DNA from: Cryobacterium cryoconiti
GTDB lineage: Bacteria; Actinomycetota; Actinomycetes; Actinomycetales; Microbacteriaceae
Direction of reading: 5' to 3'
Assembly: GCF_004403065.1 (NCBI RefSeq)
Contig: NZ_SOHA01000002.1
Coordinates: forward strand, 1-64,000
Length of the DNA stretch: 64,000 nucleotides
The notes beneath the pieces were generated by a model, which saw only the letters and a program-made list of their open reading frames with translations, searched no databases and had not been told where the DNA came from. This document shows positions 1-64,000 of the stretch, one piece after another; position 1 is the stretch's first letter; each line of letters begins with the position of its first letter. A program made the translations under genes and the position numbers.

Positions 1-1
1 C

Positions 2-733
2 GCCGCCCTCGCGGCCGCGAACCGTGCCGCCGCTGCGAAGGCCGTTGCCGCCCAGGCCGCCGCCGTGCGCGCGGGGGCCGCGGCGTCCGGTTCCGCTCGA
101 ACTTCATCGCTTCCGGCCCCCTCGGCCGCCCGTGCTCGCCGCCTGCGCCGGGTGCGTGCGATGACCTCCCTCATCCTGCTCCTGGGCACCGTGCTCTTCG
201 TCTCGGGAATCGTCGCCGTGGCGACCGGCGGAGCCTGGACGGCCCTGGTCAGCGGCCTGGTGACGACCGTTCTCGCCCTCAGCGCTCTCACCCGCCTGGC
301 GCGCACCGCACGCCGGGCACACCGGGCGGACGGGGTCGCTGCCGGGTCCGGCGTCGCGACGCGCGCCCGGGTCGGCCAGACGTTCGAGCCCGTGCAGTTG
401 GAGGAGACGCCCGTTGTCGCCTCGAGCTGGACGCCGCTCCCGCTGCCGCGGCCGATGCACCTGTCGCGCGGATCCGTCGCCCAGGCGGCGATGGCATCCG
501 TTGATGCAGCCGCCGAACTGCGCCGGGTCGCCGCCGAAGCGGAGCTCGCCCGCCGCGCCGCGGCCCTCGAAGTGGCGGTCACTCCGCTGAAGCGTGTGAC
601 GGCCGAGGCGCCGGCAACTCCTGCCGCCGCACCGGCCGCGAGCCGGTTCGCATCAATGGGGGTCGTCGGGGAGACCGCACCCGGCATGAGTGATCTCGAC
701 GACGTACTGCGCCGTCGCCGCGCCGTCGGCTGA
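2..733 (+). CDS. Hypothetical membrane protein, 5' end outside the window
   Basis: The open frame runs in from the left edge (it is open from base 2 and already reads Ala-rich coding sequence), so the true start lies upstream. The visible part begins with an Ala/Arg-rich basic stretch. Two hydrophobic segments follow, around the sequences SLILLLGTVLFVSGIVAV and ALVSGLVTTVLALSAL, and then a roughly 130-residue Ala-rich, mostly soluble tail ending in a DDVLRRRRAVG motif. I do not recognise a family. The topology suggests a small two-helix membrane protein with a long cytoplasmic tail. It ends 96 bases before a tRNA gene and shares no operon with anything visible. The coding call rests on frame length, codon bias and the clear membrane segments. 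Confidence 0.65.
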   Translation, partial: AALAAANRAAAAKAVAAQAAAVRAGAAASGSARTSSLPAPSAARARRLRRVRAMTSLILLLGTVLFVSGIVAVATGGAWTALVSGLVTTVLALSALTRLARTARRAHRADGVAAGSGVATRARVGQTFEPVQLEETPVVASSWTPLPLPRPMHLSRGSVAQAAMASVDAAAELRRVAAEAELARRAAALEVAVTPLKRVTAEAPATPAAAPAASRFASMGVVGETAPGMSDLDDVLRRRRAVG

Positions 734-810
734 CCGAATCCCAACCGGGCGAATCCGCACCGAATCGCGCTCTCACGCGCGGGTCGGCCAAACTCGGTCG
801 CTGCGCGTGA

Positions 811-816
811 TATTCT
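811..816 (+). promoter_or_regulatory. Possible -10 box for tRNA-Ala
   Basis: TATTCT lies 13 bases upstream of the mature tRNA 5' end in otherwise GC-rich sequence, a sensible place for a -10 hexamer. No convincing -35 hexamer is visible 16-18 bases upstream, so this is tentative. Confidence 0.35.
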
Positions 817-829
817 GCATAAGCGGCTG

Positions 830-902
830 GGGGCTATGGCGCAGTTGGTAGCGCGTCTCGTTCGCAATGAGAAGGTCAGGAGTTCGAATCTCCTTAGCTC
901 CA
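830..902 (+). tRNA. tRNA-Ala, anticodon CGC
   Basis: A full cloverleaf can be drawn. The 7-bp acceptor stem is GGGGCTA/TAGCTCC with discriminator A. The D stem is GCGC/GCGC around AGTTGGTA. The anticodon stem TCTCG/TGAGA holds the loop TTCGCAA, which puts CGC at positions 34-36. The T stem AGGAG/CTCCT encloses TTCGAAT. Anticodon CGC reads GCG, the major alanine codon in this GC-rich genome. CCA is not fully encoded (ACCG follows), so the end is added enzymatically. A strong terminator follows 19 bases downstream. Confidence 0.97.
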
Positions 903-921
903 CCGAGATAGTCAGTTGAAA

Positions 922-954
922 GGCCCCCGGGAAACCGGGGGCCTTCTTCTTTTC
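922..954 (+). terminator. Rho-independent terminator after tRNA-Ala
   Basis: A perfect 9-bp stem GGCCCCCGG/CCGGGGGCC closes a GAAA tetraloop and is followed by TTCTTCTTTT. This is a textbook intrinsic terminator. Confidence 0.93.
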
Positions 955-1217
955 CTCCCCTCTTGCCTTTTCTTTTTTCCTCTCTTCCCGCGGGCCGTTC
1001 CTCCGCCTCTGCACGCCTCCGCCTGCACGTATAGCCGGAGAATTTCGGGCTGGGCGGCGAGTCGTGGCTGGGGGACCGGCGTGTCGCGAAAACCTCCTCA
1101 GTTCGCGTGTGGGGTTACGGTCGAGGTTCTGGCGCACGGCTCCCCGTGGCGGGCGAGTGTCAGTGGCCGGGGATAGCGTGGGCCTGCGCCGACTGGGGCG
1201 CAGGGCGGAGCGTGCGG
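955..1217. other. Non-coding spacer with pyrimidine tract
   Basis: Between the tRNA terminator and the next gene there is a C/T-rich run (about 944-990) and then unremarkable GC-rich sequence. I see no credible gene, promoter or repeat. The position next to a tRNA 3' end is a common integration site, but no duplicated tRNA tail is visible here. Confidence 0.5.
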
Positions 1218-2039
1218 ATGGCTGGCATGACGGGCGGTGTGGCCGGCGGGGCTGCGGGCAGCGGGGTGGCAGGCGGCGGGGTGGCAGGCGGCGGCGGTAC
1301 GGCCGTGCGCTTTCGCTGCGGGCACGGGGCGCCGGCGACGGATGCCCGCATCACCCTGCAACGCGATTGCCCCCTCTGCATGCTCCTTGCCGAGACGCAG
1401 CGCAGCCGCGGACAGCTGCTGCGCAAGGTGGCAGCGGGGCGTCGCGGTGACCTCGGGCAGGAGACGCGGATCGGAGCCGAATACGAGTGGATCTGCGACC
1501 GTGGCCACTCCCGCTACGTCGCCACGGTACGGGCTGCCCTCACGGGCTCCGGGTGCCCGAAGTGCACGGCCAACGCCGAAGCGCCCAGTGCTCGGTTCGA
1601 GGGCGGAGTACCGTTCATGAAGCCCGGGTTGAGGCTGGGCACGTCGATGACCGAACAACGGCTGCGGATGCTGCTGGGCGAACGCATCCGTCTGCCGCAC
1701 CGCGTCAATGCCGTGCGCATCAGCCGCACCTTCTACGGAAAGCCGGAGGTGTGGCCGGACATCATCATTCCCGCCCTGAAGGTGGCGGTCGAATACGACG
1801 ACCCTGGCCGCGACGGCCGCTCCCACCGGGGGTTGAAGGAGGTGTCGGACCGTGAGAAGGACGCCGCGCTGGCCGAGGTGGGCTGGGCGGTGATCCGGGT
1901 GCGGGCCGGCGGTCTGGCCGAGCTCGGCGCGTACAGCATCGTGTGCCCGGGGGTGTCGGTGAAGGTCGTCGACCGTGTCCTCGAGCTGCTGGGGGAGATC
2001 CGCGGTACCGCCGCGGTGGAGGCGCTCCTGATCGAGTGA
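1218..2039 (+). CDS. Zinc-ribbon protein with C-terminal predicted Vsr/PD-(D/E)xK nuclease fold
   Basis: I place the start at ATG 1218 because GGAG lies 7 bases upstream; an in-frame GTG at 1107 has no such site. The 273-residue product begins with a Gly/Ala/Val repeat (residues 3-28). Two treble-clef zinc-binding modules follow: Cys34-x-His36 with Cys51-x2-Cys54, and Cys93-x3-His97 with Cys113-x2-Cys116. The second matches the zinc-ribbon of the DUF4379 type (WxCxxGHxW...GCPxC). The C-terminal half has the layout of Vsr-like or DUF559-like nucleases: WPDIIIP with Asp181, then VAVEYDD with Glu192 and Asp194, a following His203, and a GWAVIRVR strand. A DNA-binding or DNA-cleaving role is inferred from these folds; the substrate is unknown. 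It lies alone downstream of tRNA-Ala and is convergent with the AlaX-like gene. Confidence 0.8.
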   Translation: MAGMTGGVAGGAAGSGVAGGGVAGGGGTAVRFRCGHGAPATDARITLQRDCPLCMLLAETQRSRGQLLRKVAAGRRGDLGQETRIGAEYEWICDRGHSRYVATVRAALTGSGCPKCTANAEAPSARFEGGVPFMKPGLRLGTSMTEQRLRMLLGERIRLPHRVNAVRISRTFYGKPEVWPDIIIPALKVAVEYDDPGRDGRSHRGLKEVSDREKDAALAEVGWAVIRVRAGGLAELGAYSIVCPGVSVKVVDRVLELLGEIRGTAAVEALLIE

Positions 2040-2053
2040 GTGAGCGGGGCCGC

Positions 2054-2938
2054 TCAGCCGACGACTGTCTCCATGGTGAGCACGGTCGTGCCGTCAACCT
2101 CGGACGTGGACAGGGCCACGCGCACGGCGCCGAGCTCGTCCAGTGAAGAGACGTGCGTGCCGCCGCAGGGGATGCGCACGCTGTGGGCCGGCAGCTCGCA
2201 GACCCAGTACCGCCGGTCGGTGAGCAGCGGGCCGTCCCGGTCGATGCGTACGCTCGCTCCGGTGGCCACCCATTCGGCGAGGGCCGCGTTCACGGCGGAT
2301 TCGATCCCGGCCAGGTGCTCGGCCACCCCCTCGGCGGCGAAGCCCTTGCGGCGGAGGGATTTGCCGAGCCGGTAGGTGTCGACGGATCCGTTCTCACGGA
2401 TCAGGGACACGTCGATCGCGGTGCCGTCGAAGTCGGGGTGACCGAGGGAATCCGCGCGCACCTCCTTCTTCCACCGGTCCGCCAGCGCTCGGTTGAGGGC
2501 GAGGGCGGCGAGGTGGCAGGCCGTGTGGCCCGCGGACATCCGGTGGCGGTAGTCGGCGTCGACGACCACCTCGACCGTCTGACCCTCGGCCAGGGCGGCG
2601 CCGTCGACGAGTGCGGCACCCTCGACGAGGTGAACCACGACGAACGCCCAGCCGGGCGTGCCCTTCGGCACCGGGATGTCCCGGCCCCGGTGCAGTGCCG
2701 ACCCGTCCGTCGCTCCCACGATGCAGTCCAGCACCGTCAGCTCGGCCCCCGCGACGCGCAGCACGGCCCGGTCGGGCCCCTGGTCGGGCCAGCCGGCATC
2801 GACCGGGTGCACCGGGGTGGCGTCGAGGAGCACGGCGACGCGCCCGTCCGCCTGCGGCTCGACGTGCAGCACCGTCGCGGTGGTGCGGGTCAGGCCGGCC
2901 GGGTAGTCCACCTGGGTGTCCACGGAGGGAAGGGTCAT
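2054..2938 (-). CDS. alaX: Alanyl-tRNA editing protein, AlaX-type metal-dependent hydrolase
   Basis: Free-standing homologues of the AlaRS editing domain hydrolyse Ser-tRNA(Ala) or Gly-tRNA(Ala) in the cytoplasm. The four metal ligands are visible: HTACH (His138, His142) and CGGTH (Cys258, His262). The surrounding sequence SAGHTACHLAALAL is also typical. At 294 residues it has the length of the long AlaX form, with an N-terminal beta-barrel-like region followed by the editing core. ATG 2938 is preceded by AAAGGAC. The gene follows a hairpin terminator that ends only about 20 bases upstream of its start, so its promoter must overlap that hairpin or lie upstream with readthrough. A tRNA-Ala gene sits about 1.2 kb away. 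The call is firm at family level; the preferred substrate is not readable. Confidence 0.9.
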   Translation of the reverse strand: MTLPSVDTQVDYPAGLTRTTATVLHVEPQADGRVAVLLDATPVHPVDAGWPDQGPDRAVLRVAGAELTVLDCIVGATDGSALHRGRDIPVPKGTPGWAFVVVHLVEGAALVDGAALAEGQTVEVVVDADYRHRMSAGHTACHLAALALNRALADRWKKEVRADSLGHPDFDGTAIDVSLIRENGSVDTYRLGKSLRRKGFAAEGVAEHLAGIESAVNAALAEWVATGASVRIDRDGPLLTDRRYWVCELPAHSVRIPCGGTHVSSLDELGAVRVALSTSEVDGTTVLTMETVVG

Positions 2939-2958
2939 CGACGGGTCCTTTCGGGACG

Positions 2959-2992
2959 AAAAAGGGTGTTGCCGCAGTTGGCGGCAACACCC
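2959..2992 (-). terminator. Terminator of the small lysine-rich gene
   Basis: A perfect 12-bp stem GGGTGTTGCCGC/GCGGCAACACCC with a 5-nt loop is followed, on the minus strand, by TTTTT (2959-2963). It ends transcription of the micro-gene at 3016-3138. Confidence 0.85.
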
Positions 2993-3015
2993 TGAGTTTA
3001 ATCGTGGAGCAGGCG

Positions 3016-3138
3016 CTAGGCCTTGCGTGCCTTCTCGGTCGTCTCGTTCGCCTTGGCGTGCTTGTCGGCACGCTTTTCCTTCAAGGACTTACCGGCAACC
3101 TTTTTGGATGCGTCCTTCTTGGGTGATTTGTCAGCCAT
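3016..3138 (-). CDS. 40-residue lysine-rich micro-protein
   Basis: The reading frame starts MADKSPKKDASKKVAGKSLK and continues with alternating Lys/Ala/Glu residues to end in EKARKA. ATG 3138 is preceded by an excellent ribosome site (AAGGAGT, 5 bases away), and a U-tailed terminator follows the stop codon, so it has a complete small transcription unit. About a third of the residues are lysine, with no hydrophobic segment; it is likely disordered and could bind nucleic acid or simply be a structural or stress peptide. Similar short Lys-rich proteins occur in Microbacteriaceae genomes (from memory). No function can be assigned. Confidence 0.82.
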   Translation of the reverse strand: MADKSPKKDASKKVAGKSLKEKRADKHAKANETTEKARKA

Positions 3139-3324
3139 GTGTACTCCTTCGAATCGAGCCCCAGCGGCACCGTGACTTCGACCCTACGCGGGTTGCCGCC
3201 AAACGGCACCTTCCCGCGGTCGGTGGCAACCGGCCCTGTGCAAGTTGCCAGCCCGGCCGTAGGCTGGGCCCGACGCGCCCCGAACGCGAGGCACCCGTCT
3301 CCACCCCGGCAGAGAGGGATACAC

Positions 3325-3570
3325 ATGAGCGATAAAACCACCTACCAGGCCATCTTCTACGGACCCAACGTGATCGCCGCCGGAACGGAGCACGAACTCG
3401 AGTACGTGAACGGCGAGTACCAGAAGGAGGTCCTGCTGGAGGCCACGGAAGACGGCGACACGGTGCGCCGCCTGTTCCGCCTCGTGCGGGCGACCGAGGA
3501 GGAGCCCATTCCCTACCGGTTCGTCGAGGACATGCAGGACGAACAGGGCGAAGCGGATATCCCCAACTAG
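3325..3570 (+). CDS. Small acidic hypothetical protein
   Basis: An 81-residue soluble product starts MSDKTTYQAIFYGPNVIAAG and carries many Asp/Glu residues towards a DIPN end. ATG 3325 is chosen over the upstream in-frame ATG 3139 because AGAGAGG precedes it and codon bias begins there. No signal peptide or membrane segment is seen. I do not recognise the family. It is followed by a large hairpin (3599-3649) that separates it from the convergent exporter gene. Confidence 0.75.
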   Translation: MSDKTTYQAIFYGPNVIAAGTEHELEYVNGEYQKEVLLEATEDGDTVRRLFRLVRATEEEPIPYRFVEDMQDEQGEADIPN

Positions 3571-3598
3571 CGGGAGCAGGCCCGCGCAGCCCGTCGCG

Positions 3599-3649
3599 GC
3601 GCAGCGTGGGGAATCGGGCGCACGCTACGCCCGATTCCTCACGCTGCGC
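3599..3649. terminator. 22-bp near-perfect inverted repeat between convergent genes
   Basis: Arms 3599-3620 and 3628-3649 pair over 22 bp with one G-T wobble and enclose a 7-nt loop. The element lies between the stops of two convergent genes, so it probably acts as a bidirectional transcription barrier, although neither side has a T-run. Confidence 0.75.
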
Positions 3650-3677
3650 CCGGACGCCACGGTGGCGGCGCCCTGAG

Positions 3678-5024
3678 CTAGATGCGCTTGCCGGGCCCGC
3701 GGCCGAGGCGCACCGGCAGTGCCATCAGTGGTCCCACGAACCGGCGCTGCAGGCGCCGGGCCGGACCCCAGACGAACTGCACCAAATACTGGGCGAGGAT
3801 GGCGCCGGCCGCCAGCGCCGCGGCGACGGCCCCGGCGGTGAGCATGCTGAGCAGCCCGTCGATGTTGCCGTCGGACAACTGCAGCAGGCCGCGGAACAGG
3901 ATCAGCCCCGGCACGAGCGGAACCAGCGCGGAGACGACGATCACCAGCGGGGGAGTGCGCACGACGCGGGCCGCGATCGCGGCCAGCAGGCCCACGCCCA
4001 CGGCGCTCAGGGCCGACGACCAGACCAGGCCGAAGCCGGCCTGCGCGCCGCCCAGGTAGAGCAGCTCGGCGATGGCGCCCAGCAGGCAGACCACCCAGAA
4101 CGCCCGCCACGGCACCTGCACGCCGAGGGCGAAACCGGCGACGATGACCATGGCCGCGGCGAGCATCACCGGCACCTCGGCCAGGGTCGGGGTGAGGTTG
4201 GCGTCGACGCGCAGCTGGAAGCCGAAGCGAGCCAGCAGCAGCGACGCCCCGGCCACGCCGGTGACCAGGCCGCCCGTGATCAGGAGGGCCTCCATCATCC
4301 GTGCCGTGCCCGTCAGGTAGAAGCCCGACAGGGTGTCGTGCACCGCGCCGAAGGTGGTGACGCCGGCCAGGAGCATGATGATGGTCGCGATGACGACCAG
4401 GGACGGATTCGCCGTGGGATCGATCAGGGCGACGATCGCGGCGACGATCGGCCCGATCGCCCCGCCGACGACGTTCTGGTAGAACACGGGAACCTGCCGC
4501 CGGTCGAGCGAGGTGGTGATCACGTCGATGAAGAACGTGGCGATGAAGGCGGCGATGCAGACCACCACGCCACCCCCGATGAGCACGGCGGCCCCGGCCC
4601 CGACGAGGCTCCAGCCCACCCGGCGGAAGAGGGCGGGCACCTGCGGCTTGGCGCTGACGATGGTGGCCAGGCGTTTGCGGGCGTCGGCGACCTCGGGCGG
4701 CGAGTCGAGGATCTCCGCGATCAGCTCGGAGGTGGCCGTGAGCTTCCCGTAGTTGAGCGAACGGTACTTGACGTTGCGGGTCCGGGTGATGGACTCGTGC
4801 GTGGCCGGATCCTCATGGGTGAGCGCGATGATCGTATGGGTGACGTTCGCCTCGGTGCCGCGCAGCCCGTAGGCCCGGGTGATGGCTTCCATGGCGGCCG
4901 TTGCGTCTTCGGCGCCGGCGCCGGCCGCGAAGATGACCTCAGCGAGCCGCATGGTCAGGTCGAGGACCGAGCGCGTGTAGGCGGCGCTGTCGAAGACGTT
5001 GATCGTGCGGGTGACGTCAGACAT
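3678..5024 (-). CDS. Threonine/serine exporter family protein, ThrE-like
   Basis: The 448-residue protein has an N-terminal soluble part of about 130 residues (AGAGAEDATAAMEAITRAYG is the family's signature region). About ten hydrophobic segments follow, in the order expected for the fused DUF1212 plus DUF3815 form of ThrE. ThrE of Corynebacterium exports threonine and serine by proton exchange; the exact substrate here is inferred. The gene is the last of a minus-strand operon (lipoprotein, acyl-CoA dehydrogenase, exporter), and its start overlaps the dehydrogenase stop by 8 bases, implying translational coupling. Confidence 0.85.
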   Translation of the reverse strand: MSDVTRTINVFDSAAYTRSVLDLTMRLAEVIFAAGAGAEDATAAMEAITRAYGLRGTEANVTHTIIALTHEDPATHESITRTRNVKYRSLNYGKLTATSELIAEILDSPPEVADARKRLATIVSAKPQVPALFRRVGWSLVGAGAAVLIGGGVVVCIAAFIATFFIDVITTSLDRRQVPVFYQNVVGGAIGPIVAAIVALIDPTANPSLVVIATIIMLLAGVTTFGAVHDTLSGFYLTGTARMMEALLITGGLVTGVAGASLLLARFGFQLRVDANLTPTLAEVPVMLAAAMVIVAGFALGVQVPWRAFWVVCLLGAIAELLYLGGAQAGFGLVWSSALSAVGVGLLAAIAARVVRTPPLVIVVSALVPLVPGLILFRGLLQLSDGNIDGLLSMLTAGAVAAALAAGAILAQYLVQFVWGPARRLQRRFVGPLMALPVRLGRGPGKRI

Positions 5025-6183
5025 CGGTCGGGCCCAACCAGGCGGTCGCCACGGTGGCGTGCGCCGATTCGGCGTCGGACGGGTGGAAGAGCCCGGCGAG
5101 AACGTCGCGGTAGAGACGCCCGAGTTCGTTGCCGGCGAAGTAGGAGGAGCCGCCGCTCACCCGCAGCGCCTGGTCGACGACCAGGCGCGCTGTCTCGGTG
5201 GCTCGGTGTTTCAAACCGGACAGCAGGGCGAACCACCGCGGGCCGTGATCGGCCAGGGTGTCGAGGTCGTGCGCCAGCGCGTCGATCTGGGGGTACAGGC
5301 CATCCATCGTCATCGCGGCCTCCGCGACGCGCCACCGGATGTCCGGGTCCTGCGCCAGGCTGCGCCCGCCGTGCTTCAGGGACGTGCGCCGCGTCGCCGC
5401 CAGCACGGCCAGTTCGACCGCGCGCCGACCGATGCCGGTGTACACGGCGGCCAGCAGGATCTCGAAATTGGCGAAGATGGCGAACACCAGCGGGTCGGGA
5501 GTGGGCCCGGGATCGAGCCGGCGGAAGACCTGGTCGGGGCGGGCGGATGCGCCGTCGAGCAGGGTGCTGCGGCTCTGGCTGGCACGCATGCCCAGGGTGT
5601 CCCAGTCATCCTTCTGGCTGACGCCCGGGTCTGCCCGGTCGATGAACGCCCAGACGATTTTGGGGCCGTCGGCCGAATCACGGTCGATGCCCATGGTGCC
5701 GAGCCGGGTCCAGGCCGGGGAGAGCGTGGTGAAGATCTTGGTGCCGGTGAAGCGGTAGCCGCCGTCCGGTTGCGGGGCGGCCGTCGTGAGCGAGTCGGTG
5801 AGCACCAGGTCGTTGCCGGGTTCGCTGACACCGAAGCCGAAGATCTTCCCGCTGACGGCGCCGTGCAGCACGAAGGCTAGGCTGTCGTCGCCCTGCTCGT
5901 GCAGGGTGCGGGCCACACCCGTCCAGACGAGGTGCATATTGACGGCCAGGGCGGTGGCCGGGGCGTGGGCGGCGAGCCGGATCTGGTCCTGCGCGACCTG
6001 CTGCACGCCGCGTCCGAGGCCTCCGAGCGCCACCGGAACCAACGAACGGAGGTAGCCGCAGGCCACCAGCTCGGCCAGGTCCTCGGCAGGGAAGGTGTTG
6101 TCGCGGTCATGGGCGGCGGCGCGGGAACGGATGCGTTCGAGAAGCTCGTCGCCGAGCGGGGAGGGTTCGGCAGACGTGTACAC
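5017..6183 (-). CDS. Acyl-CoA dehydrogenase family protein
   Basis: The 388-residue product has the layout of acyl-CoA dehydrogenases: an N-terminal helical domain (VACGYLRSLVPVALGG), a middle beta domain (GFGVSEPGNDL, YRFTGTKIFTTLSPA) and a C-terminal helical domain containing ALRVSGGSSYFAGNELGRLYRD. The last motif resembles the form found in flavin-dependent hydroxylase and desulfurisation relatives as well as true dehydrogenases, so the substrate is open. The start is GTG 6183. It lies 9 bases after the lipoprotein stop and overlaps the exporter start by 8 bases, so the three are one operon. An obvious catalytic Glu could not be assigned with certainty. Confidence 0.82.
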   Translation of the reverse strand: MYTSAEPSPLGDELLERIRSRAAAHDRDNTFPAEDLAELVACGYLRSLVPVALGGLGRGVQQVAQDQIRLAAHAPATALAVNMHLVWTGVARTLHEQGDDSLAFVLHGAVSGKIFGFGVSEPGNDLVLTDSLTTAAPQPDGGYRFTGTKIFTTLSPAWTRLGTMGIDRDSADGPKIVWAFIDRADPGVSQKDDWDTLGMRASQSRSTLLDGASARPDQVFRRLDPGPTPDPLVFAIFANFEILLAAVYTGIGRRAVELAVLAATRRTSLKHGGRSLAQDPDIRWRVAEAAMTMDGLYPQIDALAHDLDTLADHGPRWFALLSGLKHRATETARLVVDQALRVSGGSSYFAGNELGRLYRDVLAGLFHPSDAESAHATVATAWLGPTDV

Positions 6184-6192
6184 CGAACAAGT

Positions 6193-7053
6193 TTACGCAG
6201 CCGGATGCCTCTTGCGTGCCAACCGGATCACCAGGTAGACGATCGCGGTGACCAGGCCGAGGGCGAGCAGCCAGGGCAGCGCGAACCCGATGCCCACGAT
6301 CGCGATGCCGAGGGCTGTCACGAGGGCGTTCCAGCCGGCCGCGAGGGCATCCCAGAAGCCGTCCGGGGTGCCGGGAGCCACCGTGCCGGTCGAGTACAGG
6401 TCGAGTGTGATGGTGGAGAAATCGACCTGGTCGGACAGGTAGTCCCGCTGCGCCTGCAGTCCCTCGAGGTCGCTCTGCCGCTGGGACAGCGCGTTCTCGA
6501 CCGCGATCAGGTCGGCCGTGGTCGTGGCCTCCACCATCAGGGCCAGCAACCGATCGACCGAGGTCTGCAGTGACGTGATCCGGGCGTCGAGGTCCTGGGT
6601 CTGCTGGGTGATGTCCGACGCGTTGAGCGAGACGAAGTTGACGGTGCCGAGCTGTTTGAGTTCCGCCAGGGTGCGGTCGAGCTCGTCCGAGGGGATGCGC
6701 AGGGTGAGATTCGCGCTCGCCGGCTGGTTGTCGGTGGCCGGGTTCTCGGTGCGGCTGTCGACCCGTCCACCGGCCTGCTCGGTGATGGTGACGGCATCCT
6801 GCACGGATGCGATCGGGTCGTCCACCGTGATCGACACCATCCCGGTGGTGATCACGTCGCGCTGGGTGGAAGTGATCTCACCGGTGCTGCCGCCCGGTTC
6901 GATGCTTCCCGGGTTCACGGTGCCGGGTTCGGCGAGGCCGGGAGCCGTGGCCGAGCCGCCGGAGTCGGAACTGCTGGAATCGCCGGGCACGGAGCATCCG
7001 GCCAGCAGGAGGGCGCCGAGGAGGACGGCGACCACTCCGGTAAAACGCTTCAT
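6193..7053 (-). CDS. DUF4349-type membrane-anchored lipoprotein
   Basis: The start ATG 7053 opens a lipoprotein signal (MKRFTGVVAVLLGALLLAGC with lipobox LAGC) and is preceded by GTGAGG. After a Ser/Gly/Pro linker comes the DUF4349 core: an N-terminal alpha/beta region (ITTGMVSITVDDP), a long coiled coil (roughly residues 145-205, DLDARITSLQTSVDRLLALM) and a C-terminal membrane helix ending in RLARKRHPAA. The product is 286 residues and is likely anchored at both ends in the cell envelope. Its role is unknown. It is the first gene of the operon with the dehydrogenase and exporter. Confidence 0.85.
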   Translation of the reverse strand: MKRFTGVVAVLLGALLLAGCSVPGDSSSSDSGGSATAPGLAEPGTVNPGSIEPGGSTGEITSTQRDVITTGMVSITVDDPIASVQDAVTITEQAGGRVDSRTENPATDNQPASANLTLRIPSDELDRTLAELKQLGTVNFVSLNASDITQQTQDLDARITSLQTSVDRLLALMVEATTTADLIAVENALSQRQSDLEGLQAQRDYLSDQVDFSTITLDLYSTGTVAPGTPDGFWDALAAGWNALVTALGIAIVGIGFALPWLLALGLVTAIVYLVIRLARKRHPAA

Positions 7054-7180
7054 GGCCTCACTGTACGGCCGCGATCGGCGGTGCCGGATCACAATCGCGT
7101 CTCGGCAGGAGGGACCGGGCGCACGCCGCGGCAGGCGGCGCAGAATGAGCCTGGTGGCGTGGGGAGGCGATACTGGAAGC

Positions 7181-8149
7181 ATGAACTGGTGGGCGGCCCT
7201 CTCTGAACGGCTCGGCCGGCGGCGCCCGCCGCTGCTGCACATCGCCACCGACGAGGGCACCGGTCCCGTGGTGATCCTGGTGCACGGCATTGCGTCCTCC
7301 TCGGAGACGTTCCGTGAACTGGTTCCCCTGCTCGTGCCCCGGCATCGGGTCATCGCCGTCGACATTCTGGGCTTCGGCGAATCGCCGATCCCCGCCGGCT
7401 GTGAGTACCGGCTCGAGGACCACGTCGACTCGCTGGCCGCCACCATCCGGGCGCTGAAGTTGCGCGAACCGTTCATCCTGGTGGGTCATTCGCTCGGCAG
7501 CCTGATCGCGGCCCGGATGGCCGCGTTGCCGCGCACCCGCGCATCCCGGCGCACCCAGGTGTCCCGGGTGGTGCTCGTGGGTCCGCCGGTCTACCTGTCG
7601 CCGAACGATATCGGGGACCGGTGGGTGCGAGCCCGGGTCAGCACCTATCTGCGCGCCTACGATTTCCTGCGCCTGAACAAGGAATTCACCCTCGCCAACG
7701 CGGCCATCATCGCCCGGCTGCTGCCGAAGGGCATCTTCGAGCTCACCGAGCGCAACTGGACGCCGTTCGTGAAGTCGCTGGAGCACTGCATCGAGTCGCA
7801 GACCGTGGTCAGCGACATCGCGACCCTCCGGGTGCCGGTCGACGTGGTCTACGGCACTCTGGACGCGTTCATCGCCGCCGGCACCATGACGGTGATTGAA
7901 CGGATGCGCCACGTCACCATGCACCGCGTCGAAGCGAACGACCACCTCATCCGCCCGCGCCTCGCCCGGGCGCTCGCCCGTGTCATCGACACGGATACGG
8001 GTGCGGAGGCGGACACCGGGGCGGGACCGGAGGCAGGCAGCGCGTCCGAGGCGGCGGCATCCGTTGCCCCACCGGGCGCTGCGCCGGTGGCTAGGCTGGG
8101 GAGATGGACACACGCACCCTCGGAAGAACCGACCGAACCGTCTCCGTGA
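7181..8149 (+). CDS. Alpha/beta hydrolase
   Basis: The product has a classical alpha/beta-hydrolase fold with oxyanion motif VHGIAS, nucleophile elbow GHSLGS (Ser104), acid around Asp228 (YGTLDAF) and base His255 (ANDHLIRP). Length is 322 residues from ATG 7181; ATG 7145 is an alternative start. The last 50 residues form an Ala/Gly/Glu-rich tail whose final 15 codons overlap the start of the following aldo/keto reductase by 46 bases. The tail is dispensable-looking and may be a readthrough extension. Substrate unknown; a carboxylesterase or lactonase is plausible. It is divergent from the DUF4349 lipoprotein gene. Confidence 0.85.
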   Translation: MNWWAALSERLGRRRPPLLHIATDEGTGPVVILVHGIASSSETFRELVPLLVPRHRVIAVDILGFGESPIPAGCEYRLEDHVDSLAATIRALKLREPFILVGHSLGSLIAARMAALPRTRASRRTQVSRVVLVGPPVYLSPNDIGDRWVRARVSTYLRAYDFLRLNKEFTLANAAIIARLLPKGIFELTERNWTPFVKSLEHCIESQTVVSDIATLRVPVDVVYGTLDAFIAAGTMTVIERMRHVTMHRVEANDHLIRPRLARALARVIDTDTGAEADTGAGPEAGSASEAAASVAPPGAAPVARLGRWTHAPSEEPTEPSP

Positions 8150-9099
8150 TCGGGCTCGGCACCTGGCAGCTGGGAGCGGACTGGGGTGACGTGTCGGAGG
8201 CCGACGCGGCCTCGGTGCTCGCGGCATCCGTCGACGCCGGCGTCACCTTCTTCGACACCGCCGACGTTTACGGCGACGGCCGCAGCGAGCAGATCATCGG
8301 CCGTTTCCTGGCCGAAAGCTCCGCCGCCGCCGGAATCACAGTGGCCACCAAGATGGGTCGCCGGGTCGACCAGCTGGCCGAGAACTACACGCTGGCGAAC
8401 TTCAGGGCGTGGACCGACCGGTCCCGCGCGAACCTCGGCCTGGACACCCTGCACCTCGTACAGCTGCACTGCCCGCCCACCGATGTGGTCGAGTCCGACG
8501 AGGTCTACGACGCGCTCGACACCCTCGTCGCCGAGGGAGCCATCGCCGCCTACGGGGTGAGCGTGGAGACCTGCGACCAGGCGCTCGCCGCGATCGAGCG
8601 GCCGGGCCTGGCGAGCGTGCAGATCATCCTGAACGCCTTCCGGCTCAAGCCGCTCGAGGCCGTGGTGCCGGCGGCCCGCGCCGCGGGGGTGGGCGTGATC
8701 GCCCGCGTGCCGCTGGCCAGTGGCCTGTTGACCGGCACGTACACCCGGGACACCACCTTCGCGGCGAACGACCACCGCAACTACAACCGTGACGGCAGCG
8801 CCTTCGACGTGGGCGAGACCTTCTCCGGCGTCGACTACGAGACCGGCCTCGCGGCCGCCGCGGAGTTCACGGCCCTCGTGGGGTCGCTTCCCGGAGAGAT
8901 CACTCCCGCGCAGGCCGCGCTGGCCTGGGTGGCCCAGATCGACGGCGTCAGCTCGGTCATTCCCGGGGCGCGTTCGGTGCAGCAGGCCCGCGGCAACGCT
9001 GCGGCCGGATCGGTCGCCCCGCTCAGCCTCGCTTTCAACGAGGGCGTCCAGGACATCTACGACCGGATGCTGCGCGACCAGATCCACCCCCGCTGGTAA
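8104..9099 (+). CDS. Aldo/keto reductase
   Basis: NADPH-dependent oxidoreductase of the AKR superfamily, 331 residues. The (beta/alpha)8 fold signatures are FFDTADVYGDGRSE (catalytic Asp and Tyr), VATKMGR (catalytic Lys) and VQLHCPP (catalytic His). The C-terminal GVSSVIPGARSVQQARGNA is the usual cofactor-binding end. ATG 8104 is preceded by GGGGAG. It overlaps the upstream hydrolase by 46 bases, so the two are co-transcribed. Substrate unknown. It is one of four aldo/keto reductases in the window, of the longer 330-residue class. Confidence 0.9.
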   Translation: MDTRTLGRTDRTVSVIGLGTWQLGADWGDVSEADAASVLAASVDAGVTFFDTADVYGDGRSEQIIGRFLAESSAAAGITVATKMGRRVDQLAENYTLANFRAWTDRSRANLGLDTLHLVQLHCPPTDVVESDEVYDALDTLVAEGAIAAYGVSVETCDQALAAIERPGLASVQIILNAFRLKPLEAVVPAARAAGVGVIARVPLASGLLTGTYTRDTTFAANDHRNYNRDGSAFDVGETFSGVDYETGLAAAAEFTALVGSLPGEITPAQAALAWVAQIDGVSSVIPGARSVQQARGNAAAGSVAPLSLAFNEGVQDIYDRMLRDQIHPRW

Positions 9100-9120
9100 C
9101 ACCTCACCCGATAGTCACCT

Positions 9121-9176
9121 TTCCGGTCGACAGTGCCCGTTCCGCCGGTCACTGTCGACCGGAACGGGCACTGTCG
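9121..9176. repeat. Palindromic element, superfamily A, copy 1
   Basis: Two overlapping stems are possible: 9121-9135 with 9150-9164 (TTCCGGTCGACAGTG and its complement), or 9128-9144 with 9160-9176 (CGACAGTGCCCGTTCCG and its complement). Because they share bases only one can form at a time. The element lies between convergent genes. It is related to copies at 19326, 28667, 35605 and 59061. Confidence 0.85.
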
Positions 9177-9202
9177 GTAGTCGGGGAGCCTGTTCGGGCC
9201 GT

Positions 9203-10027
9203 CTAGTCGAGGTCGTCGGGGTCTTTGCCGGTGCGCTCGCCCGAGTCGAGGGCGGCGATGGCCGCGTGGTCGTCGGCATCGAGGGTGAAGTCGAACACGT
9301 CGAAGTTCTCGCGGATGCGCAGGGGCGTCACCGATTTCGGGATCACCACATTGCCCACCTCGAGGTGCCAGCGGATCACGACCTGAGCGGCCGACTTGCC
9401 ATGCCGGGCGCCGATGGCGTCGAGGGTCGCGTTGCCGATGGCGCGGCCGCGGGCCAACGGCGACCAGGCCTCGGTCAGGATGCCGTGGGCCGAGTCGTAC
9501 TCGCGCACGGCGGACTGCTGCAGCCACGGGTGCAGCTCCACCTGGTTGATGACCGGAACGACATCCGTTTCGGCGAGCAGGCGGTCCAGGTGGTGGGGGT
9601 GGAAGTTGGACACTCCGATCGACCGGGCCCGACCCTCGGCGCGCAGGGTCTCGAGGGCGCGCCACGTGTCGACGAAGAGGTTCTGCCGGGGCGCGGGCCA
9701 GTGGATCAGGTAGAGGTCGACGTAGTCGAGGCCGAGCTTGCCGAGGCTCACGTCGAAGGCGCGCAGGGTCGCGTCGTAGCCGTGCTGATCGTTCCACACC
9801 TTGGTGGTGACGAACACGTCCTCGCGCGGCAGGCCGGAGCGAGCCACGCCCTGGCCGACGCCGACCTCGTTCTCGTACAGCGCCGCGGTGTCGATGTGGC
9901 GGTAACCGGCGTCCAGGGCGACCTGTACCGCATCGGCGGCCGCGGCATCCGGAATCTTGTAGACGCCGAGGCCGAGCTGGGGGATGCGGTGGCCGTCCTG
10001 GAGGGCAAGCAGCGGTGAGAACGTCAT
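9203..10027 (-). CDS. Aldo/keto reductase, 2,5-diketo-gluconate reductase type
   Basis: The 274-residue AKR starts at ATG 10027 (MTFSPLLALQDGHRIPQLGL). Catalytic positions are visible in [13 protein letters not shown] (Asp, Tyr), VTTKVWN (Lys) and YLIHWPAP (His). The C-terminal VVIPKSVTPLRIRENFDVF is the NADPH-specificity loop. It belongs to the short AKR5-like class that includes diketo-gluconate and prostaglandin F synthases. It is a clear paralogue of the gene at 24579-25412, sharing the MTFS start and the [10 protein letters not shown] block. Physiological substrate unknown. Confidence 0.9.
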   Translation of the reverse strand: MTFSPLLALQDGHRIPQLGLGVYKIPDAAAADAVQVALDAGYRHIDTAALYENEVGVGQGVARSGLPREDVFVTTKVWNDQHGYDATLRAFDVSLGKLGLDYVDLYLIHWPAPRQNLFVDTWRALETLRAEGRARSIGVSNFHPHHLDRLLAETDVVPVINQVELHPWLQQSAVREYDSAHGILTEAWSPLARGRAIGNATLDAIGARHGKSAAQVVIRWHLEVGNVVIPKSVTPLRIRENFDVFDFTLDADDHAAIAALDSGERTGKDPDDLD

Positions 10028-10057
10028 GTTCCCATCTAACCCTCCCCGGCCGGGCGT

Positions 10058-10113
10058 GAACCGACACGTTTGAGGGGTGGGCGCGACGCTCAACCCCTCG
10101 AACCTGTCGGTTC
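10058..10113. repeat. Palindromic element, family B, copy 1
   Basis: Arms 10058-10078 and 10093-10113 pair over 21 bp with two mismatches. The inner part TGAGGGGT...ACCCCTC and the outer CCGACA...TGTCGG resemble the element at 20461-20522. It lies downstream of the MFS gene stop and upstream of an aldo/keto reductase, and may terminate the MFS transcript. Confidence 0.8.
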
Positions 10114-10128
10114 GACGAGCGGATGCGG

Positions 10129-11340
10129 TCAGGAGACCTGCACCTGGATGGGCGCCGTGTCGGGGAGCGGGCTCGGGTCCCGACCGCGAAGATCGGGGTG
10201 CCAGCGCCGGCCGAGTGCGGGGATGATGGTGCCGAGCCCCGCGAAACCGGCCGCGACCAGGATGGCTGCCGTGGCGCCGCTCTGGTCGATCATGAATCCG
10301 GCGATGGCGGAGCCCATGGCGGCCCCCATCAGTTGACCGGTGCCGACCCAGCCGTAGGCTTCCGCGGTGTCGCTGAACTTGACGCTCGCGGAGACGATGC
10401 CGAACAGCACGGCGAACGCCGGCGCGATTCCGATCCCCGCCACCAGCAGGGTGGCGGCGAGCCACCAGAAGCTGAGGTTGCCGGCGGCGGCGAGGCTGAG
10501 ACCGGCGGTGACGATCAGCATGCGTCCCGCGAGCGCCCACGGCCCGATCGGGGCGTGCCCGAGGGCGAGGCCGCCGACCAGCGACCCGGCCGCGAAGATG
10601 CCGAGCACCCAGCCGGACGTCGAACTGCCGTGCCCGAACGCGGCCACCACGCCGGCCTCGACGGCGGCGCAGGCGGCGACCAGCATGAAGCCGACGATGG
10701 TGCTGAGCATGACCGCCGGACGTTTGAGCACGACGCCGAGCTTGCGGCGACTGCGGGGGATGCGCACCCGACCGACCTCGGGCAGCACCAGGAACCAGAT
10801 GCCGCCGCCGATGAGGAAGATGGCGGCGAGCAGGATGCCGGCGACCGGGCTGACCTGGATGGCCACGAACGTGGCGATCACCGGCCCCAGCACCCAGATG
10901 ATCTCCTGGGCCGACGCGTCCAGCGAGAACAGCGGGGTGAGCTGGCGCGAGTTGACGATCTTCGGATAGATGGTGCGCACGGCCGGCTGGATCGGCGGCG
11001 TGGACAGCCCCGCGACCAGACCGATGACCATCAGCGCCCAGATGGGCATCGGGACCAGGGCCATTGTGACGATGGAGGTCGCGCACACCACGAGGGTGGC
11101 CGTGATGACCGGGCGCATACCCCAGCGGCCCATCAGACGGCTGGTCAGCGGCCCGGCGATGGCCTGGCCGATGCTCATGGCGCCCAGTACGAGGCCTGCG
11201 GCGCCGTAGGAGTCGAAGATCTGCTCGATGTGGATCAGGAACGCCAGCGACAGCATCCCGAAGGGGAAGCGTGCGGTCAGTTGTGCGGCGATGACGCGAG
11301 CTACGCCCGGTGTCTTCAAAAGGGTCAGGTAGCTGCTCAC
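10129..11340 (-). CDS. MFS transporter
   Basis: The 403-residue protein has twelve predicted membrane segments and major facilitator features, including GAMSIGQAIAGPLTSRLMGRWGMR in the first half (shown as position, residues about 55-78) and the central loop around LPEVGRVRIPRSRRK. Such proteins are usually drug or metabolite exporters; no substrate can be read. GTG 11340 is the start; there is no good ribosome site, so a leaderless or weakly translated message is possible. It is divergent from the sulfurtransferase gene across only 37 bases. Confidence 0.85.
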   Translation of the reverse strand: MSSYLTLLKTPGVARVIAAQLTARFPFGMLSLAFLIHIEQIFDSYGAAGLVLGAMSIGQAIAGPLTSRLMGRWGMRPVITATLVVCATSIVTMALVPMPIWALMVIGLVAGLSTPPIQPAVRTIYPKIVNSRQLTPLFSLDASAQEIIWVLGPVIATFVAIQVSPVAGILLAAIFLIGGGIWFLVLPEVGRVRIPRSRRKLGVVLKRPAVMLSTIVGFMLVAACAAVEAGVVAAFGHGSSTSGWVLGIFAAGSLVGGLALGHAPIGPWALAGRMLIVTAGLSLAAAGNLSFWWLAATLLVAGIGIAPAFAVLFGIVSASVKFSDTAEAYGWVGTGQLMGAAMGSAIAGFMIDQSGATAAILVAAGFAGLGTIIPALGRRWHPDLRGRDPSPLPDTAPIQVQVS

Positions 11341-11377
11341 TTACTCAAGTCTACGTCTGCCGCGGTAGCGTGAGCGC

Positions 11378-12217
11378 GTGCGAATATTGATCACGGCTGA
11401 CGAGCTGGCGGGGGAGCTCCACACTCGAAGCGACATCCGGGTGCTGGACGTGCGCTGGAAGCTGGGCGGGCCTCCCGGCCGCGCCGAATACCGGGCCGGC
11501 CACATCCCGGGCGCCGCCTATGTCGACCTCGACACCGAGCTCGCCGGCGCCGGGGTCGCGGCCGACGGGCGGCATCCGTTGCCGACCCGCCCGGCCCTGC
11601 AGGCCGCCGCGCGCCGCTGGGGTCTCCGGGGCGGTGACACCGTTGTGGTGTACGACGATCTGGGCTCGATGTCGGCCGCGCGCGCCTGGTGGCTGCTGCG
11701 CCATGCGGGCGTGCGCGACGTGCTGCTGCTCGACGGGGCGCTCGCCGCCTGGCGTGCCGCCGGCCTGCCCGTCTCCGTCGGTGAGGAGACGATCGCCCCG
11801 GGCACGATCACTCTTGCGCACGACGTGCCACCCGTGCTCGACGCGGATGCCGCCGCTCGCCTGGCCAGGACCGGCGTGCTTCTCGACGCCCGCGCCGCGG
11901 AGCGCTACCGCGGTGACACGGAGCCGGTCGACCCTCGGGCCGGCCACATTCCCGGGGCGATCAGCGCACCCACGGTCGACAACCTCACCATCGACGGGCA
12001 CTTCCGCCCGGCGGCCGAACTGCGTGCCCGGTTCGAGGCGCTCGGCCTGACGATGGAGAGCGCCGTGGGCGTCTACTGCGGTTCCGGCGTCACCGCCGCC
12101 CACGAGGCGGCCGCGCTCACCATCGCCGGGTTCGAGCCGGCCCTGTACCCGGGTTCCTGGTCGCAATGGTCCAACCTCCCGGGCCGCCCGGTCGCCACCG
12201 GGGGTTCCGCCGGCTGA
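11378..12217 (+). CDS. sseA: Thiosulfate/3-mercaptopyruvate sulfurtransferase (two rhodanese domains)
   Basis: Two tandem rhodanese modules are present: an inactive N-terminal one (DVRWKLGGPPGRAEYRAGHI, AYVDLD) and a catalytic C-terminal one (LLDARAAERYRG, RAGHIPGAI). The active-site loop is YCGSGVTA. The CGSGVTA form of the loop is the one associated with 3-mercaptopyruvate rather than thiosulfate, so sulfur transfer from mercaptopyruvate is favoured. Length is 279 residues, normal for SseA-type enzymes. GTG 11378 starts the gene. It is monocistronic, ending 33 bases before an iron box. Confidence 0.9.
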   Translation: MRILITADELAGELHTRSDIRVLDVRWKLGGPPGRAEYRAGHIPGAAYVDLDTELAGAGVAADGRHPLPTRPALQAAARRWGLRGGDTVVVYDDLGSMSAARAWWLLRHAGVRDVLLLDGALAAWRAAGLPVSVGEETIAPGTITLAHDVPPVLDADAAARLARTGVLLDARAAERYRGDTEPVDPRAGHIPGAISAPTVDNLTIDGHFRPAAELRARFEALGLTMESAVGVYCGSGVTAAHEAAALTIAGFEPALYPGSWSQWSNLPGRPVATGGSAG

Positions 12218-12250
12218 CGGCTTTGCGCTGGTCAGTGGGGATCGCCATAC

Positions 12251-12269
12251 TTAGGTAATGCTTACCTTA
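12251..12269 (+). promoter_or_regulatory. IdeR/DtxR-type iron box upstream of the siderophore importer
   Basis: TTAGGTAATGCTTACCTTA matches the 19-bp IdeR/DtxR consensus TTAGGTTAGGCTAACCTAA at 15 positions and is nearly palindromic. It ends 17 bases before the permease start, where a bound repressor would block initiation. Iron-dependent repression is inferred. Confidence 0.85.
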
Positions 12270-12286
12270 CTTTTGGTGGAGTGACC

Positions 12287-13381
12287 ATGGTCCGGACCGG
12301 CCGGCGTCCTCTGGCGGCGACCAGGACGACCGCGCGGCCCACCGCGCGGCCCACCGCGCGGCCCACGGGCCTCCCACGGGCGCGCTCCCGAACGCTGACG
12401 ATCGGAGTGCTGCTGACCCTGCTGGGGCTCTCCGCGGCGATTGCAGCCTCCCTGGCCGTCGGTGCGAGGGGCATCCCGCTGGAGACCGTCTGGAGCGCAC
12501 TGCTCGCGCCCGATCCGACCCTTACCGACCACACGGTCGTGCGCGATCTGCGGGTGCCGCGCACCGTGGTCGGGCTGCTCGCCGGACTCGCGTTGGGCCT
12601 GGCGGGGGCGGTGATGCAGGGCCTGACCCGCAATCCGCTGGCTGATCCGGGGCTTCTGGGCGTCAACGCCGGGGCCTCCCTGTTCGTGGTGGCCGGCATC
12701 GCCTGGTTCGGGATGACATCCGCTACCGGTTATGTCTGGTTCGCCTTCATCGGCGCGGCGGTCGCCGCCGTGATCGTCTACGCCATCGGGTCTCTGGGCC
12801 GGGACGGCGCGACCCCGATCAAGCTCGCCCTGGCCGGCACCGCCCTCACCGCGGCCTTCACCTCGTTGATCACGATCGTGCTGCTGAGCGACGGGGAGGC
12901 CTTTGACCGCTACCGGTTCTGGGCGGCCGGCTCCCTGGTTTCCCGTGACCTCGAGTCCACCCTGCCGCTGGTGCCGTTCGTCCTGGCCGGGGCCCTGCTC
13001 GCCGCCGTCGCCGGGCGCATGCTCAACGCCCTCGCCCTCGGCGACGACCTGGCCCGGGGGCTGGGACAGAACCTCGTGGCGGCGCGCATCCTCTGCGGAG
13101 TCGCCGTGGTGCTGCTCTGCGGATCGGCGACCGCGATGGCCGGCCCGATCGTGTTCGTCGGGCTGGCTGTCCCGCATCTCGCCCGCTGGTTCGCCGGGCC
13201 GGACTACCGCTGGATCCTCGTCTTCTCCGCACTGCTCGGTCCCACACTGCTGCTGGCAGCGGATGTCCTGGGCCGGGTGATCGCCCGGCCCGGCGAAATC
13301 GAGGCCGGCCTGGTGGTCGCCTTCCTCGGCGCCCCGGTGCTCATCGCCCTCGTGCGTCGAACGAAGCCGGTCGGGCTGTGA
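12287..13381 (+). CDS. Iron-siderophore ABC transporter permease 1 (FecCD family)
   Basis: FecCD-type membrane subunit with about nine to ten helices. Signature sequences include LRVPRTVVGLLAGLALGLAG, GLTRNPLADPGLLGVNAGAS and the coupling region GPIVFVGLAVPHLARW. ATG 12287 is favoured because GGAG sits five bases upstream; GTG 12281 is the alternative. Near the N-terminus three exact 12-bp copies (12329-12364) encode a TARPTARPTARP run, a recent tandem expansion in a basic cytoplasmic leader. First gene of an importer operon under an IdeR-like box; its stop overlaps the next start by 4 bases. Confidence 0.92.
   Translation: MVRTGRRPLAATRTTARPTARPTARPTGLPRARSRTLTIGVLLTLLGLSAAIAASLAVGARGIPLETVWSALLAPDPTLTDHTVVRDLRVPRTVVGLLAGLALGLAGAVMQGLTRNPLADPGLLGVNAGASLFVVAGIAWFGMTSATGYVWFAFIGAAVAAVIVYAIGSLGRDGATPIKLALAGTALTAAFTSLITIVLLSDGEAFDRYRFWAAGSLVSRDLESTLPLVPFVLAGALLAAVAGRMLNALALGDDLARGLGQNLVAARILCGVAVVLLCGSATAMAGPIVFVGLAVPHLARWFAGPDYRWILVFSALLGPTLLLAADVLGRVIARPGEIEAGLVVAFLGAPVLIALVRRTKPVGL
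12329..12364 (+). repeat. Three exact 12-bp tandem repeats inside the permease gene
   Basis: ACCGCGCGGCCC occurs three times in a row and adds four residues (TARP) per copy without breaking the frame. Copy number could vary between strains. Confidence 0.9.
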
Positions 13382-14436
13382 ACCTTCTCACGGGGACGCC
13401 CGCCGCACCCGGGAACCCGCTCGCCGACATCCGTGGGCGCAGTCGGCGCCGCGAGAACCGCCTCGTCCTCCTGCTGCTCGCGGCCGTTCTCGTGGTCGCG
13501 GCGGTGAGCCTCGCGGTGGGCGCGTACTCGCTCAGCGCGCCCGACCTGCTGCGCACGCTGATGGGCCAGGGGACAGGCAGTGAGAACTTCATCGTTCTGA
13601 AGCTGCGTCTGCCGCGGCTCGTCCTCGCGGTGCTTGCCGGGGTGGCGTTCGCCGTGTCGGGGGCCCTGTTCCAGAGCCTCCTGCGCAACCCTCTCGCCAG
13701 TCCGGACATCATCGGGGTCACCGGCGGCGCGAGCGCGGCGGCGGTGTTCGCGATGCTGGTGCTGGGAGTGGGCAGCGTGGCCACGTCGCTGGCCGCCTTC
13801 GCGGGGGCGCTCGCCACGGCCGCGGCGATCTACCTGCTGGCCTGGCGGGGTGGGGTCGCCGGTTCCCGTTTCGTGCTGATCGGCGTGGGCGTGGCGTTCA
13901 TGGTGGACGGCGTGCTCGGATACCTGCTGACCCGCGCCGACATCCGTGACGCCCAGGATGCGCTCGCCTGGCTGGTCGGCAGCGTGAGTGGTGCGCGGTG
14001 GCCCGAGATCGCGGTGCTGGCGGGATTCCTGGCCGTACTCCTGCCGACCGTGGGGCTGCTGGCCGGGGGGCTCCGCGCGCTGCAGCTCGGTGACGAGGCG
14101 GCCACGAGCCTCGGGGTGAGCGTCGAACGTTCCCGGCTCGCGCTGCTCGTCACGGCCGTGGCCCTCACCGCGATCGCCACGGCCGCGGTGGGGCCGCTCG
14201 CCTTCGTCGCGTTCGTGTCCGCGCCGATCGCCCGGCGGCTGGTCGGCGGCGGGGGGCTCACCCTGCTGCCCGCGGCGCTCGTCGGCATCCTGATCACGAC
14301 GGTGTCCGACTTCGCCGCCCAGCATCTGTTGCCCGGCTCACTCGAACTGCCGGCCGGCATCATCACGGGGGCCGTCGGAGCTCCCTATCTGCTCTGGCTG
14401 CTCGCCAGCACGAACCGACAGGGAAAGGGCGCCTGA
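13378..14436 (+). CDS. Iron-siderophore ABC transporter permease 2 (FecCD family)
   Basis: Second FecCD permease, 352 residues, starting at GTG 13378 in a GTGA overlap with the previous stop. Matching family blocks are LRLPRLVLAVLAGVAFAVSG, LLRNPLASPDIIGVTGGAS and GPLAFVAFVSAPIARRL. It would pair with permease 1 as a heterodimeric channel. The 1-base overlap with the ATPase start (TGATG) indicates coupled translation. Confidence 0.93.
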   Translation: MNLLTGTPAAPGNPLADIRGRSRRRENRLVLLLLAAVLVVAAVSLAVGAYSLSAPDLLRTLMGQGTGSENFIVLKLRLPRLVLAVLAGVAFAVSGALFQSLLRNPLASPDIIGVTGGASAAAVFAMLVLGVGSVATSLAAFAGALATAAAIYLLAWRGGVAGSRFVLIGVGVAFMVDGVLGYLLTRADIRDAQDALAWLVGSVSGARWPEIAVLAGFLAVLLPTVGLLAGGLRALQLGDEAATSLGVSVERSRLALLVTAVALTAIATAAVGPLAFVAFVSAPIARRLVGGGGLTLLPAALVGILITTVSDFAAQHLLPGSLELPAGIITGAVGAPYLLWLLASTNRQGKGA

Positions 14437-15290
14437 TGCCCCAGCCAACTCAGCCCCAGCCGCACCGTGCCGCCACGTCGCACGCGCTCCGCGCCGAGGG
14501 AGTCAGCCTCGGCTACGCGGACGCCACCATCGTCGACAACCTCGACTTCGAGGTGCCGACCGGCGCGGTGACCGTCATCGTGGGCGCCAACGCCTCCGGC
14601 AAGTCCACCATGCTGCGCGGGCTGGCCCGGCTGCTCCGGCCGCAGGCGGGCGTGGTGCGGCTGGACGGCGGCGATCTCGCCGCCGTGCCCGGCAAACGAC
14701 TGGCGGCCGTGATCGGGCTGCTGCCGCAGCAACCGCTCGCCCCGGAGGGAATCGGTGTGGCCGACCTCGTCGGCCGGGGACGGTATCCCCACCAGGGGCT
14801 GTTCCGCCGGTGGACGAACGCGGATGACCGGATCGTGACGGACGCGCTCACGGCGACCAACACCCTGGATCTGGCCTCCCGCCGGGTCGACGAGCTGTCC
14901 GGCGGGCAGCGGCAGCGGGTCTGGATCGCGATGGCACTCGCCCAGGACCCGGACATCCTGCTGCTCGACGAGCCGACCACCTTCCTCGACGTCACGCATC
15001 AGATCGAGGTGCTCGACCTCCTGCTGGAGCTCAATCGCACTCGGTCCACGACCGTGGTCATGGTGCTGCACGATCTCAACCTCGCGGCGCGCTACGCCGA
15101 CCACCTCGTCGTGATGGGTGCCGGACGCATCGTCGCAGAGGGCCCGCCCGCCGCCACTCTGACGGCCGAGGTGGTGCAGGAGGCCTTCGGACTGCAGGCG
15201 GTCGTCGTCGAGGATCCGGTGTGCGGGTCTCCGCTGGTGGTGCCGATCGGCCGGTTCCACGGCACCCCGACCGTGCGTGTGTTAGGTTAG
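14436..15290 (+). CDS. Iron-siderophore ABC transporter ATP-binding protein (FecE/FepC type)
   Basis: ABC ATPase of 284 residues. Walker A is GANASGKST, the Q-loop is LLPQQP, the signature motif LSGGQRQR, Walker B ILLLDEPT and the switch His lies in VLHDLNLAARYAD. It energises the two permeases encoded just upstream. The last codons (V-L-G-stop) lie inside the second iron box: the stop TAG is part of TTAGGTTAG, so coding and operator sequence overlap. Confidence 0.95.
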   Translation: MPQPTQPQPHRAATSHALRAEGVSLGYADATIVDNLDFEVPTGAVTVIVGANASGKSTMLRGLARLLRPQAGVVRLDGGDLAAVPGKRLAAVIGLLPQQPLAPEGIGVADLVGRGRYPHQGLFRRWTNADDRIVTDALTATNTLDLASRRVDELSGGQRQRVWIAMALAQDPDILLLDEPTTFLDVTHQIEVLDLLLELNRTRSTTVVMVLHDLNLAARYADHLVVMGAGRIVAEGPPAATLTAEVVQEAFGLQAVVVEDPVCGSPLVVPIGRFHGTPTVRVLG

Positions 15291-15300
15291 CCTTACCTAA
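15282..15300 (+). promoter_or_regulatory. Second IdeR/DtxR-type iron box
   Basis: TTAGGTTAGCCTTACCTAA matches the 19-bp consensus at 17 positions. It overlaps the stop codon of the ATPase gene and lies 25 bases upstream of the binding-protein start, giving that gene its own iron-controlled promoter. Confidence 0.92.
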
Positions 15301-15325
15301 TCTAACCTCACTCTCGGAGACCACC

Positions 15326-16348
15326 ATGTCACGTCGTTCGACCTACGCCCTCGCCGCCGCGGCGACCGCGCTCGCCCTCACCCTGAGCGGCTGTTCGGCA
15401 GCACCCGCCGATTCGGCGACGGATGCCGCCACGTCGGGCTCCTTCCCCGTCACCATCGACCACGCCTTCGGTGAGACCACGATCGAGGCGCAGCCCGAGC
15501 GTGTCGTGACCTGGGGCTGGGGGAGCGCCGACGATGCCATCGCCCTCGGCGTGGTGCCGGTCGCCATCCCGTTCCAGGCCTACGGCGGCGACGAGAACGG
15601 CGTGCTGCCCTGGATCGCGGACGCGCTCGAGGAGCAGGGCGAGGACCTCCCGACCGTGCTGCCCGACTCGGAGGAGCCACCCTACGAGGACATCGCGGAG
15701 GCCGCCCCCGACGTGATCCTCGCCGCCTACTCCGGCCTGACCGAGGAACAGTACGAGCTTCTCAGCGAGATCGCCCCCGTCGTCGCCTACCCCGGCGAGC
15801 CCTGGGCTACGGACTGGCGCGAACTCGTGACCATCACCGGAACCGCCCTCGGAAAGACCGCGGAGGCCGTGGAACTGCTCGACGGCATCGATGCCGAGAT
15901 CGCGGAACAGGCGGCGGCGCATCCGGAATTCGCCGGCCGCAGCATCGCGTTGACCAGTGACAGTGGCGGAACCTTCTACGTCTACACCAAGGATGACCCG
16001 CGCGTGGCCTTCACCCTCGACCTCGGTTTCGTCAGCGCCCCGAGCGTCGACGCCCTGGCCACCGACGACGCCGGGTTCTACTACACGCTCAGCTACGAGC
16101 AGCTGGACCAGCTGGACAGTGACGTTCTGGTCAACTTCGGCACGACACCGGAGGAGTCCGAAGCCTTCCTCTCGGCCGCCTACGCCCAGCCCATGCGCCA
16201 GGTGCAGAACGAAACGGTCGCGTCACCGGTGGGAGCCGCCTTCATCGCCGCGGTGTCGCCGCCCACCGGGTTGTCACTCACCTGGGGCATCGACGACTAT
16301 GTCGCCCTGCTGTCGGACGCGGCCCTGCGGGCTGACCCGATCGGGTAG
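15326..16348 (+). CDS. Iron-siderophore substrate-binding lipoprotein (FepB/FecB type)
   Basis: The 340-residue product starts with a lipoprotein signal (ALALTLSGC, lipobox LSGC). A type III periplasmic-binding fold follows, with TIEAQPERVVTWGWGSADDA at the N-lobe, PPYEDIAEAAPDVILAAYSGL in the middle and GAAFIAAVSPPTGLSLTWGI near the end. This layout is that of siderophore-binding lipoproteins feeding FecCD importers. ATG 15326 was chosen over an upstream in-frame GTG because the iron box and GGAG lie just before it. The siderophore type (catecholate, hydroxamate or citrate) cannot be read. Confidence 0.92.
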   Translation: MSRRSTYALAAAATALALTLSGCSAAPADSATDAATSGSFPVTIDHAFGETTIEAQPERVVTWGWGSADDAIALGVVPVAIPFQAYGGDENGVLPWIADALEEQGEDLPTVLPDSEEPPYEDIAEAAPDVILAAYSGLTEEQYELLSEIAPVVAYPGEPWATDWRELVTITGTALGKTAEAVELLDGIDAEIAEQAAAHPEFAGRSIALTSDSGGTFYVYTKDDPRVAFTLDLGFVSAPSVDALATDDAGFYYTLSYEQLDQLDSDVLVNFGTTPEESEAFLSAAYAQPMRQVQNETVASPVGAAFIAAVSPPTGLSLTWGIDDYVALLSDAALRADPIG

Positions 16349-16587
16349 GCCCGACTCGGGTTGTCGGGTGGTCGACCGGGGGCGTGGCGTGAAATCCGCA
16401 CGAAACACGCTTCCGGTCATACTGAGGCACGAGGATGCTTGTCCGCGCTCGGTTGGACGGGTCTAAAACGTTATCAGCGCACGGAATCGGCTATTGGGAG
16501 CTGTTATATGCTCGCTTCTGTCGAATCCCGTTAACGGACCTCAAAGACGAACCAGAAACATCCGACAACCACGAAGAAGGTTTCGCA
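16349..16587. other. Promoter region of the amino-acid importer
   Basis: The 239-base gap separates the iron importer from the amino-acid importer. AT-richer sequence near 16455-16510 (for example TTATATG at about 16503) is the likely promoter zone, but I cannot assign -35/-10 boxes with confidence. No terminator hairpin with a T-run is visible. Confidence 0.4.
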
Positions 16588-17475
16588 ATGCGCGCTCACC
16601 ACCTGCTCCCGGCCCTCGCCGCCGTCACGGCCCTCCTCCTCACGGGCTGCGTGGACAACTCAACGGATGGTGCGACGTCCGGCTCCGGCAGCGATATCGC
16701 TGTCGATGACGCCGCGGCGGCGCTGCTCCCGGCCGACATCGCCGATGCCGGCACCCTCACCATCGGCACCGACCCCACGTACGCGCCCAATGAATTCAAG
16801 AACGAAGCAGGCGAGCCGATCGGCTGGGGCATCGAGATCGCCAGCGGCATCGCCGGCAAGCTGGGCCTGACCCCGGAATTCCAGGTCGCAAAGTTCGACA
16901 ACATCATCCCCAGCGTGACGGGCGGCAAAGCCGACATCGGCGCGTCTTCCTTCACCGACACGATCGAGCGTGAGGAGCAGGTCGACTTCGTCAACTACTA
17001 CGTCGCCGGCATCCAGTGGGCCTCCGCGACCGGCAACGATGTCGACCCGGACAACGCGTGCGGGCTCAAGGTCGCCGTGCAGGCCACCACCTATGAGGAC
17101 ACCGAGGAGGTGCCGGCCAAGAGCGACGCCTGCGTCGCCGCCGGTAAAGCGCCGATCGACAAGCTGAAGTACGACACCCAGGACCAGGCCACCAACGCGG
17201 TCGTGCTGGGCCAGGCCGACGCGCTCAGCGCCGATTCACCCGTCACGTTCTACGCGATCGCCCAGACCGAGGGCAAGTTGCAGGCCGCCGGCGAGACCTT
17301 CGACGTGGCGCCCTACGGCATCGTGGTGGGCAAGGATTCCGGTCTGGCCCAGGCCGTGCAGGCCGCACTGCAGTCGATGGTCGACGACGGCAGCTACGGT
17401 GACATCCTCGACAAGTGGGGCGTTGCGGATGGTGCGATCGACACGATCACGATCAACGCGGCGTCGAACGGATAA
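16588..17475 (+). CDS. Polar amino-acid ABC transporter substrate-binding lipoprotein
   Basis: A 295-residue lipoprotein (LLLTGC lipobox) of the bacterial extracellular solute-binding family 3. Family features are GTLTIGTDPTYAPNEFKNEA, IASGIAGKLGLTPEF and the hinge block GGKADIGASSFTDTIEREEQ. ATG 16588 is preceded by GAAGAAGG. Two cysteines (in NACGLK and DACVAAG) are positioned to form a disulphide. It is the first gene of a binding-protein/permease/ATPase operon. Ligand is probably a polar or charged amino acid; the sequence does not say which. Confidence 0.9.
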   Translation: MRAHHLLPALAAVTALLLTGCVDNSTDGATSGSGSDIAVDDAAAALLPADIADAGTLTIGTDPTYAPNEFKNEAGEPIGWGIEIASGIAGKLGLTPEFQVAKFDNIIPSVTGGKADIGASSFTDTIEREEQVDFVNYYVAGIQWASATGNDVDPDNACGLKVAVQATTYEDTEEVPAKSDACVAAGKAPIDKLKYDTQDQATNAVVLGQADALSADSPVTFYAIAQTEGKLQAAGETFDVAPYGIVVGKDSGLAQAVQAALQSMVDDGSYGDILDKWGVADGAIDTITINAASNG

Positions 17476-17478
17476 CGC

Positions 17479-18510
17479 GTGAGCTCCACAACTCGTCCTG
17501 CGGCGGGCGGGGCCATCCTCCCGCCGGAGGAAGCCCGGTCAGTGCCGATCAAGGCCATCAAGCTGCGGCATCCGTGGCGGATGGTGTTCGCGGTTCTGCT
17601 CGTCGTGATCTTCGTCTCCGTCGTCGTCGACGCCGCGCTCCGGCCGGCCTACGACTGGCCCGCCGTGGGCAAGTACCTCTTCGACCGCCGCATCTCACAG
17701 GCGGCCGTCGTGACCCTGCAGCTGACCGTGTACTCCATGGTGATCGCGATCGTGCTCGGGGTGATCCTGGCCGTCATGCGACTCTCGCCGAACCCCGTGG
17801 TGAAGAGCCTGGCCTGGTTCTACCTTTGGATCTTCCGCGGCACCCCGGTGTACGTGCAGCTCACGATCTGGGGTCTGATCTCCCTGATCTACTCGAGCAT
17901 CGACATCGGCATCCCGTTCATGGACCCGTGGGTCTCCTTCTCGACCAACGCGGCGCTGAGCACGTTCACCATCGCCATCATCGGGCTGGCCCTGAACGAG
18001 GCGGCCTACATGGCTGAGATCGTGCGCGCCGGGCTGCTCGCCGTGGACCGTGGCCAGGAAGAGGCCGCGACCGCGCTCGGCATGAGCTGGTCGCAGACCA
18101 TGACCCGGGTCATCCTGCCGCAGTCGATGCGGGTGATCATCCCGCCGACCGGCAACGAGGTCATCTCGATGCTCAAGACCACCTCGCTGGTCACGGCCGT
18201 GCCGTTCAGCTTCGAGCTGTTCACCCGGTCGAGGGATATCTCCGCGGAGACGTTCAACCCGATCCCGCTCCTGATCGTGGCATCCATCTGGTATCTCTTC
18301 TTCACGTCCATCCTGATGGTCGGCCAGCACTTCCTCGAGAAGCGGTTCGCCCGCGGCGTGGGCGACCGGCAGCCCGATCGCAAGGATGCCGTCGGCACCG
18401 GAACGGGCACCCTCACCGGGGTCGTCCCGGTCGTCGATTCCGGGCAGCCGTCGGTGATCGCACCGCCGCGTCAGGACGATCCACCAGCCAACCCCGGAGG
18501 CGTGAAATGA
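17479..18510 (+). CDS. Amino-acid ABC transporter permease
   Basis: HisM/GlnP-type permease, 343 residues, GTG start 3 bases after the upstream stop. The family block [14 protein letters not shown] and the ATPase-coupling EAA loop [20 protein letters not shown] are present. The N-terminal 40 residues and the C-terminal 50 residues (Gly/Thr/Pro-rich) extend beyond the usual core and look disordered. Only one permease is encoded, so it presumably acts as a homodimer. Confidence 0.92.
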
Positions 18511-19307
18511 CCGACGTGAACACGCAGGCCGGGGCATCCGTCACGATTCCGCCCATGGTCCTGGCCGAGCAGGTCTCGAAAAGCTTCGGCTCGAACGAGG
18601 TGCTCAAGAGCATCACGCTCGAGGTCAAGCGCGGCGAGGTGATGTGCCTGGTCGGGCCCAGCGGATCGGGCAAGTCGACGTTCCTGCGCTGCATCAACCA
18701 CCTCGAGGTGCTGTCCGCCGGCCGGCTCAGCGTCGACGGCGAACTGATCGGCTACCGGGAGGCGAACGGCAAGCTGTACGAGATGGCGCCCAAGGAAGCG
18801 GCCCGGCAGCGCCGGGACATCGGCATGGTGTTCCAGCGGTTCAACCTGTTCCCGCACATGACGGCGCTGCAGAACGTGATGGAGGCGCCGATCCGGGTGA
18901 AGGGACTGCCGAAGGCCCAGGTGGAGCAGAGCGCGCTCGACCTGCTGGCCCGGGTGGGACTGGCCGAACGGGCCAACTACTACCCGGCACACCTCTCAGG
19001 AGGCCAGCAGCAGCGCGTGGCGATCGCCCGCGCCCTCGCGATGGAGCCCAAGCTGATGCTCTTCGACGAGCCGACCAGCGCGCTCGACCCTGAGCTCGTC
19101 GGCGAGGTGCTCGACGTGATGAAGGGCCTGGCCAAGTCGGGCATGACCATGATCGTGGTCACGCACGAGATGGGCTTCGCCAAAGAGGTGGCCGACTCGC
19201 TCGTCTTCATGGACGGCGGTGTGGTCGTCGAGGCGGGCGACCCGGACGAGATCCTGACGAACCCGCAGCACCGCCGCACGCAGGCGTTCCTCTCGAAGGT
19301 GCTCTAG
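18507..19307 (+). CDS. Amino-acid ABC transporter ATP-binding protein (GlnQ type)
   Basis: ABC ATPase of 266 residues with Walker [10 protein letters not shown], signature LSGGQQQR, Walker [13 protein letters not shown] and switch His in [14 protein letters not shown]. Closest in layout to GlnQ/HisP. A 4-base ATGA overlap couples it to the permease. It is the last gene of the operon and is followed by a long hairpin. Confidence 0.95.
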
Positions 19308-19325
19308 GAACGCCGCACACCGAGC

Positions 19326-19383
19326 GTCGCCGTTCGTGCCGAGAGTCCCCGCTGGTATGGGGACTCTCGGCGCGAACGGCGAC
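19326..19383. repeat. Palindromic element, superfamily A, copy 2 (25-bp stem)
   Basis: Arms 19326-19350 and 19359-19383 pair over 25 bp with one wobble around an 8-nt loop. It sits between convergent genes and probably stops transcription from both. The CCGTTC...CGAGAGT arm and its partner align with the other superfamily A copies. Confidence 0.88.
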
Positions 19384-19406
19384 TTTCGCGTTCTACGCCG
19401 AGGGCG

Positions 19407-20417
19407 CTACGCCGGACGGCTCTGCGGCGCGGTGGCCGAGGTCATCGCGGAGTCGTGCTCCACGACATCGCCGAGCACCTCATCGATCTGCTTCATGCTC
19501 TCGGCCGGGATCTTCACGCCCGCGGCCTTGACGTTCTCGCGCACCTGCTCGGGGCGGGAGGCTCCGACGAGGGCGGCCGAGACGTTGTCGTTCTGCAGCA
19601 CCCAGGCCACGGCCAGCTGCGCCATCGACAGGTGGAGGTCGGCGGCGATCGGCTCGAGCTTCTGCACCCGGGTGAGCACGTCGTCGTTCATGAAGCGGCT
19701 GATCATGTCGGCGCCGCCCTTGAGGTCGGTGGCGCGGGAGCCGGCCGGCGGGGCCTGGCCCGGCTGGTACTTGCCGGTGAGCACGCCCTGGGCCACGGGG
19801 GACCAGACGATCTGGCCGACGCCGAGCTCGCGGGAGGTCGGTACGACCTCGTCCTCGATGACCCGCCACAGCATCGAGTACTGCGGCTGGCTCGAGATCA
19901 GGCTGAAGCCCAGTTCCTTCGACAGGGCGTGGCCGGCACGCAGCTGCGCGGAGGTCCACTCGCTGACGCCGATGTACAGCGCCTTGCCCTGCCGCACGAT
20001 GTCGGCGAAAGCCTGCATGGTTTCTTCCAGCGGGGTCTCGGTGTCGTAGCGGTGCGCCTGGTAGAGGTCGACGTAGTCGGTCTGCAGGCGGGTGAGCGAC
20101 CCGTTGATCGACTCCATGATGTGCTTGCGAGACAGCCCGACGTCGTTGTGCCCCTTGGGGCCGGTGGGCCAGTAGACCTTCGTGAAGATCTCCAGGCTTT
20201 CGCGGCGCTGGCCCTTGAGGGCGTCGCCCAGCACGGACTCTGCCTTCGTGTTGGCGTAGGCGTCGGCGGTGTCGAAGCTGGTGATCCCCTCGTCGAGCGC
20301 GGCCTGCACGCACTGCGTGGCGATGTCGTTCTCGACCTGCGAACCGTGCGTGAGCCAGTTGCCGTAGGTGATTTCGGAAATTTTCAGACCTGATGAACCG
20401 AGATAGCGGAATTCCAT
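19407..20417 (-). CDS. Aldo/keto reductase, Kv-beta-like class
   Basis: A 336-residue AKR beginning MEFRYLGSSGLKISEITYGN, the typical N-terminus of the AKR6/potassium-channel beta-like and YghZ groups. Catalytic residues lie in SFDTADAYANTKAES (Asp, Tyr), FTKVYWP (Lys) and YQAHRYD (His). VSAALVGASRPEQVRENVKA is the cofactor-binding end. It would reduce or oxidise small carbonyls with NADPH; the substrate is unknown. Monocistronic between two palindromic elements. Confidence 0.9.
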   Translation of the reverse strand: MEFRYLGSSGLKISEITYGNWLTHGSQVENDIATQCVQAALDEGITSFDTADAYANTKAESVLGDALKGQRRESLEIFTKVYWPTGPKGHNDVGLSRKHIMESINGSLTRLQTDYVDLYQAHRYDTETPLEETMQAFADIVRQGKALYIGVSEWTSAQLRAGHALSKELGFSLISSQPQYSMLWRVIEDEVVPTSRELGVGQIVWSPVAQGVLTGKYQPGQAPPAGSRATDLKGGADMISRFMNDDVLTRVQKLEPIAADLHLSMAQLAVAWVLQNDNVSAALVGASRPEQVRENVKAAGVKIPAESMKQIDEVLGDVVEHDSAMTSATAPQSRPA

Positions 20418-20460
20418 GACTTCAGCCTAAGGGAGCGGCTCCCGCACGCAGGAAAAGGTT

Positions 20461-20522
20461 GGCGAAACGACAACTCTGAGGGGTGTGCGGATGCTCCAAC
20501 CCCTCACAGGTGTCGTCTCACC
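20461..20522. repeat. Palindromic element, family B, copy 2
   Basis: Arms 20461-20484 and 20499-20522 match at 20 of 24 positions and share the TGAGGGGT...ACCCCTCA core and the flanking CGACA...TGTCG with the element at 10058-10113. It follows the hrpA stop codon on the minus strand and may terminate that transcript. Confidence 0.78.
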
Positions 20523-20538
20523 GAGACTGCGGGCAGCC

Positions 20539-23500
20539 TCAGCCGGTCAGGGCCTTGTGGATGCGCTGCAGGGAGACGGGCTCCGCGGCCTTGAGCTCCT
20601 GGGCGAAGAGGCTGATCCGCAGTTCCTCGATCAGCCAGCGGGCGCGCACCAGGTTGGCGGCGGCGTTCACCTGCAGGGGGATCGTGCCGCCGGCGACCTC
20701 GAACCGTCCGGTGGCCGCCTGGCTCTCGTTCATCCAGACCCGGTCGCGGCTCGGGTTGTCGCCGAGTTTCACGATGCGGGCGGTGATGCCGGCCAGGTAC
20801 CGCGGCAGGTGGCGCAGCTGCACGAGGCCGGTGGCGCTCACGAAACCGGGGTAGACGAGCCCGGCCAGTTGCGCGCGGGCATCCGTCAGTGCCGGCAGCA
20901 GGGCCATGCTGGTGGACGCCTTGAGTGCCTTGTCGGCGGCGCGCGCGGCGGCGAGGATGCGGGCCACGAGGCCGACGGTGTCGAACATGGAGTCCATCAC
21001 CACGCCGGAGACCCGGTCGCGGATGGTGTCGAATTCCGCGCGCATGAACACCTGGCCGCCCGGCTTCACCCGGAACAGCACGTCGTCGACGCTGGCCGCA
21101 AGGCAGTCGTCGAAGAGCGCCTGGGTGGTGCGGTACGGGCTGGTGGCCAGGCTGAGCTTCTCGGCCCCGGTGAGGTGCTGCTGCACATAGGCGACCGGGG
21201 AGGGCGTGGCCAGCAGCAGCAGGCGGCGCACCCCGCCGGGCAGGGTGCGGGCCTGCTCGGCCTCCGTGCTCATCATGCGGATCGCGACCGAGGTGCCCTC
21301 GTCGACGAGCGTCGGGTAGCCGCGGATGGTGTTGTCACCCTGTTTGGTGTCGAGGAACCGGGGCAGCTCGGGGAAGTCCCACGAGGTGAGTCCGGAGCGC
21401 TCGATCGCGTTGGTGGGGGTGGCAGCGGATGCCGCGGCGACGCTCTCGCGGGCCTGGTTGCCGAGCCGGCGTTGCAGGTCGGTCAGGTCCTTGCCGGAGG
21501 CGATCGGCCGACCGCGTTCGTCGACGACGCGGAACGTCATGCGGAGGTGCGCCGGCACCCGGCCCAGCTCGAAGTCGTTCGCGGCGACCGGTACGTAGGT
21601 CAGCTTCTGGATCAGCGCGGCGAGCGTCTCGGTGAACGGAACGTCGTCCCGGTCGAACAGTCCGCCGGTGGTCGAGCCGCCGGTGGTGGTCGAGCCTGTC
21701 GAGACCCCGATCGACGCCCCGCCCGCACCCGACACCCCGACCGTCACCTCGCCCGGCGCCGGCGGCAGCTCGTTCAGCAGCCGCTTCGCCCAGTCATTCG
21801 CGGGCACCACGTTGCGACGGATGCTCTTGGGCAGCGACTTGATCAGCGCCGTGACCAGGTCGGCGCGGAGTCCCGGAACCTGCCAGTCGAAGCCGGTGGG
21901 GGAGAGCCGCGCGAGCAGGGCCAGCGGGATGTGCACGGCCACTCCGTCATCGTCCGCGCCGGGCTCGAACCGGTAGCTGAGGGCGAACTTCTGGTCGCCC
22001 TGGCGCCAGATCGGCGGGAACACGGCCTCGTCGATCTCCGGCGCATCCTCGGGAACCAGCGCCTCGGCTGTCATCGTGAGCAGGTCGGGCGTCTGGGTGC
22101 GCGCCTGACGCCACCAGGTCTCGAATGTGCGGGTGGAGCAGACGTCGGCGGGAATGCGCTTCTGGTAGAACTCGAACACGGCCTCGTCGTCGAAGAGGAT
22201 GTCGCGGCGCCGCGTGCGCTCCTCGAGCTCCGCGAGTTCCTTGCGCAGGCTCGTGTTGGCCCGGTCGAAGGCGGTGACGCGCTGGTCGATGCGGTCGAGG
22301 TCCCACTCGCCCTCGACCAGGGCGTGCCGGATGAAGAGGTCGCGGGCATACGCGGGGTCGACCCGGGAGAACTGGATCCGGCGCCGCGGCACGATCGGCA
22401 CCCCGTAGAGGGTGACCCGCTCGTAGGCGACGACCGCGCCCTGCTTCTTCTCCCAATGCGGTTCGGAGTAGCTGCGCTTGCAGAGGTCTCCGGCGAGCGG
22501 CTCGGCCCAGGCCGGGTCGACGACGGCGTTCATCCGGGCGAACAGGCGGCTGGTCTCGACCAGTTCGGCGCTCATCACCGCGTTCGGCTGCTTCTTCGCC
22601 AGCGCCGAGCCCGGGAAGATCACGAACCGCTGCTGGCGCGCGCCGATGTAGTCCTTCTTGGCGGTGTCCTTGAGCCCGATGTGGGAGAGCAGGCCGGCCA
22701 GCAGCGAACGGTGGATGCCGTCGGGGTTCACACTGGGCTCACCGATGTGCAGGCCGAGCGGCTTCGCCATCTGCCGCAGCTGCTTGTACACGTCCTGCCA
22801 TTCCCGCACCCGCAGGTAGTTGAGGAACTCGTTCTTGCACAGGCGCCGGAAGGCGCTGGAGCCGAGCTCCCGCTGCTGCGTCTCCAGGTAGTTCCAGAGG
22901 TTCAGCAGGCTCAGGAAGTCGCTGGTCGGGTCGGTGAACCGGGCGTGCTGCTGGTCGGCCTGCGCGCGGCGCTCGAGCGGTCGTTCGCGCGGGTCCTGGA
23001 TGGTGAGCCCGGAGACGATCACCATCACCTCGCGGCTCACGGCCTGCGTCTTCGACTCGATCACCATGCGGCCGAACCGCGGGTCGATCGGCAGTTTCGC
23101 AAGCTGCTGGCCGATGCGGGTCAGCCGGGAGACTCCGGGCTTGCCGGTCTTGGTGCCGGAGCTGTGCCCGGCCGCGCCGAGGTCGACCGCCCCGAGCTCG
23201 GCGAGCAGGTCGAGGCCGTCCTTGATTCCGCGCGAGTCGGGCGGGGTGAGGAACGGGAACGCGGCAATGTCGCCGAGGCCGAGCGAGATCATCTGCAGGA
23301 TGACCGCGGCCAGGTTGGTGCGCAGCACCTCCGGCTCGGTGTACTCGGGCCGGCGGGCGAAGTCCTCCTCCGAATAGAGGCGGATGGCGATGCCGTCGCT
23401 GGTGCGCCCGCTTCGGCCCGAGCGCTGGTTCGCGGAGGCCTGCGAGATTGCCTCGATCGGCAGCCGTTGCACCTTCGAGCGCACGCTGTACCGGCTGATC

Positions 23501-24486
23501 CGCGCGGTTCCGGCGTCGATGACGTAACGGATGCCCGGCACGGTCAGGCTGGTCTCCGCCACGTTGGTGGCCAGCACGATGCGGCGCCGCACGCCGGCGA
23601 CCTTCGACGGCTGGAACACCTTGTGCTGGTCGGCGGAGGAGAGCCGCCCGTAGAGGGGCAGGATCTCGGTGGGGCTCGTCCGCACCGAGGAGGCGTACTT
23701 GCCGGCAAGCGCGTCGGCGGCATCCCGGATCTCGGTCTCGCCGCTGAGGAAGACGAGAACGTCGCCGCTGGACTCCCGTTCGAGCTCGTCGAGCGCGGCG
23801 GAGATCCCCTCGATGTAATCCCGGTCGACGGTGGGCGCGGCATCCGTCGTGTCGTCGTCGTCGCCCGCATCCATCGCCTCGGCGACCAGTGGGCGGTAGC
23901 GGATCTCGACCGGGTAGGTGCGCCCGGAAACCTCGATGATCGGGGCCGGCGTGCCGTCGGGGGTGGCGAAGTGCTCGGCGAAACTCTGCGGGTCGATCGT
24001 CGCTGAGGTGATGATGAGCTTGAGGTCGGGGCGCTGCGGCAGCAGCTGCCGCAGGTAGCCGAGCAGGAAGTCGATGTTGAGGCTGCGCTCATGCGCCTCG
24101 TCGATGATGATCGTGTCGTATTTGCGCAGCAACCGGTCGCGGTGCATCTCGTTGAGCAGGATGCCGTCGGTCATCAGCTTGATGCGGGTGTCCGGGCCGA
24201 CCTGGTCGGTGAACCGAACCTGGTAGCCCACCGTCTGGCCGACCTCCTGGCCGAGCTCCTCGGCGATGCGCTCCGCGATCGTGCGCGCGGCGAGACGCCG
24301 GGGCTGGGTGTGGCCGATGTTCTCCCGGCCGAGCTCGAGGCAGATCTTCGGCAGCTGCGTGGTCTTGCCGGAGCCCGTCGCGCCGGCCACGATGACCACT
24401 TGGTTGTCGCGGATGGCGCGGGCGATGTCCTCCCGGCGCTGGCTGACCGGAAGCTCGGGCGGGAAGGTGATGTCGACGGGGATCAT
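20539..24486 (-). CDS. hrpA: ATP-dependent RNA helicase HrpA
   Basis: DEAH-box helicase of 1315 residues, close to the E. coli HrpA length of 1300. Motif I is GATGSGKT (Lys41), motif II DEAH at 129-132 and motif III SAT (IITSATIDPQ). Motif VI appears as QRSGRSGRTSDG. HA2, OB-fold and the long HrpA-specific C-terminal region (DUF3418-like, containing VDDVLFRVKPGGQVFMRAEF) follow. A Thr/Gly/Ser-rich linker (GSTTTGGSTTGG) interrupts the C-terminal half. The start ATG 24486 has AGAAGG upstream; 33 extra codons to 24585 are in frame but less likely. HrpA resolves stalled or colliding ribosomes in E. coli; the same role is inferred here. It is divergent from an aldo/keto reductase gene. Confidence 0.95.
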   Translation of the reverse strand: MIPVDITFPPELPVSQRREDIARAIRDNQVVIVAGATGSGKTTQLPKICLELGRENIGHTQPRRLAARTIAERIAEELGQEVGQTVGYQVRFTDQVGPDTRIKLMTDGILLNEMHRDRLLRKYDTIIIDEAHERSLNIDFLLGYLRQLLPQRPDLKLIITSATIDPQSFAEHFATPDGTPAPIIEVSGRTYPVEIRYRPLVAEAMDAGDDDDTTDAAPTVDRDYIEGISAALDELERESSGDVLVFLSGETEIRDAADALAGKYASSVRTSPTEILPLYGRLSSADQHKVFQPSKVAGVRRRIVLATNVAETSLTVPGIRYVIDAGTARISRYSVRSKVQRLPIEAISQASANQRSGRSGRTSDGIAIRLYSEEDFARRPEYTEPEVLRTNLAAVILQMISLGLGDIAAFPFLTPPDSRGIKDGLDLLAELGAVDLGAAGHSSGTKTGKPGVSRLTRIGQQLAKLPIDPRFGRMVIESKTQAVSREVMVIVSGLTIQDPRERPLERRAQADQQHARFTDPTSDFLSLLNLWNYLETQQRELGSSAFRRLCKNEFLNYLRVREWQDVYKQLRQMAKPLGLHIGEPSVNPDGIHRSLLAGLLSHIGLKDTAKKDYIGARQQRFVIFPGSALAKKQPNAVMSAELVETSRLFARMNAVVDPAWAEPLAGDLCKRSYSEPHWEKKQGAVVAYERVTLYGVPIVPRRRIQFSRVDPAYARDLFIRHALVEGEWDLDRIDQRVTAFDRANTSLRKELAELEERTRRRDILFDDEAVFEFYQKRIPADVCSTRTFETWWRQARTQTPDLLTMTAEALVPEDAPEIDEAVFPPIWRQGDQKFALSYRFEPGADDDGVAVHIPLALLARLSPTGFDWQVPGLRADLVTALIKSLPKSIRRNVVPANDWAKRLLNELPPAPGEVTVGVSGAGGASIGVSTGSTTTGGSTTGGLFDRDDVPFTETLAALIQKLTYVPVAANDFELGRVPAHLRMTFRVVDERGRPIASGKDLTDLQRRLGNQARESVAAASAATPTNAIERSGLTSWDFPELPRFLDTKQGDNTIRGYPTLVDEGTSVAIRMMSTEAEQARTLPGGVRRLLLLATPSPVAYVQQHLTGAEKLSLATSPYRTTQALFDDCLAASVDDVLFRVKPGGQVFMRAEFDTIRDRVSGVVMDSMFDTVGLVARILAAARAADKALKASTSMALLPALTDARAQLAGLVYPGFVSATGLVQLRHLPRYLAGITARIVKLGDNPSRDRVWMNESQAATGRFEVAGGTIPLQVNAAANLVRARWLIEELRISLFAQELKAAEPVSLQRIHKALTG

Positions 24487-24569
24487 GAGCCTTCTATCGT
24501 ATGACCTCCGTATGACCGTGCGGTGAACGACGGATGCTGCCGGGGCTGGCCTGTCGTGCCGCGACCTAG

Positions 24570-25412
<843 letters not shown>

Positions 25413-25489
25413 CCCTGTCCCGGGAATGGCACCCCGGGCGGGGCGTTAGGTTGGGGTGGGCGGAAAGCGCCCGACGAGGAAGATGACGG

Positions 25490-26176
25490 ATGAACCCGAT
25501 CGAGTGGCTTTTCGACGCACAGCTGCAGATCGGAACCCAGACGATCCTCTGGCGCGAGATCATCGGCAACACCTTCGGCATCCTGAGCGCGGTGGGCGGC
25601 ATGCGCCGCAAGGTGTGGGCCTGGCCGGTCGGCATCATCGGGAACGTGCTGCTGTTCACGGTGTTCCTCGGGGCCGTCTTCGGCACCCCCAACCCGGTCA
25701 ACCTGCTCGGGCAGGCCGGGCGGCAGGTCATGTTCATCGTCGTGTCCGTCTTCGGCTGGATCCAGTGGTCCCAGCATCGCCGGGGTGTGGCGCAGGCCGC
25801 CGTGGCACCGCACTGGGCGGGGAACCGGGCCCGCATCCTGCTCGGACTCGGCCTGATCGCCGGAACCCTGATCCTGACCCCCGTCTTCCGTGCGCTCGGC
25901 TCCTTCGAACCGGTCTGGGCCGACGCCTGGATCTTCACCGGCTCGCTGCTGGCGACCTATGGGATGGCGAAGGGCTGGACCGAGTTCTGGCTGATCTGGG
26001 TGGCCGTCGACATCGTGGGGGTGCCGCTGCTGCTCAGCGCCGGCTACTACGCATCCGCTGTGCTCTACATCTTCTACGGGGCGTTCACCCTCGCCGGCTT
26101 CTTCATCTGGATGCGCGTGCAACGCCGCCCGGCCGCTGCGTCCCACGCCGCCGACCTGGCCGCCACCCGCCGCTGA
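25490..26176 (+). CDS. pnuC: Nicotinamide riboside transporter PnuC
   Basis: A 228-residue membrane protein of the PnuC family. Seven or eight hydrophobic segments are visible. Substrate-pocket blocks include WREIIGNTFGILSAVGG, NLLGQAGRQVMFIVVSVFGWIQW (by position, residues about 71-93) and the tryptophan-rich YGMAKGWTEFWLIWVAVD. PnuC imports nicotinamide riboside (NAD salvage) by facilitated diffusion; some relatives carry thiamine or riboflavin. No riboswitch is visible upstream that would argue for thiamine. The next gene starts 22 bases downstream. Confidence 0.9.
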   Translation: MNPIEWLFDAQLQIGTQTILWREIIGNTFGILSAVGGMRRKVWAWPVGIIGNVLLFTVFLGAVFGTPNPVNLLGQAGRQVMFIVVSVFGWIQWSQHRRGVAQAAVAPHWAGNRARILLGLGLIAGTLILTPVFRALGSFEPVWADAWIFTGSLLATYGMAKGWTEFWLIWVAVDIVGVPLLLSAGYYASAVLYIFYGAFTLAGFFIWMRVQRRPAAASHAADLAATRR

Positions 26177-26197
26177 CCCGGAGGGCACAATGGAGGC

Positions 26198-28132
26198 ATG
26201 CCCAACCGCCTCTTCGATGCCATCAGCCCGTATCTGCGCTCGCATGCCGACAACCCCGTCGACTGGTACGGCTGGGGTGCCCAGGCTTTCGTCGAGGCCC
26301 GGCTGCGCGATGTTCCGGTGCTCGTCTCGATCGGCTATTCGACCTGCCACTGGTGCCATGTCATGGCCCGGGAGAGCTTCAGCGACCCCGAGCTCGCCGA
26401 CTACCTCAACGCGCATTTCGTGAGCATCAAGGTCGACCGGGAGGAACACCCCGAGGTCGACGCCAGCTACCTGGCCGCGGCCAGCGCGTTCGTGGGCGGG
26501 CTCGGCTGGCCGCTGAACGTGTTCGTCACCCCCGACGGTGCGGCCTTCTACGCGGGAACGTACTTTCCGCCGCTGCCGTTGCCGGGACATCCGTCGTTCC
26601 GGCAGGTGCTCGAAGCGGTGACGGATGCCTGGACCACCCGCCGCGGCGAGGTCACCGACAGCGCGTCCCTCGTTGCCGAGGCCCTCGCGGCCGCCGCCGT
26701 GCCGGTCGCCGGAGGGTCGCTGCCCGGTCCGGCCGCGCTCGCCCGGGTCGCAGCCGAGCTCGTGGGCCAGGAAGACTCCCGCTTCGGCGGATTCGGCGGC
26801 GCGCCCAAGTTTCCCGTGGCGCCGGCGCTCGGGTTCCTGCTCGGCCGTGAGGGGGAGGGGCAAGCCCTGGCACTGCGCACACTCAAGCGCATCGGCGCCT
26901 CGCCCCTGCGCGACCCCGTCGAGGGCGGGTTCTTCCGCTATGCCGTGAACCAGGACTGGACCGACCCGCACTACGAGCGCATGCTCTACGACAATGCTCA
27001 GCTGCTCGACCTCTACACGCAGGCCTGGCAGATCACCGGGCAGCAGTGGGCGCAGACGGTCGCCGAGGGCATCGCCTCGTTCATCACCACGGTGCTGCGC
27101 CTGCCCGGCGGCGGTTTCGCCAGCGCGCAGGACTCCGAGAGCACGGTCGCCGGGCGCCGCGTCGAGGGGGCCTACTACGGCCTGGACGCCGACGCCCGGC
27201 TGCAGGAAACCCCGCCGGCCCTCGATGAGAAGGTGCTCACCGGCTGGAACGGCCTCGCCATCGCCGCCCTCGCCCGCGCCGGATTCGCATTCGCCGCACC
27301 CGGATTCACGGCCGCCGCCGCCGACGCGGCCGACTACCTGCTCGCGCACCACGTGCGACGCGATGGGAGCCTGGTCCGGGCGTCCATCGCGGGGCGGGCC
27401 TCCACCGCTCAGGCCACCCTGGAGGACTACGGGATGTGGGCACTGGGTCTCCTCGAGCTTGCTCTGGCCACGGGCGAGGTGCGCTTCGCCGCCGCCGCCC
27501 GTCGGCTCGTCGACGGCACCCTGGGTAGAACGGATGCCGGAACGGTACCGCCCGCCGCCGACCCACCCGCCGCCGACACGCCTGCTGTCGACTTACCCGG
27601 CGGGATGCCGTTTCGCGCGCCGGACGGCCCGGACCCGATCCTGGCGGGACAGGGCCTCGCCCTGGACGTCGACCCGTCGGAGGGTGCCTACCCGTCCGGG
27701 ATCACGGCCGTCGCTGAAGCGGCCACCCTGCTTCACCAGCTCACCGCCGACGAACGTTATCGGGTGGCCGCCGTCTCCGCGATGGCGGTGGTCGGTGACC
27801 GCGCTCTCGAACGTCCGCTGGCTTTCGGGGCGGCGCTGCGCCTGTCGGGTCGATTGAACGGCCCCGTGGAACAGCTCGTGGTCGTCACGCCCGACGCTCC
27901 CGCGCCGGAGGCGGTTGCCGGAGAACCCGCGGACCTGCTCGGAACGGTTCGCCGGCGCGGAACCCGGCTCGTCGCATCCGTCACCGAGAGCCAGGCGCTG
28001 GCCTTCGCCGACGCCGGTTTCGACCTGTTCCGTGACCGGGTGGCGCACCGGGGCCGGCCGACGGCGTACCTCTGCCGTGACTTCGTCTGCCAGCTGCCCG
28101 TCACCGACCCTGCTGAGCTGCCGGCCTCCTGA
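26198..28132 (+). CDS. Thioredoxin-fold DUF255 protein (YyaL/spermatogenesis-associated protein 20 family)
   Basis: A 644-residue protein of the YyaL family. It starts [21 protein letters not shown], the family hallmark, followed by a thioredoxin-like domain with [13 protein letters not shown] (CxxC pair Cys50/Cys53). A long (alpha/alpha)6-barrel-like C-terminal region carries [15 protein letters not shown]-type blocks (here [20 protein letters not shown]). The length is normal. A Pro/Ala/Asp linker (about residues 448-465) is inserted in the barrel part. Function is not established in bacteria; a redox or sugar-binding role has been proposed for the family. Cytoplasmic. Confidence 0.9.
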
Positions 28133-28223
28133 CCGGGAAGCGCCCCGGAGACCCACCGCCGCAGTACCCTCAGATTCAGCGGCTCACCGGACGTCGCCCC
28201 CCTCACTCGAAAGGACCCCCGCC

Positions 28224-28652
28224 ATGGTTCCCGAAATCAATATCTGGGCCGTGCTGCTGGCCACCGCGTCCAGCATGGTCGTCGGTGCGATCTGGTACTC
28301 GCGTCGGGTGTTCGGAACCTACTGGATGAAGGCCGTCGGCCATGACGAGCAGAGTGTGAGCACGGGGTCGACGGCGCCGCTGGTCATCACGGTTGTCGTC
28401 AGTTTCATCACCGCCACGGTTCTGGCCGGCGCCGCCGCGATCGCGCAGGAGTTCTACGGCGGCGACTTCCTCGTCAACACCCTGCTGACGGCCGTGATCC
28501 TGTGGGCCGGTTTCACCGCTGCCCGGATGGTCACACACGACGCCTTCGACCGCCGGCCGTCCGGACTCACCGTACTCAATATCGCCCACGAGCTGGTCAC
28601 CCTGCTGGTGATGGCACTGATCATCGGCCTGTTCGGGATCGGTGCCGCATAA
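28224..28652 (+). CDS. DUF1761 family membrane protein
   Basis: A 142-residue protein with four hydrophobic segments. It opens EINIWAVLLATASSMVVGAIWYS and has GTYWMKAVG and AVILWAGFTAARMVTHDAFD, the sequence pattern of DUF1761 small membrane proteins. ATG 28224 is preceded by AAAGGA. Function unknown. It is followed by a superfamily A palindrome. Confidence 0.85.
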   Translation: MVPEINIWAVLLATASSMVVGAIWYSRRVFGTYWMKAVGHDEQSVSTGSTAPLVITVVVSFITATVLAGAAAIAQEFYGGDFLVNTLLTAVILWAGFTAARMVTHDAFDRRPSGLTVLNIAHELVTLLVMALIIGLFGIGAA

Positions 28653-28666
28653 CGGATGCCGCTCGA

Positions 28667-28724
28667 GAGTGCCCGTTCCGGCCCGGAGTGACCGGCGAAA
28701 CGGGCACTCCGGGCCGGAACGGGC
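28667..28724. repeat. Palindromic element, superfamily A, copy 3
   Basis: The main stem pairs 28671-28690 with 28705-28724 over 20 bp without mismatch. A competing stem pairs 28667-28677 with 28699-28709 (GAGTGCCCGTT and its complement). The layout equals that of the element at 9121-9176, but the middle of the stem reads CCCGG instead of TCGAC on both sides. Confidence 0.88.
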
Positions 28725-28921
28725 TCCCGGCGGGGGCGGGGTGGGAGTCCGCGGCGGCGTGAGCGCGACATAGACTGAGCACGCGCCAACGCGTTCCACC
28801 GACTGCTTCGATCCCGGTCTGTGAACAGTCGTTGCCGTCCGGCATCAACGGACGCACTCTCCCCGGCATTGCGTGCGGTTGCCTCGCGGATGAGTGCTCC
28901 CCAATCTTCTCGAGGAGGACC

Positions 28922-30670
28922 ATGGTCACGTTCGACCGCCCAGACACCGCCCGGAGCGACGCGACCGACCCTGGGGGCATCCTGCCGACGCTGTCCCTGA
29001 GCAACGAACCCGAGCTGGTGCTGCTCTCGCCCGACCCGCGCACGCGGCGCTTCGACCGCGAAGACGTGGTCGTGCGCAAGGGTGAGATCAATCTGATCAA
29101 CGGACACTTCACTCCCCACGAGTCGATGGTCAAGGACCTTCTCGCGATGCGCGACGCCCTCGAACGGGCCGGCATCGACTTCCTGCTCGTGCGCGGCGAC
29201 AACGACCGCCCGGTGATCGCGGTCGACCGCACCTGCCGCAAGAACCTCACCCGGGTACTCGCCGAGGAATTCGCCAATGAGCCCTTCTACGCCAAACCCC
29301 TCGACGGCAACCTGACCCCGGCGCTGCTGCTGGCCGACGGCGCCTTGTCGACGCTGCGCAAATCATCCGTCTTCCGGGTCTACCGCCCGCGGATCGAACC
29401 GATCGGCCGCCTGCGCTACGGCGCGGAGACGGCGTTCCAGTTCGAACTCTGGCACTTCGGTGACGATGAGATCGTCGCCCCGGTCGAGAACTCCCTGATG
29501 CGGGCCCGGCTGCCGCGCTCCGAGGCCCGCGAGACCACCATCGACCTCTTCGGGCGCACCTGGCGCACCCTGCAGCACATGTTCGACGACCTCGCCAGCG
29601 ACGTCAGTTTCGACATCGACATGGTCTTCTCCTGGGTCGACGGCTCGTCGAGCGACTTCCAGCGTGAACGGGCCAAGCGGATGAAGGCCTACGTCGTCGG
29701 CGACGGCGACGATTCGGATGCCCGCTTCCGCCAGATCGACGAACTCAAGTACGCGCTCCGCAGCGTCTACATGTTCGCGCCGTGGGTGCGTCGCATCTTC
29801 ATCGCGACGGATTCGCCGGCCCCCGAATGGCTGGCGGAGCACCCGCGCGTCACGATCATGCGCAGCGAGGATTTCTTTCCCGACCTGAGCGTTCTGCCCA
29901 CGCACAACTCGCACGCCGTGGAGAGCCAGCTGCACCGCATCCCCGGGCTGGCTGAGCACTTCTTGTATTCCAATGACGACATGTTCTTCGGTCGCCCGGT
30001 CGGCCCGGAGCTGTTCTTCTCGCCGGGCGGTGTGACCAAGTTCATCGAGGCGTCCACCCGGATCGGCCTCGGCGAGAACAACACGACCCGCAGCGGGTTC
30101 GAGAACGGGGCCCGGGTCAACCGGGCGCTGCTGCGCGAGCGGTTCGGCAAGGTCACCACCCGGCACCTCGAGCACACGGCGGCGCCGCTGCGCAAGAGCG
30201 TGATGGCCGAGCTGGAGGCGGAGTTCCCCGCCGATTTCGCCCGCACCGCAGCCAGCCAGTTCCGTTCCGCGACCGATATCTCGGTCACGAACTCGCTGTA
30301 CCACTACTACGCGTTGATGACCGGGCGGGCCGTCGAGCAGACCCAGGCACGCTCGCTCTACATCGAGACGACCCTGAAGCTGGCGCTGCGCCAGATGAAC
30401 GCACTGCGCAAGCGTCGCGATCAGGACATGTTCTGCCTCAACGACGGCAGCAACCCCGAGATCTCGGACGACGTGCGCCGCGCGGCCGTGACCGATTTCC
30501 TCGAGCGCTACTTCCCGATCGTCGCACCGTGGGAACGGGAGAGCCAGGCCGCCACCGACCAGGCCTCCGGCGCACCCCAGTCCGGGCGCTCCCCGCTGGC
30601 TAGCGGAGAACCCGGATCGGCGTGGTCATCGGGGATTCACGGAACGCTGGCAGAGTACCCGCGGGCATGA
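28922..30670 (+). CDS. Stealth-type (CpsF-like) sugar-phosphate transferase
   Basis: The 582-residue product carries the four conserved regions of Stealth proteins: CR1 [18 protein letters not shown]2 from [20 protein letters not shown] with [11 protein letters not shown]3 around [19 protein letters not shown] and [16 protein letters not shown], and CR4 near CLNDGSNPE. Stealth enzymes transfer hexose-1-phosphate units in capsule or exopolysaccharide synthesis and include the eukaryotic GlcNAc-1-phosphotransferase. ATG 28922 follows GAGGAGG. No other capsule gene is nearby, so the acceptor may be a wall polymer. Its last 71 bases overlap the convergent CpdA-like gene, in a tail rich in Ser/Gly/Ala that looks like an extension. 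Confidence 0.9.
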
Positions 30671-31538
30671 TCCGGATGCCGTCGGCCGCGAGGCGTCGCG
30701 CGCTCTCGGTGGCCTCGATGTAGTCCAGAGCCGGGTACTCGCCCAGCGGTACGACCGAGTGCAGCACGGTGTCCGCGAACACATGCACCAGGTTGAATGT
30801 GCGGGCGCCGTCGCGGCCGCGCGTGCCGCCGACCGGCACGTTGAGGTCTTGCGTGTAGCAGGTGGCCGATGCCACCGACACCGGAATGCCGGCGAACGTC
30901 GCCATCGACGAGTAGTGCAGGTGCCCGGCCAGGATGCTGCGGACATCCGTGCCGCGCAGTACCTGCGCCAGGCGGGACTGGTCGCGCAATTCGACCGACA
31001 CGGCCAGGTCGAGAACACTGGGCACGGGCGGGTGGTGCATGGCGAGGATGGTGCCGTCAGGAGCCGGCACACTCAGCTGGTCGGCCAGCCAGCGCAGCTG
31101 GGCCTCGGTCACGGCGCCGTAGTGGTGGCCGGGAACGGATGTGTCCAGGGTGATCAGGCGCAGGCCGCCGATGAAGTCGACCCGGTCGATCGGTTCGTCG
31201 CTGGCCGGTTCGTTCAGCAGCGTGCTGCGAAAGGATGCCCGGTCGTCGTGATTGCCCATCACCCAGAAGACCCGGGCGCCGAGCCGCGCGGCGGCCGGCT
31301 CGACGATGCCCTGCAACGCTCGGTAGGCATCCGGTTCGCCTTTGTCGGCCAGATCGCCGGTGATGATGATGGCGTCCGGTCGGCCTGCTGAGGCTTCGAC
31401 CTCCGCGAAGAGTTGCGCGAGGTGGGCGGTGCTGTCGACCCGGTCGTACAGGCGCCCGCCGTTCGCCAGCAGGTGTGTGTCGCTGAGGTGGAGCAGAAAA
31501 TGATCCGGCCTGGGGTATTCGGCCGTTCGAATGTTCAC
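30600..31538 (-). CDS. cpdA: Metallophosphoesterase, CpdA-like 3',5'-cyclic nucleotide phosphodiesterase
   Basis: The calcineurin-like metal-binding signature is complete: [31 protein letters not shown] and LAGHLHYSS. These give the D-x-H / GD / GNHD / H / GHxH ligands of class III phosphodiesterases such as CpdA and Rv0805. Length is 312 residues. cAMP hydrolysis is inferred by family; relatives also act on other phosphoesters. The gene runs convergently into the Stealth gene with a 71-base overlap. Its promoter side (31539-31660) is AT-richer than average. Confidence 0.88.
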
Positions 31539-31663
31539 GGAGCTTCCATTCGTTGGGGCTAAGCACTCTTCGGTGAGTTCGCTGACTCTACTCCGATTAT
31601 CTGAGCAGTATCGGTTGAACCGGGGGTGAATGACAGGCGAACATCATGAACGGCCCGAGCAGC

Positions 31664-31697
31664 GCGATGGGCCCGGAGAATTCTCCGGGCCCATCGC
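31664..31697. terminator. 34-bp perfect palindrome downstream of hsp20
   Basis: GCGATGGGCCCGGAGAA is followed at once by its exact complement, giving a 34-bp palindrome without a spacer, 12 bases beyond the hsp20 stop. As RNA it would form a very stable hairpin with a forced tetraloop. It has no T-run, so it may act as an mRNA 3' stabiliser or a weak terminator. Confidence 0.75.
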
Positions 31698-31708
31698 CGA
31701 TCACGGTC

Positions 31709-32152
31709 TCAGGACTTGATCTTCTTCGCTCCCTCTTTCACCTGCAGGGGCTGCTCGGTCGAGGTCTTCACTTCGATCCGGCGTGGCTTTGCCGCCTCGT
31801 GCACCGGGATGGTCACGCTCAGCACACCGTTGTTGTAGGTGGCGCTGATGTTGTCGACGTCGACGCCCTGGCCGAGGTTCAACTGGCGCAGGAACGACCC
31901 GGCCATGCGCTCACGAGTGATCCACTTCACATTCTCGTGGTTCGCCATCGTGCGCTCCCCGCGGATGGTGAGGAGTTGGCCGTCCACGTCGATGTCCACC
32001 GAGCCGGGGTCGATACCCGGCATGTCGGCGTTCAGAACGTAGTGGTCACCCTCGCGGAAGAGGTCCATCGGCATCACGCGCGGCCCCCGGTTGTCCATCA
32101 GAGCGGCGGCCATTCGGTCCAGCTCGCGAAACGGGTCATAGTTCGTTGCCAT
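31709..32152 (-). CDS. hsp20: Hsp20/alpha-crystallin small heat-shock protein
   Basis: The 147-residue protein starts MATNYDPFRELDRMAAALMD and carries the alpha-crystallin core: YVLNADMPGIDPGSVDIDVD, LTIRGERT and the closing ATYNNGVLSVTIPV with the conserved GVL motif. A basic C-terminal tail (KEGAKKIKS) follows. It is an ATP-independent holdase in the cytoplasm. ATG 32152 follows AGGAAG. A HAIR operator lies 36-56 bases upstream, indicating HspR control. Confidence 0.95.
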   Translation of the reverse strand: MATNYDPFRELDRMAAALMDNRGPRVMPMDLFREGDHYVLNADMPGIDPGSVDIDVDGQLLTIRGERTMANHENVKWITRERMAGSFLRQLNLGQGVDVDNISATYNNGVLSVTIPVHEAAKPRRIEVKTSTEQPLQVKEGAKKIKS

Positions 32153-32187
32153 AGCGCTTCCTTTCGTCGGTCCGGTTGCCCCCCAAA

Positions 32188-32208
32188 GTTGAGTCAATGT
32201 GGCTCAAC
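32188..32208 (-). promoter_or_regulatory. HAIR element (HspR-type operator) of hsp20
   Basis: GTTGAGT and GCTCAAC are separated by 7 bases, close to the HAIR consensus CTTGAGT-N7-ACTCAAG. It is centred about 46 bases upstream of the hsp20 start, so heat-shock derepression by HspR is expected (inference from actinobacterial hsp20/dnaK/clpB control). Confidence 0.8.
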
Positions 32209-32335
32209 TATGGATCAATGTAATCCGGAGCGTGGAGTTCTGCAATCGGTGGAACGAGGCGCTGTGTTCGCGCTGAGCGAAGGCGGTTCGGGCCGCGGGC
32301 ATCCGGGCGTGGCGGACCGGGCGTGGTGGACCGGG

Positions 32336-32560
32336 TCAGGGGTGGGTCAGCCCGGACGTGGAATCGGGGAAGGCCGGCCGGTCCAGCCGATCGTCTTCGT
32401 ACGGTTCGATCGGTTCGTCGGCAGCCTCGGCGGCCCGGCGGCGTTCGGCCTCGAAGTCTCCCTCCAGACCGGTGAAACCGCCGATCCGAGGCTCGGACCT
32501 GTTCTTCCTGTGGCGCGGCCCTCGGGCGGCACCGGCCTGCCTGCTCTTCTTTTCGTCCAT
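32336..32560 (-). CDS. Small charged hypothetical protein
   Basis: 74 residues, highly charged, starting MDEKKSRQAGAARGPRHRKN and ending in a Pro/Asp-rich tail. GTGAAAAG precedes ATG 32560, a weak ribosome site. No membrane segment and no recognised family. It lies divergently to the PAP2 gene with only 36 bases between starts. The call rests on codon bias and context, so it could be wrong. Confidence 0.55.
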   Translation of the reverse strand: MDEKKSRQAGAARGPRHRKNRSEPRIGGFTGLEGDFEAERRRAAEAADEPIEPYEDDRLDRPAFPDSTSGLTHP

Positions 32561-32596
32561 CTTTTCACGCTACGCCGACCCCGAACGGAGTCAACG

Positions 32597-33472
32597 GTGC
32601 TTCGCGCCGTGGGAAGCTTGACCGTGCGCACCTCTCCGACGATCAGCCCCGTTCGCTACCTCGCGGGGGCGTTCGCCGGCATCGGCCTGTTCACCGGGCT
32701 GTACGTCTTCTTCGTGCGCACCCTCGCCGGTCAGGCCATGGATCAGCTCGCGTTCGACGGCGCGGAGTTCGGTCGTCGCAGCGTCACCCCCCTGGCCCAG
32801 GAACTCCTGGACGCCGTGCCGCTCGTGTCCGTTGTCATCGGGTTGCTGCTCACCGGAGTCGTGACGGTGGTGCGGCGCAACGGCAAGACCCTGGTCGTGG
32901 CCTTCGGGGCGGCGCTCGGCGCCGTCGTCAGCACGCAACTGCTCAAGATGGCCATCCTGACCCGTCCCGATCTCGGTGTCGAAGGCTACGACGGTAATTC
33001 ATTCCCTTCAGGGCATACGACGGTCGCTGCGGCATCCGCTCTCGCCGTCTTCCTGGTCGCGAGCCCACGCACGCGCGGACTGGCCGCACTGGGCGGCTCC
33101 GGCTTCGCCATCGTGGCCGGTGTGGCCACACTGGCCAACGGCTGGCACCGGCCGAGCGATGTGATCGCCGCGCTGCTGGTCGTCGCGATCTGGGGCTGTG
33201 TGGCCGGCCTGGTCCTGACCCGAGGTCCGTGGTCCATGGGCATCGTCGGCGAGGGGCGCACCATCCGCCCCGCCGGCGTCGACCGCCTCCAGCTGCGCCT
33301 CTTCATTCCCGTCGCCGTGGTCGCGGTGGCCGCGTTCCTGGTGACCTGGTTCCGGGCGTTCGGCGACACCCCGAGCACCCTGATCGCCTACATCGGCGGC
33401 GTCACCGCGATCGTGGCCGCGGGTCTCGGAATCGGGCTCACAGGCATCCGCCTGTTTGCACGGCTGCCCTGA
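32597..33472 (+). CDS. PAP2-superfamily membrane phosphatase
   Basis: About seven hydrophobic segments frame a PAP2 active site: KMAILTRPD (motif KxxxxxxRP), FPSGHTT (motif PSGH) and GWHRPSDV (the H-x3-D of motif 3). Members dephosphorylate lipid phosphates such as undecaprenyl pyrophosphate or phosphatidic acid at the membrane. GTG 32597 has GGAG six bases upstream; GTG 32624 is also possible. It ends 56 bases before the type III polyketide synthase and is co-oriented, so it may belong to the same transcription unit. Confidence 0.88.
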   Translation: MLRAVGSLTVRTSPTISPVRYLAGAFAGIGLFTGLYVFFVRTLAGQAMDQLAFDGAEFGRRSVTPLAQELLDAVPLVSVVIGLLLTGVVTVVRRNGKTLVVAFGAALGAVVSTQLLKMAILTRPDLGVEGYDGNSFPSGHTTVAAASALAVFLVASPRTRGLAALGGSGFAIVAGVATLANGWHRPSDVIAALLVVAIWGCVAGLVLTRGPWSMGIVGEGRTIRPAGVDRLQLRLFIPVAVVAVAAFLVTWFRAFGDTPSTLIAYIGGVTAIVAAGLGIGLTGIRLFARLP

Positions 33473-33528
33473 TCTGAGGCCGAATCCGGGGGTGCGCCCG
33501 TTCGGGAGGGCGTGTCACACTGGGGTCT

Positions 33529-34806
33529 ATGTCCGTCACTCTCAGAGCGTTGCAGACCGTGGTTCCCCCGACAGTGCTGATCCAGGATCAGGTGCGCGAT
33601 GTGTTTTCCGCGCAACCCGGACTCAGCCGACTGGCCCAACGACTGGTGACGGCGTCATTCAACCTGTCCGGGATCGACACCCGGCACAGCGTGATCGATG
33701 AGCTCACCCTTGACGGGGCGTCGTCGCCGGATCCCCAATTCTTCGACGGCACGACGCAGCAACTGCTGCGGCCGAGCACGCGGGTGCGCAACGAGCTCTA
33801 CATCGTCGAGGCGACGAAGCTGTTCGTCGAGGCCGGCCGGCGTGCCCTCGCCGCGTGCCCCGGTATCGAGGCGTCGGATGTCACGCATGTGGTGACCGTG
33901 TCCTGCACCGGTTTCTTCGCGCCCGGACCGGACTACATGCTCGTGCGCGAGCTGGGACTGAAACCCTCCACCCAGCGCTACCACCTGGGATTCATGGGCT
34001 GCTACGCCGCGATGCCGGCGCTCCGCACGGCGAAGCAGTTCGTGGAGGCCGACCCGAACGCCGTGGTGCTGGTCGTCAGCGCCGAACTGTGCTCCCTGCA
34101 CCTGCGCACCTCGGACGACCCCGACACCATCGTGGCCTCCTCGCTGTTCTCGGACGGCGCGGCGGCCGGAATCGTGAGTTCCCGCTCCCCGGCGGCGGGC
34201 GAGAAGGCGCTCAACCTCGACCTGTTCGAAACCGTGATCACCCCCATCGGCGAGGGGGACATGGCGTGGAAGATCGGCGATGAGGGGTTCGAGATGGTGC
34301 TCAGCACCTATGTGCCGCACATCATCGACGAGCACATCGAGAGTGCGCTCGCTCCGCTTTTCGCCCGGGATGCTGCGCTCAGTGCCGTGCTGGCGCCGGC
34401 CCCGGTGCCGGTGCTTGTTCCTTCCGCGGTGTCGGCGGGTGTTCCCGAGGGAGTGTCGGCCGGGTCGGTGGCGACCCTGGCCGCTCCGGTGGCGCTTCTC
34501 GTCGAAGAGCCCGGCGCCACACCCGGCGCCACACCCGCCGCCGCGATCGCGCACTGGGCGATCCACCCCGGCGGGCGCAGCATCCTGGACAAGACCGAGG
34601 CGAAACTCGGGCTCAGCGAGGCTCAGCTGGTGCCCTCGCGGGAGACCCTGCGCAACTACGGCAACATGAGCAGCGCGACGGTCCTGTTCGTGCTCAAGGC
34701 GATCCTCGACGCCCCGGCCACGGATGACGGTGAGCGGGTCTGCGCGATGGCGTTCGGCCCGGGGCTCACGGTCGAATCCGGGCTGATGACCGTTTCCGCC
34801 GGGTAG
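33529..34806 (+). CDS. Type III polyketide synthase
   Basis: Chalcone/stilbene-synthase fold with the Cys-His-Asn triad: Cys126 in VSCTGFFAPG, His346 in AIHPGGR and Asn379 in NYGNMSSAT. At 425 residues it is 40-70 longer than typical bacterial members. The excess is a low-complexity Ala/Val/Pro/Gly insert (about residues 281-340, including two copies of PGAT) between the DEHIESALAPLF helix and the His motif. The triad argues for a working condensing enzyme that extends a starter CoA with malonyl-CoA. The neighbouring methyltransferase and FAD monooxygenase recall loci making alkylresorcinols and alkylquinones, so an aromatic or pyrone phenolic lipid is the best guess. Confidence 0.92.
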   Translation: MSVTLRALQTVVPPTVLIQDQVRDVFSAQPGLSRLAQRLVTASFNLSGIDTRHSVIDELTLDGASSPDPQFFDGTTQQLLRPSTRVRNELYIVEATKLFVEAGRRALAACPGIEASDVTHVVTVSCTGFFAPGPDYMLVRELGLKPSTQRYHLGFMGCYAAMPALRTAKQFVEADPNAVVLVVSAELCSLHLRTSDDPDTIVASSLFSDGAAAGIVSSRSPAAGEKALNLDLFETVITPIGEGDMAWKIGDEGFEMVLSTYVPHIIDEHIESALAPLFARDAALSAVLAPAPVPVLVPSAVSAGVPEGVSAGSVATLAAPVALLVEEPGATPGATPAAAIAHWAIHPGGRSILDKTEAKLGLSEAQLVPSRETLRNYGNMSSATVLFVLKAILDAPATDDGERVCAMAFGPGLTVESGLMTVSAG

Positions 34807-34811
34807 CGGGC

Positions 34812-36836
34812 GTGCCTCTCCCGTCGCTGCGCCGGCGCGCGAGTGACGCCGTCGAGCTCATGGACGACCCCGACTGCGACCCTGACAAACTCGACAGCAC
34901 CTATGCGAACTTCCGGTTCGTGAACGCCGTGGTGTCGGGGTGGCGCGGGATGTACCGCCGCGAGATCCGGCCGGCGCTGTCGCCGACCCGGGAGAGCACC
35001 CTGCTCGACGTCGGGTGCGGTGGCGGCGACGTGGCCCGGGCACTGGCCCGCTGGGCCGCCCGCGACGGACTGCGCCTGCGGATCACGGCCGTCGACCCGG
35101 ATGCCCGGGCGCACGCCTACGCGACGAGCCTGCCGCCGCTGCCCGGGCTCACGTTCCGTCGGGCGCTCAGCTCGGACCTGGTCGCCGAGGGGCTCCGCTT
35201 CGACTTCGTGGTCTCCAACCACGTGCTGCACCACCTCACCGGTGAGCAGCTCGGCGGGCTGCTCGCCGATTCGGAGCTCCTGGTGGCCCCGGGGAGCCTT
35301 CTGGCCTCCGGGCGCCGTCCTGCGGCACGGGTGTTGCACGCCGACATCGAGCGCAGCCGGTTCGCGTATCTCGGGTTCGGGCTCGGCACCTGGCCGCTGT
35401 TTCGCCGGTCGTTCATCCGCGACGACGGGCTCACCTCCATTCGCCGCAGCTTCACGGCACCGGAGCTCCGCGCGGTGGTGCCGCCCGGGTGGCAGGTGAC
35501 GCGCGAGCATCCGTCACGCCTTGTTCTGCGCTGGAAGGCGCCGGCGGCCTCGTCGGGGCCTGGTAGGGCGGTTCTTGCTGCGGCGGATGCTGCCGCGAGT
35601 GTGTCCGTTCCGGTCGAGAGTGACCCGCGCAACGGGCACTCTCGACCGGAACGGGACCTATCGAGCCAGAGTGGGGGGCCGGTGCCGGTTCGGACGACCG
35701 ACGTGATCGTGGTCGGCGGGGGGCCGGTGGGCATCCTGCTCGCGGGTCTGCTGGCCGTGCGCGGTGTCGACGTGGAGGTGCTCGAGCAGCGCGCCGAGCC
35801 GTCCCTGCGGTCCCGGGCCATCGGCATCCACCCGCCGTCGTTGCGGGCGCTGGAGCAACTGGGTGTGGCCGGGCAGGTCCTTGATCGAGCGGTACGGATC
35901 CGTGGTGGCGTGGTGCGCTCGGACGGGCGAACCCTGGGCCGGATGTCTTTCGCCCCGTCCGCCGACCGCACGCAGAGCGTGATCTCCCTGCCGCAGACCG
36001 AGACCGAGGCGGTGCTGCGTGCCCGTTTCGCGGAGCTCGCGCCCGGCCGGCTCCGCGCGGGCGTCACCGTGACCGGAGTCTACGATCGGGGCGACCGGGT
36101 GGCGGTCGACACCGTGCGCACGGCCGGGGAGGCCGTGGAGACTCTCGAAGCCCGTTACGTCGTGGCGGCCGACGGTGCGCGCAGTCTGGTGCGCGACCTC
36201 CTCGGCATCCGTTCTGCAGCACGCACCGGCGGAGAGACGTATCTGATGAGCGACTACCCCGACACGGGGGAGCACCCGGGGGAGGCGGTGCTCTTCTTCG
36301 AACGGGGAGGGGTGGTCGAGTCGTTCCCGCTGCCCGGAGGGCGACGCCGCTGGGTGGCCATGACCGAGGCCCTGCTGACGGAGGCCACGTCCGAGGACCT
36401 GGCCGCGCTCATCCGAGACCGCACCGGTGTGCGCCTGCCCCCGACGGACGCTGTGGCCAGCGCGTTCTCGGTGCAGCAGCGTCTGGCCGCGAGGCTGGTG
36501 GCCGGGCGGGTCGTGCTCATCGGGGACGCGGCGCACCAGATCAGCCCGATCGGCGGGCAGGGCATGAATCTCGGCTGGCTCGACGCGCTGCAGCTGGCCC
36601 CGGCGCTGGACCGGGCGTTGCGCGAACCGGATGCCGCGGCCTCGGTCCTCGGGGACTACGACCGCCGCCGCCGGCGCAGCGCCCGGATGGCCGCCCGGCA
36701 GGCCGGCTTCAACATGGCGATGGGAGGCCCCGTGCAGGGGCTGCGCCTGCGCGCACGCAACGGTCTCGTGCGCATGCTCGCGGTGCCGCCGGCCAGCGCC
36801 GTGCTCGCCCGCGCCTTCACGATGCGCTGGCTGTAG
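34812..36836 (+). CDS. Fused SAM methyltransferase and FAD-dependent monooxygenase
   Basis: One open frame of 674 codons, starting at GTG 34812 five bases after the polyketide synthase stop. Residues 1-245 are a class I SAM methyltransferase (STLLDVGCGGGD at about 63-73, VVSNHVLHHLTGEQLGG later). Residues 290-674 are a PHBH/UbiH-type flavoprotein hydroxylase: DVIVVGGGPVG with GxGxxG at 302-307, then RVVLIGDAAHQISPIGGQGMN (by position, about 568-587). The linker (about 246-290) is encoded by a superfamily A palindrome at 35605-35654. An in-frame GTG at 35682 with a GGGGGG stretch ahead could start a separate monooxygenase, so this is either a real fusion or two genes whose stop codon was lost. 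Role: tailoring of the polyketide by methylation and ring hydroxylation (inference). Confidence 0.85.
   Translation: MPLPSLRRRASDAVELMDDPDCDPDKLDSTYANFRFVNAVVSGWRGMYRREIRPALSPTRESTLLDVGCGGGDVARALARWAARDGLRLRITAVDPDARAHAYATSLPPLPGLTFRRALSSDLVAEGLRFDFVVSNHVLHHLTGEQLGGLLADSELLVAPGSLLASGRRPAARVLHADIERSRFAYLGFGLGTWPLFRRSFIRDDGLTSIRRSFTAPELRAVVPPGWQVTREHPSRLVLRWKAPAASSGPGRAVLAAADAAASVSVPVESDPRNGHSRPERDLSSQSGGPVPVRTTDVIVVGGGPVGILLAGLLAVRGVDVEVLEQRAEPSLRSRAIGIHPPSLRALEQLGVAGQVLDRAVRIRGGVVRSDGRTLGRMSFAPSADRTQSVISLPQTETEAVLRARFAELAPGRLRAGVTVTGVYDRGDRVAVDTVRTAGEAVETLEARYVVAADGARSLVRDLLGIRSAARTGGETYLMSDYPDTGEHPGEAVLFFERGGVVESFPLPGGRRRWVAMTEALLTEATSEDLAALIRDRTGVRLPPTDAVASAFSVQQRLAARLVAGRVVLIGDAAHQISPIGGQGMNLGWLDALQLAPALDRALREPDAAASVLGDYDRRRRRSARMAARQAGFNMAMGGPVQGLRLRARNGLVRMLAVPPASAVLARAFTMRWL
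35605..35654. repeat. Palindromic element, superfamily A, copy 4, inside a reading frame
   Basis: Arms 35605-35622 (CCGTTCCGGTCGAGAGTG) and 35637-35654 pair perfectly over 18 bp around a 14-nt spacer. Unlike the other copies it is translated in frame and codes for the methyltransferase-monooxygenase linker. Confidence 0.9.
35682..35684 (+). promoter_or_regulatory. Possible internal GTG start for the monooxygenase half
   Basis: GTG 35682 is in frame, lies 18 bases before the DVIVVGGG strand and follows GTGGGGGG (35671-35678). If used it would release the monooxygenase as an independent 384-residue protein. Confidence 0.4.
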
Positions 36837-36895
36837 TCCGCCCCTTCTGGTCCCCATTCGGAAGTGCAGGGTTCGGAGGTGCAGGCCGGGCCATG

Positions 36896-36990
36896 TGCAT
36901 AACTCCTGCAATTCGGCGGAGCAGCGGAACGGTTGCCCGGAATTCCGGGGGTGGCTCCCGGCCGGCACCAGAATTTGCAGGAGTTATGCA
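36896..36990. repeat. Palindromic element, family C, copy 1 (95 bp)
   Basis: Terminal arms TGCATAACTCCTGCAA (36896-36911) and its complement (36975-36990) are perfect over 16 bp. The middle holds a second palindrome CCCGGAATTCCGGG at 36936-36949. It lies between the convergent polyketide and glycosidase genes. Confidence 0.92.
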
Positions 36991-37067
36991 ACGGGTGACG
37001 GATGACCTGGTCCGGGCTGCCGGGCTCCCGGGCAGGCGACGGACCGCCCGCCAGCCCGGCGCGAGCC

Positions 37068-39119
37068 CTAGCCGACCGGGGCCGGGGCGAGCGGGGTCCG
37101 GAGGCCGTGCACCGTCACATCGCCGACGACGGCGGGGCTGATCGGGGTGGCGGTGACGTGGCCGGTGACCGGGTCCGGCGCCAGGCCGAGCACGGTGCCC
37201 AGCACGGAGACCGCGGCGGCCGCCGACCAGGCCTGCGGGCGGCAGGCGGCCGGGTAGGGCACCGCCTGGGCGACCGCGGTGGACGCGTCGCCGGAGTGCA
37301 GCTCCGGCATGCGGTAGTCGAAGGATTCGGCTGCGGCGAGCAGCCCCTCGATCAGGATGCCGGCCTCGGCGCCGAATCCGGCGCGCCCCAGTCCGGAGAT
37401 CGCGATGGCGGTGTCGTGGGTCCAGACCGAGCCGCCGTGGTAGCTCAGCGGCCAGTAGCCGGTGGAGTCCGTCGACATCGTGCGCAGGCCGTAGCCGGAG
37501 CTGAGCTCGGGGGAGACCAGCCGGGCGGCCACGAGGGCGGACTCCTCGGCGGAGAGCAGCCCGGTGCCCAGCAGGTGGCCGATGTTGCTGGTCACGGTGT
37601 CGACGGGGCGCTTGAAGGCGTCGAGGGCGACGGCCGGGTAGCGGCCTGCCGGCGAGTCGATCCAGAACGAATCCCGGAACCGGGTCTGGAGCGCTTCGGC
37701 CCGGGCCCGCCAGGCGTCGCCGCCGGGCCGGTTGAACGCGTCGAGCAGCTCGGCACCGCCGATGTAGGCCTCGTAGGCGTAGGCCTGCACCTCGCACAGG
37801 GCGATCGGCCCGTCGGCGAGGCTGCCGTCGCGCCACTGGATCGAGTCGCCGGAGTCCTTCCAGCCCTGGTTCGCGAGTCCGTGGCCGGTGATGTCGACGT
37901 ATTCGAGGAAGCCGTCGCCGTCGCTGTCGCCGAAGTCGCGCATCCAGCCGAGGGCCGCCTCGAGCGCCGGCAGCAGCGCCTCGACCTCGTCGGAGGCCAA
38001 ACCCCACCGGTAGGCGTCGCGCAACAGGCAGATCCAGAGCGGGGTGGCGTCGACGGTGCCGTAGTAGAGCGGCGGCAGCGACAGGCTCTCGCCCGGCATC
38101 GAGAACACGTCGGGGCGCAGCTCGTGCATGATCTTGCCGGGCTGTTCCGCCGTCTCGGTGTCGCTCTTCGTGCCCTGCAGCTGGGCGAGCAGGCGCAGCG
38201 TGGAACCGGCGATCTCGGTGCCGAGGGGCAGCAGGAAACGTGCCGCCCACAGCGAATCCCGGCCGAACAGGGTGAAGAACCAGGGTGCGCCGGCGGCCAG
38301 GAACGGCTCGTCCGGGCTCTCCCGGGTGGCCATCCGCAGGCCGGTCAGGTCGTCGAGCGCGCGCGCCACCCAGCGGCCCAGGCGCGCGTCGCCGGAGCGC
38401 ACCGACACGCCGGCCCACTCCGGCAGCCCGGGCGCGCCCTGCACCACGGTCGCCGCGTGCGCGACGTCGACCGACCACTCCACGGCGACGCTGCCCCTCG
38501 CGGGCACCGTGACCGCCCAGGTGCCGGTGACCTCGGTGTCAGCCTCGGCGGTGGACCCGGCCAGCACCCCGTCGCCGCTGACGCCGATCAGCGCCGACAC
38601 GGCGGCGGTCGACAGACGGATGCCCCCGCTCGCCTCCGTCACGGCGACATCCGGTGCCGCGGGCAGGTCCGCGCCCCCGAAAGCGTCGCGCTCGGCAGCC
38701 CCCGCGAGGCCGGCCTTCACGGTCTGCATATCGGCGAAATCGGGCGTCAGGCGCACGGACACGGTCGTCTCGACGGCCTGCTCGAGTCCCGAGATGATCT
38801 CGATCCGCTCGGTCATGCGCCCCGCGGTGACCGTGCGGGTGACCTCGAGTCGCAGCCGCGGGTCGGCGGTGCGGTCGTCGAGGTGGCGGAGCAGCGACGT
38901 GAAGGTGACCGCGCCTGCACCGCGCTGGGCGTGTCCGATCGCCTCGCCGGTCTGGCCGCCGATCAGCAGCGACCAGCCGGAGAGGACCCGGGTGTCCGCG
39001 TGGTAGAGGCCGTGGATGGGCTTCTCCGTCTGCCCGTCGGACCGCGACCACGCCTGGGTGGGGGCCGCCAGAACGATGGCGGAGTCATGGAGCAGAGGCT
39101 GGACAGGGTGAGAGAACAT
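37068..39119 (-). CDS. Glycogen-debranching/amylo-alpha-1,6-glucosidase-type glycosidase
   Basis: 683 residues. The N-terminal part (about 1-260) is the beta-sandwich of the GDE N-terminal type (KPIHGLYHADTRVLSGWSLL). The C-terminal part is an (alpha/alpha)6 barrel with APWFFTLFGRDSLWAARF, GYWPLSYHGGSVWTHDTAIA and PYPAACRPQAWSAAA, features of bacterial proteins annotated as amylo-alpha-1,6-glucosidase. No signal peptide, so it acts in the cytoplasm on imported oligosaccharides. It closes a minus-strand operon after two sugar permeases and a binding protein, 96 bases downstream. Exact linkage specificity is not readable. Confidence 0.87.
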   Translation of the reverse strand: MFSHPVQPLLHDSAIVLAAPTQAWSRSDGQTEKPIHGLYHADTRVLSGWSLLIGGQTGEAIGHAQRGAGAVTFTSLLRHLDDRTADPRLRLEVTRTVTAGRMTERIEIISGLEQAVETTVSVRLTPDFADMQTVKAGLAGAAERDAFGGADLPAAPDVAVTEASGGIRLSTAAVSALIGVSGDGVLAGSTAEADTEVTGTWAVTVPARGSVAVEWSVDVAHAATVVQGAPGLPEWAGVSVRSGDARLGRWVARALDDLTGLRMATRESPDEPFLAAGAPWFFTLFGRDSLWAARFLLPLGTEIAGSTLRLLAQLQGTKSDTETAEQPGKIMHELRPDVFSMPGESLSLPPLYYGTVDATPLWICLLRDAYRWGLASDEVEALLPALEAALGWMRDFGDSDGDGFLEYVDITGHGLANQGWKDSGDSIQWRDGSLADGPIALCEVQAYAYEAYIGGAELLDAFNRPGGDAWRARAEALQTRFRDSFWIDSPAGRYPAVALDAFKRPVDTVTSNIGHLLGTGLLSAEESALVAARLVSPELSSGYGLRTMSTDSTGYWPLSYHGGSVWTHDTAIAISGLGRAGFGAEAGILIEGLLAAAESFDYRMPELHSGDASTAVAQAVPYPAACRPQAWSAAAAVSVLGTVLGLAPDPVTGHVTATPISPAVVGDVTVHGLRTPLAPAPVG

Positions 39120-39214
39120 GAGTGAGGTACGACTCCAGAGTGGGGTTGTGGTGCGGAATTACCGGGCAAATTGATAAAGAACGGAGTGCCGGGAGAACGG
39201 GGAGGGAGGAGGGG

Positions 39215-40123
39215 TTACTCCTTCACCGCCCCGTCGGTGGTGTTCATGATGCGTTTCTGGAAGATGAAGAACATCACCGCGACCGGGATGGTCATGATCG
39301 CCGCCGCGGCCAGCTTGAGCGGGTACTGGGTGCCCTGGCTGAGCTGCCCGGACGCCAGTGAGGCCACACCCTTGGTCAGGGTGGTCAGCTCGGGCGACTG
39401 CGTGGCGACGATGAAGTGCGACAGCTCGTTCCAGGAACCCTGGAACGACAGGATGATGATGGTCACCAGCGCCGGACGGGCCATCGGCAGCACGATCGAC
39501 CAGAACACCCGGAAGGTGCCGGCCCCGTCGATGCGGGCCTGCTCCTCCACGCTGGCGGGAATCGACTCGAAGAAGTTCTTCATGATGAAGACGCCGGCGG
39601 CGTCCGTGAGCAGCGGCACGATCATGGCCACGTAGGTGTCGTAGATGCCGAGCTGGTTGATCACCAGGAACTTGGGGATCAGCAGCACCACACCGGGCAC
39701 GCTCATCACGGCGATGAGCAGCGCGAAGATCACGTTGCGGCCCCGGAAGTGCAACCGGGCGAGGGCGTACCCGGCCAGAGAGTTGAAGAAGACGCGGCCG
39801 AGGGTGACGAAGACCGTGACGATTGCGGAGTTCTGGAACCAGACCGGGAAGTCCGAGTTGAGGAACAACCTTTCGTACGCGGCCGTGGACCAGGTCTGCG
39901 GGAGCAGCGACATGGGATTGCTGGCGGCGTCGCCATCCGTTTTGAAGGAGGTGGCGACCTGGATCAGAAACGGGGCGATGTAGATCATCGCGAGCACGAT
40001 CAGGATCGCGTAGAGCAGCGACTTGCCGGCGACCTGGCGGTTCGGCAGCTGTTCCCGGCTCAGGGCGCGCAGGCGCCGGGACGGGGAGACGGTGCGCTCG
40101 CGGGTTCTCGTGGTGGTGCTCAT
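39215..40123 (-). CDS. Sugar ABC transporter permease (MalG type)
   Basis: 302 residues and six predicted helices. The MalG-family coupling loop is present as SVEEQARIDGAGTFRVFWSIVLP (EAA motif; residues about 185-207). ATG 40123 overlaps the upstream permease stop in ATGA. It would pair with the next permease for carbohydrate uptake. Confidence 0.93.
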   Translation of the reverse strand: MSTTTRTRERTVSPSRRLRALSREQLPNRQVAGKSLLYAILIVLAMIYIAPFLIQVATSFKTDGDAASNPMSLLPQTWSTAAYERLFLNSDFPVWFQNSAIVTVFVTLGRVFFNSLAGYALARLHFRGRNVIFALLIAVMSVPGVVLLIPKFLVINQLGIYDTYVAMIVPLLTDAAGVFIMKNFFESIPASVEEQARIDGAGTFRVFWSIVLPMARPALVTIIILSFQGSWNELSHFIVATQSPELTTLTKGVASLASGQLSQGTQYPLKLAAAAIMTIPVAVMFFIFQKRIMNTTDGAVKE

Positions 40124-41214
40124 TTCGAACCTCCGGATGTCGGATTCTGCAGATACGGACGCATCCGTCGTTCGGAGACCTGACGTTCGGCCAGCAGCCA
40201 GCGCTGGAAGAGGGTGAAGGCCACGATGATCACGAACAGGATGAACGCGATCGCGGCACCCTGGCCCCAGGCCTGGTTGGTGAAGGCCGCCTGATAGGAG
40301 AGGTAGGCCGGCGTGAGTGTTGTCTTGCCCGGACCGCCCTGGGTGCCGGTGTAGATCTGGTCGAAGACCTGCCAGGCGCCGATCAGGCCGAGGGTGAGCA
40401 CGGTGAAGAGGGTCGGCCGCAGCTGGGGGAGGGTGACCCGCCAGAACCGCTGCCAGCCGTTGGCGCCGTCCATCATGGCTGCCTCGACGACGTCGCCGCT
40501 GAGGTTCTGCAGCGCGGCGATGAACAGCAGCATGAACGTGCCGCTGGTGGTGAACACGGCCATCAGGATGAAGGCGCTCATGGCGACGGATGGCCCGGCG
40601 AGCCACTCCCAGAAGGAGATTCCGAGGAACGTGTTGCCGGTCAGGGCGGCCGGCCCGGTCTCGACGCCGAACAGGCCGAGGAAGTTGTGCAGCACACCGC
40701 TGGGGTCATTGAACCAGTTCGGTCCGTTGATGCCGATGAACGCGAGCAGTTTGTTGACCGCTCCGCTGGCGCTGAACAGGAACAGCCAGAGCACCGTGAT
40801 GGCGACCGAGCTGGTCACCGACGGGAAGTAGAACGCGGTGCGGAAGAAGCCGCGGCCGCGCAGGATCTGCCGGTTGACCAGCACGGCCAGCAGCAGCGAC
40901 AGCATGGTCTGGGTCGGCACGACCAGGAGGACGTACCAGGCGTTGTTGCGCAGCGCCGTTCCGAAGTCCTGTTCGGCCAGGCCGCCGCCGCCGACCAGGG
41001 CGGAGTAGTTGTCGAGGCCCACAAACGACACGGTGCCGCCGAAGGGGCTGCCGCGGCCGTTCCAGTCGGAGAAGCTGACCCAGAGGGCCATCAGCACCGG
41101 AATGACCAGGAACATGCCGAGCAGGATGATCATCGGGGCGGTGAAGAGCCACCCCGAGGCGGCCTCGCCGCTCCGGAGGCCGGAGCGGCGAGCTGTGCGT
41201 GCGGGCGTCGACAT
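40120..41214 (-). CDS. Sugar ABC transporter permease (MalF type)
   Basis: 364 residues, carbohydrate-uptake permease of the UgpA/MalF class. The N-terminal segment SGWLFTAPMIILLGMFLVIP is typical, and the EAA loop reads VVEAAMMDGANGWQRFWRVTLP (by position, about 245-266). It starts 6 bases after the binding-protein stop and overlaps the MalG-type permease by 4 bases. Confidence 0.93.
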   Translation of the reverse strand: MSTPARTARRSGLRSGEAASGWLFTAPMIILLGMFLVIPVLMALWVSFSDWNGRGSPFGGTVSFVGLDNYSALVGGGGLAEQDFGTALRNNAWYVLLVVPTQTMLSLLLAVLVNRQILRGRGFFRTAFYFPSVTSSVAITVLWLFLFSASGAVNKLLAFIGINGPNWFNDPSGVLHNFLGLFGVETGPAALTGNTFLGISFWEWLAGPSVAMSAFILMAVFTTSGTFMLLFIAALQNLSGDVVEAAMMDGANGWQRFWRVTLPQLRPTLFTVLTLGLIGAWQVFDQIYTGTQGGPGKTTLTPAYLSYQAAFTNQAWGQGAAIAFILFVIIVAFTLFQRWLLAERQVSERRMRPYLQNPTSGGSK

Positions 41215-41220
41215 GGTGGA

Positions 41221-42477
41221 CTACTTCAGCAGTGCTTCGAGGTTCTTCTGCACGGAGTCGAGGATCGCCTGGGCGTCCCCGGTCTTGAGCGACTCGAGCT
41301 GCGCGTTCAGGTCGCTCACGACATCCGCGGCGCCCTTCACGTTGGGCACGCCCTGGGCGTAGTCAGCGCCGTCGAGGAAGGCGACGAGGGTGGGGTTGGC
41401 GGTCTTCCACTCGTCGGCGGCGGACTCGATCGAGGGCATCGGACCGAACTCCTCGGAGAAGGTGAGCTGGGCGTCCTTGCTGGTGAGCTGTTCCACCAGC
41501 TCGAGGGCGGCAGCCTGGTTGGGGCTGTCGGCGGCGATGCCCCAGCAGTTGGTGAACTGCAGGGTGCCCTTGCCCTCCGGGCCCGCGGGGAGCTCGGCGA
41601 CCGTGTAGTTGACCGCGGGGAAGTCGCTCTTCATCGCGCCCGTGATCCAGTTGCCTTCGATGGTCATGGCCGAGAGCTGCTTGCCGAACGCCTCGCCGCC
41701 CCAGCCGGCGCCGATTTCGCTGGCGTAGCTCATCACCCCGTCGTTCAGGAGGGTCTGCGCGTATTCGAGGCCCGCGACGCTCTCCGCGCTGTTCGCGGTG
41801 ACCTCGGTGCTGTCCTCGTTCATCAGGCTGCCGCCGGCCTGCGCCATGAAAGCGCCGAGGCGGGCGTACTCGCCCCCGAGGGAGAGTCCGACCTGGGTGT
41901 CGGTGGTGAGGGTCTTGCTCACGGCGGCAAGCTCATCCCAGGTGGTGGGGATGTCGGCGTCGGTGAGCCCGGCCTGGGCCCAGAGGTCGGTGTTGATGAC
42001 CAGGCCCAGGGTCGAGAAGTCCTTCGGTGCGCAGTAGAACTTGTCCTCGTAGGTGAAGGAGTTGACCAGGCTCGGGTAGAAGTCGTCCTTGTTGGCGAGC
42101 TGGTCGCCGTAGGCCAGGAGCGAGCCGTTCGAGGCGTAGCCGGCGAGGGCATCCGTCGAGAGGTAGAAGACGTCGGCGGGCTTCTGGGCGGCGAAGCCCT
42201 GGGCGAGCTGCTGGTTGAGGTCGCTGGCGACGCTGACCTTGGCGTCGGTGCCGGATTTCTCGGACCAGGCGGCGACCGCGGCGTTGACGGATGCGGTCTC
42301 GGCGTCTCCGCTGGAGCCGATCAGCACGTTGAGTCCCTGGGAGGAGTCGCTGGTGAGCTCTCCGCCCGCATCGGCGGTGTCGCCGAAGCCGGATCCGGAA
42401 CCGCAGGCGCTGAGAGTGAGGGCGCCGGCGACGGCGAGCCCGGTTCCGATCAACCAGCGAGAGTTGCGTCGTTGCAT
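41221..42477 (-). CDS. Sugar ABC transporter substrate-binding lipoprotein
   Basis: 418-residue lipoprotein of solute-binding family 1 (lipobox LSAC in AGALTLSACGSG). Family features include KPADVFYLSTDALAGYASNG and the hinge-side block AMTIEGNWITGAM. ATG 42477 follows AAGGAG. It is the first gene of the operon and lies under two LacI-type operators. The neighbouring debranching-type glycosidase argues for an alpha-glucan oligosaccharide as ligand (inference). Confidence 0.92.
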   Translation of the reverse strand: MQRRNSRWLIGTGLAVAGALTLSACGSGSGFGDTADAGGELTSDSSQGLNVLIGSSGDAETASVNAAVAAWSEKSGTDAKVSVASDLNQQLAQGFAAQKPADVFYLSTDALAGYASNGSLLAYGDQLANKDDFYPSLVNSFTYEDKFYCAPKDFSTLGLVINTDLWAQAGLTDADIPTTWDELAAVSKTLTTDTQVGLSLGGEYARLGAFMAQAGGSLMNEDSTEVTANSAESVAGLEYAQTLLNDGVMSYASEIGAGWGGEAFGKQLSAMTIEGNWITGAMKSDFPAVNYTVAELPAGPEGKGTLQFTNCWGIAADSPNQAAALELVEQLTSKDAQLTFSEEFGPMPSIESAADEWKTANPTLVAFLDGADYAQGVPNVKGAADVVSDLNAQLESLKTGDAQAILDSVQKNLEALLK

Positions 42478-42544
42478 CTTGTTTCTCCTTGTGTCGCGCA
42501 TCGATGCGCGTTTGCTTGTGTAGAGGTCACGATAGCTGACTTTA

Positions 42545-42558
42545 TTTGATCGATCAAA
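42545..42558. promoter_or_regulatory. LacI-type operator O1
   Basis: TTTGATCGATCAAA is a perfect 14-bp palindrome, 67 bases upstream of the binding-protein start. Its repeats at O2 and O3 make a regulator site likely, with the adjacent LacI protein the obvious candidate. Confidence 0.82.
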
Positions 42559-42565
42559 CTTTTCT

Positions 42566-42579
42566 TTTGATCGATACAA
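42566..42579. promoter_or_regulatory. LacI-type operator O2
   Basis: TTTGATCGATACAA differs from O1 at two positions in one half-site; centres are 21 bases apart, two helical turns, which would let two dimers bind on the same face. Confidence 0.75.
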
Positions 42580-42644
42580 TCCGCGTCTTTCCGGGGAACA
42601 GGTCCGCGGGGTGGCCGAGCGGAGAATTGCCTGACCGGCGGGGC

Positions 42645-42712
42645 GATCGCAGGGGGCGCGCGGACGGGCGCTCGGACGGGCGGTCGGGCGGGCGCCCCCG
42701 TTCCCTGCGATC
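42645..42712. repeat. GC-rich imperfect hairpin with degenerate decamer repeats
   Basis: GATCGCAGG (42645-42653) pairs with CCTGCGATC (42704-42712), and GGGGGCGC (42652-42659) with GCGCCCCC (42692-42699). The loop holds degenerate copies of a CGGGCGGTCGG-like decamer. It lies between the divergent operators O2 and O3 and may insulate the two promoters. Confidence 0.6.
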
Positions 42713-42744
42713 CGGCGGCACGCGGTAGCCTGTGCAGAACGGTA

Positions 42745-42758
42745 TTTGATCGTTCAAT
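42745..42758. promoter_or_regulatory. LacI-type operator O3 (autoregulatory)
   Basis: TTTGATCGTTCAAT lies 49 bases upstream of the LacI-family gene, on the opposite side of the intergenic region from O1 and O2. It suggests the regulator controls its own gene. Confidence 0.72.
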
Positions 42759-42807
42759 TCAGGCGCGGTCGTGCGCGGTCATCGGCAGGCTTGGGGCAGG
42801 AGCAGGT

Positions 42808-43854
42808 ATGAGCGGGCTTCCCACGGTGACGGATGTCGCCCTTGCGGCCGGCGTCTCCCGCCAGACCGTCTCGAATGTGATGAATTCGCCCGGCATCGTG
42901 CGCGCTGACACCCGCGAGCGGGTCGAGGCCGCCATCAAGGAGCTCGGGTATCGGCCCCACGCCTCCGCCCGGCGCCTCCGCACGCGGCGCAGCTCGACCA
43001 TCGGCATCCGTCTGGACCCGATGATCGACGGCATCTCCGGGTCGGTGCTCGACCGGTTCCTGCACGCCCTGACCGAACAGGCCGACGCGCAGGGGCTGCG
43101 CGTGCTGTTGTTCACGGCGACGAGCCCCGACGACGAGATCACCCAGTTCCAGCGTCTGAACGACGGCGCGGACGTCGACGGCTTCGTGCTCACCTCGACG
43201 TTCGCCGGCGACCCGCGCACCCAGTGGCTGATCGCGAACGGCATCTCCTTCGTCACCTTCGGACGCCCGTGGGGTGACGACGATCTGAACGACCCGCAGC
43301 ACCTGTGGGTGGATGTGGACGGCTGGGCCGGCCTGCACGAAGCCACCCGGGCGCAACAGGACGCCGGTGCCCGGCGGATCGCCTACATCGGCTGGCCCAG
43401 CCCGTCGGGCACCGGCGACGAACGCCGCCGGGGCTGGTACGACGCGATGATGGAACGCGGCGACGTCTCGGCCGAGGAACTCGCCCGGCTCGAGATCGTC
43501 ACCACCGACGGTGTCAGCCAGGGCACCGCCGCGATGACGGAGCTGCGGCAGAACGCCGGCCGGCTCGACGCCGTGCTCTGCGCGAGTGACTCGCTCGCCC
43601 TCGGCGCGATGATCGCCAACCCGGGACGCGTGCCGGTCACCGGGTACGACAACACGCCGGTTGCCGCCGCGGTCGGTCTCTCCAGCGTCGACCAGGCCGT
43701 CGACGAGGTCGCCGCCGGAGTGCTCGACCTCCTCACGGGAGAATTCGGCGGACGCGTGCACGGCGCCCCGGAATCGGACGAGCCGCGGCACCGGCTGATC
43801 ACGCCCCGGCTGGTCGTGCGCGAGTTCGCCGCCATTCCGATGGACGTGCCGTAG
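42808..43854 (+). CDS. LacI-family transcriptional regulator of the alpha-glucan locus
   Basis: 348 residues. The N-terminal helix-turn-helix is TVTDVALAAGVSRQTVSNVM and the hinge helix is YRPHASARRLRTRRS. A periplasmic-binding-like effector domain follows (RIAYIGWPSP, DAVLCASDSLALGAM, VPVTGYDNTPVAAAV). ATG 42808 follows AGGAG. It is divergent from the importer and flanked by TTTGATCG operators, so it is the likely repressor, released by an imported sugar. Confidence 0.92.
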   Translation: MSGLPTVTDVALAAGVSRQTVSNVMNSPGIVRADTRERVEAAIKELGYRPHASARRLRTRRSSTIGIRLDPMIDGISGSVLDRFLHALTEQADAQGLRVLLFTATSPDDEITQFQRLNDGADVDGFVLTSTFAGDPRTQWLIANGISFVTFGRPWGDDDLNDPQHLWVDVDGWAGLHEATRAQQDAGARRIAYIGWPSPSGTGDERRRGWYDAMMERGDVSAEELARLEIVTTDGVSQGTAAMTELRQNAGRLDAVLCASDSLALGAMIANPGRVPVTGYDNTPVAAAVGLSSVDQAVDEVAAGVLDLLTGEFGGRVHGAPESDEPRHRLITPRLVVREFAAIPMDVP

Positions 43855-43873
43855 TAGCCGCTAGCATGACGCC

Positions 43874-44728
43874 ATGACTCTCCCCGAGGTTGTCGGTCTC
43901 CCTGTTTCCCCCGGTGTGCCCGTGTCTGCCGGCCTCCCGGCCGCCCTGCCCGACGCGTGGAACCTCACCGGCCGCACCGCCCTGGTCACCGGGGCCGGCA
44001 GCGCCTCCGGGATCGGATTCGCCGCGGCCCGGATGCTGGGGGAGCTCGGTGCGCTGGTCGTGCTCACCGCCACGACCGAACGCGTGCACGAGCGCGCGGC
44101 CGAGCTGGCGGAACGGGGCATCGGGGCATCCGGTTTCGTCTGCACCCTTGACACCGAGGCCGGGGCGCGGCTGCTGGCCGACGCCCTGCTCGAGGCCGGC
44201 CTGGCACCCACGATCCTGGTCAACAACGCGGGCATGGTCGCGGTCGGCGACGCGGAGATGCTGCACGGCGACGTGAGCACCACGTCGCCGGAGGAATGGG
44301 ACCGCGGCCTCGCGATCAACCTGTCGACGGCGTTCCATGCCACGCGCACCGTGATCGGCTACATGCATGAGGCGAACTGGGGACGCATCATCACGGTGTC
44401 CAGCGTGTCGGGGCCGGTGATGGCCTCCCGCGGGGACCTGACCTACGCGGCGGCGAAGGCCGGCCTGGCCGGGCTGACCCGGGCGCTCGCCGTGGACGAG
44501 GCCTGGCTCGGCGTGACCGCGAACGCGGTCGCGCCGGGCTGGATCGAGACCGGGTCCCAGCTGGAGAGCGAAGCGGTCGAGGGCGCGCTCGTTCCGGTGG
44601 GACGCAGCGGCACGGCGGCGGAGGTTGCATCCGTGATCGCCTGGCTCGCGTCGCCCGGCGCGTCGTACGTCACCGGCCAGACCATCGTCGTCGACGGCGG
44701 CAACAGCGTGGCCGAGGAACGCCGCTAG
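43874..44728 (+). CDS. Short-chain dehydrogenase/reductase (FabG-like)
   Basis: Classical SDR of 284 residues. The cofactor motif TGAGSASGIG, the NNAG block (LVNNAGMVAV), the catalytic Ser in VSSVSGPV and the YxxxK pair (YAAAKAGLAGLTRAL) are all present. The C-terminal YVTGQTIVVDGG is typical of 3-oxoacyl-ACP reductase relatives. The N-terminal 25 residues (Pro/Val-rich) are additional. It follows the LacI gene by 19 bases and may be co-transcribed. Substrate unknown. Confidence 0.9.
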   Translation: MTLPEVVGLPVSPGVPVSAGLPAALPDAWNLTGRTALVTGAGSASGIGFAAARMLGELGALVVLTATTERVHERAAELAERGIGASGFVCTLDTEAGARLLADALLEAGLAPTILVNNAGMVAVGDAEMLHGDVSTTSPEEWDRGLAINLSTAFHATRTVIGYMHEANWGRIITVSSVSGPVMASRGDLTYAAAKAGLAGLTRALAVDEAWLGVTANAVAPGWIETGSQLESEAVEGALVPVGRSGTAAEVASVIAWLASPGASYVTGQTIVVDGGNSVAEERR

Positions 44729-44760
44729 GCCGGTTGCCGGTGCGGCTTGCGGTTCGATTC

Positions 44761-44844
44761 GCCTGCGTCTGCGCCTGAGTCCTGGTCCGAGTCCGAGTCT
44801 GGGTCTGGGTCTGGGTCTGGGTCTGGGTCTCGGTCCGAGTCCGG
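44761..44844 (+). repeat. Hexanucleotide tandem array, 14 degenerate units
   Basis: Fourteen 6-bp units follow each other in register. Five central units are exactly GTCTGG (44797-44826), and the outer ones are variants such as GTCCGA. It lies in a 319-base intergenic region. Slippage could change its length. Confidence 0.88.
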
Positions 44845-44864
44845 GCAGTGGTCCTCCGCAATGG

Positions 44865-44958
44865 TGCATAACTCCTGCAATTCGTCGCCCGGGCAGGAAA
44901 CAGGCCCGGAATCACGCGGAAGTCCGGCGACGCCGGTGCAAATTGCAGGAGTTATGCA
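44865..44958. repeat. Palindromic element, family C, copy 2 (94 bp)
   Basis: Arms TGCATAACTCCTGCAATT (44865-44882) and its exact complement (44941-44958) are 18 bp. Inside, CGTCGCC (44883-44889) pairs with GGCGACG (44926-44932). The interior is the reverse complement of copy 3 over a stretch including CCGCGTGATTCCGGGCCTGT, so the two copies are inserted in opposite orientation. Confidence 0.93.
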
Positions 44959-45047
44959 CACGACCGGCGGTTGACCCGGCCGGAGACCGGCGGTTGAGCC
45001 GGGGCTGCGGAGTCGGTGCGGTTGAGCGGGTGCAGTTGAATAGACCG

Positions 45048-46700
45048 GTGACTTCTGCACTGATCGCCCGGCTTCGCTCCGACCTCGCCACCGCCAACTT
45101 CTCGGTTTCGGCCCTCACGGGCCTGTGGGGGATCGACGCCGATGCCGCGCTGCGCCGCAATCAGCGGGTCCCGGCGCTGCGTGCGCTGGACGGCCTCCGG
45201 GAGACGCTCGGGCACACCGAGCCCTGCGCCACATTGGCCCGCCTGTTCGTGCTCGGCCTGCCCGTCGACCGTGCGGAGCTCGAGGCCGCCCTGCCCGCAC
45301 TGGGTGCCGCCGGGGCCGAAGAGCTGGGGCTCGCGGCATCCGTCGCTGCCGACCGGGGCGCCGACGCAGACACCGGTGCCACCGTTCGCCCGCTGCTCGA
45401 ACTGCGGCCCTACAGCTTCGTCGACGCGCAGGGTGCCGGCAGCTGGTGGATCCTGTCCGACCTGGGTGAGCTCGCGCTCGGCCACCCGCTCGGCGAGAGC
45501 CATGTGCTGGGCGTGGGCGGGGCATCCCTGACGCTCAGCGGGCTGCTGATCCCCACCCCGGTGGCCAGCGCCCTCGACCTGGGCACCGGCTGCGGCATCC
45601 AGGCGATGCACGCGTCCCGGCACGCGGACCGGGTGGTGGCCACCGACATCTCGGTGCGCGCGCTCGAGCTCGCCGCTCTGAACGCGGCCCTGAACGAGAT
45701 CGGCAACATCGAGTTCCGCCTCGGCAGCCTGTTCGAACCCGTCGCGGGGGAGCGCTTCGACCACATCATCTCCAACCCGCCGTTCGTGATCACCCCGCGG
45801 GTTCCGGGGGTGCCTGCTTACGAATACCGCGACGGCGGCCTGGTCGGCGACGCCCTAGTGGAGGCCGTGGTGCGCGGCGCGGCCGAGCACCTCACCCCGG
45901 GCGGCGTCGCCCAGCTGCTCGGCAACTGGGAGTATCACGCCGGCCAGGACGCCTTCGAGCGACTGGCCGGCTGGCTCGATGCCCCTGACGAATTCGACGG
46001 AGATTCTGCCCGAAACACCCCGAATTCGACACCTGCGGCCCCTCCGGGAGCAAAATCTCCGTCGAATTCGCACGTGGCGCTCGACGCCTGGATCATCGAA
46101 CGCGAGGTGCAGGCACCCACGCTCTACGCCGAGACGTGGATCCGCGACGGCGGCACCCGCGCCGACACCGCCGACTTCGACCGTCTCTACGGTGCCTGGC
46201 TGGACGACTTCGAGGCCCGCGGCGTGAGCCAGGTCGGCTTCGGCTACATGCTGCTGCGCCGAACGGTCGCCGGCCCGCCCTCTCTCCGCCGCCTCGAACG
46301 ACTTCCCGGCGGCCTCGGCCACAACCCCGGAGGAATGGGCAGCCACCTCGCCGCCTGCCTCTCCGCCCATGATTGGCACGCGGCAACGGATGACGCCCGC
46401 CTCGCCCGTGCGCGGCTCACCGTCGCAGCCGATGTCACCGAGGAGCGGCACTACTGGCCCGGCCAGGAGGACCCCACCCTGATGACCCTGCACCAGGGCA
46501 GTGGCTTCGGCCGGTCGGTCCCGCTGGACACCGGCCTCGCCGCACTCGTCGGAGCCTGCGACGGTGACCTCGACGTGGGCTCGATCGTGGCCGCGCTGGC
46601 CGAGCTGCTCGACGTCGACGAACGCGAACTCGCCGCGGACCTGTTTCCGCGGGTGCGTGAGCTGCTGGACGACGGCTTCCTGCAGCATCCGCTCGCCTGA
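45048..46700 (+). CDS. Large SAM-dependent methyltransferase
   Basis: 550 residues from GTG 45048 (TTG 45036 and GTG 45030 are alternatives; no strong ribosome site marks any). An N-terminal helical domain of about 150 residues precedes a class I methyltransferase core: ASALDLGTGCGIQAMHASRH (SAM loop) and IISNPPFVITPRVPG. The NPPF motif is the one used by N5-glutamine and adenine/guanine-N methylases such as PrmC and RlmG. The core is interrupted at about residues 314-341 by a stretch (EFDGDSARNTPNSTPAAPP...) encoded by a palindrome, described separately. A further C-terminal domain ends in a helical region. The substrate is unknown; rRNA, tRNA or protein modification is plausible. Confidence 0.85.
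   Translation: MTSALIARLRSDLATANFSVSALTGLWGIDADAALRRNQRVPALRALDGLRETLGHTEPCATLARLFVLGLPVDRAELEAALPALGAAGAEELGLAASVAADRGADADTGATVRPLLELRPYSFVDAQGAGSWWILSDLGELALGHPLGESHVLGVGGASLTLSGLLIPTPVASALDLGTGCGIQAMHASRHADRVVATDISVRALELAALNAALNEIGNIEFRLGSLFEPVAGERFDHIISNPPFVITPRVPGVPAYEYRDGGLVGDALVEAVVRGAAEHLTPGGVAQLLGNWEYHAGQDAFERLAGWLDAPDEFDGDSARNTPNSTPAAPPGAKSPSNSHVALDAWIIEREVQAPTLYAETWIRDGGTRADTADFDRLYGAWLDDFEARGVSQVGFGYMLLRRTVAGPPSLRRLERLPGGLGHNPGGMGSHLAACLSAHDWHAATDDARLARARLTVAADVTEERHYWPGQEDPTLMTLHQGSGFGRSVPLDTGLAALVGACDGDLDVGSIVAALAELLDVDERELAADLFPRVRELLDDGFLQHPLA
45989..46070. repeat. Palindromic element inside the methyltransferase reading frame
   Basis: Arms CGAATTCGACGGAGATT (45989-46005) and its exact complement (46054-46070) are 17 bp, with a 48-nt interior that contains a further CGAATTCGAC at 46021-46030. 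The length (82 bp) and layout resemble family C but the arm sequence differs. Translation gives a Ser/Pro/Asn-rich loop and keeps the frame. Confidence 0.9.
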
Positions 46701-46758
46701 CCCGCGCTCGCCGGCTGCGCCGACGTCTGCTGGTGCCCGAGTCAACCTCCGTTCCCAG

Positions 46759-46850
46759 GCATAACTCCTGCAATTTCGGCGCGTGCAGCGGGTCTCCCGC
46801 GTGATTCCGGGCCTGTATTTCCCCCGCACGACGAATTGCAGGAGTTATGC
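46759..46850. repeat. Palindromic element, family C, copy 3 (92 bp)
   Basis: Arms GCATAACTCCTGCAATT (46759-46775) and its complement (46834-46850) are exact over 17 bp. The interior shares CCGCGTGATTCCGGGCCTGT with copy 2 in inverted orientation. It lies in the 332-base gap between the methyltransferase and the amine oxidase. The rest of that gap (46851-47032) shows no gene. Confidence 0.93.
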
Positions 46851-47032
46851 ACACCAGCGGGATGCACACCAGCGGGCGAAGGCTGCGAGCACACACAGGC
46901 CGACGCGACGTGCGTGCGTCCCGCCACACTCGCCCCGACCAGCCACTTCGCCGACCTCTGCGGTAGTTTGGTCATACTGCCCGGCCCGCTCGGAAAGGAG
47001 AGCGTCAGCGCCACACGTGACGCGGACACACT

Positions 47033-48505
47033 ATGAAACGTCGAACCTTTCTGCTCGGCTCGGTCTCCGGCCTGTCCCTGGTCGCGCTCACCGCGTGCGT
47101 GTCGCCGACTCCCCGGCCCTCGGCCTCCGTCACGCCCAAACCGACTTCGGCACCCTCGCTCGTGCCGAAGCCCGCGGCCATGCGTCGCACGTCGTGGTCG
47201 GCCGATCCGTTCGCGCGCGGTTCGTTCAGCTTTCCCGCCGTGGGCGCGACGCCCGAGCAGCGGGATGCCCTCAGCCAGCCGGTCGACGACCGGCTGTTCT
47301 TCGCCGGTGAGGCGACCTCCACCGATGCGTTCGGCACCGTGCAGGGTGCCCGCGACTCCGGTCAGCGCGCCGCCCGCGACGTGATCGCGGCCGCCGACGT
47401 GGGGGAGCGCATCGCCGTGATCGGCGCCGGAATGGCCGGGCTCGCCGCTGCCCGCGACCTGCAGGACGCCGGCTTCGATGTGTTCGTGGTGGAGGCCCGT
47501 AACCGCATCGGCGGCCGGATCGACACCGTCACCGACACGGACTGGCCGTTCCCGATCGAGCTCGGCGCGGCCGTCGTGCGGCGCACCGGGGACACCACCC
47601 TCGATGAGGACCTCACCGACCGCGGCGTCGCCACCGCCCCGTTCTCCGGAGTACCCGAGGCACGCACCGCGGCCGGCGCGGTCGTGGAGGTGCCGGACAC
47701 CGGCGCGCAGGCGGTCGCCACCGCCCTGGCCTGGGCCGCCGAGCAGCCTGCCGATGTGTCCATCGCCCAGGCGCTGGCCGATTCCGGGGCCTCCAAGCTC
47801 TCGACGACGGATGCCGACATCGGCGTTTCCGACGCCGACTGGCTTGATTACCAGATCACGGTGGTGCTCGATCCGAAGACCGGCGCTCCCGTCGCGGAGC
47901 AGTCGTCCTGGTATTCGGCTGCCGATACCGCCGCGAAAAACGGCGCCGACGACGACGGCGCCGACGACGGCGCCGGCGAGGACCGCATCGTGCTCGGCGG
48001 CTACGCCACCCTGCTCGAGGACCTGAGTGACGGCATCGACGTGCTCGGCTCGAGCGTGGTCACCCGGATCGCCTACAGCGACTCCGGCACCAGCCTGCGG
48101 CTCGGCAACGGCGAGTCGCTCTCCGCCGACCGGGTCATCGTCACGGTGCCGCTCGGCGTGCTGAAGACCAAGGTGATGGAGTTCGACCCGCCGCTGCCCT
48201 TCGCACATCGCGGTGCCATCGCGGCGCTGGGCATGGGCACGCTCGACAAGATCTGGCTGCAGTTCGAGGAACCGTTCTGGGACACGGATGCCCCGCTCTG
48301 GTCCACGGTCGGCGTCGTCGACGATTTCCGCGTCTGGATCAACATGGTTCCGCTCACCGGCGAACCGGTCCTGGTCGGTCTCGTCACTGCGGAAGCGGCT
48401 CTGCGCCTCGCGGAGGTCGATGACGACGAGTTCCTGGCGGCCGCACTGACCAGCCTCGAACCGTTCTACGCCGGAGTGCCGACCTCCACCCCGACCCCGG
48501 AGTAG
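47033..48505 (+). CDS. Circularly permuted flavin amine oxidase, Tat-exported lipoprotein
   Basis: 490 residues. The N-terminus MKRRTFLLGSVSGLSLVALT has a twin-arginine RRTFL motif and an LTAC lipobox (Cys22), so the protein is probably exported folded and lipid-anchored. A Ser/Pro/Thr linker follows. Residues 55-118 (WSADPFARGSFSFPAVGA, RLFFAGEAT, GTVQGARDSGQRAA) are the block that normally ends LSD1/polyamine-oxidase-like enzymes and binds FAD. The Rossmann entry IAVIGAGMAGLAAARDLQDA (127-146) and VVEARNRIGGR come after it. The protein then runs through the substrate domain and stops at AALTSLEPFYAGVP, just where the relocated block would normally follow. All elements of the fold are present once but in shifted order. 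Substrate amine unknown. Confidence 0.9.
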   Translation: MKRRTFLLGSVSGLSLVALTACVSPTPRPSASVTPKPTSAPSLVPKPAAMRRTSWSADPFARGSFSFPAVGATPEQRDALSQPVDDRLFFAGEATSTDAFGTVQGARDSGQRAARDVIAAADVGERIAVIGAGMAGLAAARDLQDAGFDVFVVEARNRIGGRIDTVTDTDWPFPIELGAAVVRRTGDTTLDEDLTDRGVATAPFSGVPEARTAAGAVVEVPDTGAQAVATALAWAAEQPADVSIAQALADSGASKLSTTDADIGVSDADWLDYQITVVLDPKTGAPVAEQSSWYSAADTAAKNGADDDGADDGAGEDRIVLGGYATLLEDLSDGIDVLGSSVVTRIAYSDSGTSLRLGNGESLSADRVIVTVPLGVLKTKVMEFDPPLPFAHRGAIAALGMGTLDKIWLQFEEPFWDTDAPLWSTVGVVDDFRVWINMVPLTGEPVLVGLVTAEAALRLAEVDDDEFLAAALTSLEPFYAGVPTSTPTPE

Positions 48506-48847
48506 GCGCGAACCACCCGTCATCAAAACACCTGACCAGCGCCTCGCCGAAGTCAACCCTTGGCAATCTCGAGATTCGTCGTGTATGCTCCTGCCAACGT
48601 CCAGTCGGTGAAATTTGGCCCCCCTTCGGGGTGCGTTTTCATGCAGGCGCAGCCCGTCGTGGTGCAGCGCCCAGAGGTCCAGTCGTTACCCTGACTGGCT
48701 GTGCCGACGGATTCCTGAGGGGTGAGTACCCCCGGTCCAGGCCGGGCTCAGCCGCCGGCCGTCCCAGCGTGGTTGCCACTGGGATGCACCACCTCCACCC
48801 GCGACTGTTCCACCTCTCTGCTTGACCGTGTGATTGCTGTGCTCCCC
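48506..48847 (+). other. 342-base region with possible leader or small RNA
   Basis: After the amine oxidase stop the region holds the TTGGCA/TATGCT promoter and a short hairpin CCCC-TTC-GGGG (48621-48631) followed by GCGTTTT (48633-48639). About 200 bases of GC-rich sequence without a credible open frame follow, up to the Cys-rich small gene. It could be a long 5' leader of that gene or a small RNA ending near 48640. I do not recognise a known RNA family. Confidence 0.4.
48560..48589 (+). promoter_or_regulatory. Sigma-70-like promoter with no obvious gene behind it
   Basis: TTGGCA (48560-48565) and TATGCT (48584-48589) are separated by 18 bases, a good vegetative promoter. The first credible start codon is about 260 bases downstream. 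Confidence 0.6.
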
Positions 48848-49117
48848 ATGGATACCCTCCTCGACATTGACCTCGAATCCGTCGTTCTTCTCGACTTCGA
48901 CCCTGACCTGCCGTGCGAAGGCACCCACCACATCCGTGGGCTGAGCGGGCACCTGCCCACCGCCCCGGGCTCCTATATGGTCATCTCGCCCTGCTGCGGC
49001 CCGAAGGTGGTGCAGTGCACGCCCCGGGTGCTCGCGATGCAGGCATCCGGTGTGCTTTATTGCGGAGCCTGTCAGGGTGAGCATCTGACCAGCGAATACT
49101 CGTTCATTCCGCTGTAG
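48848..49117 (+). CDS. Cys-rich small protein, possible zinc-binding
   Basis: 89 residues from ATG 48848 (MDTLLDIDLESVVLLDFDPD). Five cysteines are grouped as SPCCGPKVVQC and YCGACQGEH in the C-terminal half, like a zinc-ribbon or knuckle pair. No hydrophobic segment. The start has no clear ribosome site; in-frame GTG codons at 48830 and 48839 are alternatives. The last 14 bases overlap the convergent membrane-protein gene. Family not recognised. Confidence 0.7.
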   Translation: MDTLLDIDLESVVLLDFDPDLPCEGTHHIRGLSGHLPTAPGSYMVISPCCGPKVVQCTPRVLAMQASGVLYCGACQGEHLTSEYSFIPL

Positions 49118-49892
49118 ACCCGCGCCGCCACATCCACTGGGGCAGCCGCGACGTGGCCGTGAGAACGGCTGCGATAGCGGTGAAGAGCGTCAACGCGACC
49201 AGGCAGTAGACCGCCGTTTCGAGCGGCCCACTGACCTGCACCGGGTCGAGGAAGAAGTATGGGTACCAGCCCACGATCGACCCGCGGATGAGCGTGAATA
49301 CTCCCCAGATACTGGGCACCACGAGTCCCCAGGCCAGGATTTTCCAGGGCAGGCGGGCCTTGCCGGCATCCGTCAGCCAGTCCAGGAGGGCGATCGCCGG
49401 AATCCAGAAGTGCAGCAGCTGGCTCGACCAGGGCACCTCGATCGTGTAATCCCGGTTTGAGGACTGGATGACGATGGTCAGGAACACGATCCCCGAGACG
49501 GTGATGTAGGTCGTGACCAGCAGCCGGAACCAGTCCAGCCACGGTGGGTCGACCGTGTGCCGGAACGCGACGATCGCACCGGCGACGAACGCGACGACCG
49601 CCGCCATGCCGCTTTGCACCGTGAAGTAACTGTAGAAGTTGTAGATCTGGAACGTGGCGAAGCCGAGCACGTAGTCGAAGTAGCCGAGGAGGGCCGCCAC
49701 GCCCAGCCCGGCAAGCAGGAGCCGACCCACGCCGAATGCCTGGCGCACGCGGCGCACGGGGAACGGGCGCGGCCCCCGGGTCAGTGCCGGGCGGGTGCCT
49801 GCCGCCGGCAGTGCGCGCATGACCGGGTTCGCCGCCGCCGGGACGCGTTCCGTGGGTTTCGTCCGAGCGGGATCGGCAGCTCGCGCGCACAT
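49104..49892 (-). CDS. Pr6Pr family membrane protein
   Basis: 262 residues with six hydrophobic segments. The pattern around FYSYFTVQSGMAAVVAFVAG and the histidine in QLLHFWIPAIALLDWL match the Pr6Pr family, related to FAR-17a/AIG1-like proteins. The basic N-terminal 50 residues precede the first helix, so the start may be internal (Met at VMRALPAAG). Function unknown. Confidence 0.83.
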   Translation of the reverse strand: MCARAADPARTKPTERVPAAANPVMRALPAAGTRPALTRGPRPFPVRRVRQAFGVGRLLLAGLGVAALLGYFDYVLGFATFQIYNFYSYFTVQSGMAAVVAFVAGAIVAFRHTVDPPWLDWFRLLVTTYITVSGIVFLTIVIQSSNRDYTIEVPWSSQLLHFWIPAIALLDWLTDAGKARLPWKILAWGLVVPSIWGVFTLIRGSIVGWYPYFFLDPVQVSGPLETAVYCLVALTLFTAIAAVLTATSRLPQWMWRRGSTAE

Positions 49893-49926
49893 GCTTCCAC
49901 GCTACCTCTGCAGGTCGGGTTCCCGC

Positions 49927-50196
49927 TCAGTAGCCGATCCGGAACCCGGTCTCGTCGAGCGGGGCAATCGTGCTGACCTCGACGGCCTCGACGTGGGCCG
50001 ACGGCGGTCCGTGCTGCAGCCACGCGAGCATCGCCCAGACGGATGCCGCGTTCCCCTCCACCTCGACCTCCACCGTGCCGTCCGCGCGGTTGCGCACGAA
50101 TCCCGCGAGGCCGAGGCGACGGGCCTCGGCCTGGGCGTAGTAGCGGAACCCCACCCCTTGCACGACCCCGCGCACGACGGCCTGTTTGCGAACCAT
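49927..50196 (-). CDS. acyP: Acylphosphatase
   Basis: 89 residues, normal length. VRGVVQGVGFRYYAQAEARR carries the phosphate-binding loop and catalytic Arg; GFVRNRADGTVEVEVEG carries the catalytic Asn. It hydrolyses carboxyl-phosphate bonds of acylphosphates in the cytoplasm. ATG 50196 (MVRKQAV) is taken as start, since the longer frame upstream has no homologous look. Confidence 0.93.
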   Translation of the reverse strand: MVRKQAVVRGVVQGVGFRYYAQAEARRLGLAGFVRNRADGTVEVEVEGNAASVWAMLAWLQHGPPSAHVEAVEVSTIAPLDETGFRIGY

Positions 50197-50258
50197 GCTC
50201 CCAGTCTGCCCCGCGCCCGGCCTGCTCGCACCCCGCGCGGAGTGGCTTGCCCGCCCGT

Positions 50259-51281
50259 TCAGGCGGAGTCGCGCCAGACGATCGGGGTCTCCAGCAGGAT
50301 GCCGCCGGGCGGCTGCTCCTCGCCGCGCAACTGGCCGAGCACGCACTCGGCCGCCGCCGCACCGAGGCCGAAGGCAGGCTGGTGCACGGTGGACAGGTGC
50401 GGCTGGGTGCGCAGCGCCCAGGTGCTGTCGTCGAAGCCGACGATGCCGACGTCACTGGGCACGCTGCGCCCGGCGTCGCGGAGGGCCTCGAGGGCTCCGG
50501 CCGCGACGGCGTCGGACGCCGCGAACACGCCGTCGATCAGCGGGTCGCGTTCGAGCAGTTCGCGCATGCCCTGAGCCCCGTCGGCGAAGGTGTACAGCGG
50601 CACACGGGCGACGAGGGCCGGGTCGAAGCGGTCGCCGAGGGCATCCGTGAAACCGGCCAGGCGGTCGGCGCCGGAGTCGCGGTCGAGGGCCGCGGCGACC
50701 ATGCCGATGCGCGTGCGGCCGGTCTGCATCAGGCGTTCGGTGATGGCGCGCGCCGACGCCCGGTTGTCGATGCCCACGAAGGGGAGCGCCTGCAGGTCGG
50801 GCGGATGTCCCACGAAAGCGGCCGGGAGGCGCAGCTTCTCGATCACCCGGGTGATGGGATCTTCGTGGCGGGCGGAAACGATGACGACACCGTCGACGAA
50901 ACCGCCGCTGAGGTAGCGGGCGACACGGTCGGTGTCGCGCTGGGAATCAATGACGAGGCTGACCATCTGGTAGTCGGCGCGGGAGAGCACGGTGTTGGCG
51001 CCGAGCAGGATGCCGCCGATGTTGGGGTCGTCCAGAAAGAGGGAATGGGGCTCGTGCACGATGAAGCCCACGGCCTCCGAGCGCTGCATGACCAGGCTGC
51101 GGGCGGCGTTGTTGGGCACGTAGCCGACCTTTTCGATGGCGGCCTCGATGGCGATGCGGGCCGACGCCGAGACGTAGGGTTCGTCGTTCACGACCCGGCT
51201 GACCGTGCCGCGGGAGACGCCGGCCTCCACGGCGACGTCGTGGATCGTCGCGCGTCTGCGTCGAGCCGGAATCATCACCAT
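50259..51281 (-). CDS. LacI-family regulator of the galactoside locus
   Basis: 340 residues from ATG 51281 (51275 is a second candidate). The HTH is ATIHDVAVEAGVSRGTVSRV, the hinge helix YVPNNAARSLVMQRS, and the effector domain carries FVGHPPDLQ, GVFAASDAVAAGALE and VGIVGFDDSTWA. It is divergent from the beta-galactosidase, with two 16-24-bp inverted repeats between them, so repression of the galactoside operon with release by a galactoside is the best reading. Confidence 0.93.
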   Translation of the reverse strand: MVMIPARRRRATIHDVAVEAGVSRGTVSRVVNDEPYVSASARIAIEAAIEKVGYVPNNAARSLVMQRSEAVGFIVHEPHSLFLDDPNIGGILLGANTVLSRADYQMVSLVIDSQRDTDRVARYLSGGFVDGVVIVSARHEDPITRVIEKLRLPAAFVGHPPDLQALPFVGIDNRASARAITERLMQTGRTRIGMVAAALDRDSGADRLAGFTDALGDRFDPALVARVPLYTFADGAQGMRELLERDPLIDGVFAASDAVAAGALEALRDAGRSVPSDVGIVGFDDSTWALRTQPHLSTVHQPAFGLGAAAAECVLGQLRGEEQPPGGILLETPIVWRDSA

Positions 51282-51316
51282 TCGATAACTGTAACGCTCC
51301 CACGGGGCAGACGTGC

Positions 51317-51346
51317 TTGACACGGGAGCCGTGGCGTCCGTACTCT
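51317..51346 (+). promoter_or_regulatory. Promoter of the galactoside operon
   Basis: TTGACA (51317-51322) is followed after 18 bases by TACTCT (51341-51346). Operator 1 overlaps the -10 box, which fits repressor control. Confidence 0.72.
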
Positions 51347-51360
51347 GTGTACGTTCACAG
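51345..51360. promoter_or_regulatory. LacI-type operator 1 of the galactoside operon
   Basis: CTGTGTACGTTCACAG is an inverted repeat overlapping the -10 box. It shares the GTTCACAG half-site with operator 2. Confidence 0.78.
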
Positions 51361-51386
51361 AAAACCCGATGGTGAGTTTTGCTCTC

Positions 51387-51410
51387 GACTCTGTGCACGT
51401 TCACAGAGTC
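51387..51410. promoter_or_regulatory. LacI-type operator 2 of the galactoside operon
   Basis: GACTCTGTG and CACAGAGTC form 9-bp perfect arms around 6 central bases (CACGTT). Centres of operators 1 and 2 are about 46 bases apart. It lies 39 bases upstream of the beta-galactosidase start. Confidence 0.82.
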
Positions 51411-51448
51411 GTCAACACCGGTGTCTGCACACCACGGTCAGGGAGCAC

Positions 51449-53485
51449 ATGAACACGCGCGCAGCCACTCACGACGGAACGGCTTCGGCCAGCCCGTTCG
51501 TTCACGAGGGCATCGCCTACGGCTGCGACTACAACCCGGAGCAGTGGGGCCCGGGCACCTGGGCCGAGGACGTGCGCCTGATGCGCGAGGCCGGCGTCGA
51601 CCTGGTGGCCATCAACATCTTCGGCTGGTCGCACATCGAACCGCGCCCCGGCGAGTACGACTTCACGACACTCGACACGGTCATCGAGCTGCTGCACGCC
51701 AATGGCATCCGGGTCAATCTCGGCACCGGCACCTCGTCTCCGCCGCCGTGGCTGACCACGCGCCACCCCGAGATCCTGCCGGTGACCGACGACGGAACCA
51801 GCCGCTTCCCGGGCGGTCGCCAGGCCTGGTGCCCGAGTTCGGCCGTGTTCCGCGAGCACGCGCTCGCCCTGGTCGAGCAGGTCGCGAAGCGGTACGGCCA
51901 CCATCCGGCCATCGCGCTGTGGCACGTGTCCAACGAGCTGGGCTGCCACAACGCGCTCTGCTACTGCGACGACACCGCCGCGGCGTTCCGCCTCTGGCTG
52001 CAGGCACGGTACGGCACGATCGAGGCCCTCAACGAAGCCTGGGGTACCTCCTTTTGGAGCCAGCGCTACGGCCAATGGGCCGAGATCCTCACCCCGCGGC
52101 TCACCCTCTCCAGCCGGAACCCCGGCCAGGTGCTCGACTTCCACCGGTTCAGCTCCGCCGAGCTGCTCGACTATTACCGTCTGGAGACCGCGGTGCTGCG
52201 CCGCCACTCGACCGTGGCCGTCACCACCAACTTCATGGTCACCGCGCACATCCGCAACCTGGACTACTGGTCCTGGGCCGGTGACATGGACATCGTCGCC
52301 AATGACCACTACCTCGACCACCGCCTCGCCGACCCCACCACCGAGCTGGCCTTCGCCGCCGACCTCACCCGCGGGCTAGCGGGCGGCGCGCCCTGGCTCC
52401 TGATGGAGCAGGCCGCCGGCGCCGTCAACTGGCAGCCGCACAACCTGGCCAAGGCGCCCGGCGAGATGACCCGCAACTCCCTCGCCCACGTCGCCCGTGG
52501 CGCCGACGGCATCTGCTTCTTCCAGTGGCGCGCCTCCCTGCAGGGCTCGGAGAAGTTCCACTCCGCCCTGGTGCCCCACGCCGGCACCGACACCGTGCTC
52601 TGGCGCGAGGTCGTGGCTCTGGGCGCGACCCTCGACCGGCTCGCCGAGGTCACCGGCAGCCGGGTCGTGGCGGATGCCGCCATCCTCTTCAGCTGGGAAT
52701 CCTGGTGGGCCGGCGACGGCGAATCCCGCCCCTCCCACGCGGTGCGTTACCTCGACCAGGTACACGCCGCCTACACGGCTCTGCACGAGGTCGGCGTCAC
52801 GGTCGACATCGTCTCCCCGGATGCCGACCTCTCGGGCTACCGCCTCGTCGTCGCCCCGGCGCTGTACCTGGTCTCGGACACGCAGGCTGACAACCTGAAC
52901 GCGTATGTCGCCGCCGGCGGCCACGCCCTGATCACCTTCTTCAGCGGCATCGTCGACGAAGACGACCGGGTGCGCACCGGCGGCTACCCCGGCGCGTTCC
53001 GCGAGACCCTCGGCATCACGGTGGAGGAATTCTCCCCGCTGCTTCCCGGGCACGTGCTCGCCCTCGACTCCGGCGCCACCGCCACCCTGTGGGCGGAACG
53101 CCTGCGCGTCGACACCGCCGAGGTGATCGCGAGCTATCTCGACGGGCCGCTGCCCGGCATCCCCGCTGTGACCCGCAACCGGCACGAGGACGGCACCGCC
53201 TGGTACGTCGCCACCGCGTTGGAGGCCGGAGCGCTGCGCGACCTCGTGCGCACCATCGCCCAGGAGGCCCGGGTCACCAGGCTCGGCCCGGAGAGCGCCG
53301 GCCGGGTCGAGGTCGTGCGCCGCGTGGGCCTTGCCCACAGCTACCTGTTCATCATCAACCACGGTCCGGATGACATCGAGCTTGCGGCCGCCGGCCATGA
53401 ACTCGTCACCGACGAACCCGTCGGTCGAATTGTGCGCGTGCCGGCGGGAGCCGTTCGCGTGATTAGAGAGGACCCCGCATCATGA
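51449..53485 (+). CDS. Beta-galactosidase, glycoside hydrolase family 42
   Basis: 678 residues, normal for GH42. YGCDYNPEQWGPGTWAEDVR opens the catalytic barrel. The acid/base Glu163 lies in ALWHVSNELGCH and the nucleophile Glu320 in APWLLMEQAAGAVNWQ. The metal-site cysteines typical of GH42 appear around ELGCHNALCYCDD. No signal peptide, so it acts inside the cell. ATG 51449 has GGGAG six bases ahead. First gene of a five-gene operon with importer and alpha-galactosidase. A 4-base ATGA overlap joins it to the first permease. Confidence 0.95.
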   Translation: MNTRAATHDGTASASPFVHEGIAYGCDYNPEQWGPGTWAEDVRLMREAGVDLVAINIFGWSHIEPRPGEYDFTTLDTVIELLHANGIRVNLGTGTSSPPPWLTTRHPEILPVTDDGTSRFPGGRQAWCPSSAVFREHALALVEQVAKRYGHHPAIALWHVSNELGCHNALCYCDDTAAAFRLWLQARYGTIEALNEAWGTSFWSQRYGQWAEILTPRLTLSSRNPGQVLDFHRFSSAELLDYYRLETAVLRRHSTVAVTTNFMVTAHIRNLDYWSWAGDMDIVANDHYLDHRLADPTTELAFAADLTRGLAGGAPWLLMEQAAGAVNWQPHNLAKAPGEMTRNSLAHVARGADGICFFQWRASLQGSEKFHSALVPHAGTDTVLWREVVALGATLDRLAEVTGSRVVADAAILFSWESWWAGDGESRPSHAVRYLDQVHAAYTALHEVGVTVDIVSPDADLSGYRLVVAPALYLVSDTQADNLNAYVAAGGHALITFFSGIVDEDDRVRTGGYPGAFRETLGITVEEFSPLLPGHVLALDSGATATLWAERLRVDTAEVIASYLDGPLPGIPAVTRNRHEDGTAWYVATALEAGALRDLVRTIAQEARVTRLGPESAGRVEVVRRVGLAHSYLFIINHGPDDIELAAAGHELVTDEPVGRIVRVPAGAVRVIREDPAS

Positions 53486-54444
53486 GCGCACCTGCCGTTC
53501 CCCTGACGGATGCCCCGGGCAGCGCTGCCCGGAAGAAGCCCCGCGCAGCGAAGCCCGCCAAGCCGGTCGGAGCGAAGCCCCGCGTACAGCACAAGGGCGC
53601 GATCCTCGCGTTCGTTCTGCCGTTCGGCACCCTGTTCGCCCTGTTCTACCTTGTGCCGATCGGCTACGCGATCTACCAGTCGCTGCTCGTGATCGAACGC
53701 GAGGGCACCTTCGGCCAGGCCACAGAGGTCTTCGGCGGGCTGACCCAGTACATCCTGGTGTTCCAGAACGGCCCGTTCTGGGAGTCGATCGGCCGGGTGC
53801 TCTCCTTCGGCGCCGTGCAGGTGCCGATCATGCTCGGTCTCGCGCTGCTGTTCGCCCTGCTGCTGGACTCGCCGCTGGTGCGCGGCAAGAAGTTCTTCCG
53901 GCTGGCCTTCTTCGTTCCCTACGCGGTTCCCGGCGTCATCGCCGCGATCATGTGGGGCTACCTCTACTCACCGAATCTGTCGCCGTTCAGCGCCGTCACC
54001 GAGAACATCAACTTCCTCTCGGCCGACCTCGTGCTCTGGGCCATCGCCAACGTCGTCACCTGGGTGTTCGTGGGCTACAACATGCTGATCATCTACTCGG
54101 CGCTGCTGGCGATCCCGGCCGAACTCTACGAGGCTGCCCGCCTCGACGGCGCCGGGCAGCTCCGCATCGCCTGGTCGGTCAAGATCCCGCTGATCATGCC
54201 GGCGATCATCCTGACCGCGATCTTCTCGATCATCGGCACCCTGCAACTGCTCGCCGAACCGCAGGTCTTCCGCAGCTTCAGCTCGGCCGTGACCAGCACG
54301 TTCACGCCGAACCTGACGGTGTACTCCACCTCGTCGATCCCGAACTTCAACCTGGCCGCCGCGTTCTCCGTGGTGCTGGCCCTGGCCACGTTCATCCTCT
54401 CCTTCACGTTCCTGAAGTTCACCCAGCGGAAGGAAGCCAAATGA
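53482..54444 (+). CDS. Sugar ABC transporter permease (MalF/LacF type)
   Basis: 320 residues. A basic Lys/Ala-rich leader (about 1-35) precedes six helices. The coupling EAA loop is LYEAARLDGAGQLRIAWSVKIP (by position, about 213-234). ATGA overlaps at both ends (with beta-galactosidase and the second permease) show tight coupling. Confidence 0.93.
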   Translation: MSAPAVPLTDAPGSAARKKPRAAKPAKPVGAKPRVQHKGAILAFVLPFGTLFALFYLVPIGYAIYQSLLVIEREGTFGQATEVFGGLTQYILVFQNGPFWESIGRVLSFGAVQVPIMLGLALLFALLLDSPLVRGKKFFRLAFFVPYAVPGVIAAIMWGYLYSPNLSPFSAVTENINFLSADLVLWAIANVVTWVFVGYNMLIIYSALLAIPAELYEAARLDGAGQLRIAWSVKIPLIMPAIILTAIFSIIGTLQLLAEPQVFRSFSSAVTSTFTPNLTVYSTSSIPNFNLAAAFSVVLALATFILSFTFLKFTQRKEAK

Positions 54445-55349
54445 GCACCCTGACCCCCGCCAAGCCGGCCCGCGGCATCCGTTCGACCGCGGAAAAGGCG
54501 CCGCGCGCCCAGCGCGAGAGCCCGTTCGCCCGGGTCAGCGCCATGATCGTGATGGGCGTCTTCACGCTCTACTTCCTGGTGCCGATCTGGTGGCTGCTGG
54601 TCGCGGCCTCCAAGAACCGGTCCCAGTTCAACAGCACCAACCCGCTGTGGTTCGCCGACTTCTCCCTGTTCGAGAACATCGGCAACCTGATCGCCTACCG
54701 CGACGGCGTCTACCTCAAATGGATGCTGAACAGCGCCCTCTACGCCGGTGGCGGCGCCCTCGTGGGCACCATCATCGCCGGCATGTGCGGCTACGCCCTG
54801 GCCAAGTACAACTTCCCTGGCCGGGAACTGATCTTCAACGTCGTGCTCGGCGGCGTGCTCGTGCCCGCGACGGCGCTCGCACTGCCGCTGTTCCTGATCT
54901 TCAGCCAGATCAGCCTCACCAACACGTTCTGGTCGGTGTTCCTGCCCAGTCTGGTCAGCCCGTTCGGGGTTTATCTCGCCCGTATCTACGCCTCGGCCAG
55001 CGTGCCCGACGAGCTGATCGAGGCTGCCCGCCTCGACGGCGCCGGCGAGCTGCGCACCTTCTTCACCGTCTCGGTACGGATGATGGTGCCCGCCCTGGTC
55101 ACCGTCTTCCTCTTCCAGTTCGTCGCCATCTGGAACAACTTCTTCCTGCCGCTGATCATGCTGCGCGACGAAACCCTGTTCCCGGTCACGCTCGGTCTCT
55201 ACGCCTGGAACTCGCAGGTCAACCAGATCCCCGTGCTGCGCGACTACGTGCTGATCGGCGCGCTCTTGTCGATCATTCCGTTGATCATCATCTTCCTGCT
55301 GCTCCAGCGCTTCTGGCGAAACGGCCTCAGCGCCGGTTCGGTGAAGTAA
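54441..55349 (+). CDS. Sugar ABC transporter permease (MalG/LacG type)
   Basis: 302 residues, six helices, with EAA loop LIEAARLDGAGELRTFFTVSV (by position, about 193-213) and the C-terminal LLQRFWRNGLSAGSVK typical of family members. ATG 54441. Followed by a run of ten C residues and more C-rich sequence before the binding-protein gene. Confidence 0.94.
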   Translation: MSTLTPAKPARGIRSTAEKAPRAQRESPFARVSAMIVMGVFTLYFLVPIWWLLVAASKNRSQFNSTNPLWFADFSLFENIGNLIAYRDGVYLKWMLNSALYAGGGALVGTIIAGMCGYALAKYNFPGRELIFNVVLGGVLVPATALALPLFLIFSQISLTNTFWSVFLPSLVSPFGVYLARIYASASVPDELIEAARLDGAGELRTFFTVSVRMMVPALVTVFLFQFVAIWNNFFLPLIMLRDETLFPVTLGLYAWNSQVNQIPVLRDYVLIGALLSIIPLIIIFLLLQRFWRNGLSAGSVK

Positions 55350-55359
55350 CCCCCCCCCC
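55350..55359 (+). repeat. Homopolymer of ten C
   Basis: Ten consecutive C residues start one base after the permease stop and are followed by further C runs up to 55381. Such tracts are prone to slippage but here lie outside coding sequence, about 40 bases ahead of the binding-protein start. Confidence 0.9.
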
Positions 55360-55399
55360 AGCTGCCCCACCCCACCCCCACCAAGAGAAAAGAAGAACA

Positions 55400-56728
55400 A
55401 TGCAAATCAAGAAGAGAGCAGCCGCCGTCGCCTTGCTCACGGCAGCCACGGTCGTGCTGACCGGCTGCGCATCGGGTTCGACCACGTCCGGCGGCGACGC
55501 CGCCGCGTGTGAGCCTTCCGAGGGCAAGGTCGACCTCACGTTCACCACCTGGATCCCCGGGATGGAAGACGTCGCTGCAGTGTGGAACGAGGAGAACCCC
55601 GACGTTCAGGTGAAGGTGCAGACCGGCCCGAACGGCAACGGCGGCACGTACCAGAACTTCTTCAACCAGCTCAAGGCCGGCAACGCGCCCGACCTCGGCC
55701 AGATCGAATACGACGCCCTCCCCAACTTCCGGGTGCAGGACGGCCTGATGGACCTCGCCGCGTGCGAGGGTGTGCTCGACGCCAAGGCCGACTTCGTGGA
55801 CTGGACCTGGGGTCAGGTCAACTTCGGTGAAGACGACGCCGTGTACGCGGTGCCGCAGGACGCCGGACCCATGGCCATGTTCTACCGCGCCGACCTCTTC
55901 GCGGCCAACAACATCGCGATCCCCACCACCTGGGAAGAGTTCGCGGTTGCCGCCGAAGCCGTGCGCGCCACCGGCGGATACATCACCAACTTCTCGCAGA
56001 GCGACATCAACCAGTTCGCCGGCTTCGTCTGGCAGGCCGGCGGAAGCTGGTTCGAGAACGACGGCGACAACTGGACCATCGACCTGACCAGCCCCGAGTC
56101 CGTGAAGGTCGCCGACTACTGGCAGGACCTGATCGACCGCGACCTCGTCTCCACCAACCCGCCGTGGACCGACGAGTGGAACAACGCCTACAACACCGGC
56201 TCCAACTGGACCTGGAACTCCGCAGCCTGGGGTGCCAACTCCATCGCCAGCGGCGCTCCGGACACCTCCGGCAACTGGTCCGTGGCACTGTCCCCGCAGT
56301 GGGCAGCCGGTGACGACGCGGCCGGCAACTGGGGTGGCTCGTCCACCGCAGTGTTCAAGGGCTCCAAGCACCCCTACGAGGCGGCCCAGTTCGCGCTGTG
56401 GCTGAACACCTCGGACGAGGCCCTCACGATGCTGAACAAGTCGGCCAACCTGTACCCGGCCGCCAAGAGCGGCCTCGAACTGCCCGCCCTCAAGGAAGGC
56501 GTCGAGTTCTACGGCGGCCAGGCCATCTACGACGTGTTCGCCGAGGCATCCGCTCAGGTCTCGCCCGACTTCATCTGGGGCCCGACCATGACGCAGGTCT
56601 ACAACGACACCTCCGACGGCTTCAAGGGTGCGGTCACCGGCAACGGAACGCTGACGGATGCTCTCACGAGCGCCCAGCAGAGCACGATCGACGCTCTCGA
56701 GGCCCAGTCGATCCCGGTCAACAAGTAG
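55400..56728 (+). CDS. Sugar ABC transporter substrate-binding lipoprotein
   Basis: 442 residues, lipobox LTGC (VVLTGCASGS). Solute-binding family 1 features are FTTWIPGMEDVAAVWNEENP, GNAPDLGQIEYDALPNF and the aromatic-rich block GGSWFENDGDNW. Many Trp/Tyr residues in the C-lobe suggest stacking against sugar rings. AAAGAAGAAC precedes ATG 55400, a modest ribosome site. With GH42 and GH36 beside it, the ligand is likely a galactoside such as a raffinose- or galactan-derived oligosaccharide (inference). Confidence 0.93.
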   Translation: MQIKKRAAAVALLTAATVVLTGCASGSTTSGGDAAACEPSEGKVDLTFTTWIPGMEDVAAVWNEENPDVQVKVQTGPNGNGGTYQNFFNQLKAGNAPDLGQIEYDALPNFRVQDGLMDLAACEGVLDAKADFVDWTWGQVNFGEDDAVYAVPQDAGPMAMFYRADLFAANNIAIPTTWEEFAVAAEAVRATGGYITNFSQSDINQFAGFVWQAGGSWFENDGDNWTIDLTSPESVKVADYWQDLIDRDLVSTNPPWTDEWNNAYNTGSNWTWNSAAWGANSIASGAPDTSGNWSVALSPQWAAGDDAAGNWGGSSTAVFKGSKHPYEAAQFALWLNTSDEALTMLNKSANLYPAAKSGLELPALKEGVEFYGGQAIYDVFAEASAQVSPDFIWGPTMTQVYNDTSDGFKGAVTGNGTLTDALTSAQQSTIDALEAQSIPVNK

Positions 56729-56741
56729 CATCAGTCCCACT

Positions 56742-58994
56742 GTGTCGATTCCCTACCTCCGTGCCGCGGGCACCAGCCTTGTGCTGGATGCCCGCGGCAC
56801 GGGCGTGCCCGTCATCGTGCACTGGGGTGCCGACCTGGGCGACCTGACCGGTGAGCTGCTCGCTGCGCTGGCCGACGCCTCCGTGCCCGCGATCTCGCCG
56901 AGCTCGATCGATGTGCCCCTGCGGCTCAGCCTGCTGCCGACCCTCACGGAGGGGTGGAGCGGACGCCCGGGGGTGAGCGGGTTCCGGCCCGGCCGGCGCG
57001 CCGCGGCCCTCGACCTGCGCCTGGCCGAGGTGCGGGCGGGCGGCCTGTCGGAAACCGACCGGCTACTGCCCGGCACCCAGACCCTGACGATCTCCCTGAC
57101 GGATGCCGCGGCCCGGGTGGCCGTGCGCACCGACCTTGAACTCTCGGTCGAGGGCGTGCTGCGACTGCGCCACACCCTCACCAACACCGACGTCGACCCG
57201 GCTGCCGCGCCCTTCGAACTCGGTTCTCTCGACGTCATCCTTCCGGTGCCCGACCGGGCCCGGGAACTGCTCGATTTCACCGGGCTGTGGACCCACGAGC
57301 GCCGGCCGCAGCGCAGCACACTCGGCCACGGCGTGTGGAGCCGCGAGTCCCGCCACGGCCGCCCCGGCCACGATGACTCCTATCTCATGGTTGCCGGCAC
57401 ACCGGGATTCGGGTTCCGAACCGGCGAAGTGTGGGCGACCCACCTGGCCTGGAGCGGCGACAAGCGCGCCTGGGCCGAGAACAGCGCGCTCGGCTGTTCG
57501 GCGCTCGGCAGCGGCGAACTGCTGGCACCCGGCGAGCTGAGCGTCGCCAGTGCTGCGAGCCACACCACCCCGTGGACCGTGGCCGTGTACTCGGCTGCCG
57601 GGCTCGACGGACTGTCGGCGCGGCTGCATCCGTGGATCCGCAGCTGGTCGACCATCGCCGGGCCGCGCCCGGTCGTGCTGAACACCTGGGAGGCCGTGTA
57701 CTTCGACCACGACCTGCCCACCCTGGCCCGACTGGCCGACGCCGCGGCCGTGGTCGGCGTGGAACGGTTCGTGCTCGACGACGGCTGGTTCACCGGCCGC
57801 TCGGACGACCGGCGCGCCCTCGGCGACTGGTTCGTCGACCCCGTGACCTGGCCCGACGGCCTGCACCCTTTGATCGAGCACGTGCACGCGGCCGGGATGG
57901 ATTTCGGCCTCTGGGTCGAGCCGGAGATGGTCAGCCTCGACTCGGACGTGGCCCGCGCGCACCCGGAGTGGGTGCTCGGCGGTGTGGCGGACGACGCGGC
58001 CGGTTCCGGCGTGGGTGCTGATGCCGGCGCCGGTGGTTCGACGTCGCCGGTAGTGACCTGGCGGTTCCAGCGGGTGCTCGACCTCGGCAACCCGGATGCC
58101 TACGACTGGGTTCTCGCGCGCCTCACGGCCCTGCTCACCGAGTACCCGATCGCCTACCTCAAGTGGGACCACAACCGGGACCTCCTGGCCGGTTCCGCCC
58201 ACCGGCAGACGACGGCGCTCTACCGCCTGATCGACGCCGTGCGCGCCGCGCATCCGGGTGTCGAAATCGAGTCCTGCGCGTCGGGGGGAGCCCGGATCGA
58301 CCTCGGCATCCTCGAGCGCGTCGACCGGGTCTGGACCAGCGACACCAACGACCCGCTCGAACGGCAGCAGATCCAGCGCTACACGAGCGTGCTCGTGCCG
58401 CCGGAATACCTCGGCGGGCACCTCGGCGCGGCCACCGCGCACACCACCGGGCGCACCTCCGAGCTCAGCTTCCGCCTCGCCACCGCCCTGTTCGGCAGCG
58501 CCGGCATCGAGTGGGACCTGACCCGCGCGAACGAGGGCGAGCTGACGCAGATCGCCACCTGGATCGCCCGGTACAAGCACCTGCGGCCGCTGCTGCACTC
58601 CGGCGTGGTCGTGCGGTCCGACCCCAGCGACCCGGCCCTCGAGCTGCACGGCGTCGTCGCACCCGATCAGAATTCGGCCCTGTTCGCCCAGGTGGCCCTG
58701 GCCGCCCCGCGCGCCGCCGTGCCGGAGCGGATGCGATTCCCCGGTCTCGCACCCGAGCGGCGCTACCGCGTGGCGCAGCTGCCGCTCGGTGCGCCGCCGC
58801 GCACGATCCAGGATGCGCCCCCGGCCTGGCTGGCGGATCCGGGCGCGTTCGGCGGGGCAGCGTCGGGTGTCGGCGGTGGCGCTGCCGGCGGTTCGGTGAC
58901 GCTGACCGGGGCGGTGCTCGCGCTGGTCGGGCTGCCCGCGCCGCTTCTCGCGCCGGAGCAGGCCGCGCTGTTCACAGTCGACGCGATCGACTGA
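56742..58994 (+). CDS. Alpha-galactosidase, glycoside hydrolase family 36
   Basis: 750 residues from GTG 56742, 13 bases after the binding-protein stop. N-terminal beta-sandwich, then the barrel with VLDDGWFTGRSDDRRALGDW and DFGLWVEPEMVSLDSDVARA. The nucleophile is Asp476 in YLKWDHNRD and the acid/base Asp534 in WTSDTNDPLERQQIQ; CASGGARID is also a family hallmark. A Gly/Ala/Asp insert (DDAAGSGVGADAGAGGS, about residues 421-437) interrupts a region usually compact in GH36. No signal peptide. It cleaves terminal alpha-galactosyl units from imported oligosaccharides. Confidence 0.95.
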   Translation: MSIPYLRAAGTSLVLDARGTGVPVIVHWGADLGDLTGELLAALADASVPAISPSSIDVPLRLSLLPTLTEGWSGRPGVSGFRPGRRAAALDLRLAEVRAGGLSETDRLLPGTQTLTISLTDAAARVAVRTDLELSVEGVLRLRHTLTNTDVDPAAAPFELGSLDVILPVPDRARELLDFTGLWTHERRPQRSTLGHGVWSRESRHGRPGHDDSYLMVAGTPGFGFRTGEVWATHLAWSGDKRAWAENSALGCSALGSGELLAPGELSVASAASHTTPWTVAVYSAAGLDGLSARLHPWIRSWSTIAGPRPVVLNTWEAVYFDHDLPTLARLADAAAVVGVERFVLDDGWFTGRSDDRRALGDWFVDPVTWPDGLHPLIEHVHAAGMDFGLWVEPEMVSLDSDVARAHPEWVLGGVADDAAGSGVGADAGAGGSTSPVVTWRFQRVLDLGNPDAYDWVLARLTALLTEYPIAYLKWDHNRDLLAGSAHRQTTALYRLIDAVRAAHPGVEIESCASGGARIDLGILERVDRVWTSDTNDPLERQQIQRYTSVLVPPEYLGGHLGAATAHTTGRTSELSFRLATALFGSAGIEWDLTRANEGELTQIATWIARYKHLRPLLHSGVVVRSDPSDPALELHGVVAPDQNSALFAQVALAAPRAAVPERMRFPGLAPERRYRVAQLPLGAPPRTIQDAPPAWLADPGAFGGAASGVGGGAAGGSVTLTGAVLALVGLPAPLLAPEQAALFTVDAID

Positions 58995-59013
58995 CCGCTG
59001 CTGCGCGGTCGCT

Positions 59014-59046
59014 CGCCGAGCTCGACCGCACATGTCGAGCTCGGCG
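59014..59046. terminator. Hairpin after the galactoside operon
   Basis: CGCCGAGCTCGAC (59014-59026) pairs perfectly with 59034-59046 around a 7-nt loop, 20 bases after the alpha-galactosidase stop. It has no T-run; a role as terminator or mRNA 3' stabiliser is inferred from position. Confidence 0.7.
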
Positions 59047-59060
59047 GATGCGCACCGAGT

Positions 59061-59122
59061 GTCGCCGATTCTGCCGAGTGTCGCCCGTCCGGCGGCGTCA
59101 CTCGGCACAAACGGTGACTGTC
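59061..59122. repeat. Palindromic element, superfamily A, divergent copy 5
   Basis: The sequence aligns with the 19326-19383 element over most of its length (GTCGCCG...TGCCGAG and CACTCGGC...AACGG.GAC) but its arms pair imperfectly. It lies between the convergent alpha-galactosidase and alcohol dehydrogenase genes. Confidence 0.6.
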
Positions 59123-59179
59123 GGCGCCCGGCAGCCACCCGCAGCGCCCACCAGCCGCGCCGCCCGCCGGGCCTCCCGG

Positions 59180-60250
59180 TCAGTACTCGATGACGACCCG
59201 GCCGTCGATCTTGCCCTGCTTCATCTCACCGAGAACCTCGTTGACCTCGTCCAGTGTGCGCGCGTGCACGGTGGGGTGGATCAGGCCGCGGGTGTAGAAG
59301 TCCAGGGCCTCCACCATGTCCTGCCGGGTGCCCACGATGGAGCCGCGGATGGTGAGACCCTTGAGCACGATGTCGAAGATGGGCGCGGGGAAGTCTCCCG
59401 GCGGCAGTCCGTTGAAGACGATCGTCCCGCCGCGGCGCACCTCGCCGATCGCGTGCCCGAACGCCCGCGGGTGCACGGCCGTGACGAGCACCGCGTGCGC
59501 GCCGCCGATCTCCCGCTGGATGACCTCGATCGGGTCCTCGGTCAGGGCGTTCACGGTCAGTTCGGCTCCGTGCTTCCGGGCCAGCTCGAGCTTGTCGTCG
59601 GCCACGTCCACGGCCACGACGCGCAGGCCCATCGCCCGGGCGTACTGCACGGCCAGGTGGCCGAGGCCGCCGATGCCGGAGATGACGACCCACTGGCCGG
59701 GTCGCGCCTCGGTCATCTTCAGGCCCTTGTAGACGGTGACGCCGGCGCAGAGCACCGGGGCAACCTCGACCGGGTCCACTCCGTCGGGCAGACGCACGGC
59801 GTAGCGGGCGTCGACCAGCATGTACTCGCCGAAGGACCCGTCCACGCTGTAGCCACCGTTCTGCTGCTGCTCACAGAGGGTCTCCCACCCGGTGCGACAG
59901 TACTGGCAGTTGCCGCAGGCCGACCAGAGCCAGGCGTTGCCGACGAGCTCGCCGACCGCGAGGTCCGTGACGCCGTCGCCGAGCGCGACGACCCGGCCGA
60001 CGCCCTCGTGGCCCGGGATGAACGGCGGGCTGGGCTTGACCGGCCAGTCGCCTTCGACCGCGTGCAGGTCGGTGTGGCACACGCCCGAGCTGATCAGTTT
60101 CACCAGGGCCTGGCCGTGGCCGGGCTGGGGAATCGGCAGCTGTTCGATGGTGAGGCGCTCGCCGAATGCGTTGACGACGGCGGCCTGCATGGTGGTTGTG
60201 GCGGGTCCGAAGGTCTCGGGGGTGGAACCTGATGTCGTGGTCGATGTCAT
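59180..60250 (-). CDS. adhP: Zinc-dependent alcohol dehydrogenase (AdhP type)
   Basis: 356 residues. Catalytic zinc ligands lie in SGVCHTDLHAVEG and IPGHEGVG. The structural zinc site is CGNCQYCRTGWETLC. The nucleotide-binding GIGGLGHLAVQYARAMG has the Rossmann GxGxxG, and AVDVADDKLE carries the acidic residue that favours NAD over NADP. It oxidises primary alcohols or reduces aldehydes. The N-terminal Ser/Thr-rich 18 residues are additional; an internal Met21 is an alternative start. Confidence 0.93.
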   Translation of the reverse strand: MTSTTTSGSTPETFGPATTTMQAAVVNAFGERLTIEQLPIPQPGHGQALVKLISSGVCHTDLHAVEGDWPVKPSPPFIPGHEGVGRVVALGDGVTDLAVGELVGNAWLWSACGNCQYCRTGWETLCEQQQNGGYSVDGSFGEYMLVDARYAVRLPDGVDPVEVAPVLCAGVTVYKGLKMTEARPGQWVVISGIGGLGHLAVQYARAMGLRVVAVDVADDKLELARKHGAELTVNALTEDPIEVIQREIGGAHAVLVTAVHPRAFGHAIGEVRRGGTIVFNGLPPGDFPAPIFDIVLKGLTIRGSIVGTRQDMVEALDFYTRGLIHPTVHARTLDEVNEVLGEMKQGKIDGRVVIEY

Positions 60251-60363
60251 GGTGGATCCTCCTTGGACGAACGTCGATGTCCGTGGGTTCGAGGCTAGGC
60301 GGCTCTACGTTGCGCGCACTTGCGGCCGGGTCGCGGCATCCGCTTCGACGGGCCGGGCACACC

Positions 60364-60420
60364 GCCGAGTTCGGCTGATCCGGTCGAGCCCGCCACGTGC
60401 GCGGGGCGAACTCGACCGGA
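60364..60420. repeat. Imperfect palindrome between divergent genes
   Basis: TCCGGTCGAG (60379-60388) pairs with CTCGACCGGA (60411-60420). A competing short stem pairs GAGTTCG (60366-60372) with CGAACTC (60408-60414). Layout recalls superfamily A. It lies upstream of both adhP and the RraA-like gene, so it could sit in a promoter. Confidence 0.55.
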
Positions 60421-60536
60421 CGTGTCGACCTGGGCGTTCAACCGGTGACGGATGTCCCGCCGCGCCGCCGCCCTCCGCCGTGCCACTAGCCTGAGGAGCC
60501 AGAGGCCGCACCACCCCGAACTCCTGGAGGACACCA

Positions 60537-61001
60537 ATGCTGTTGACCGCCGACCTGTACGACCAGCGCGGAGACGAGCTGCAATCCGTGCCGTTGCAGT
60601 TTCAGAACCTGGGTGGCACCCTCCGGTTCAGCGGACCGATTCGCACCGTGACGTGCTTCGAGGACAACGCCCGGCTCAAGTCGGTGCTGTCGTCGCCTGC
60701 CGCCGGCGAGGTGCTCGTGATCGACGGTGGCGGCTCGCTGAACTCGGCGCTGATGGGCGACATGATCGCCGAGCTGGCGGTGAAGAACGGCTGGGCCGGT
60801 GTGGTGATCAACGGCGCGATCCGTGACCGGGTCGCCATCGGCACCATGCCGCTGGGCGTCAAGGCCCTCGGCAGCAACCCGCGGAAGAGCACGAAGACCG
60901 GCTCCGGTGTGACGGATGCCGTCGTGGAATTCGCCGGCGTGACGTTCACCCCCGGGCGCACCATCTACTGCGACGAAGACGGCATCCTCGTCGAGCGCTG
61001 A
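60537..61001 (+). CDS. rraA: RraA-family protein (RNase E regulator / HMG-type aldolase-like)
   Basis: 154 residues, normal length for Rra[35 protein letters not shown] and [11 protein letters not shown] are the family blocks. The same fold includes 4-hydroxy-4-methyl-2-oxoglutarate/oxaloacetate aldolases, whose substrate Arg and metal Asp match the RDR of GAIRDR, so enzyme activity rather than RNase E control is possible. ATG 60537 follows GGAGG. Direct repeats run across its stop codon. Confidence 0.9.
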
Positions 61002-61037
61002 ACGACCCGGCGCTGAACGACCCGGCGCTGAACCAGA
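60996..61037 (+). repeat. 15-bp direct repeat across the rraA stop codon
   Basis: GCGCTGAACGACCCG occurs twice and then GCGCTGAACCAG, so the codons for the last residue and the stop (CGC TGA) are repeated downstream, leaving the protein end unchanged. Confidence 0.88.
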
Positions 61038-61286
61038 CGCGCGGCGCCACCCGAGGGAACTCACTCAGGTGGAGCCGCTGGTGCGTGGGTGCAACGTCTG
61101 TGATGTTGCGAGGGCTGTCTGTGGGATTGAGCACACCGTTTCTGCCCTATTGAGCAACGTTACTTCGTTACCGGGTGGCTTGTCATTCTTTCTTGAACCT
61201 GCCCGCTAACGATTTGAACCGGCGTGCGCAGCTCGGGTCCGTGCGCCGGCGGTCGATCCCGCGGCGGGTGCGACCAACGCGGCGGC

Positions 61287-61862
61287 TCAGCCCGCGGTCG
61301 GGCGGTCGACCCGCACGACCAGGCTGCGCTCGGTGAGATTGATCACCCGCTTCGTGCCGTCGTCGAGGGTGACCTCCACCTCGAAGGCGTGGTCGAGGTC
61401 AGTGCTGCGCCGGAAGTCCGTGACCGTGCCGCTGCCGACTTCGGCCAGGGCCGCCTGGCCGGCGGTCGTGCGGTCGACGCTCGCCAGCTCGTCCGGGGTG
61501 AGGGCGCGGGGTTCGAGACCGGATGCCGGGTCCCCGGTCCAGCCGGGAAGGCTCACCCAGACGACCGCGAACGAGTGGTCGAGCTCGACCGCGACCTCCA
61601 CGCCGTTCGGAAGCCGCGTGTCGATTGCGTAGGGCGCTGCGGCCGGGCCGCGTTCGGCATCCGTCACCGTGCCGGGGCCGACCTCGGCCAATGCCGCGCG
61701 GCTGGCCTGGTCGAGTTCGCTGTCGGTCAGCCTGGACTCGCTCCCGCCGAGTCCGGCCGCGGCCGTGATCCCGACGGTGCCGGCACCGACCAGGACCACG
61801 GCGACGACGGCCCCCGCAACCCAGGAAGACGTGCGGAAACCGGTCATCCTGAATGCATTCAC
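61287..61862 (-). CDS. Exported PepSY-like protein with two repeats
   Basis: 191 residues from GTG 61862 (ATG 61847 also possible). A single hydrophobic N-terminal segment (SSWVAGAVVAVVLVGAG) serves as anchor or signal. Two related units follow, AALAEVGPGTVTDAER...VEVAVELDHSFAVVWV and AALAEVGSGTVTDFRR...FEVEVTLDDGTKRVI, each with the PepSY pattern of a helix and a three-stranded sheet. PepSY modules are thought to modulate proteases or sense envelope state. Upstream of it (61038-61286) no gene is seen. It is divergent from the first NERD gene. Confidence 0.82.
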   Translation of the reverse strand: MNAFRMTGFRTSSWVAGAVVAVVLVGAGTVGITAAAGLGGSESRLTDSELDQASRAALAEVGPGTVTDAERGPAAAPYAIDTRLPNGVEVAVELDHSFAVVWVSLPGWTGDPASGLEPRALTPDELASVDRTTAGQAALAEVGSGTVTDFRRSTDLDHAFEVEVTLDDGTKRVINLTERSLVVRVDRPTAG

Positions 61863-62039
61863 ACCCCCCAGTCTGGGGGACGCCGACCCGCGCCGGCGCC
61901 ACCACCGGTCTGACCAGCCGCCGCGGCCACCTCCCTGCGTGATCGCGGCACCAGCCGACACGCCGCCATCACCCCAGTTCGGGGAGGCGCGGGTGCGTGT
62001 GCGAGTCGCTAGATTCGATTCAGCAGTGGGGGGAGCTCG

Positions 62040-62837
62040 ATGTCGTTGTACAGTGCCACGATGCACAAGCGGTTCGCGGCGCAGTCGGTCATCGGGGATG
62101 TGCTGCGTGTGCAGGGCGGTGCGCCCCGCCGTTCGGCGCTCGCACGGCTCTTCGGTCTGACCTCGGTCGGCGATGACAGTATGTCCTGGTATCTCGGGGC
62201 CAAAGGAGAAATCGTGGTCGGCTCCTTCCTGGCGAAGCTACCGCCGGACTGGACGGTCTTCCGCGCCGTTCCCGCCGATTCCGCGCGCACCGACATTGAT
62301 CACCTCGTGATCGGCCCGGGCGGAATCTTCACGATCACCACGAAGAATCACGCCGGCGACATCCGCGTCGGCCGCAACACCTTGCAGGTGGACTCCCAGC
62401 CGGTGTCCTACCTGCAGCACGCTGAGTCGGAGGCCGAGCGGGTCACCAGCCTGGTGCGCGAACGGATGCCCCTGGTCGCGCCCGTGCAGCCGGTACTCGT
62501 CTTCGTCGACCCGAGTCTGCTCACGATCGAGCAGAAGCCACCGCAGGTCAAGGTGCTCGACGCGATGGACCTGTGCCCGTGGCTGATCCGGCTCCATCCG
62601 GTGCTGAGCGCCGGCGAGGTGCAGGAAGTGGCCGACCTCCTGGACAGCCCGCAGGTCTGGCATGCGCTTCCGGACACCACCCCCGAGGACGTGCAGGAGC
62701 GGTTCACCGAGCTCGATGCGCGGCTGCGCTCGGCCGGCATCCGTCGGCTGAGCTGGGGCGTGCTCGCCGCGGCCGCCGCGATCGCTGCCGGTTTCGGCGT
62801 GCTGCAGCTGATCGCCGCGGTGACCGCCGCGGGCTGA
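62040..62837 (+). CDS. NERD-domain protein with C-terminal membrane helix, paralogue 1
   Basis: 265 residues from ATG 62040, preceded by GGGGGAG. A nuclease-related domain (NERD) is recognisable: LGAKGEIVVGSFLAKLPPDW, DIDHLVIGPGGIFTITTKNH, with the Glu, the Asp of DIDH and the Lys of TKNH in the positions of a PD-(D/E)xK core. The C-terminal 25 residues are hydrophobic (GVLAAAAAIAAGFGVLQLIA), so it is probably tail-anchored. Function unknown; NERD proteins are linked to DNA processing by fold only. It aligns end to end with the gene at 63132. Confidence 0.88.
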   Translation: MSLYSATMHKRFAAQSVIGDVLRVQGGAPRRSALARLFGLTSVGDDSMSWYLGAKGEIVVGSFLAKLPPDWTVFRAVPADSARTDIDHLVIGPGGIFTITTKNHAGDIRVGRNTLQVDSQPVSYLQHAESEAERVTSLVRERMPLVAPVQPVLVFVDPSLLTIEQKPPQVKVLDAMDLCPWLIRLHPVLSAGEVQEVADLLDSPQVWHALPDTTPEDVQERFTELDARLRSAGIRRLSWGVLAAAAAIAAGFGVLQLIAAVTAAG

Positions 62838-62866
62838 CGACCCGGGCCCGACCGCCGCGCCGTGAT

Positions 62867-63040
62867 CTACTCGGTCGGCAGGCGCCGGCGGAACTCGTCC
62901 GTCAGGGCGTCCAGTGCGGTGCAAATGGCGACGAGCGCCTCCTCGACCCCGCGCGGTGCGGCCGCATCTTCCTTGATCGTGTTGATGTGGCTTTCAAGCA
63001 GTCCGAGCTGGGTCTGCACGACCCTCATGTTGTTGACCAT
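62867..63040 (-). CDS. Small helical protein between the NERD genes
   Basis: 57 residues from ATG 63040 (MVNNMRVVQTQLGLLESHIN), predicted helical and amphipathic. It ends ALTDEFRRRLPTE. No strong ribosome site is visible (GATGG only) and the frame stays open further upstream, so the start is uncertain. It lies on the opposite strand between two NERD paralogues. Family not recognised. Confidence 0.5.
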   Translation of the reverse strand: MVNNMRVVQTQLGLLESHINTIKEDAAAPRGVEEALVAICTALDALTDEFRRRLPTE

Positions 63041-63131
63041 CCATCGATCGTAGTTGTCGTTCGTCGACCCCCGTGCGGGTGCCACCGCCGGAAGGCGGGC
63101 CGGTAGACTCCACTCACAGGGAGCTACCCGG

Positions 63132-63944
63132 ATGACCGTGGGAGGCACCATGATGCGCCAGCGCTTTGCGGCACAGTTCATGATTGAGAAGCTGCTGCGC
63201 GAGCAGGGCAGCGTGCCGGCGCGTACCCGGTGGGCGCGGTTCATGGGTCGATCCCCGCTCGGGGCGAACTGTGCGGGCTGGTACGAGGGGGCTCAGGGCG
63301 AGATCGTCGTCGGCGAGAAGCTGTCGACGTTGTCCCCGGACTGGGTTGTCTTCCATGCCCTCCCGATCGGTGGCCACGGCTGGGATATCGACCACGTCCT
63401 GGTGGGTCCGGGCGGCGTCGTGACCATCAACACGAAGCAGCACCACGGCAGCCGGGTGCACGTCGACCGTCGCAGTATCCTCCTCGACAGCCGGCCCGTG
63501 CCCTATCTGCGCCACGCGAAATTCGAGGCCGAACGCGTCACGACGCTGCTGGAAGAGCGTCGCACCCTGGCGACGCCCGTGATCCCGCTGGTCGTCTTCG
63601 TCGGAGCACGCAGTATCGACGTGCAGGCGGAGCCGGCCCCGGTCACGGTGCTCGATTCCGGGGAGCTGGCCGCCTGGCTGGAGGCGCTCCCGGTCGTGCT
63701 CAGCCCGGCGGAGGGGCAGGGCCTGACCGAGATTCTCGACAACCCCTCCATGTGGATCGATGTTCCCCTGGACTCGGGCGATGGTCTCCTGGAGACCTTC
63801 ACCCGTCTCGAGGCCGAGGTGCGGGCCGCCCGGCTGCAGCGCCGCGTGTTGTTGCCGCTGGAGCTCGTCCTGGTCGGTCTGGCCGCCGTCGGCATGGTCA
63901 CTGCGGCCGTCACGATGATGCCCGGGCTGCTCGGGACCGCGTAG
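63132..63944 (+). CDS. NERD-domain protein with C-terminal membrane helix, paralogue 2
   Basis: 270 residues from ATG 63132 with GGGAG ahead (ATG 63150 behind GGGAGG is an alternative). It aligns with the 62040 gene from the first residues (TMMRQRFAAQ against ATMHKRFAAQ) to the end. NERD core: YEGAQGEIVVGEKLSTLSPD, DIDHVLVGPGGVVTINTKQHH. A hydrophobic C-terminal segment (LELVLVGLAAVGMVTAAVTM) anchors it. The last 56 bases of the window after the stop show no feature. Confidence 0.88.
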   Translation: MTVGGTMMRQRFAAQFMIEKLLREQGSVPARTRWARFMGRSPLGANCAGWYEGAQGEIVVGEKLSTLSPDWVVFHALPIGGHGWDIDHVLVGPGGVVTINTKQHHGSRVHVDRRSILLDSRPVPYLRHAKFEAERVTTLLEERRTLATPVIPLVVFVGARSIDVQAEPAPVTVLDSGELAAWLEALPVVLSPAEGQGLTEILDNPSMWIDVPLDSGDGLLETFTRLEAEVRAARLQRRVLLPLELVLVGLAAVGMVTAAVTMMPGLLGTA

Positions 63945-64000
63945 CCTTCGCCGGCCTCCCTACACCCTGAAGATTAACGCGCGGGGCGTTTCTCACAGGC

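Follow-up and report, generated by a model that had tools for sequence, protein, structure and literature searches.

A circularly permuted flavin amine oxidase gene with a predicted Tat lipoprotein signal in Cryobacterium cryoconiti and its bacterial relatives

The stretch of DNA analyzed here (the window) comprises 64,000 nucleotides of Cryobacterium cryoconiti and carries, at positions 47033-48505 of the plus strand, one ATG-started open reading frame (ORF) of 490 amino acids plus stop. We annotate this ORF as the whole gene of a circularly permuted flavin amine oxidoreductase on the basis of its swapped PF01593 matches and of dN/dS values of 0.19-0.34 against six congeners, which indicate purifying selection on the permuted gene. 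From 5′ to 3′ on the plus strand, its parts are: (i) a putative twin-arginine (Tat) signal, R3-R4, with the lipobox L19-T20-A21-Cys22 (47033-47098), as read from the sequence; (ii) a Ser/Pro/Thr-rich linker of residues 23-45 (47099-47167), mostly of low predicted confidence (pLDDT < 50 over residues 1-38); (iii) the moved C-block of residues 46-120 (47168-47392), with the motifs W55..DP, RLFFAGEAT, and GTVQGARDSGQRAA; (iv) a new junction of residues 121-125 (47393-47407) that connects the helix of the C-block with the first Rossmann strand; (v) the Rossmann and substrate-binding body of residues 126-482 (47408-48478), supported by structural alignment with LSD1; and (vi) a new C-terminal tail of residues 483-490 (48479-48502), with pLDDT < 50 over residues 482-490. 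The first-pass annotation had described Ser/Pro/Thr linkers at both new termini; both exist, but the C-terminal one spans only about 8 residues. Short tandem repeats at 47940-47979 encode an insertion rich in Asp and Gly (about residues 303-315, with pLDDT < 50 over 302-314), which is shorter or missing in most rows of alignment A1, and a perfectly duplicated 15-mer lies 5′ of the gene at 46847-46876. An Rfam scan of the window returned a single tRNA elsewhere and nothing more, and in an NCBIfam scan of the permuted protein none of the best 25 of 107 families scored above its curated cutoff.

The swapped order of the blocks of a flavin amine oxidase (FAO), as proposed for this ORF in the first-pass annotation, was confirmed by PF01593, phmmer, and block HMM searches. 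By hmmscan, PF01593 (Amino_oxidase) matched the protein at 222.9 bits (cutoff 19.8) in two stretches. In a profile search of the strain's own genome, residues 42-118 (bases 47156-47386) corresponded to profile positions 367-443, the profile end, and residues 134-489 (bases 47432-48499) to positions 1-372, the profile start; together the two pieces span the profile and place the protein in the FAO superfamily. This gene was the sole one in the genome with a PF01593-end match detached from its Rossmann match. Along the LSD1B chain, the query segments were found to run 125-163, 313-482, and then 44-118 (phmmer), the last at a domain E-value of 1.1e-6 and with the C-block aligned to LSD1B residues 700-774. 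Block HMMs likewise located the C-block at 50-123, the Rossmann block at 129-204, and the substrate block at 317-483 of the ORF (ORF numbering being the residue number plus 4), an order of C-block, Rossmann, and substrate domain rather than the canonical linear order of Rossmann, substrate domain, and C-block. A second C-block downstream, which would have spoken for an assembly artefact, was absent from the window: a six-frame scan with the C-block HMM gave one domain at an E-value of 1e-39 and four others at domain E-values of 0.99-6. These results support the conclusion that the window gene is a circular permutation of a flavin amine oxidase.

The position of the seam was similarly consistent among the permuted proteins. 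Canonical relatives have the C-block near the chain end, with Rossmann strand 1 opening the domain, and the permuted chain is cut directly before the '..VPxP..W..DP' stretch, in the loop preceding the WxxDP motif. In canonical proteins the stretch '..VPxP..[T/S]xW..DP' comes right after the helix with which the permuted chain ends, so the chain does stop where the moved block would follow, as the first reading of the sequence had it. Between the SG of the C-block helix and GxGxxG the spacing was 22 in 74 of 86 measurable proteins (95 unique). The piece that in canonical enzymes completes the FAD domain from the C-terminal side would thus stand ahead of the Rossmann strand, with about five residues bridging the two where the old termini presumably lay close together.

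Structure prediction was performed with AlphaFold2 on an input alignment of 24 permuted sequences only. The best model had a mean pLDDT of 81.9 and a pTM of 0.81 (five models, 81.9 to 54.1), and the new junction was modeled well, at a mean pLDDT of 97 over residues 111-130. Likeness to known enzymes was found over the body: LSD2 was the top Foldseek match (E-value 3.4e-23), and residues 123-482 superposed on LSD1 2z5u by VIA-align with a Z of 25.3 and an rmsd of 2.2 over 334 residues. The MAO/LSD1/PAO-type fold is therefore recovered over the body, the C-block lying outside the alignment, as these structural alignments mainly span model residues 119-483. Within the full-chain model the C-block was predicted in ten-residue blocks at pLDDT 79-97; folded alone, it gave a poor model (pLDDT 60.2, pTM 0.49), a difference that would fit a block that becomes ordered only through packing against the body. 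One compact LSD1-like fold is thus predicted for the permuted chain.

Homologues with the same block order were found in congeners, in other Microbacteriaceae, in other Actinomycetota, and in Pseudomonadota. Among congeners, all 36 sampled genomes matched from residue 1 or 2 at 53-88% identity, including one match in two colinear pieces (G021, 1-430 and 429-480) and one with an internal stop (G003). When block HMMs built from alignment A1 were applied to a first set of loci, 104 ORFs had the order C-block, Rossmann, substrate, 5 had the same order with a doubled substrate block, and 15 had the canonical order; a second set added 24 permuted (many of them refetched genes) and 13 canonical ORFs, and a third 6 and 4, respectively, counts in which one gene may recur under several locus identifiers. 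No protein among the loci scanned had a C-block at both chain ends. Permuted members outside the genus include Microbacterium aurantiacum (L057), an Actinomycetota MAG (L058), Streptomyces abyssalis (L059), a Rhodobacteraceae MAG (L060), and a Microbacterium MAG (L061); the Lentzea protein (L062) is canonical.

Breadth was estimated with profile A1 at an E-value ≤ 1e-60 from colinear matches beginning within or ahead of the C-block; the taxon samples overlap and are not summable, the profile is biased toward the permuted order, and many canonical enzymes fall short of the threshold. On these terms, a permuted match (profile start ≤ 3) was detected in 100 of 299 Microbacteriaceae genomes, the strain's own and five congeners included, and all 30 matches that were order-checked as loci proved permuted. 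Permuted genes were found in 26 of 394 genomes of the window's class (14 from Microbacteriaceae; 24 order-checked), 17 of 248 of its order (13 from Microbacteriaceae; all order-checked), and 9 of 396 of its phylum (all order-checked). For the Rhodobacteraceae MAG, the class yielded 1 of 289 genomes, namely its own, and the phylum 3 of 249, its own among them. The permuted order is therefore sparser in Actinomycetota outside Microbacteriaceae and in Pseudomonadota. The profile range alone can mislead, since one genome (G416, locus L156) matched profile positions 45-464 yet was canonical by block order. That the order might reflect an assembly or annotation artefact, with the C-block truly belonging downstream, was considered and rejected, its likelihood being negligible: no evidence in its support was found, the window is without a second C-block, and the identical order recurs in every one of the 36 congeners sampled and in genomes of other genera that were assembled independently.

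The Tat lipoprotein signal placed ahead of the C-block by the first-pass annotation (R3-R4, LTAC, Cys22) appears sound on reading of the sequence, and its occurrence among relatives was surveyed with a crude sequence rule supplemented by reading by eye. A Tat-like signal was detected in 91 of 95 unique permuted proteins, and a Tat signal with lipobox in 78, the latter an undercount as L071, L073, L085, and L104 were scored as having no lipobox despite a visible one. Among the proteins that failed the rule, L058 and L153 appear Tat-like by eye, L098 has no evident signal, and L050 is an open frame without a Tat signal, though its homologues have one. The same annotation had suggested that permutation allowed N-terminal anchoring, to which the 78 permuted lipoprotein candidates might lend support. 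However, 14 of 28 unique canonical rows also pass the Tat rule, and 7 of these have a lipobox as well (L116, L118, L156-L159, and L165, the last a Haloarcula plasmid gene) and more by eye. Moreover, of six further permuted proteins (two from Pseudomonadota and four from the window's order), five (L170, L171, L173, L174, and L176) gave no match to the Tat rule, and the sixth (L169) matched solely far upstream of its probable start; this apparently unexported set retains, by eye, the lysine considered below in 6 of 6. N-terminal anchoring is thus neither peculiar nor tied to the permuted order, the Tat lipoprotein layout common to canonical-order relatives would not have needed permutation, and we reject anchoring as the general cause and regard selection of the permutation for that purpose as very unlikely. 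A subtler version, in which permutation moved the attachment to a different enzyme face, is possible.

The active site was compared in a reordered alignment of 95 unique permuted and 28 canonical rows, from which the six later permuted proteins were excluded. G131, G133, G136, E154, W55, R162, G92, and E93 were invariant in all 95 permuted and all 28 canonical rows, and the features expected for FAD binding (the Rossmann GxGxxG, the ribose Glu, GGR, and the GE of the C-block) were likewise present in every row of both groups. Lys406 (48248-48250, +), which we take by motif to be the equivalent of LSD1 Lys661 and MAO A Lys305, would provide the window protein with the lysine next to flavin N5 expected of an O2-using oxidase. 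A lysine occupies this position in 27 of the 28 canonical rows and in 67 of the 95 permuted ones, the latter divided as follows: Cryobacterium, 42 of 42; other Microbacteriaceae, 9 of 36; other Actinomycetota (L058 and L152-L154), 4 of 4; Streptomyces-type, 4 of 4; Rhodobacteraceae, 1 of 1; and the second Tat clade, 7 of 8. In the remaining 27 of 36 rows of other Microbacteriaceae, the residue there is instead T, V, R, L, S, Q, or A while the FAD residues stay invariant, and a 59-row tree requires no fewer than 7 changes of state at this site. The aromatic-cage Tyr of all 28 canonical rows corresponds to Phe65 in the window protein and to varied residues in other permuted rows; a sign test of lysine loss against cage-residue loss gave a median P of 0.5, with too few independent pairs.

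Our preferred reading, to which we assign a probability of about 0.75, is that the window protein is a natural FAO permutant, predicted from its sequence and model to be Tat-exported, lipidated on Cys22, and active in amine oxidation with O2. The permuted protein would fold and load FAD in the cytoplasm before export through Tat, lipidation on Cys22 would hold it on the outer face of the membrane, and an amine would there be oxidized with O2 and H2O2 released. The sequence is nearest the LSD/polyamine-oxidase branch, and the retention of Lys406 together with the lack of a cytochrome c gene nearby suggests O2 as the acceptor: no CxxCH was present in any open frame of window positions 40001-56000. 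In 32 neighborhood sources, CxxCH occurred in two called ORFs of at least 90 amino acids, one away from the gene (L143) and one of 96 amino acids just upstream (L149). According to PMC12224317, the FAO lysine is nearly universal, most dehydrogenases included, and matters for O2 reactivity, and most tested Tat FAOs without an adjacent cytochrome c gene are fast O2 oxidases. Counter to our reading are the Phe65 in place of the cage Tyr and the one exception in that set, a tested Tat FAO without cytochrome c that is not a fast oxidase.

Given the loss of the lysine in most other Microbacteriaceae, the wider clade may carry out some chemistry other than amine oxidation by O2. A second, less likely explanation is that the permuted flavoprotein has drifted from oxidase chemistry, with the non-Cryobacterium Microbacteriaceae being amine dehydrogenases or non-catalytic flavin binders and the window protein an early stage. 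A dehydrogenase of this kind might pass its electrons to a quinone or a membrane partner. The repeated replacement of Lys406 beside invariant FAD residues fits such drift, as does a conserved membrane-protein neighbor. Data on MAO A can be cited on both sides, as PMC8009472 reports (i) that kcat is lowered 200-fold by K305M and 100-fold by K305S, the K305M enzyme still being reduced by substrate yet slow with O2; and (ii) that K305Q is as active as wild type and K305R inactive, such that replacements of the lysine do not predict one outcome. Against drift also stand the lysine of the window protein and all 42 Cryobacterium rows, the oxidase activity of most tested Tat FAOs without cytochrome c (PMC12224317), and the fact that no electron acceptor was identified. 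Taken with the lysine and Tat FAO data of these two sources, the window protein is most likely an exported O2-using oxidase, as in our preferred reading, and many of its relatives possibly are not.

The membrane-protein neighbor is a Pr6Pr family gene convergent with the permuted gene (49104-49892, minus strand; NF038065, E-value 5.3e-33). Of 22 sources examined from the main clade of Microbacteriaceae (seven of them Cryobacterium, counting the window), 21 have a Pr6Pr homologue that adjoins the permuted gene or lies one small ORF off, with the convergent arrangement kept. None of 10 other sources has one, some of these being short contigs; neighbor clusters were defined by BLAST at 1e-15, at which remote homologues may be missed. 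The literature searched yielded nothing on Pr6Pr. Only the seven Cryobacterium sources showed the methyltransferase gene that lies upstream and a small ORF that lies downstream. The small Cys-rich ORF at 48722-49117 (+; CCGPK, YCGAC) is conserved next to the permuted gene in 7 sources, the window among them and every one Cryobacterium, and had no Pfam or NCBIfam match up to an E-value of 0.01.

Whether the permutation arose once or several times is neither shown nor rejected by our trees. A single origin gave AU P-values of 0.321 (46 rows) and 0.104 (55 rows). The best trees scatter the permuted rows across several groups and need 2 and 4 order changes in the two careful trees and 3 in a quick 106-row tree, and trees with one order change made up 0% of 200 bootstraps for either careful tree. 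The starred branches force at least 2 order changes in the 55-row tree, where the Rhodobacteraceae protein L060 joins the canonical L155 (support 98/89), and only 1 in the other two trees. Several origins or reversions are thus possible; with several, the clades may comprise (i) Microbacteriaceae and Streptomyces-type proteins; (ii) the second Tat clade, from other actinobacterial families; (iii) the apparently unexported proteins of Pseudomonadota and the window's order; and (iv) the Rhodobacteraceae member. More speculative, and in our view improbable, is that FAOs were permuted more than once at the same seam and that in most Microbacteriaceae the lysine was then lost, turning the enzyme into an amine dehydrogenase inert toward O2, anchored in the membrane, and working with a new partner that might be the Pr6Pr neighbor.

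When compared with characterized systems, the window protein had its best PDB matches in LSD1/LSD2 (KDM1A/KDM1B) and the polyamine oxidases (spermine oxidase, maize PAO, and FMS1), with LSD2 at an E-value of 3.2e-36. It has in common with LSD1/PAO the FAD motifs, the Lys661 equivalent, and the WxxDP, FAGE, and GTxxGAxxSG motifs; unlike LSD1B, which has the canonical linear order, it is bacterial, permuted, and equipped with a putative Tat lipoprotein signal, and it is without the SWIRM and tower domains that LSD1 carries. NicA2/Pnao, among the Tat-exported bacterial FAOs, have the canonical block order. The window protein resembles these and the PMC12224317 set in FAO family, in its Tat signal (by the crude rule and by eye), and in its predicted extracytoplasmic location, and it differs from the NicA2-type dehydrogenases in that these adjoin a cytochrome c gene and none was found near the window gene. 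Canonical Tat lipoprotein amine oxidases (L116, L118, L156-L159, and L165) have the same signal, lipobox, and three blocks in the order Rossmann, substrate, C-block, unlike the window protein.

The first-pass annotation knew of no described amine oxidase of such order, and our searches agree: (i) the literature searched, which lay mostly outside subscription journals and without bioRxiv, yielded no account of a flavin amine oxidase in permuted order; (ii) the main text of PMC12224317 has no word beginning 'permut'; and (iii) the best 60 of 103 PDB matches to the permuted-order profile all have their best stretch starting at or after profile position 119, none running from the C-block into the body. 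The permuted FAO order is thus apparently an undescribed enzyme layout. FAOs (MAO, LSD1, and the polyamine oxidases) are among the best-studied flavoenzymes. A natural permutant widespread in bacteria amounts to nature's own experiment on chain order, folding, and FAD loading, and its new termini make it of use as a scaffold; the relatives in which the near-universal lysine was repeatedly lost allow a direct test of conversion from amine oxidase to dehydrogenase. Annotation by linear profiles may split or under-score permuted genes.

Mobile elements were also surveyed. On viral contigs, 28 stretches fit a search pattern and none was a relative. Plasmids gave 13 records, all below 60% identity, and the three that were order-checked (L165-L167) were all canonical. 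One of these, on the Synechocystis plasmid pSYSM (L166, 2389-3726), is a canonical amine oxidase with an RR lipoprotein-like start that lies beside a VapC toxin-antitoxin pair.
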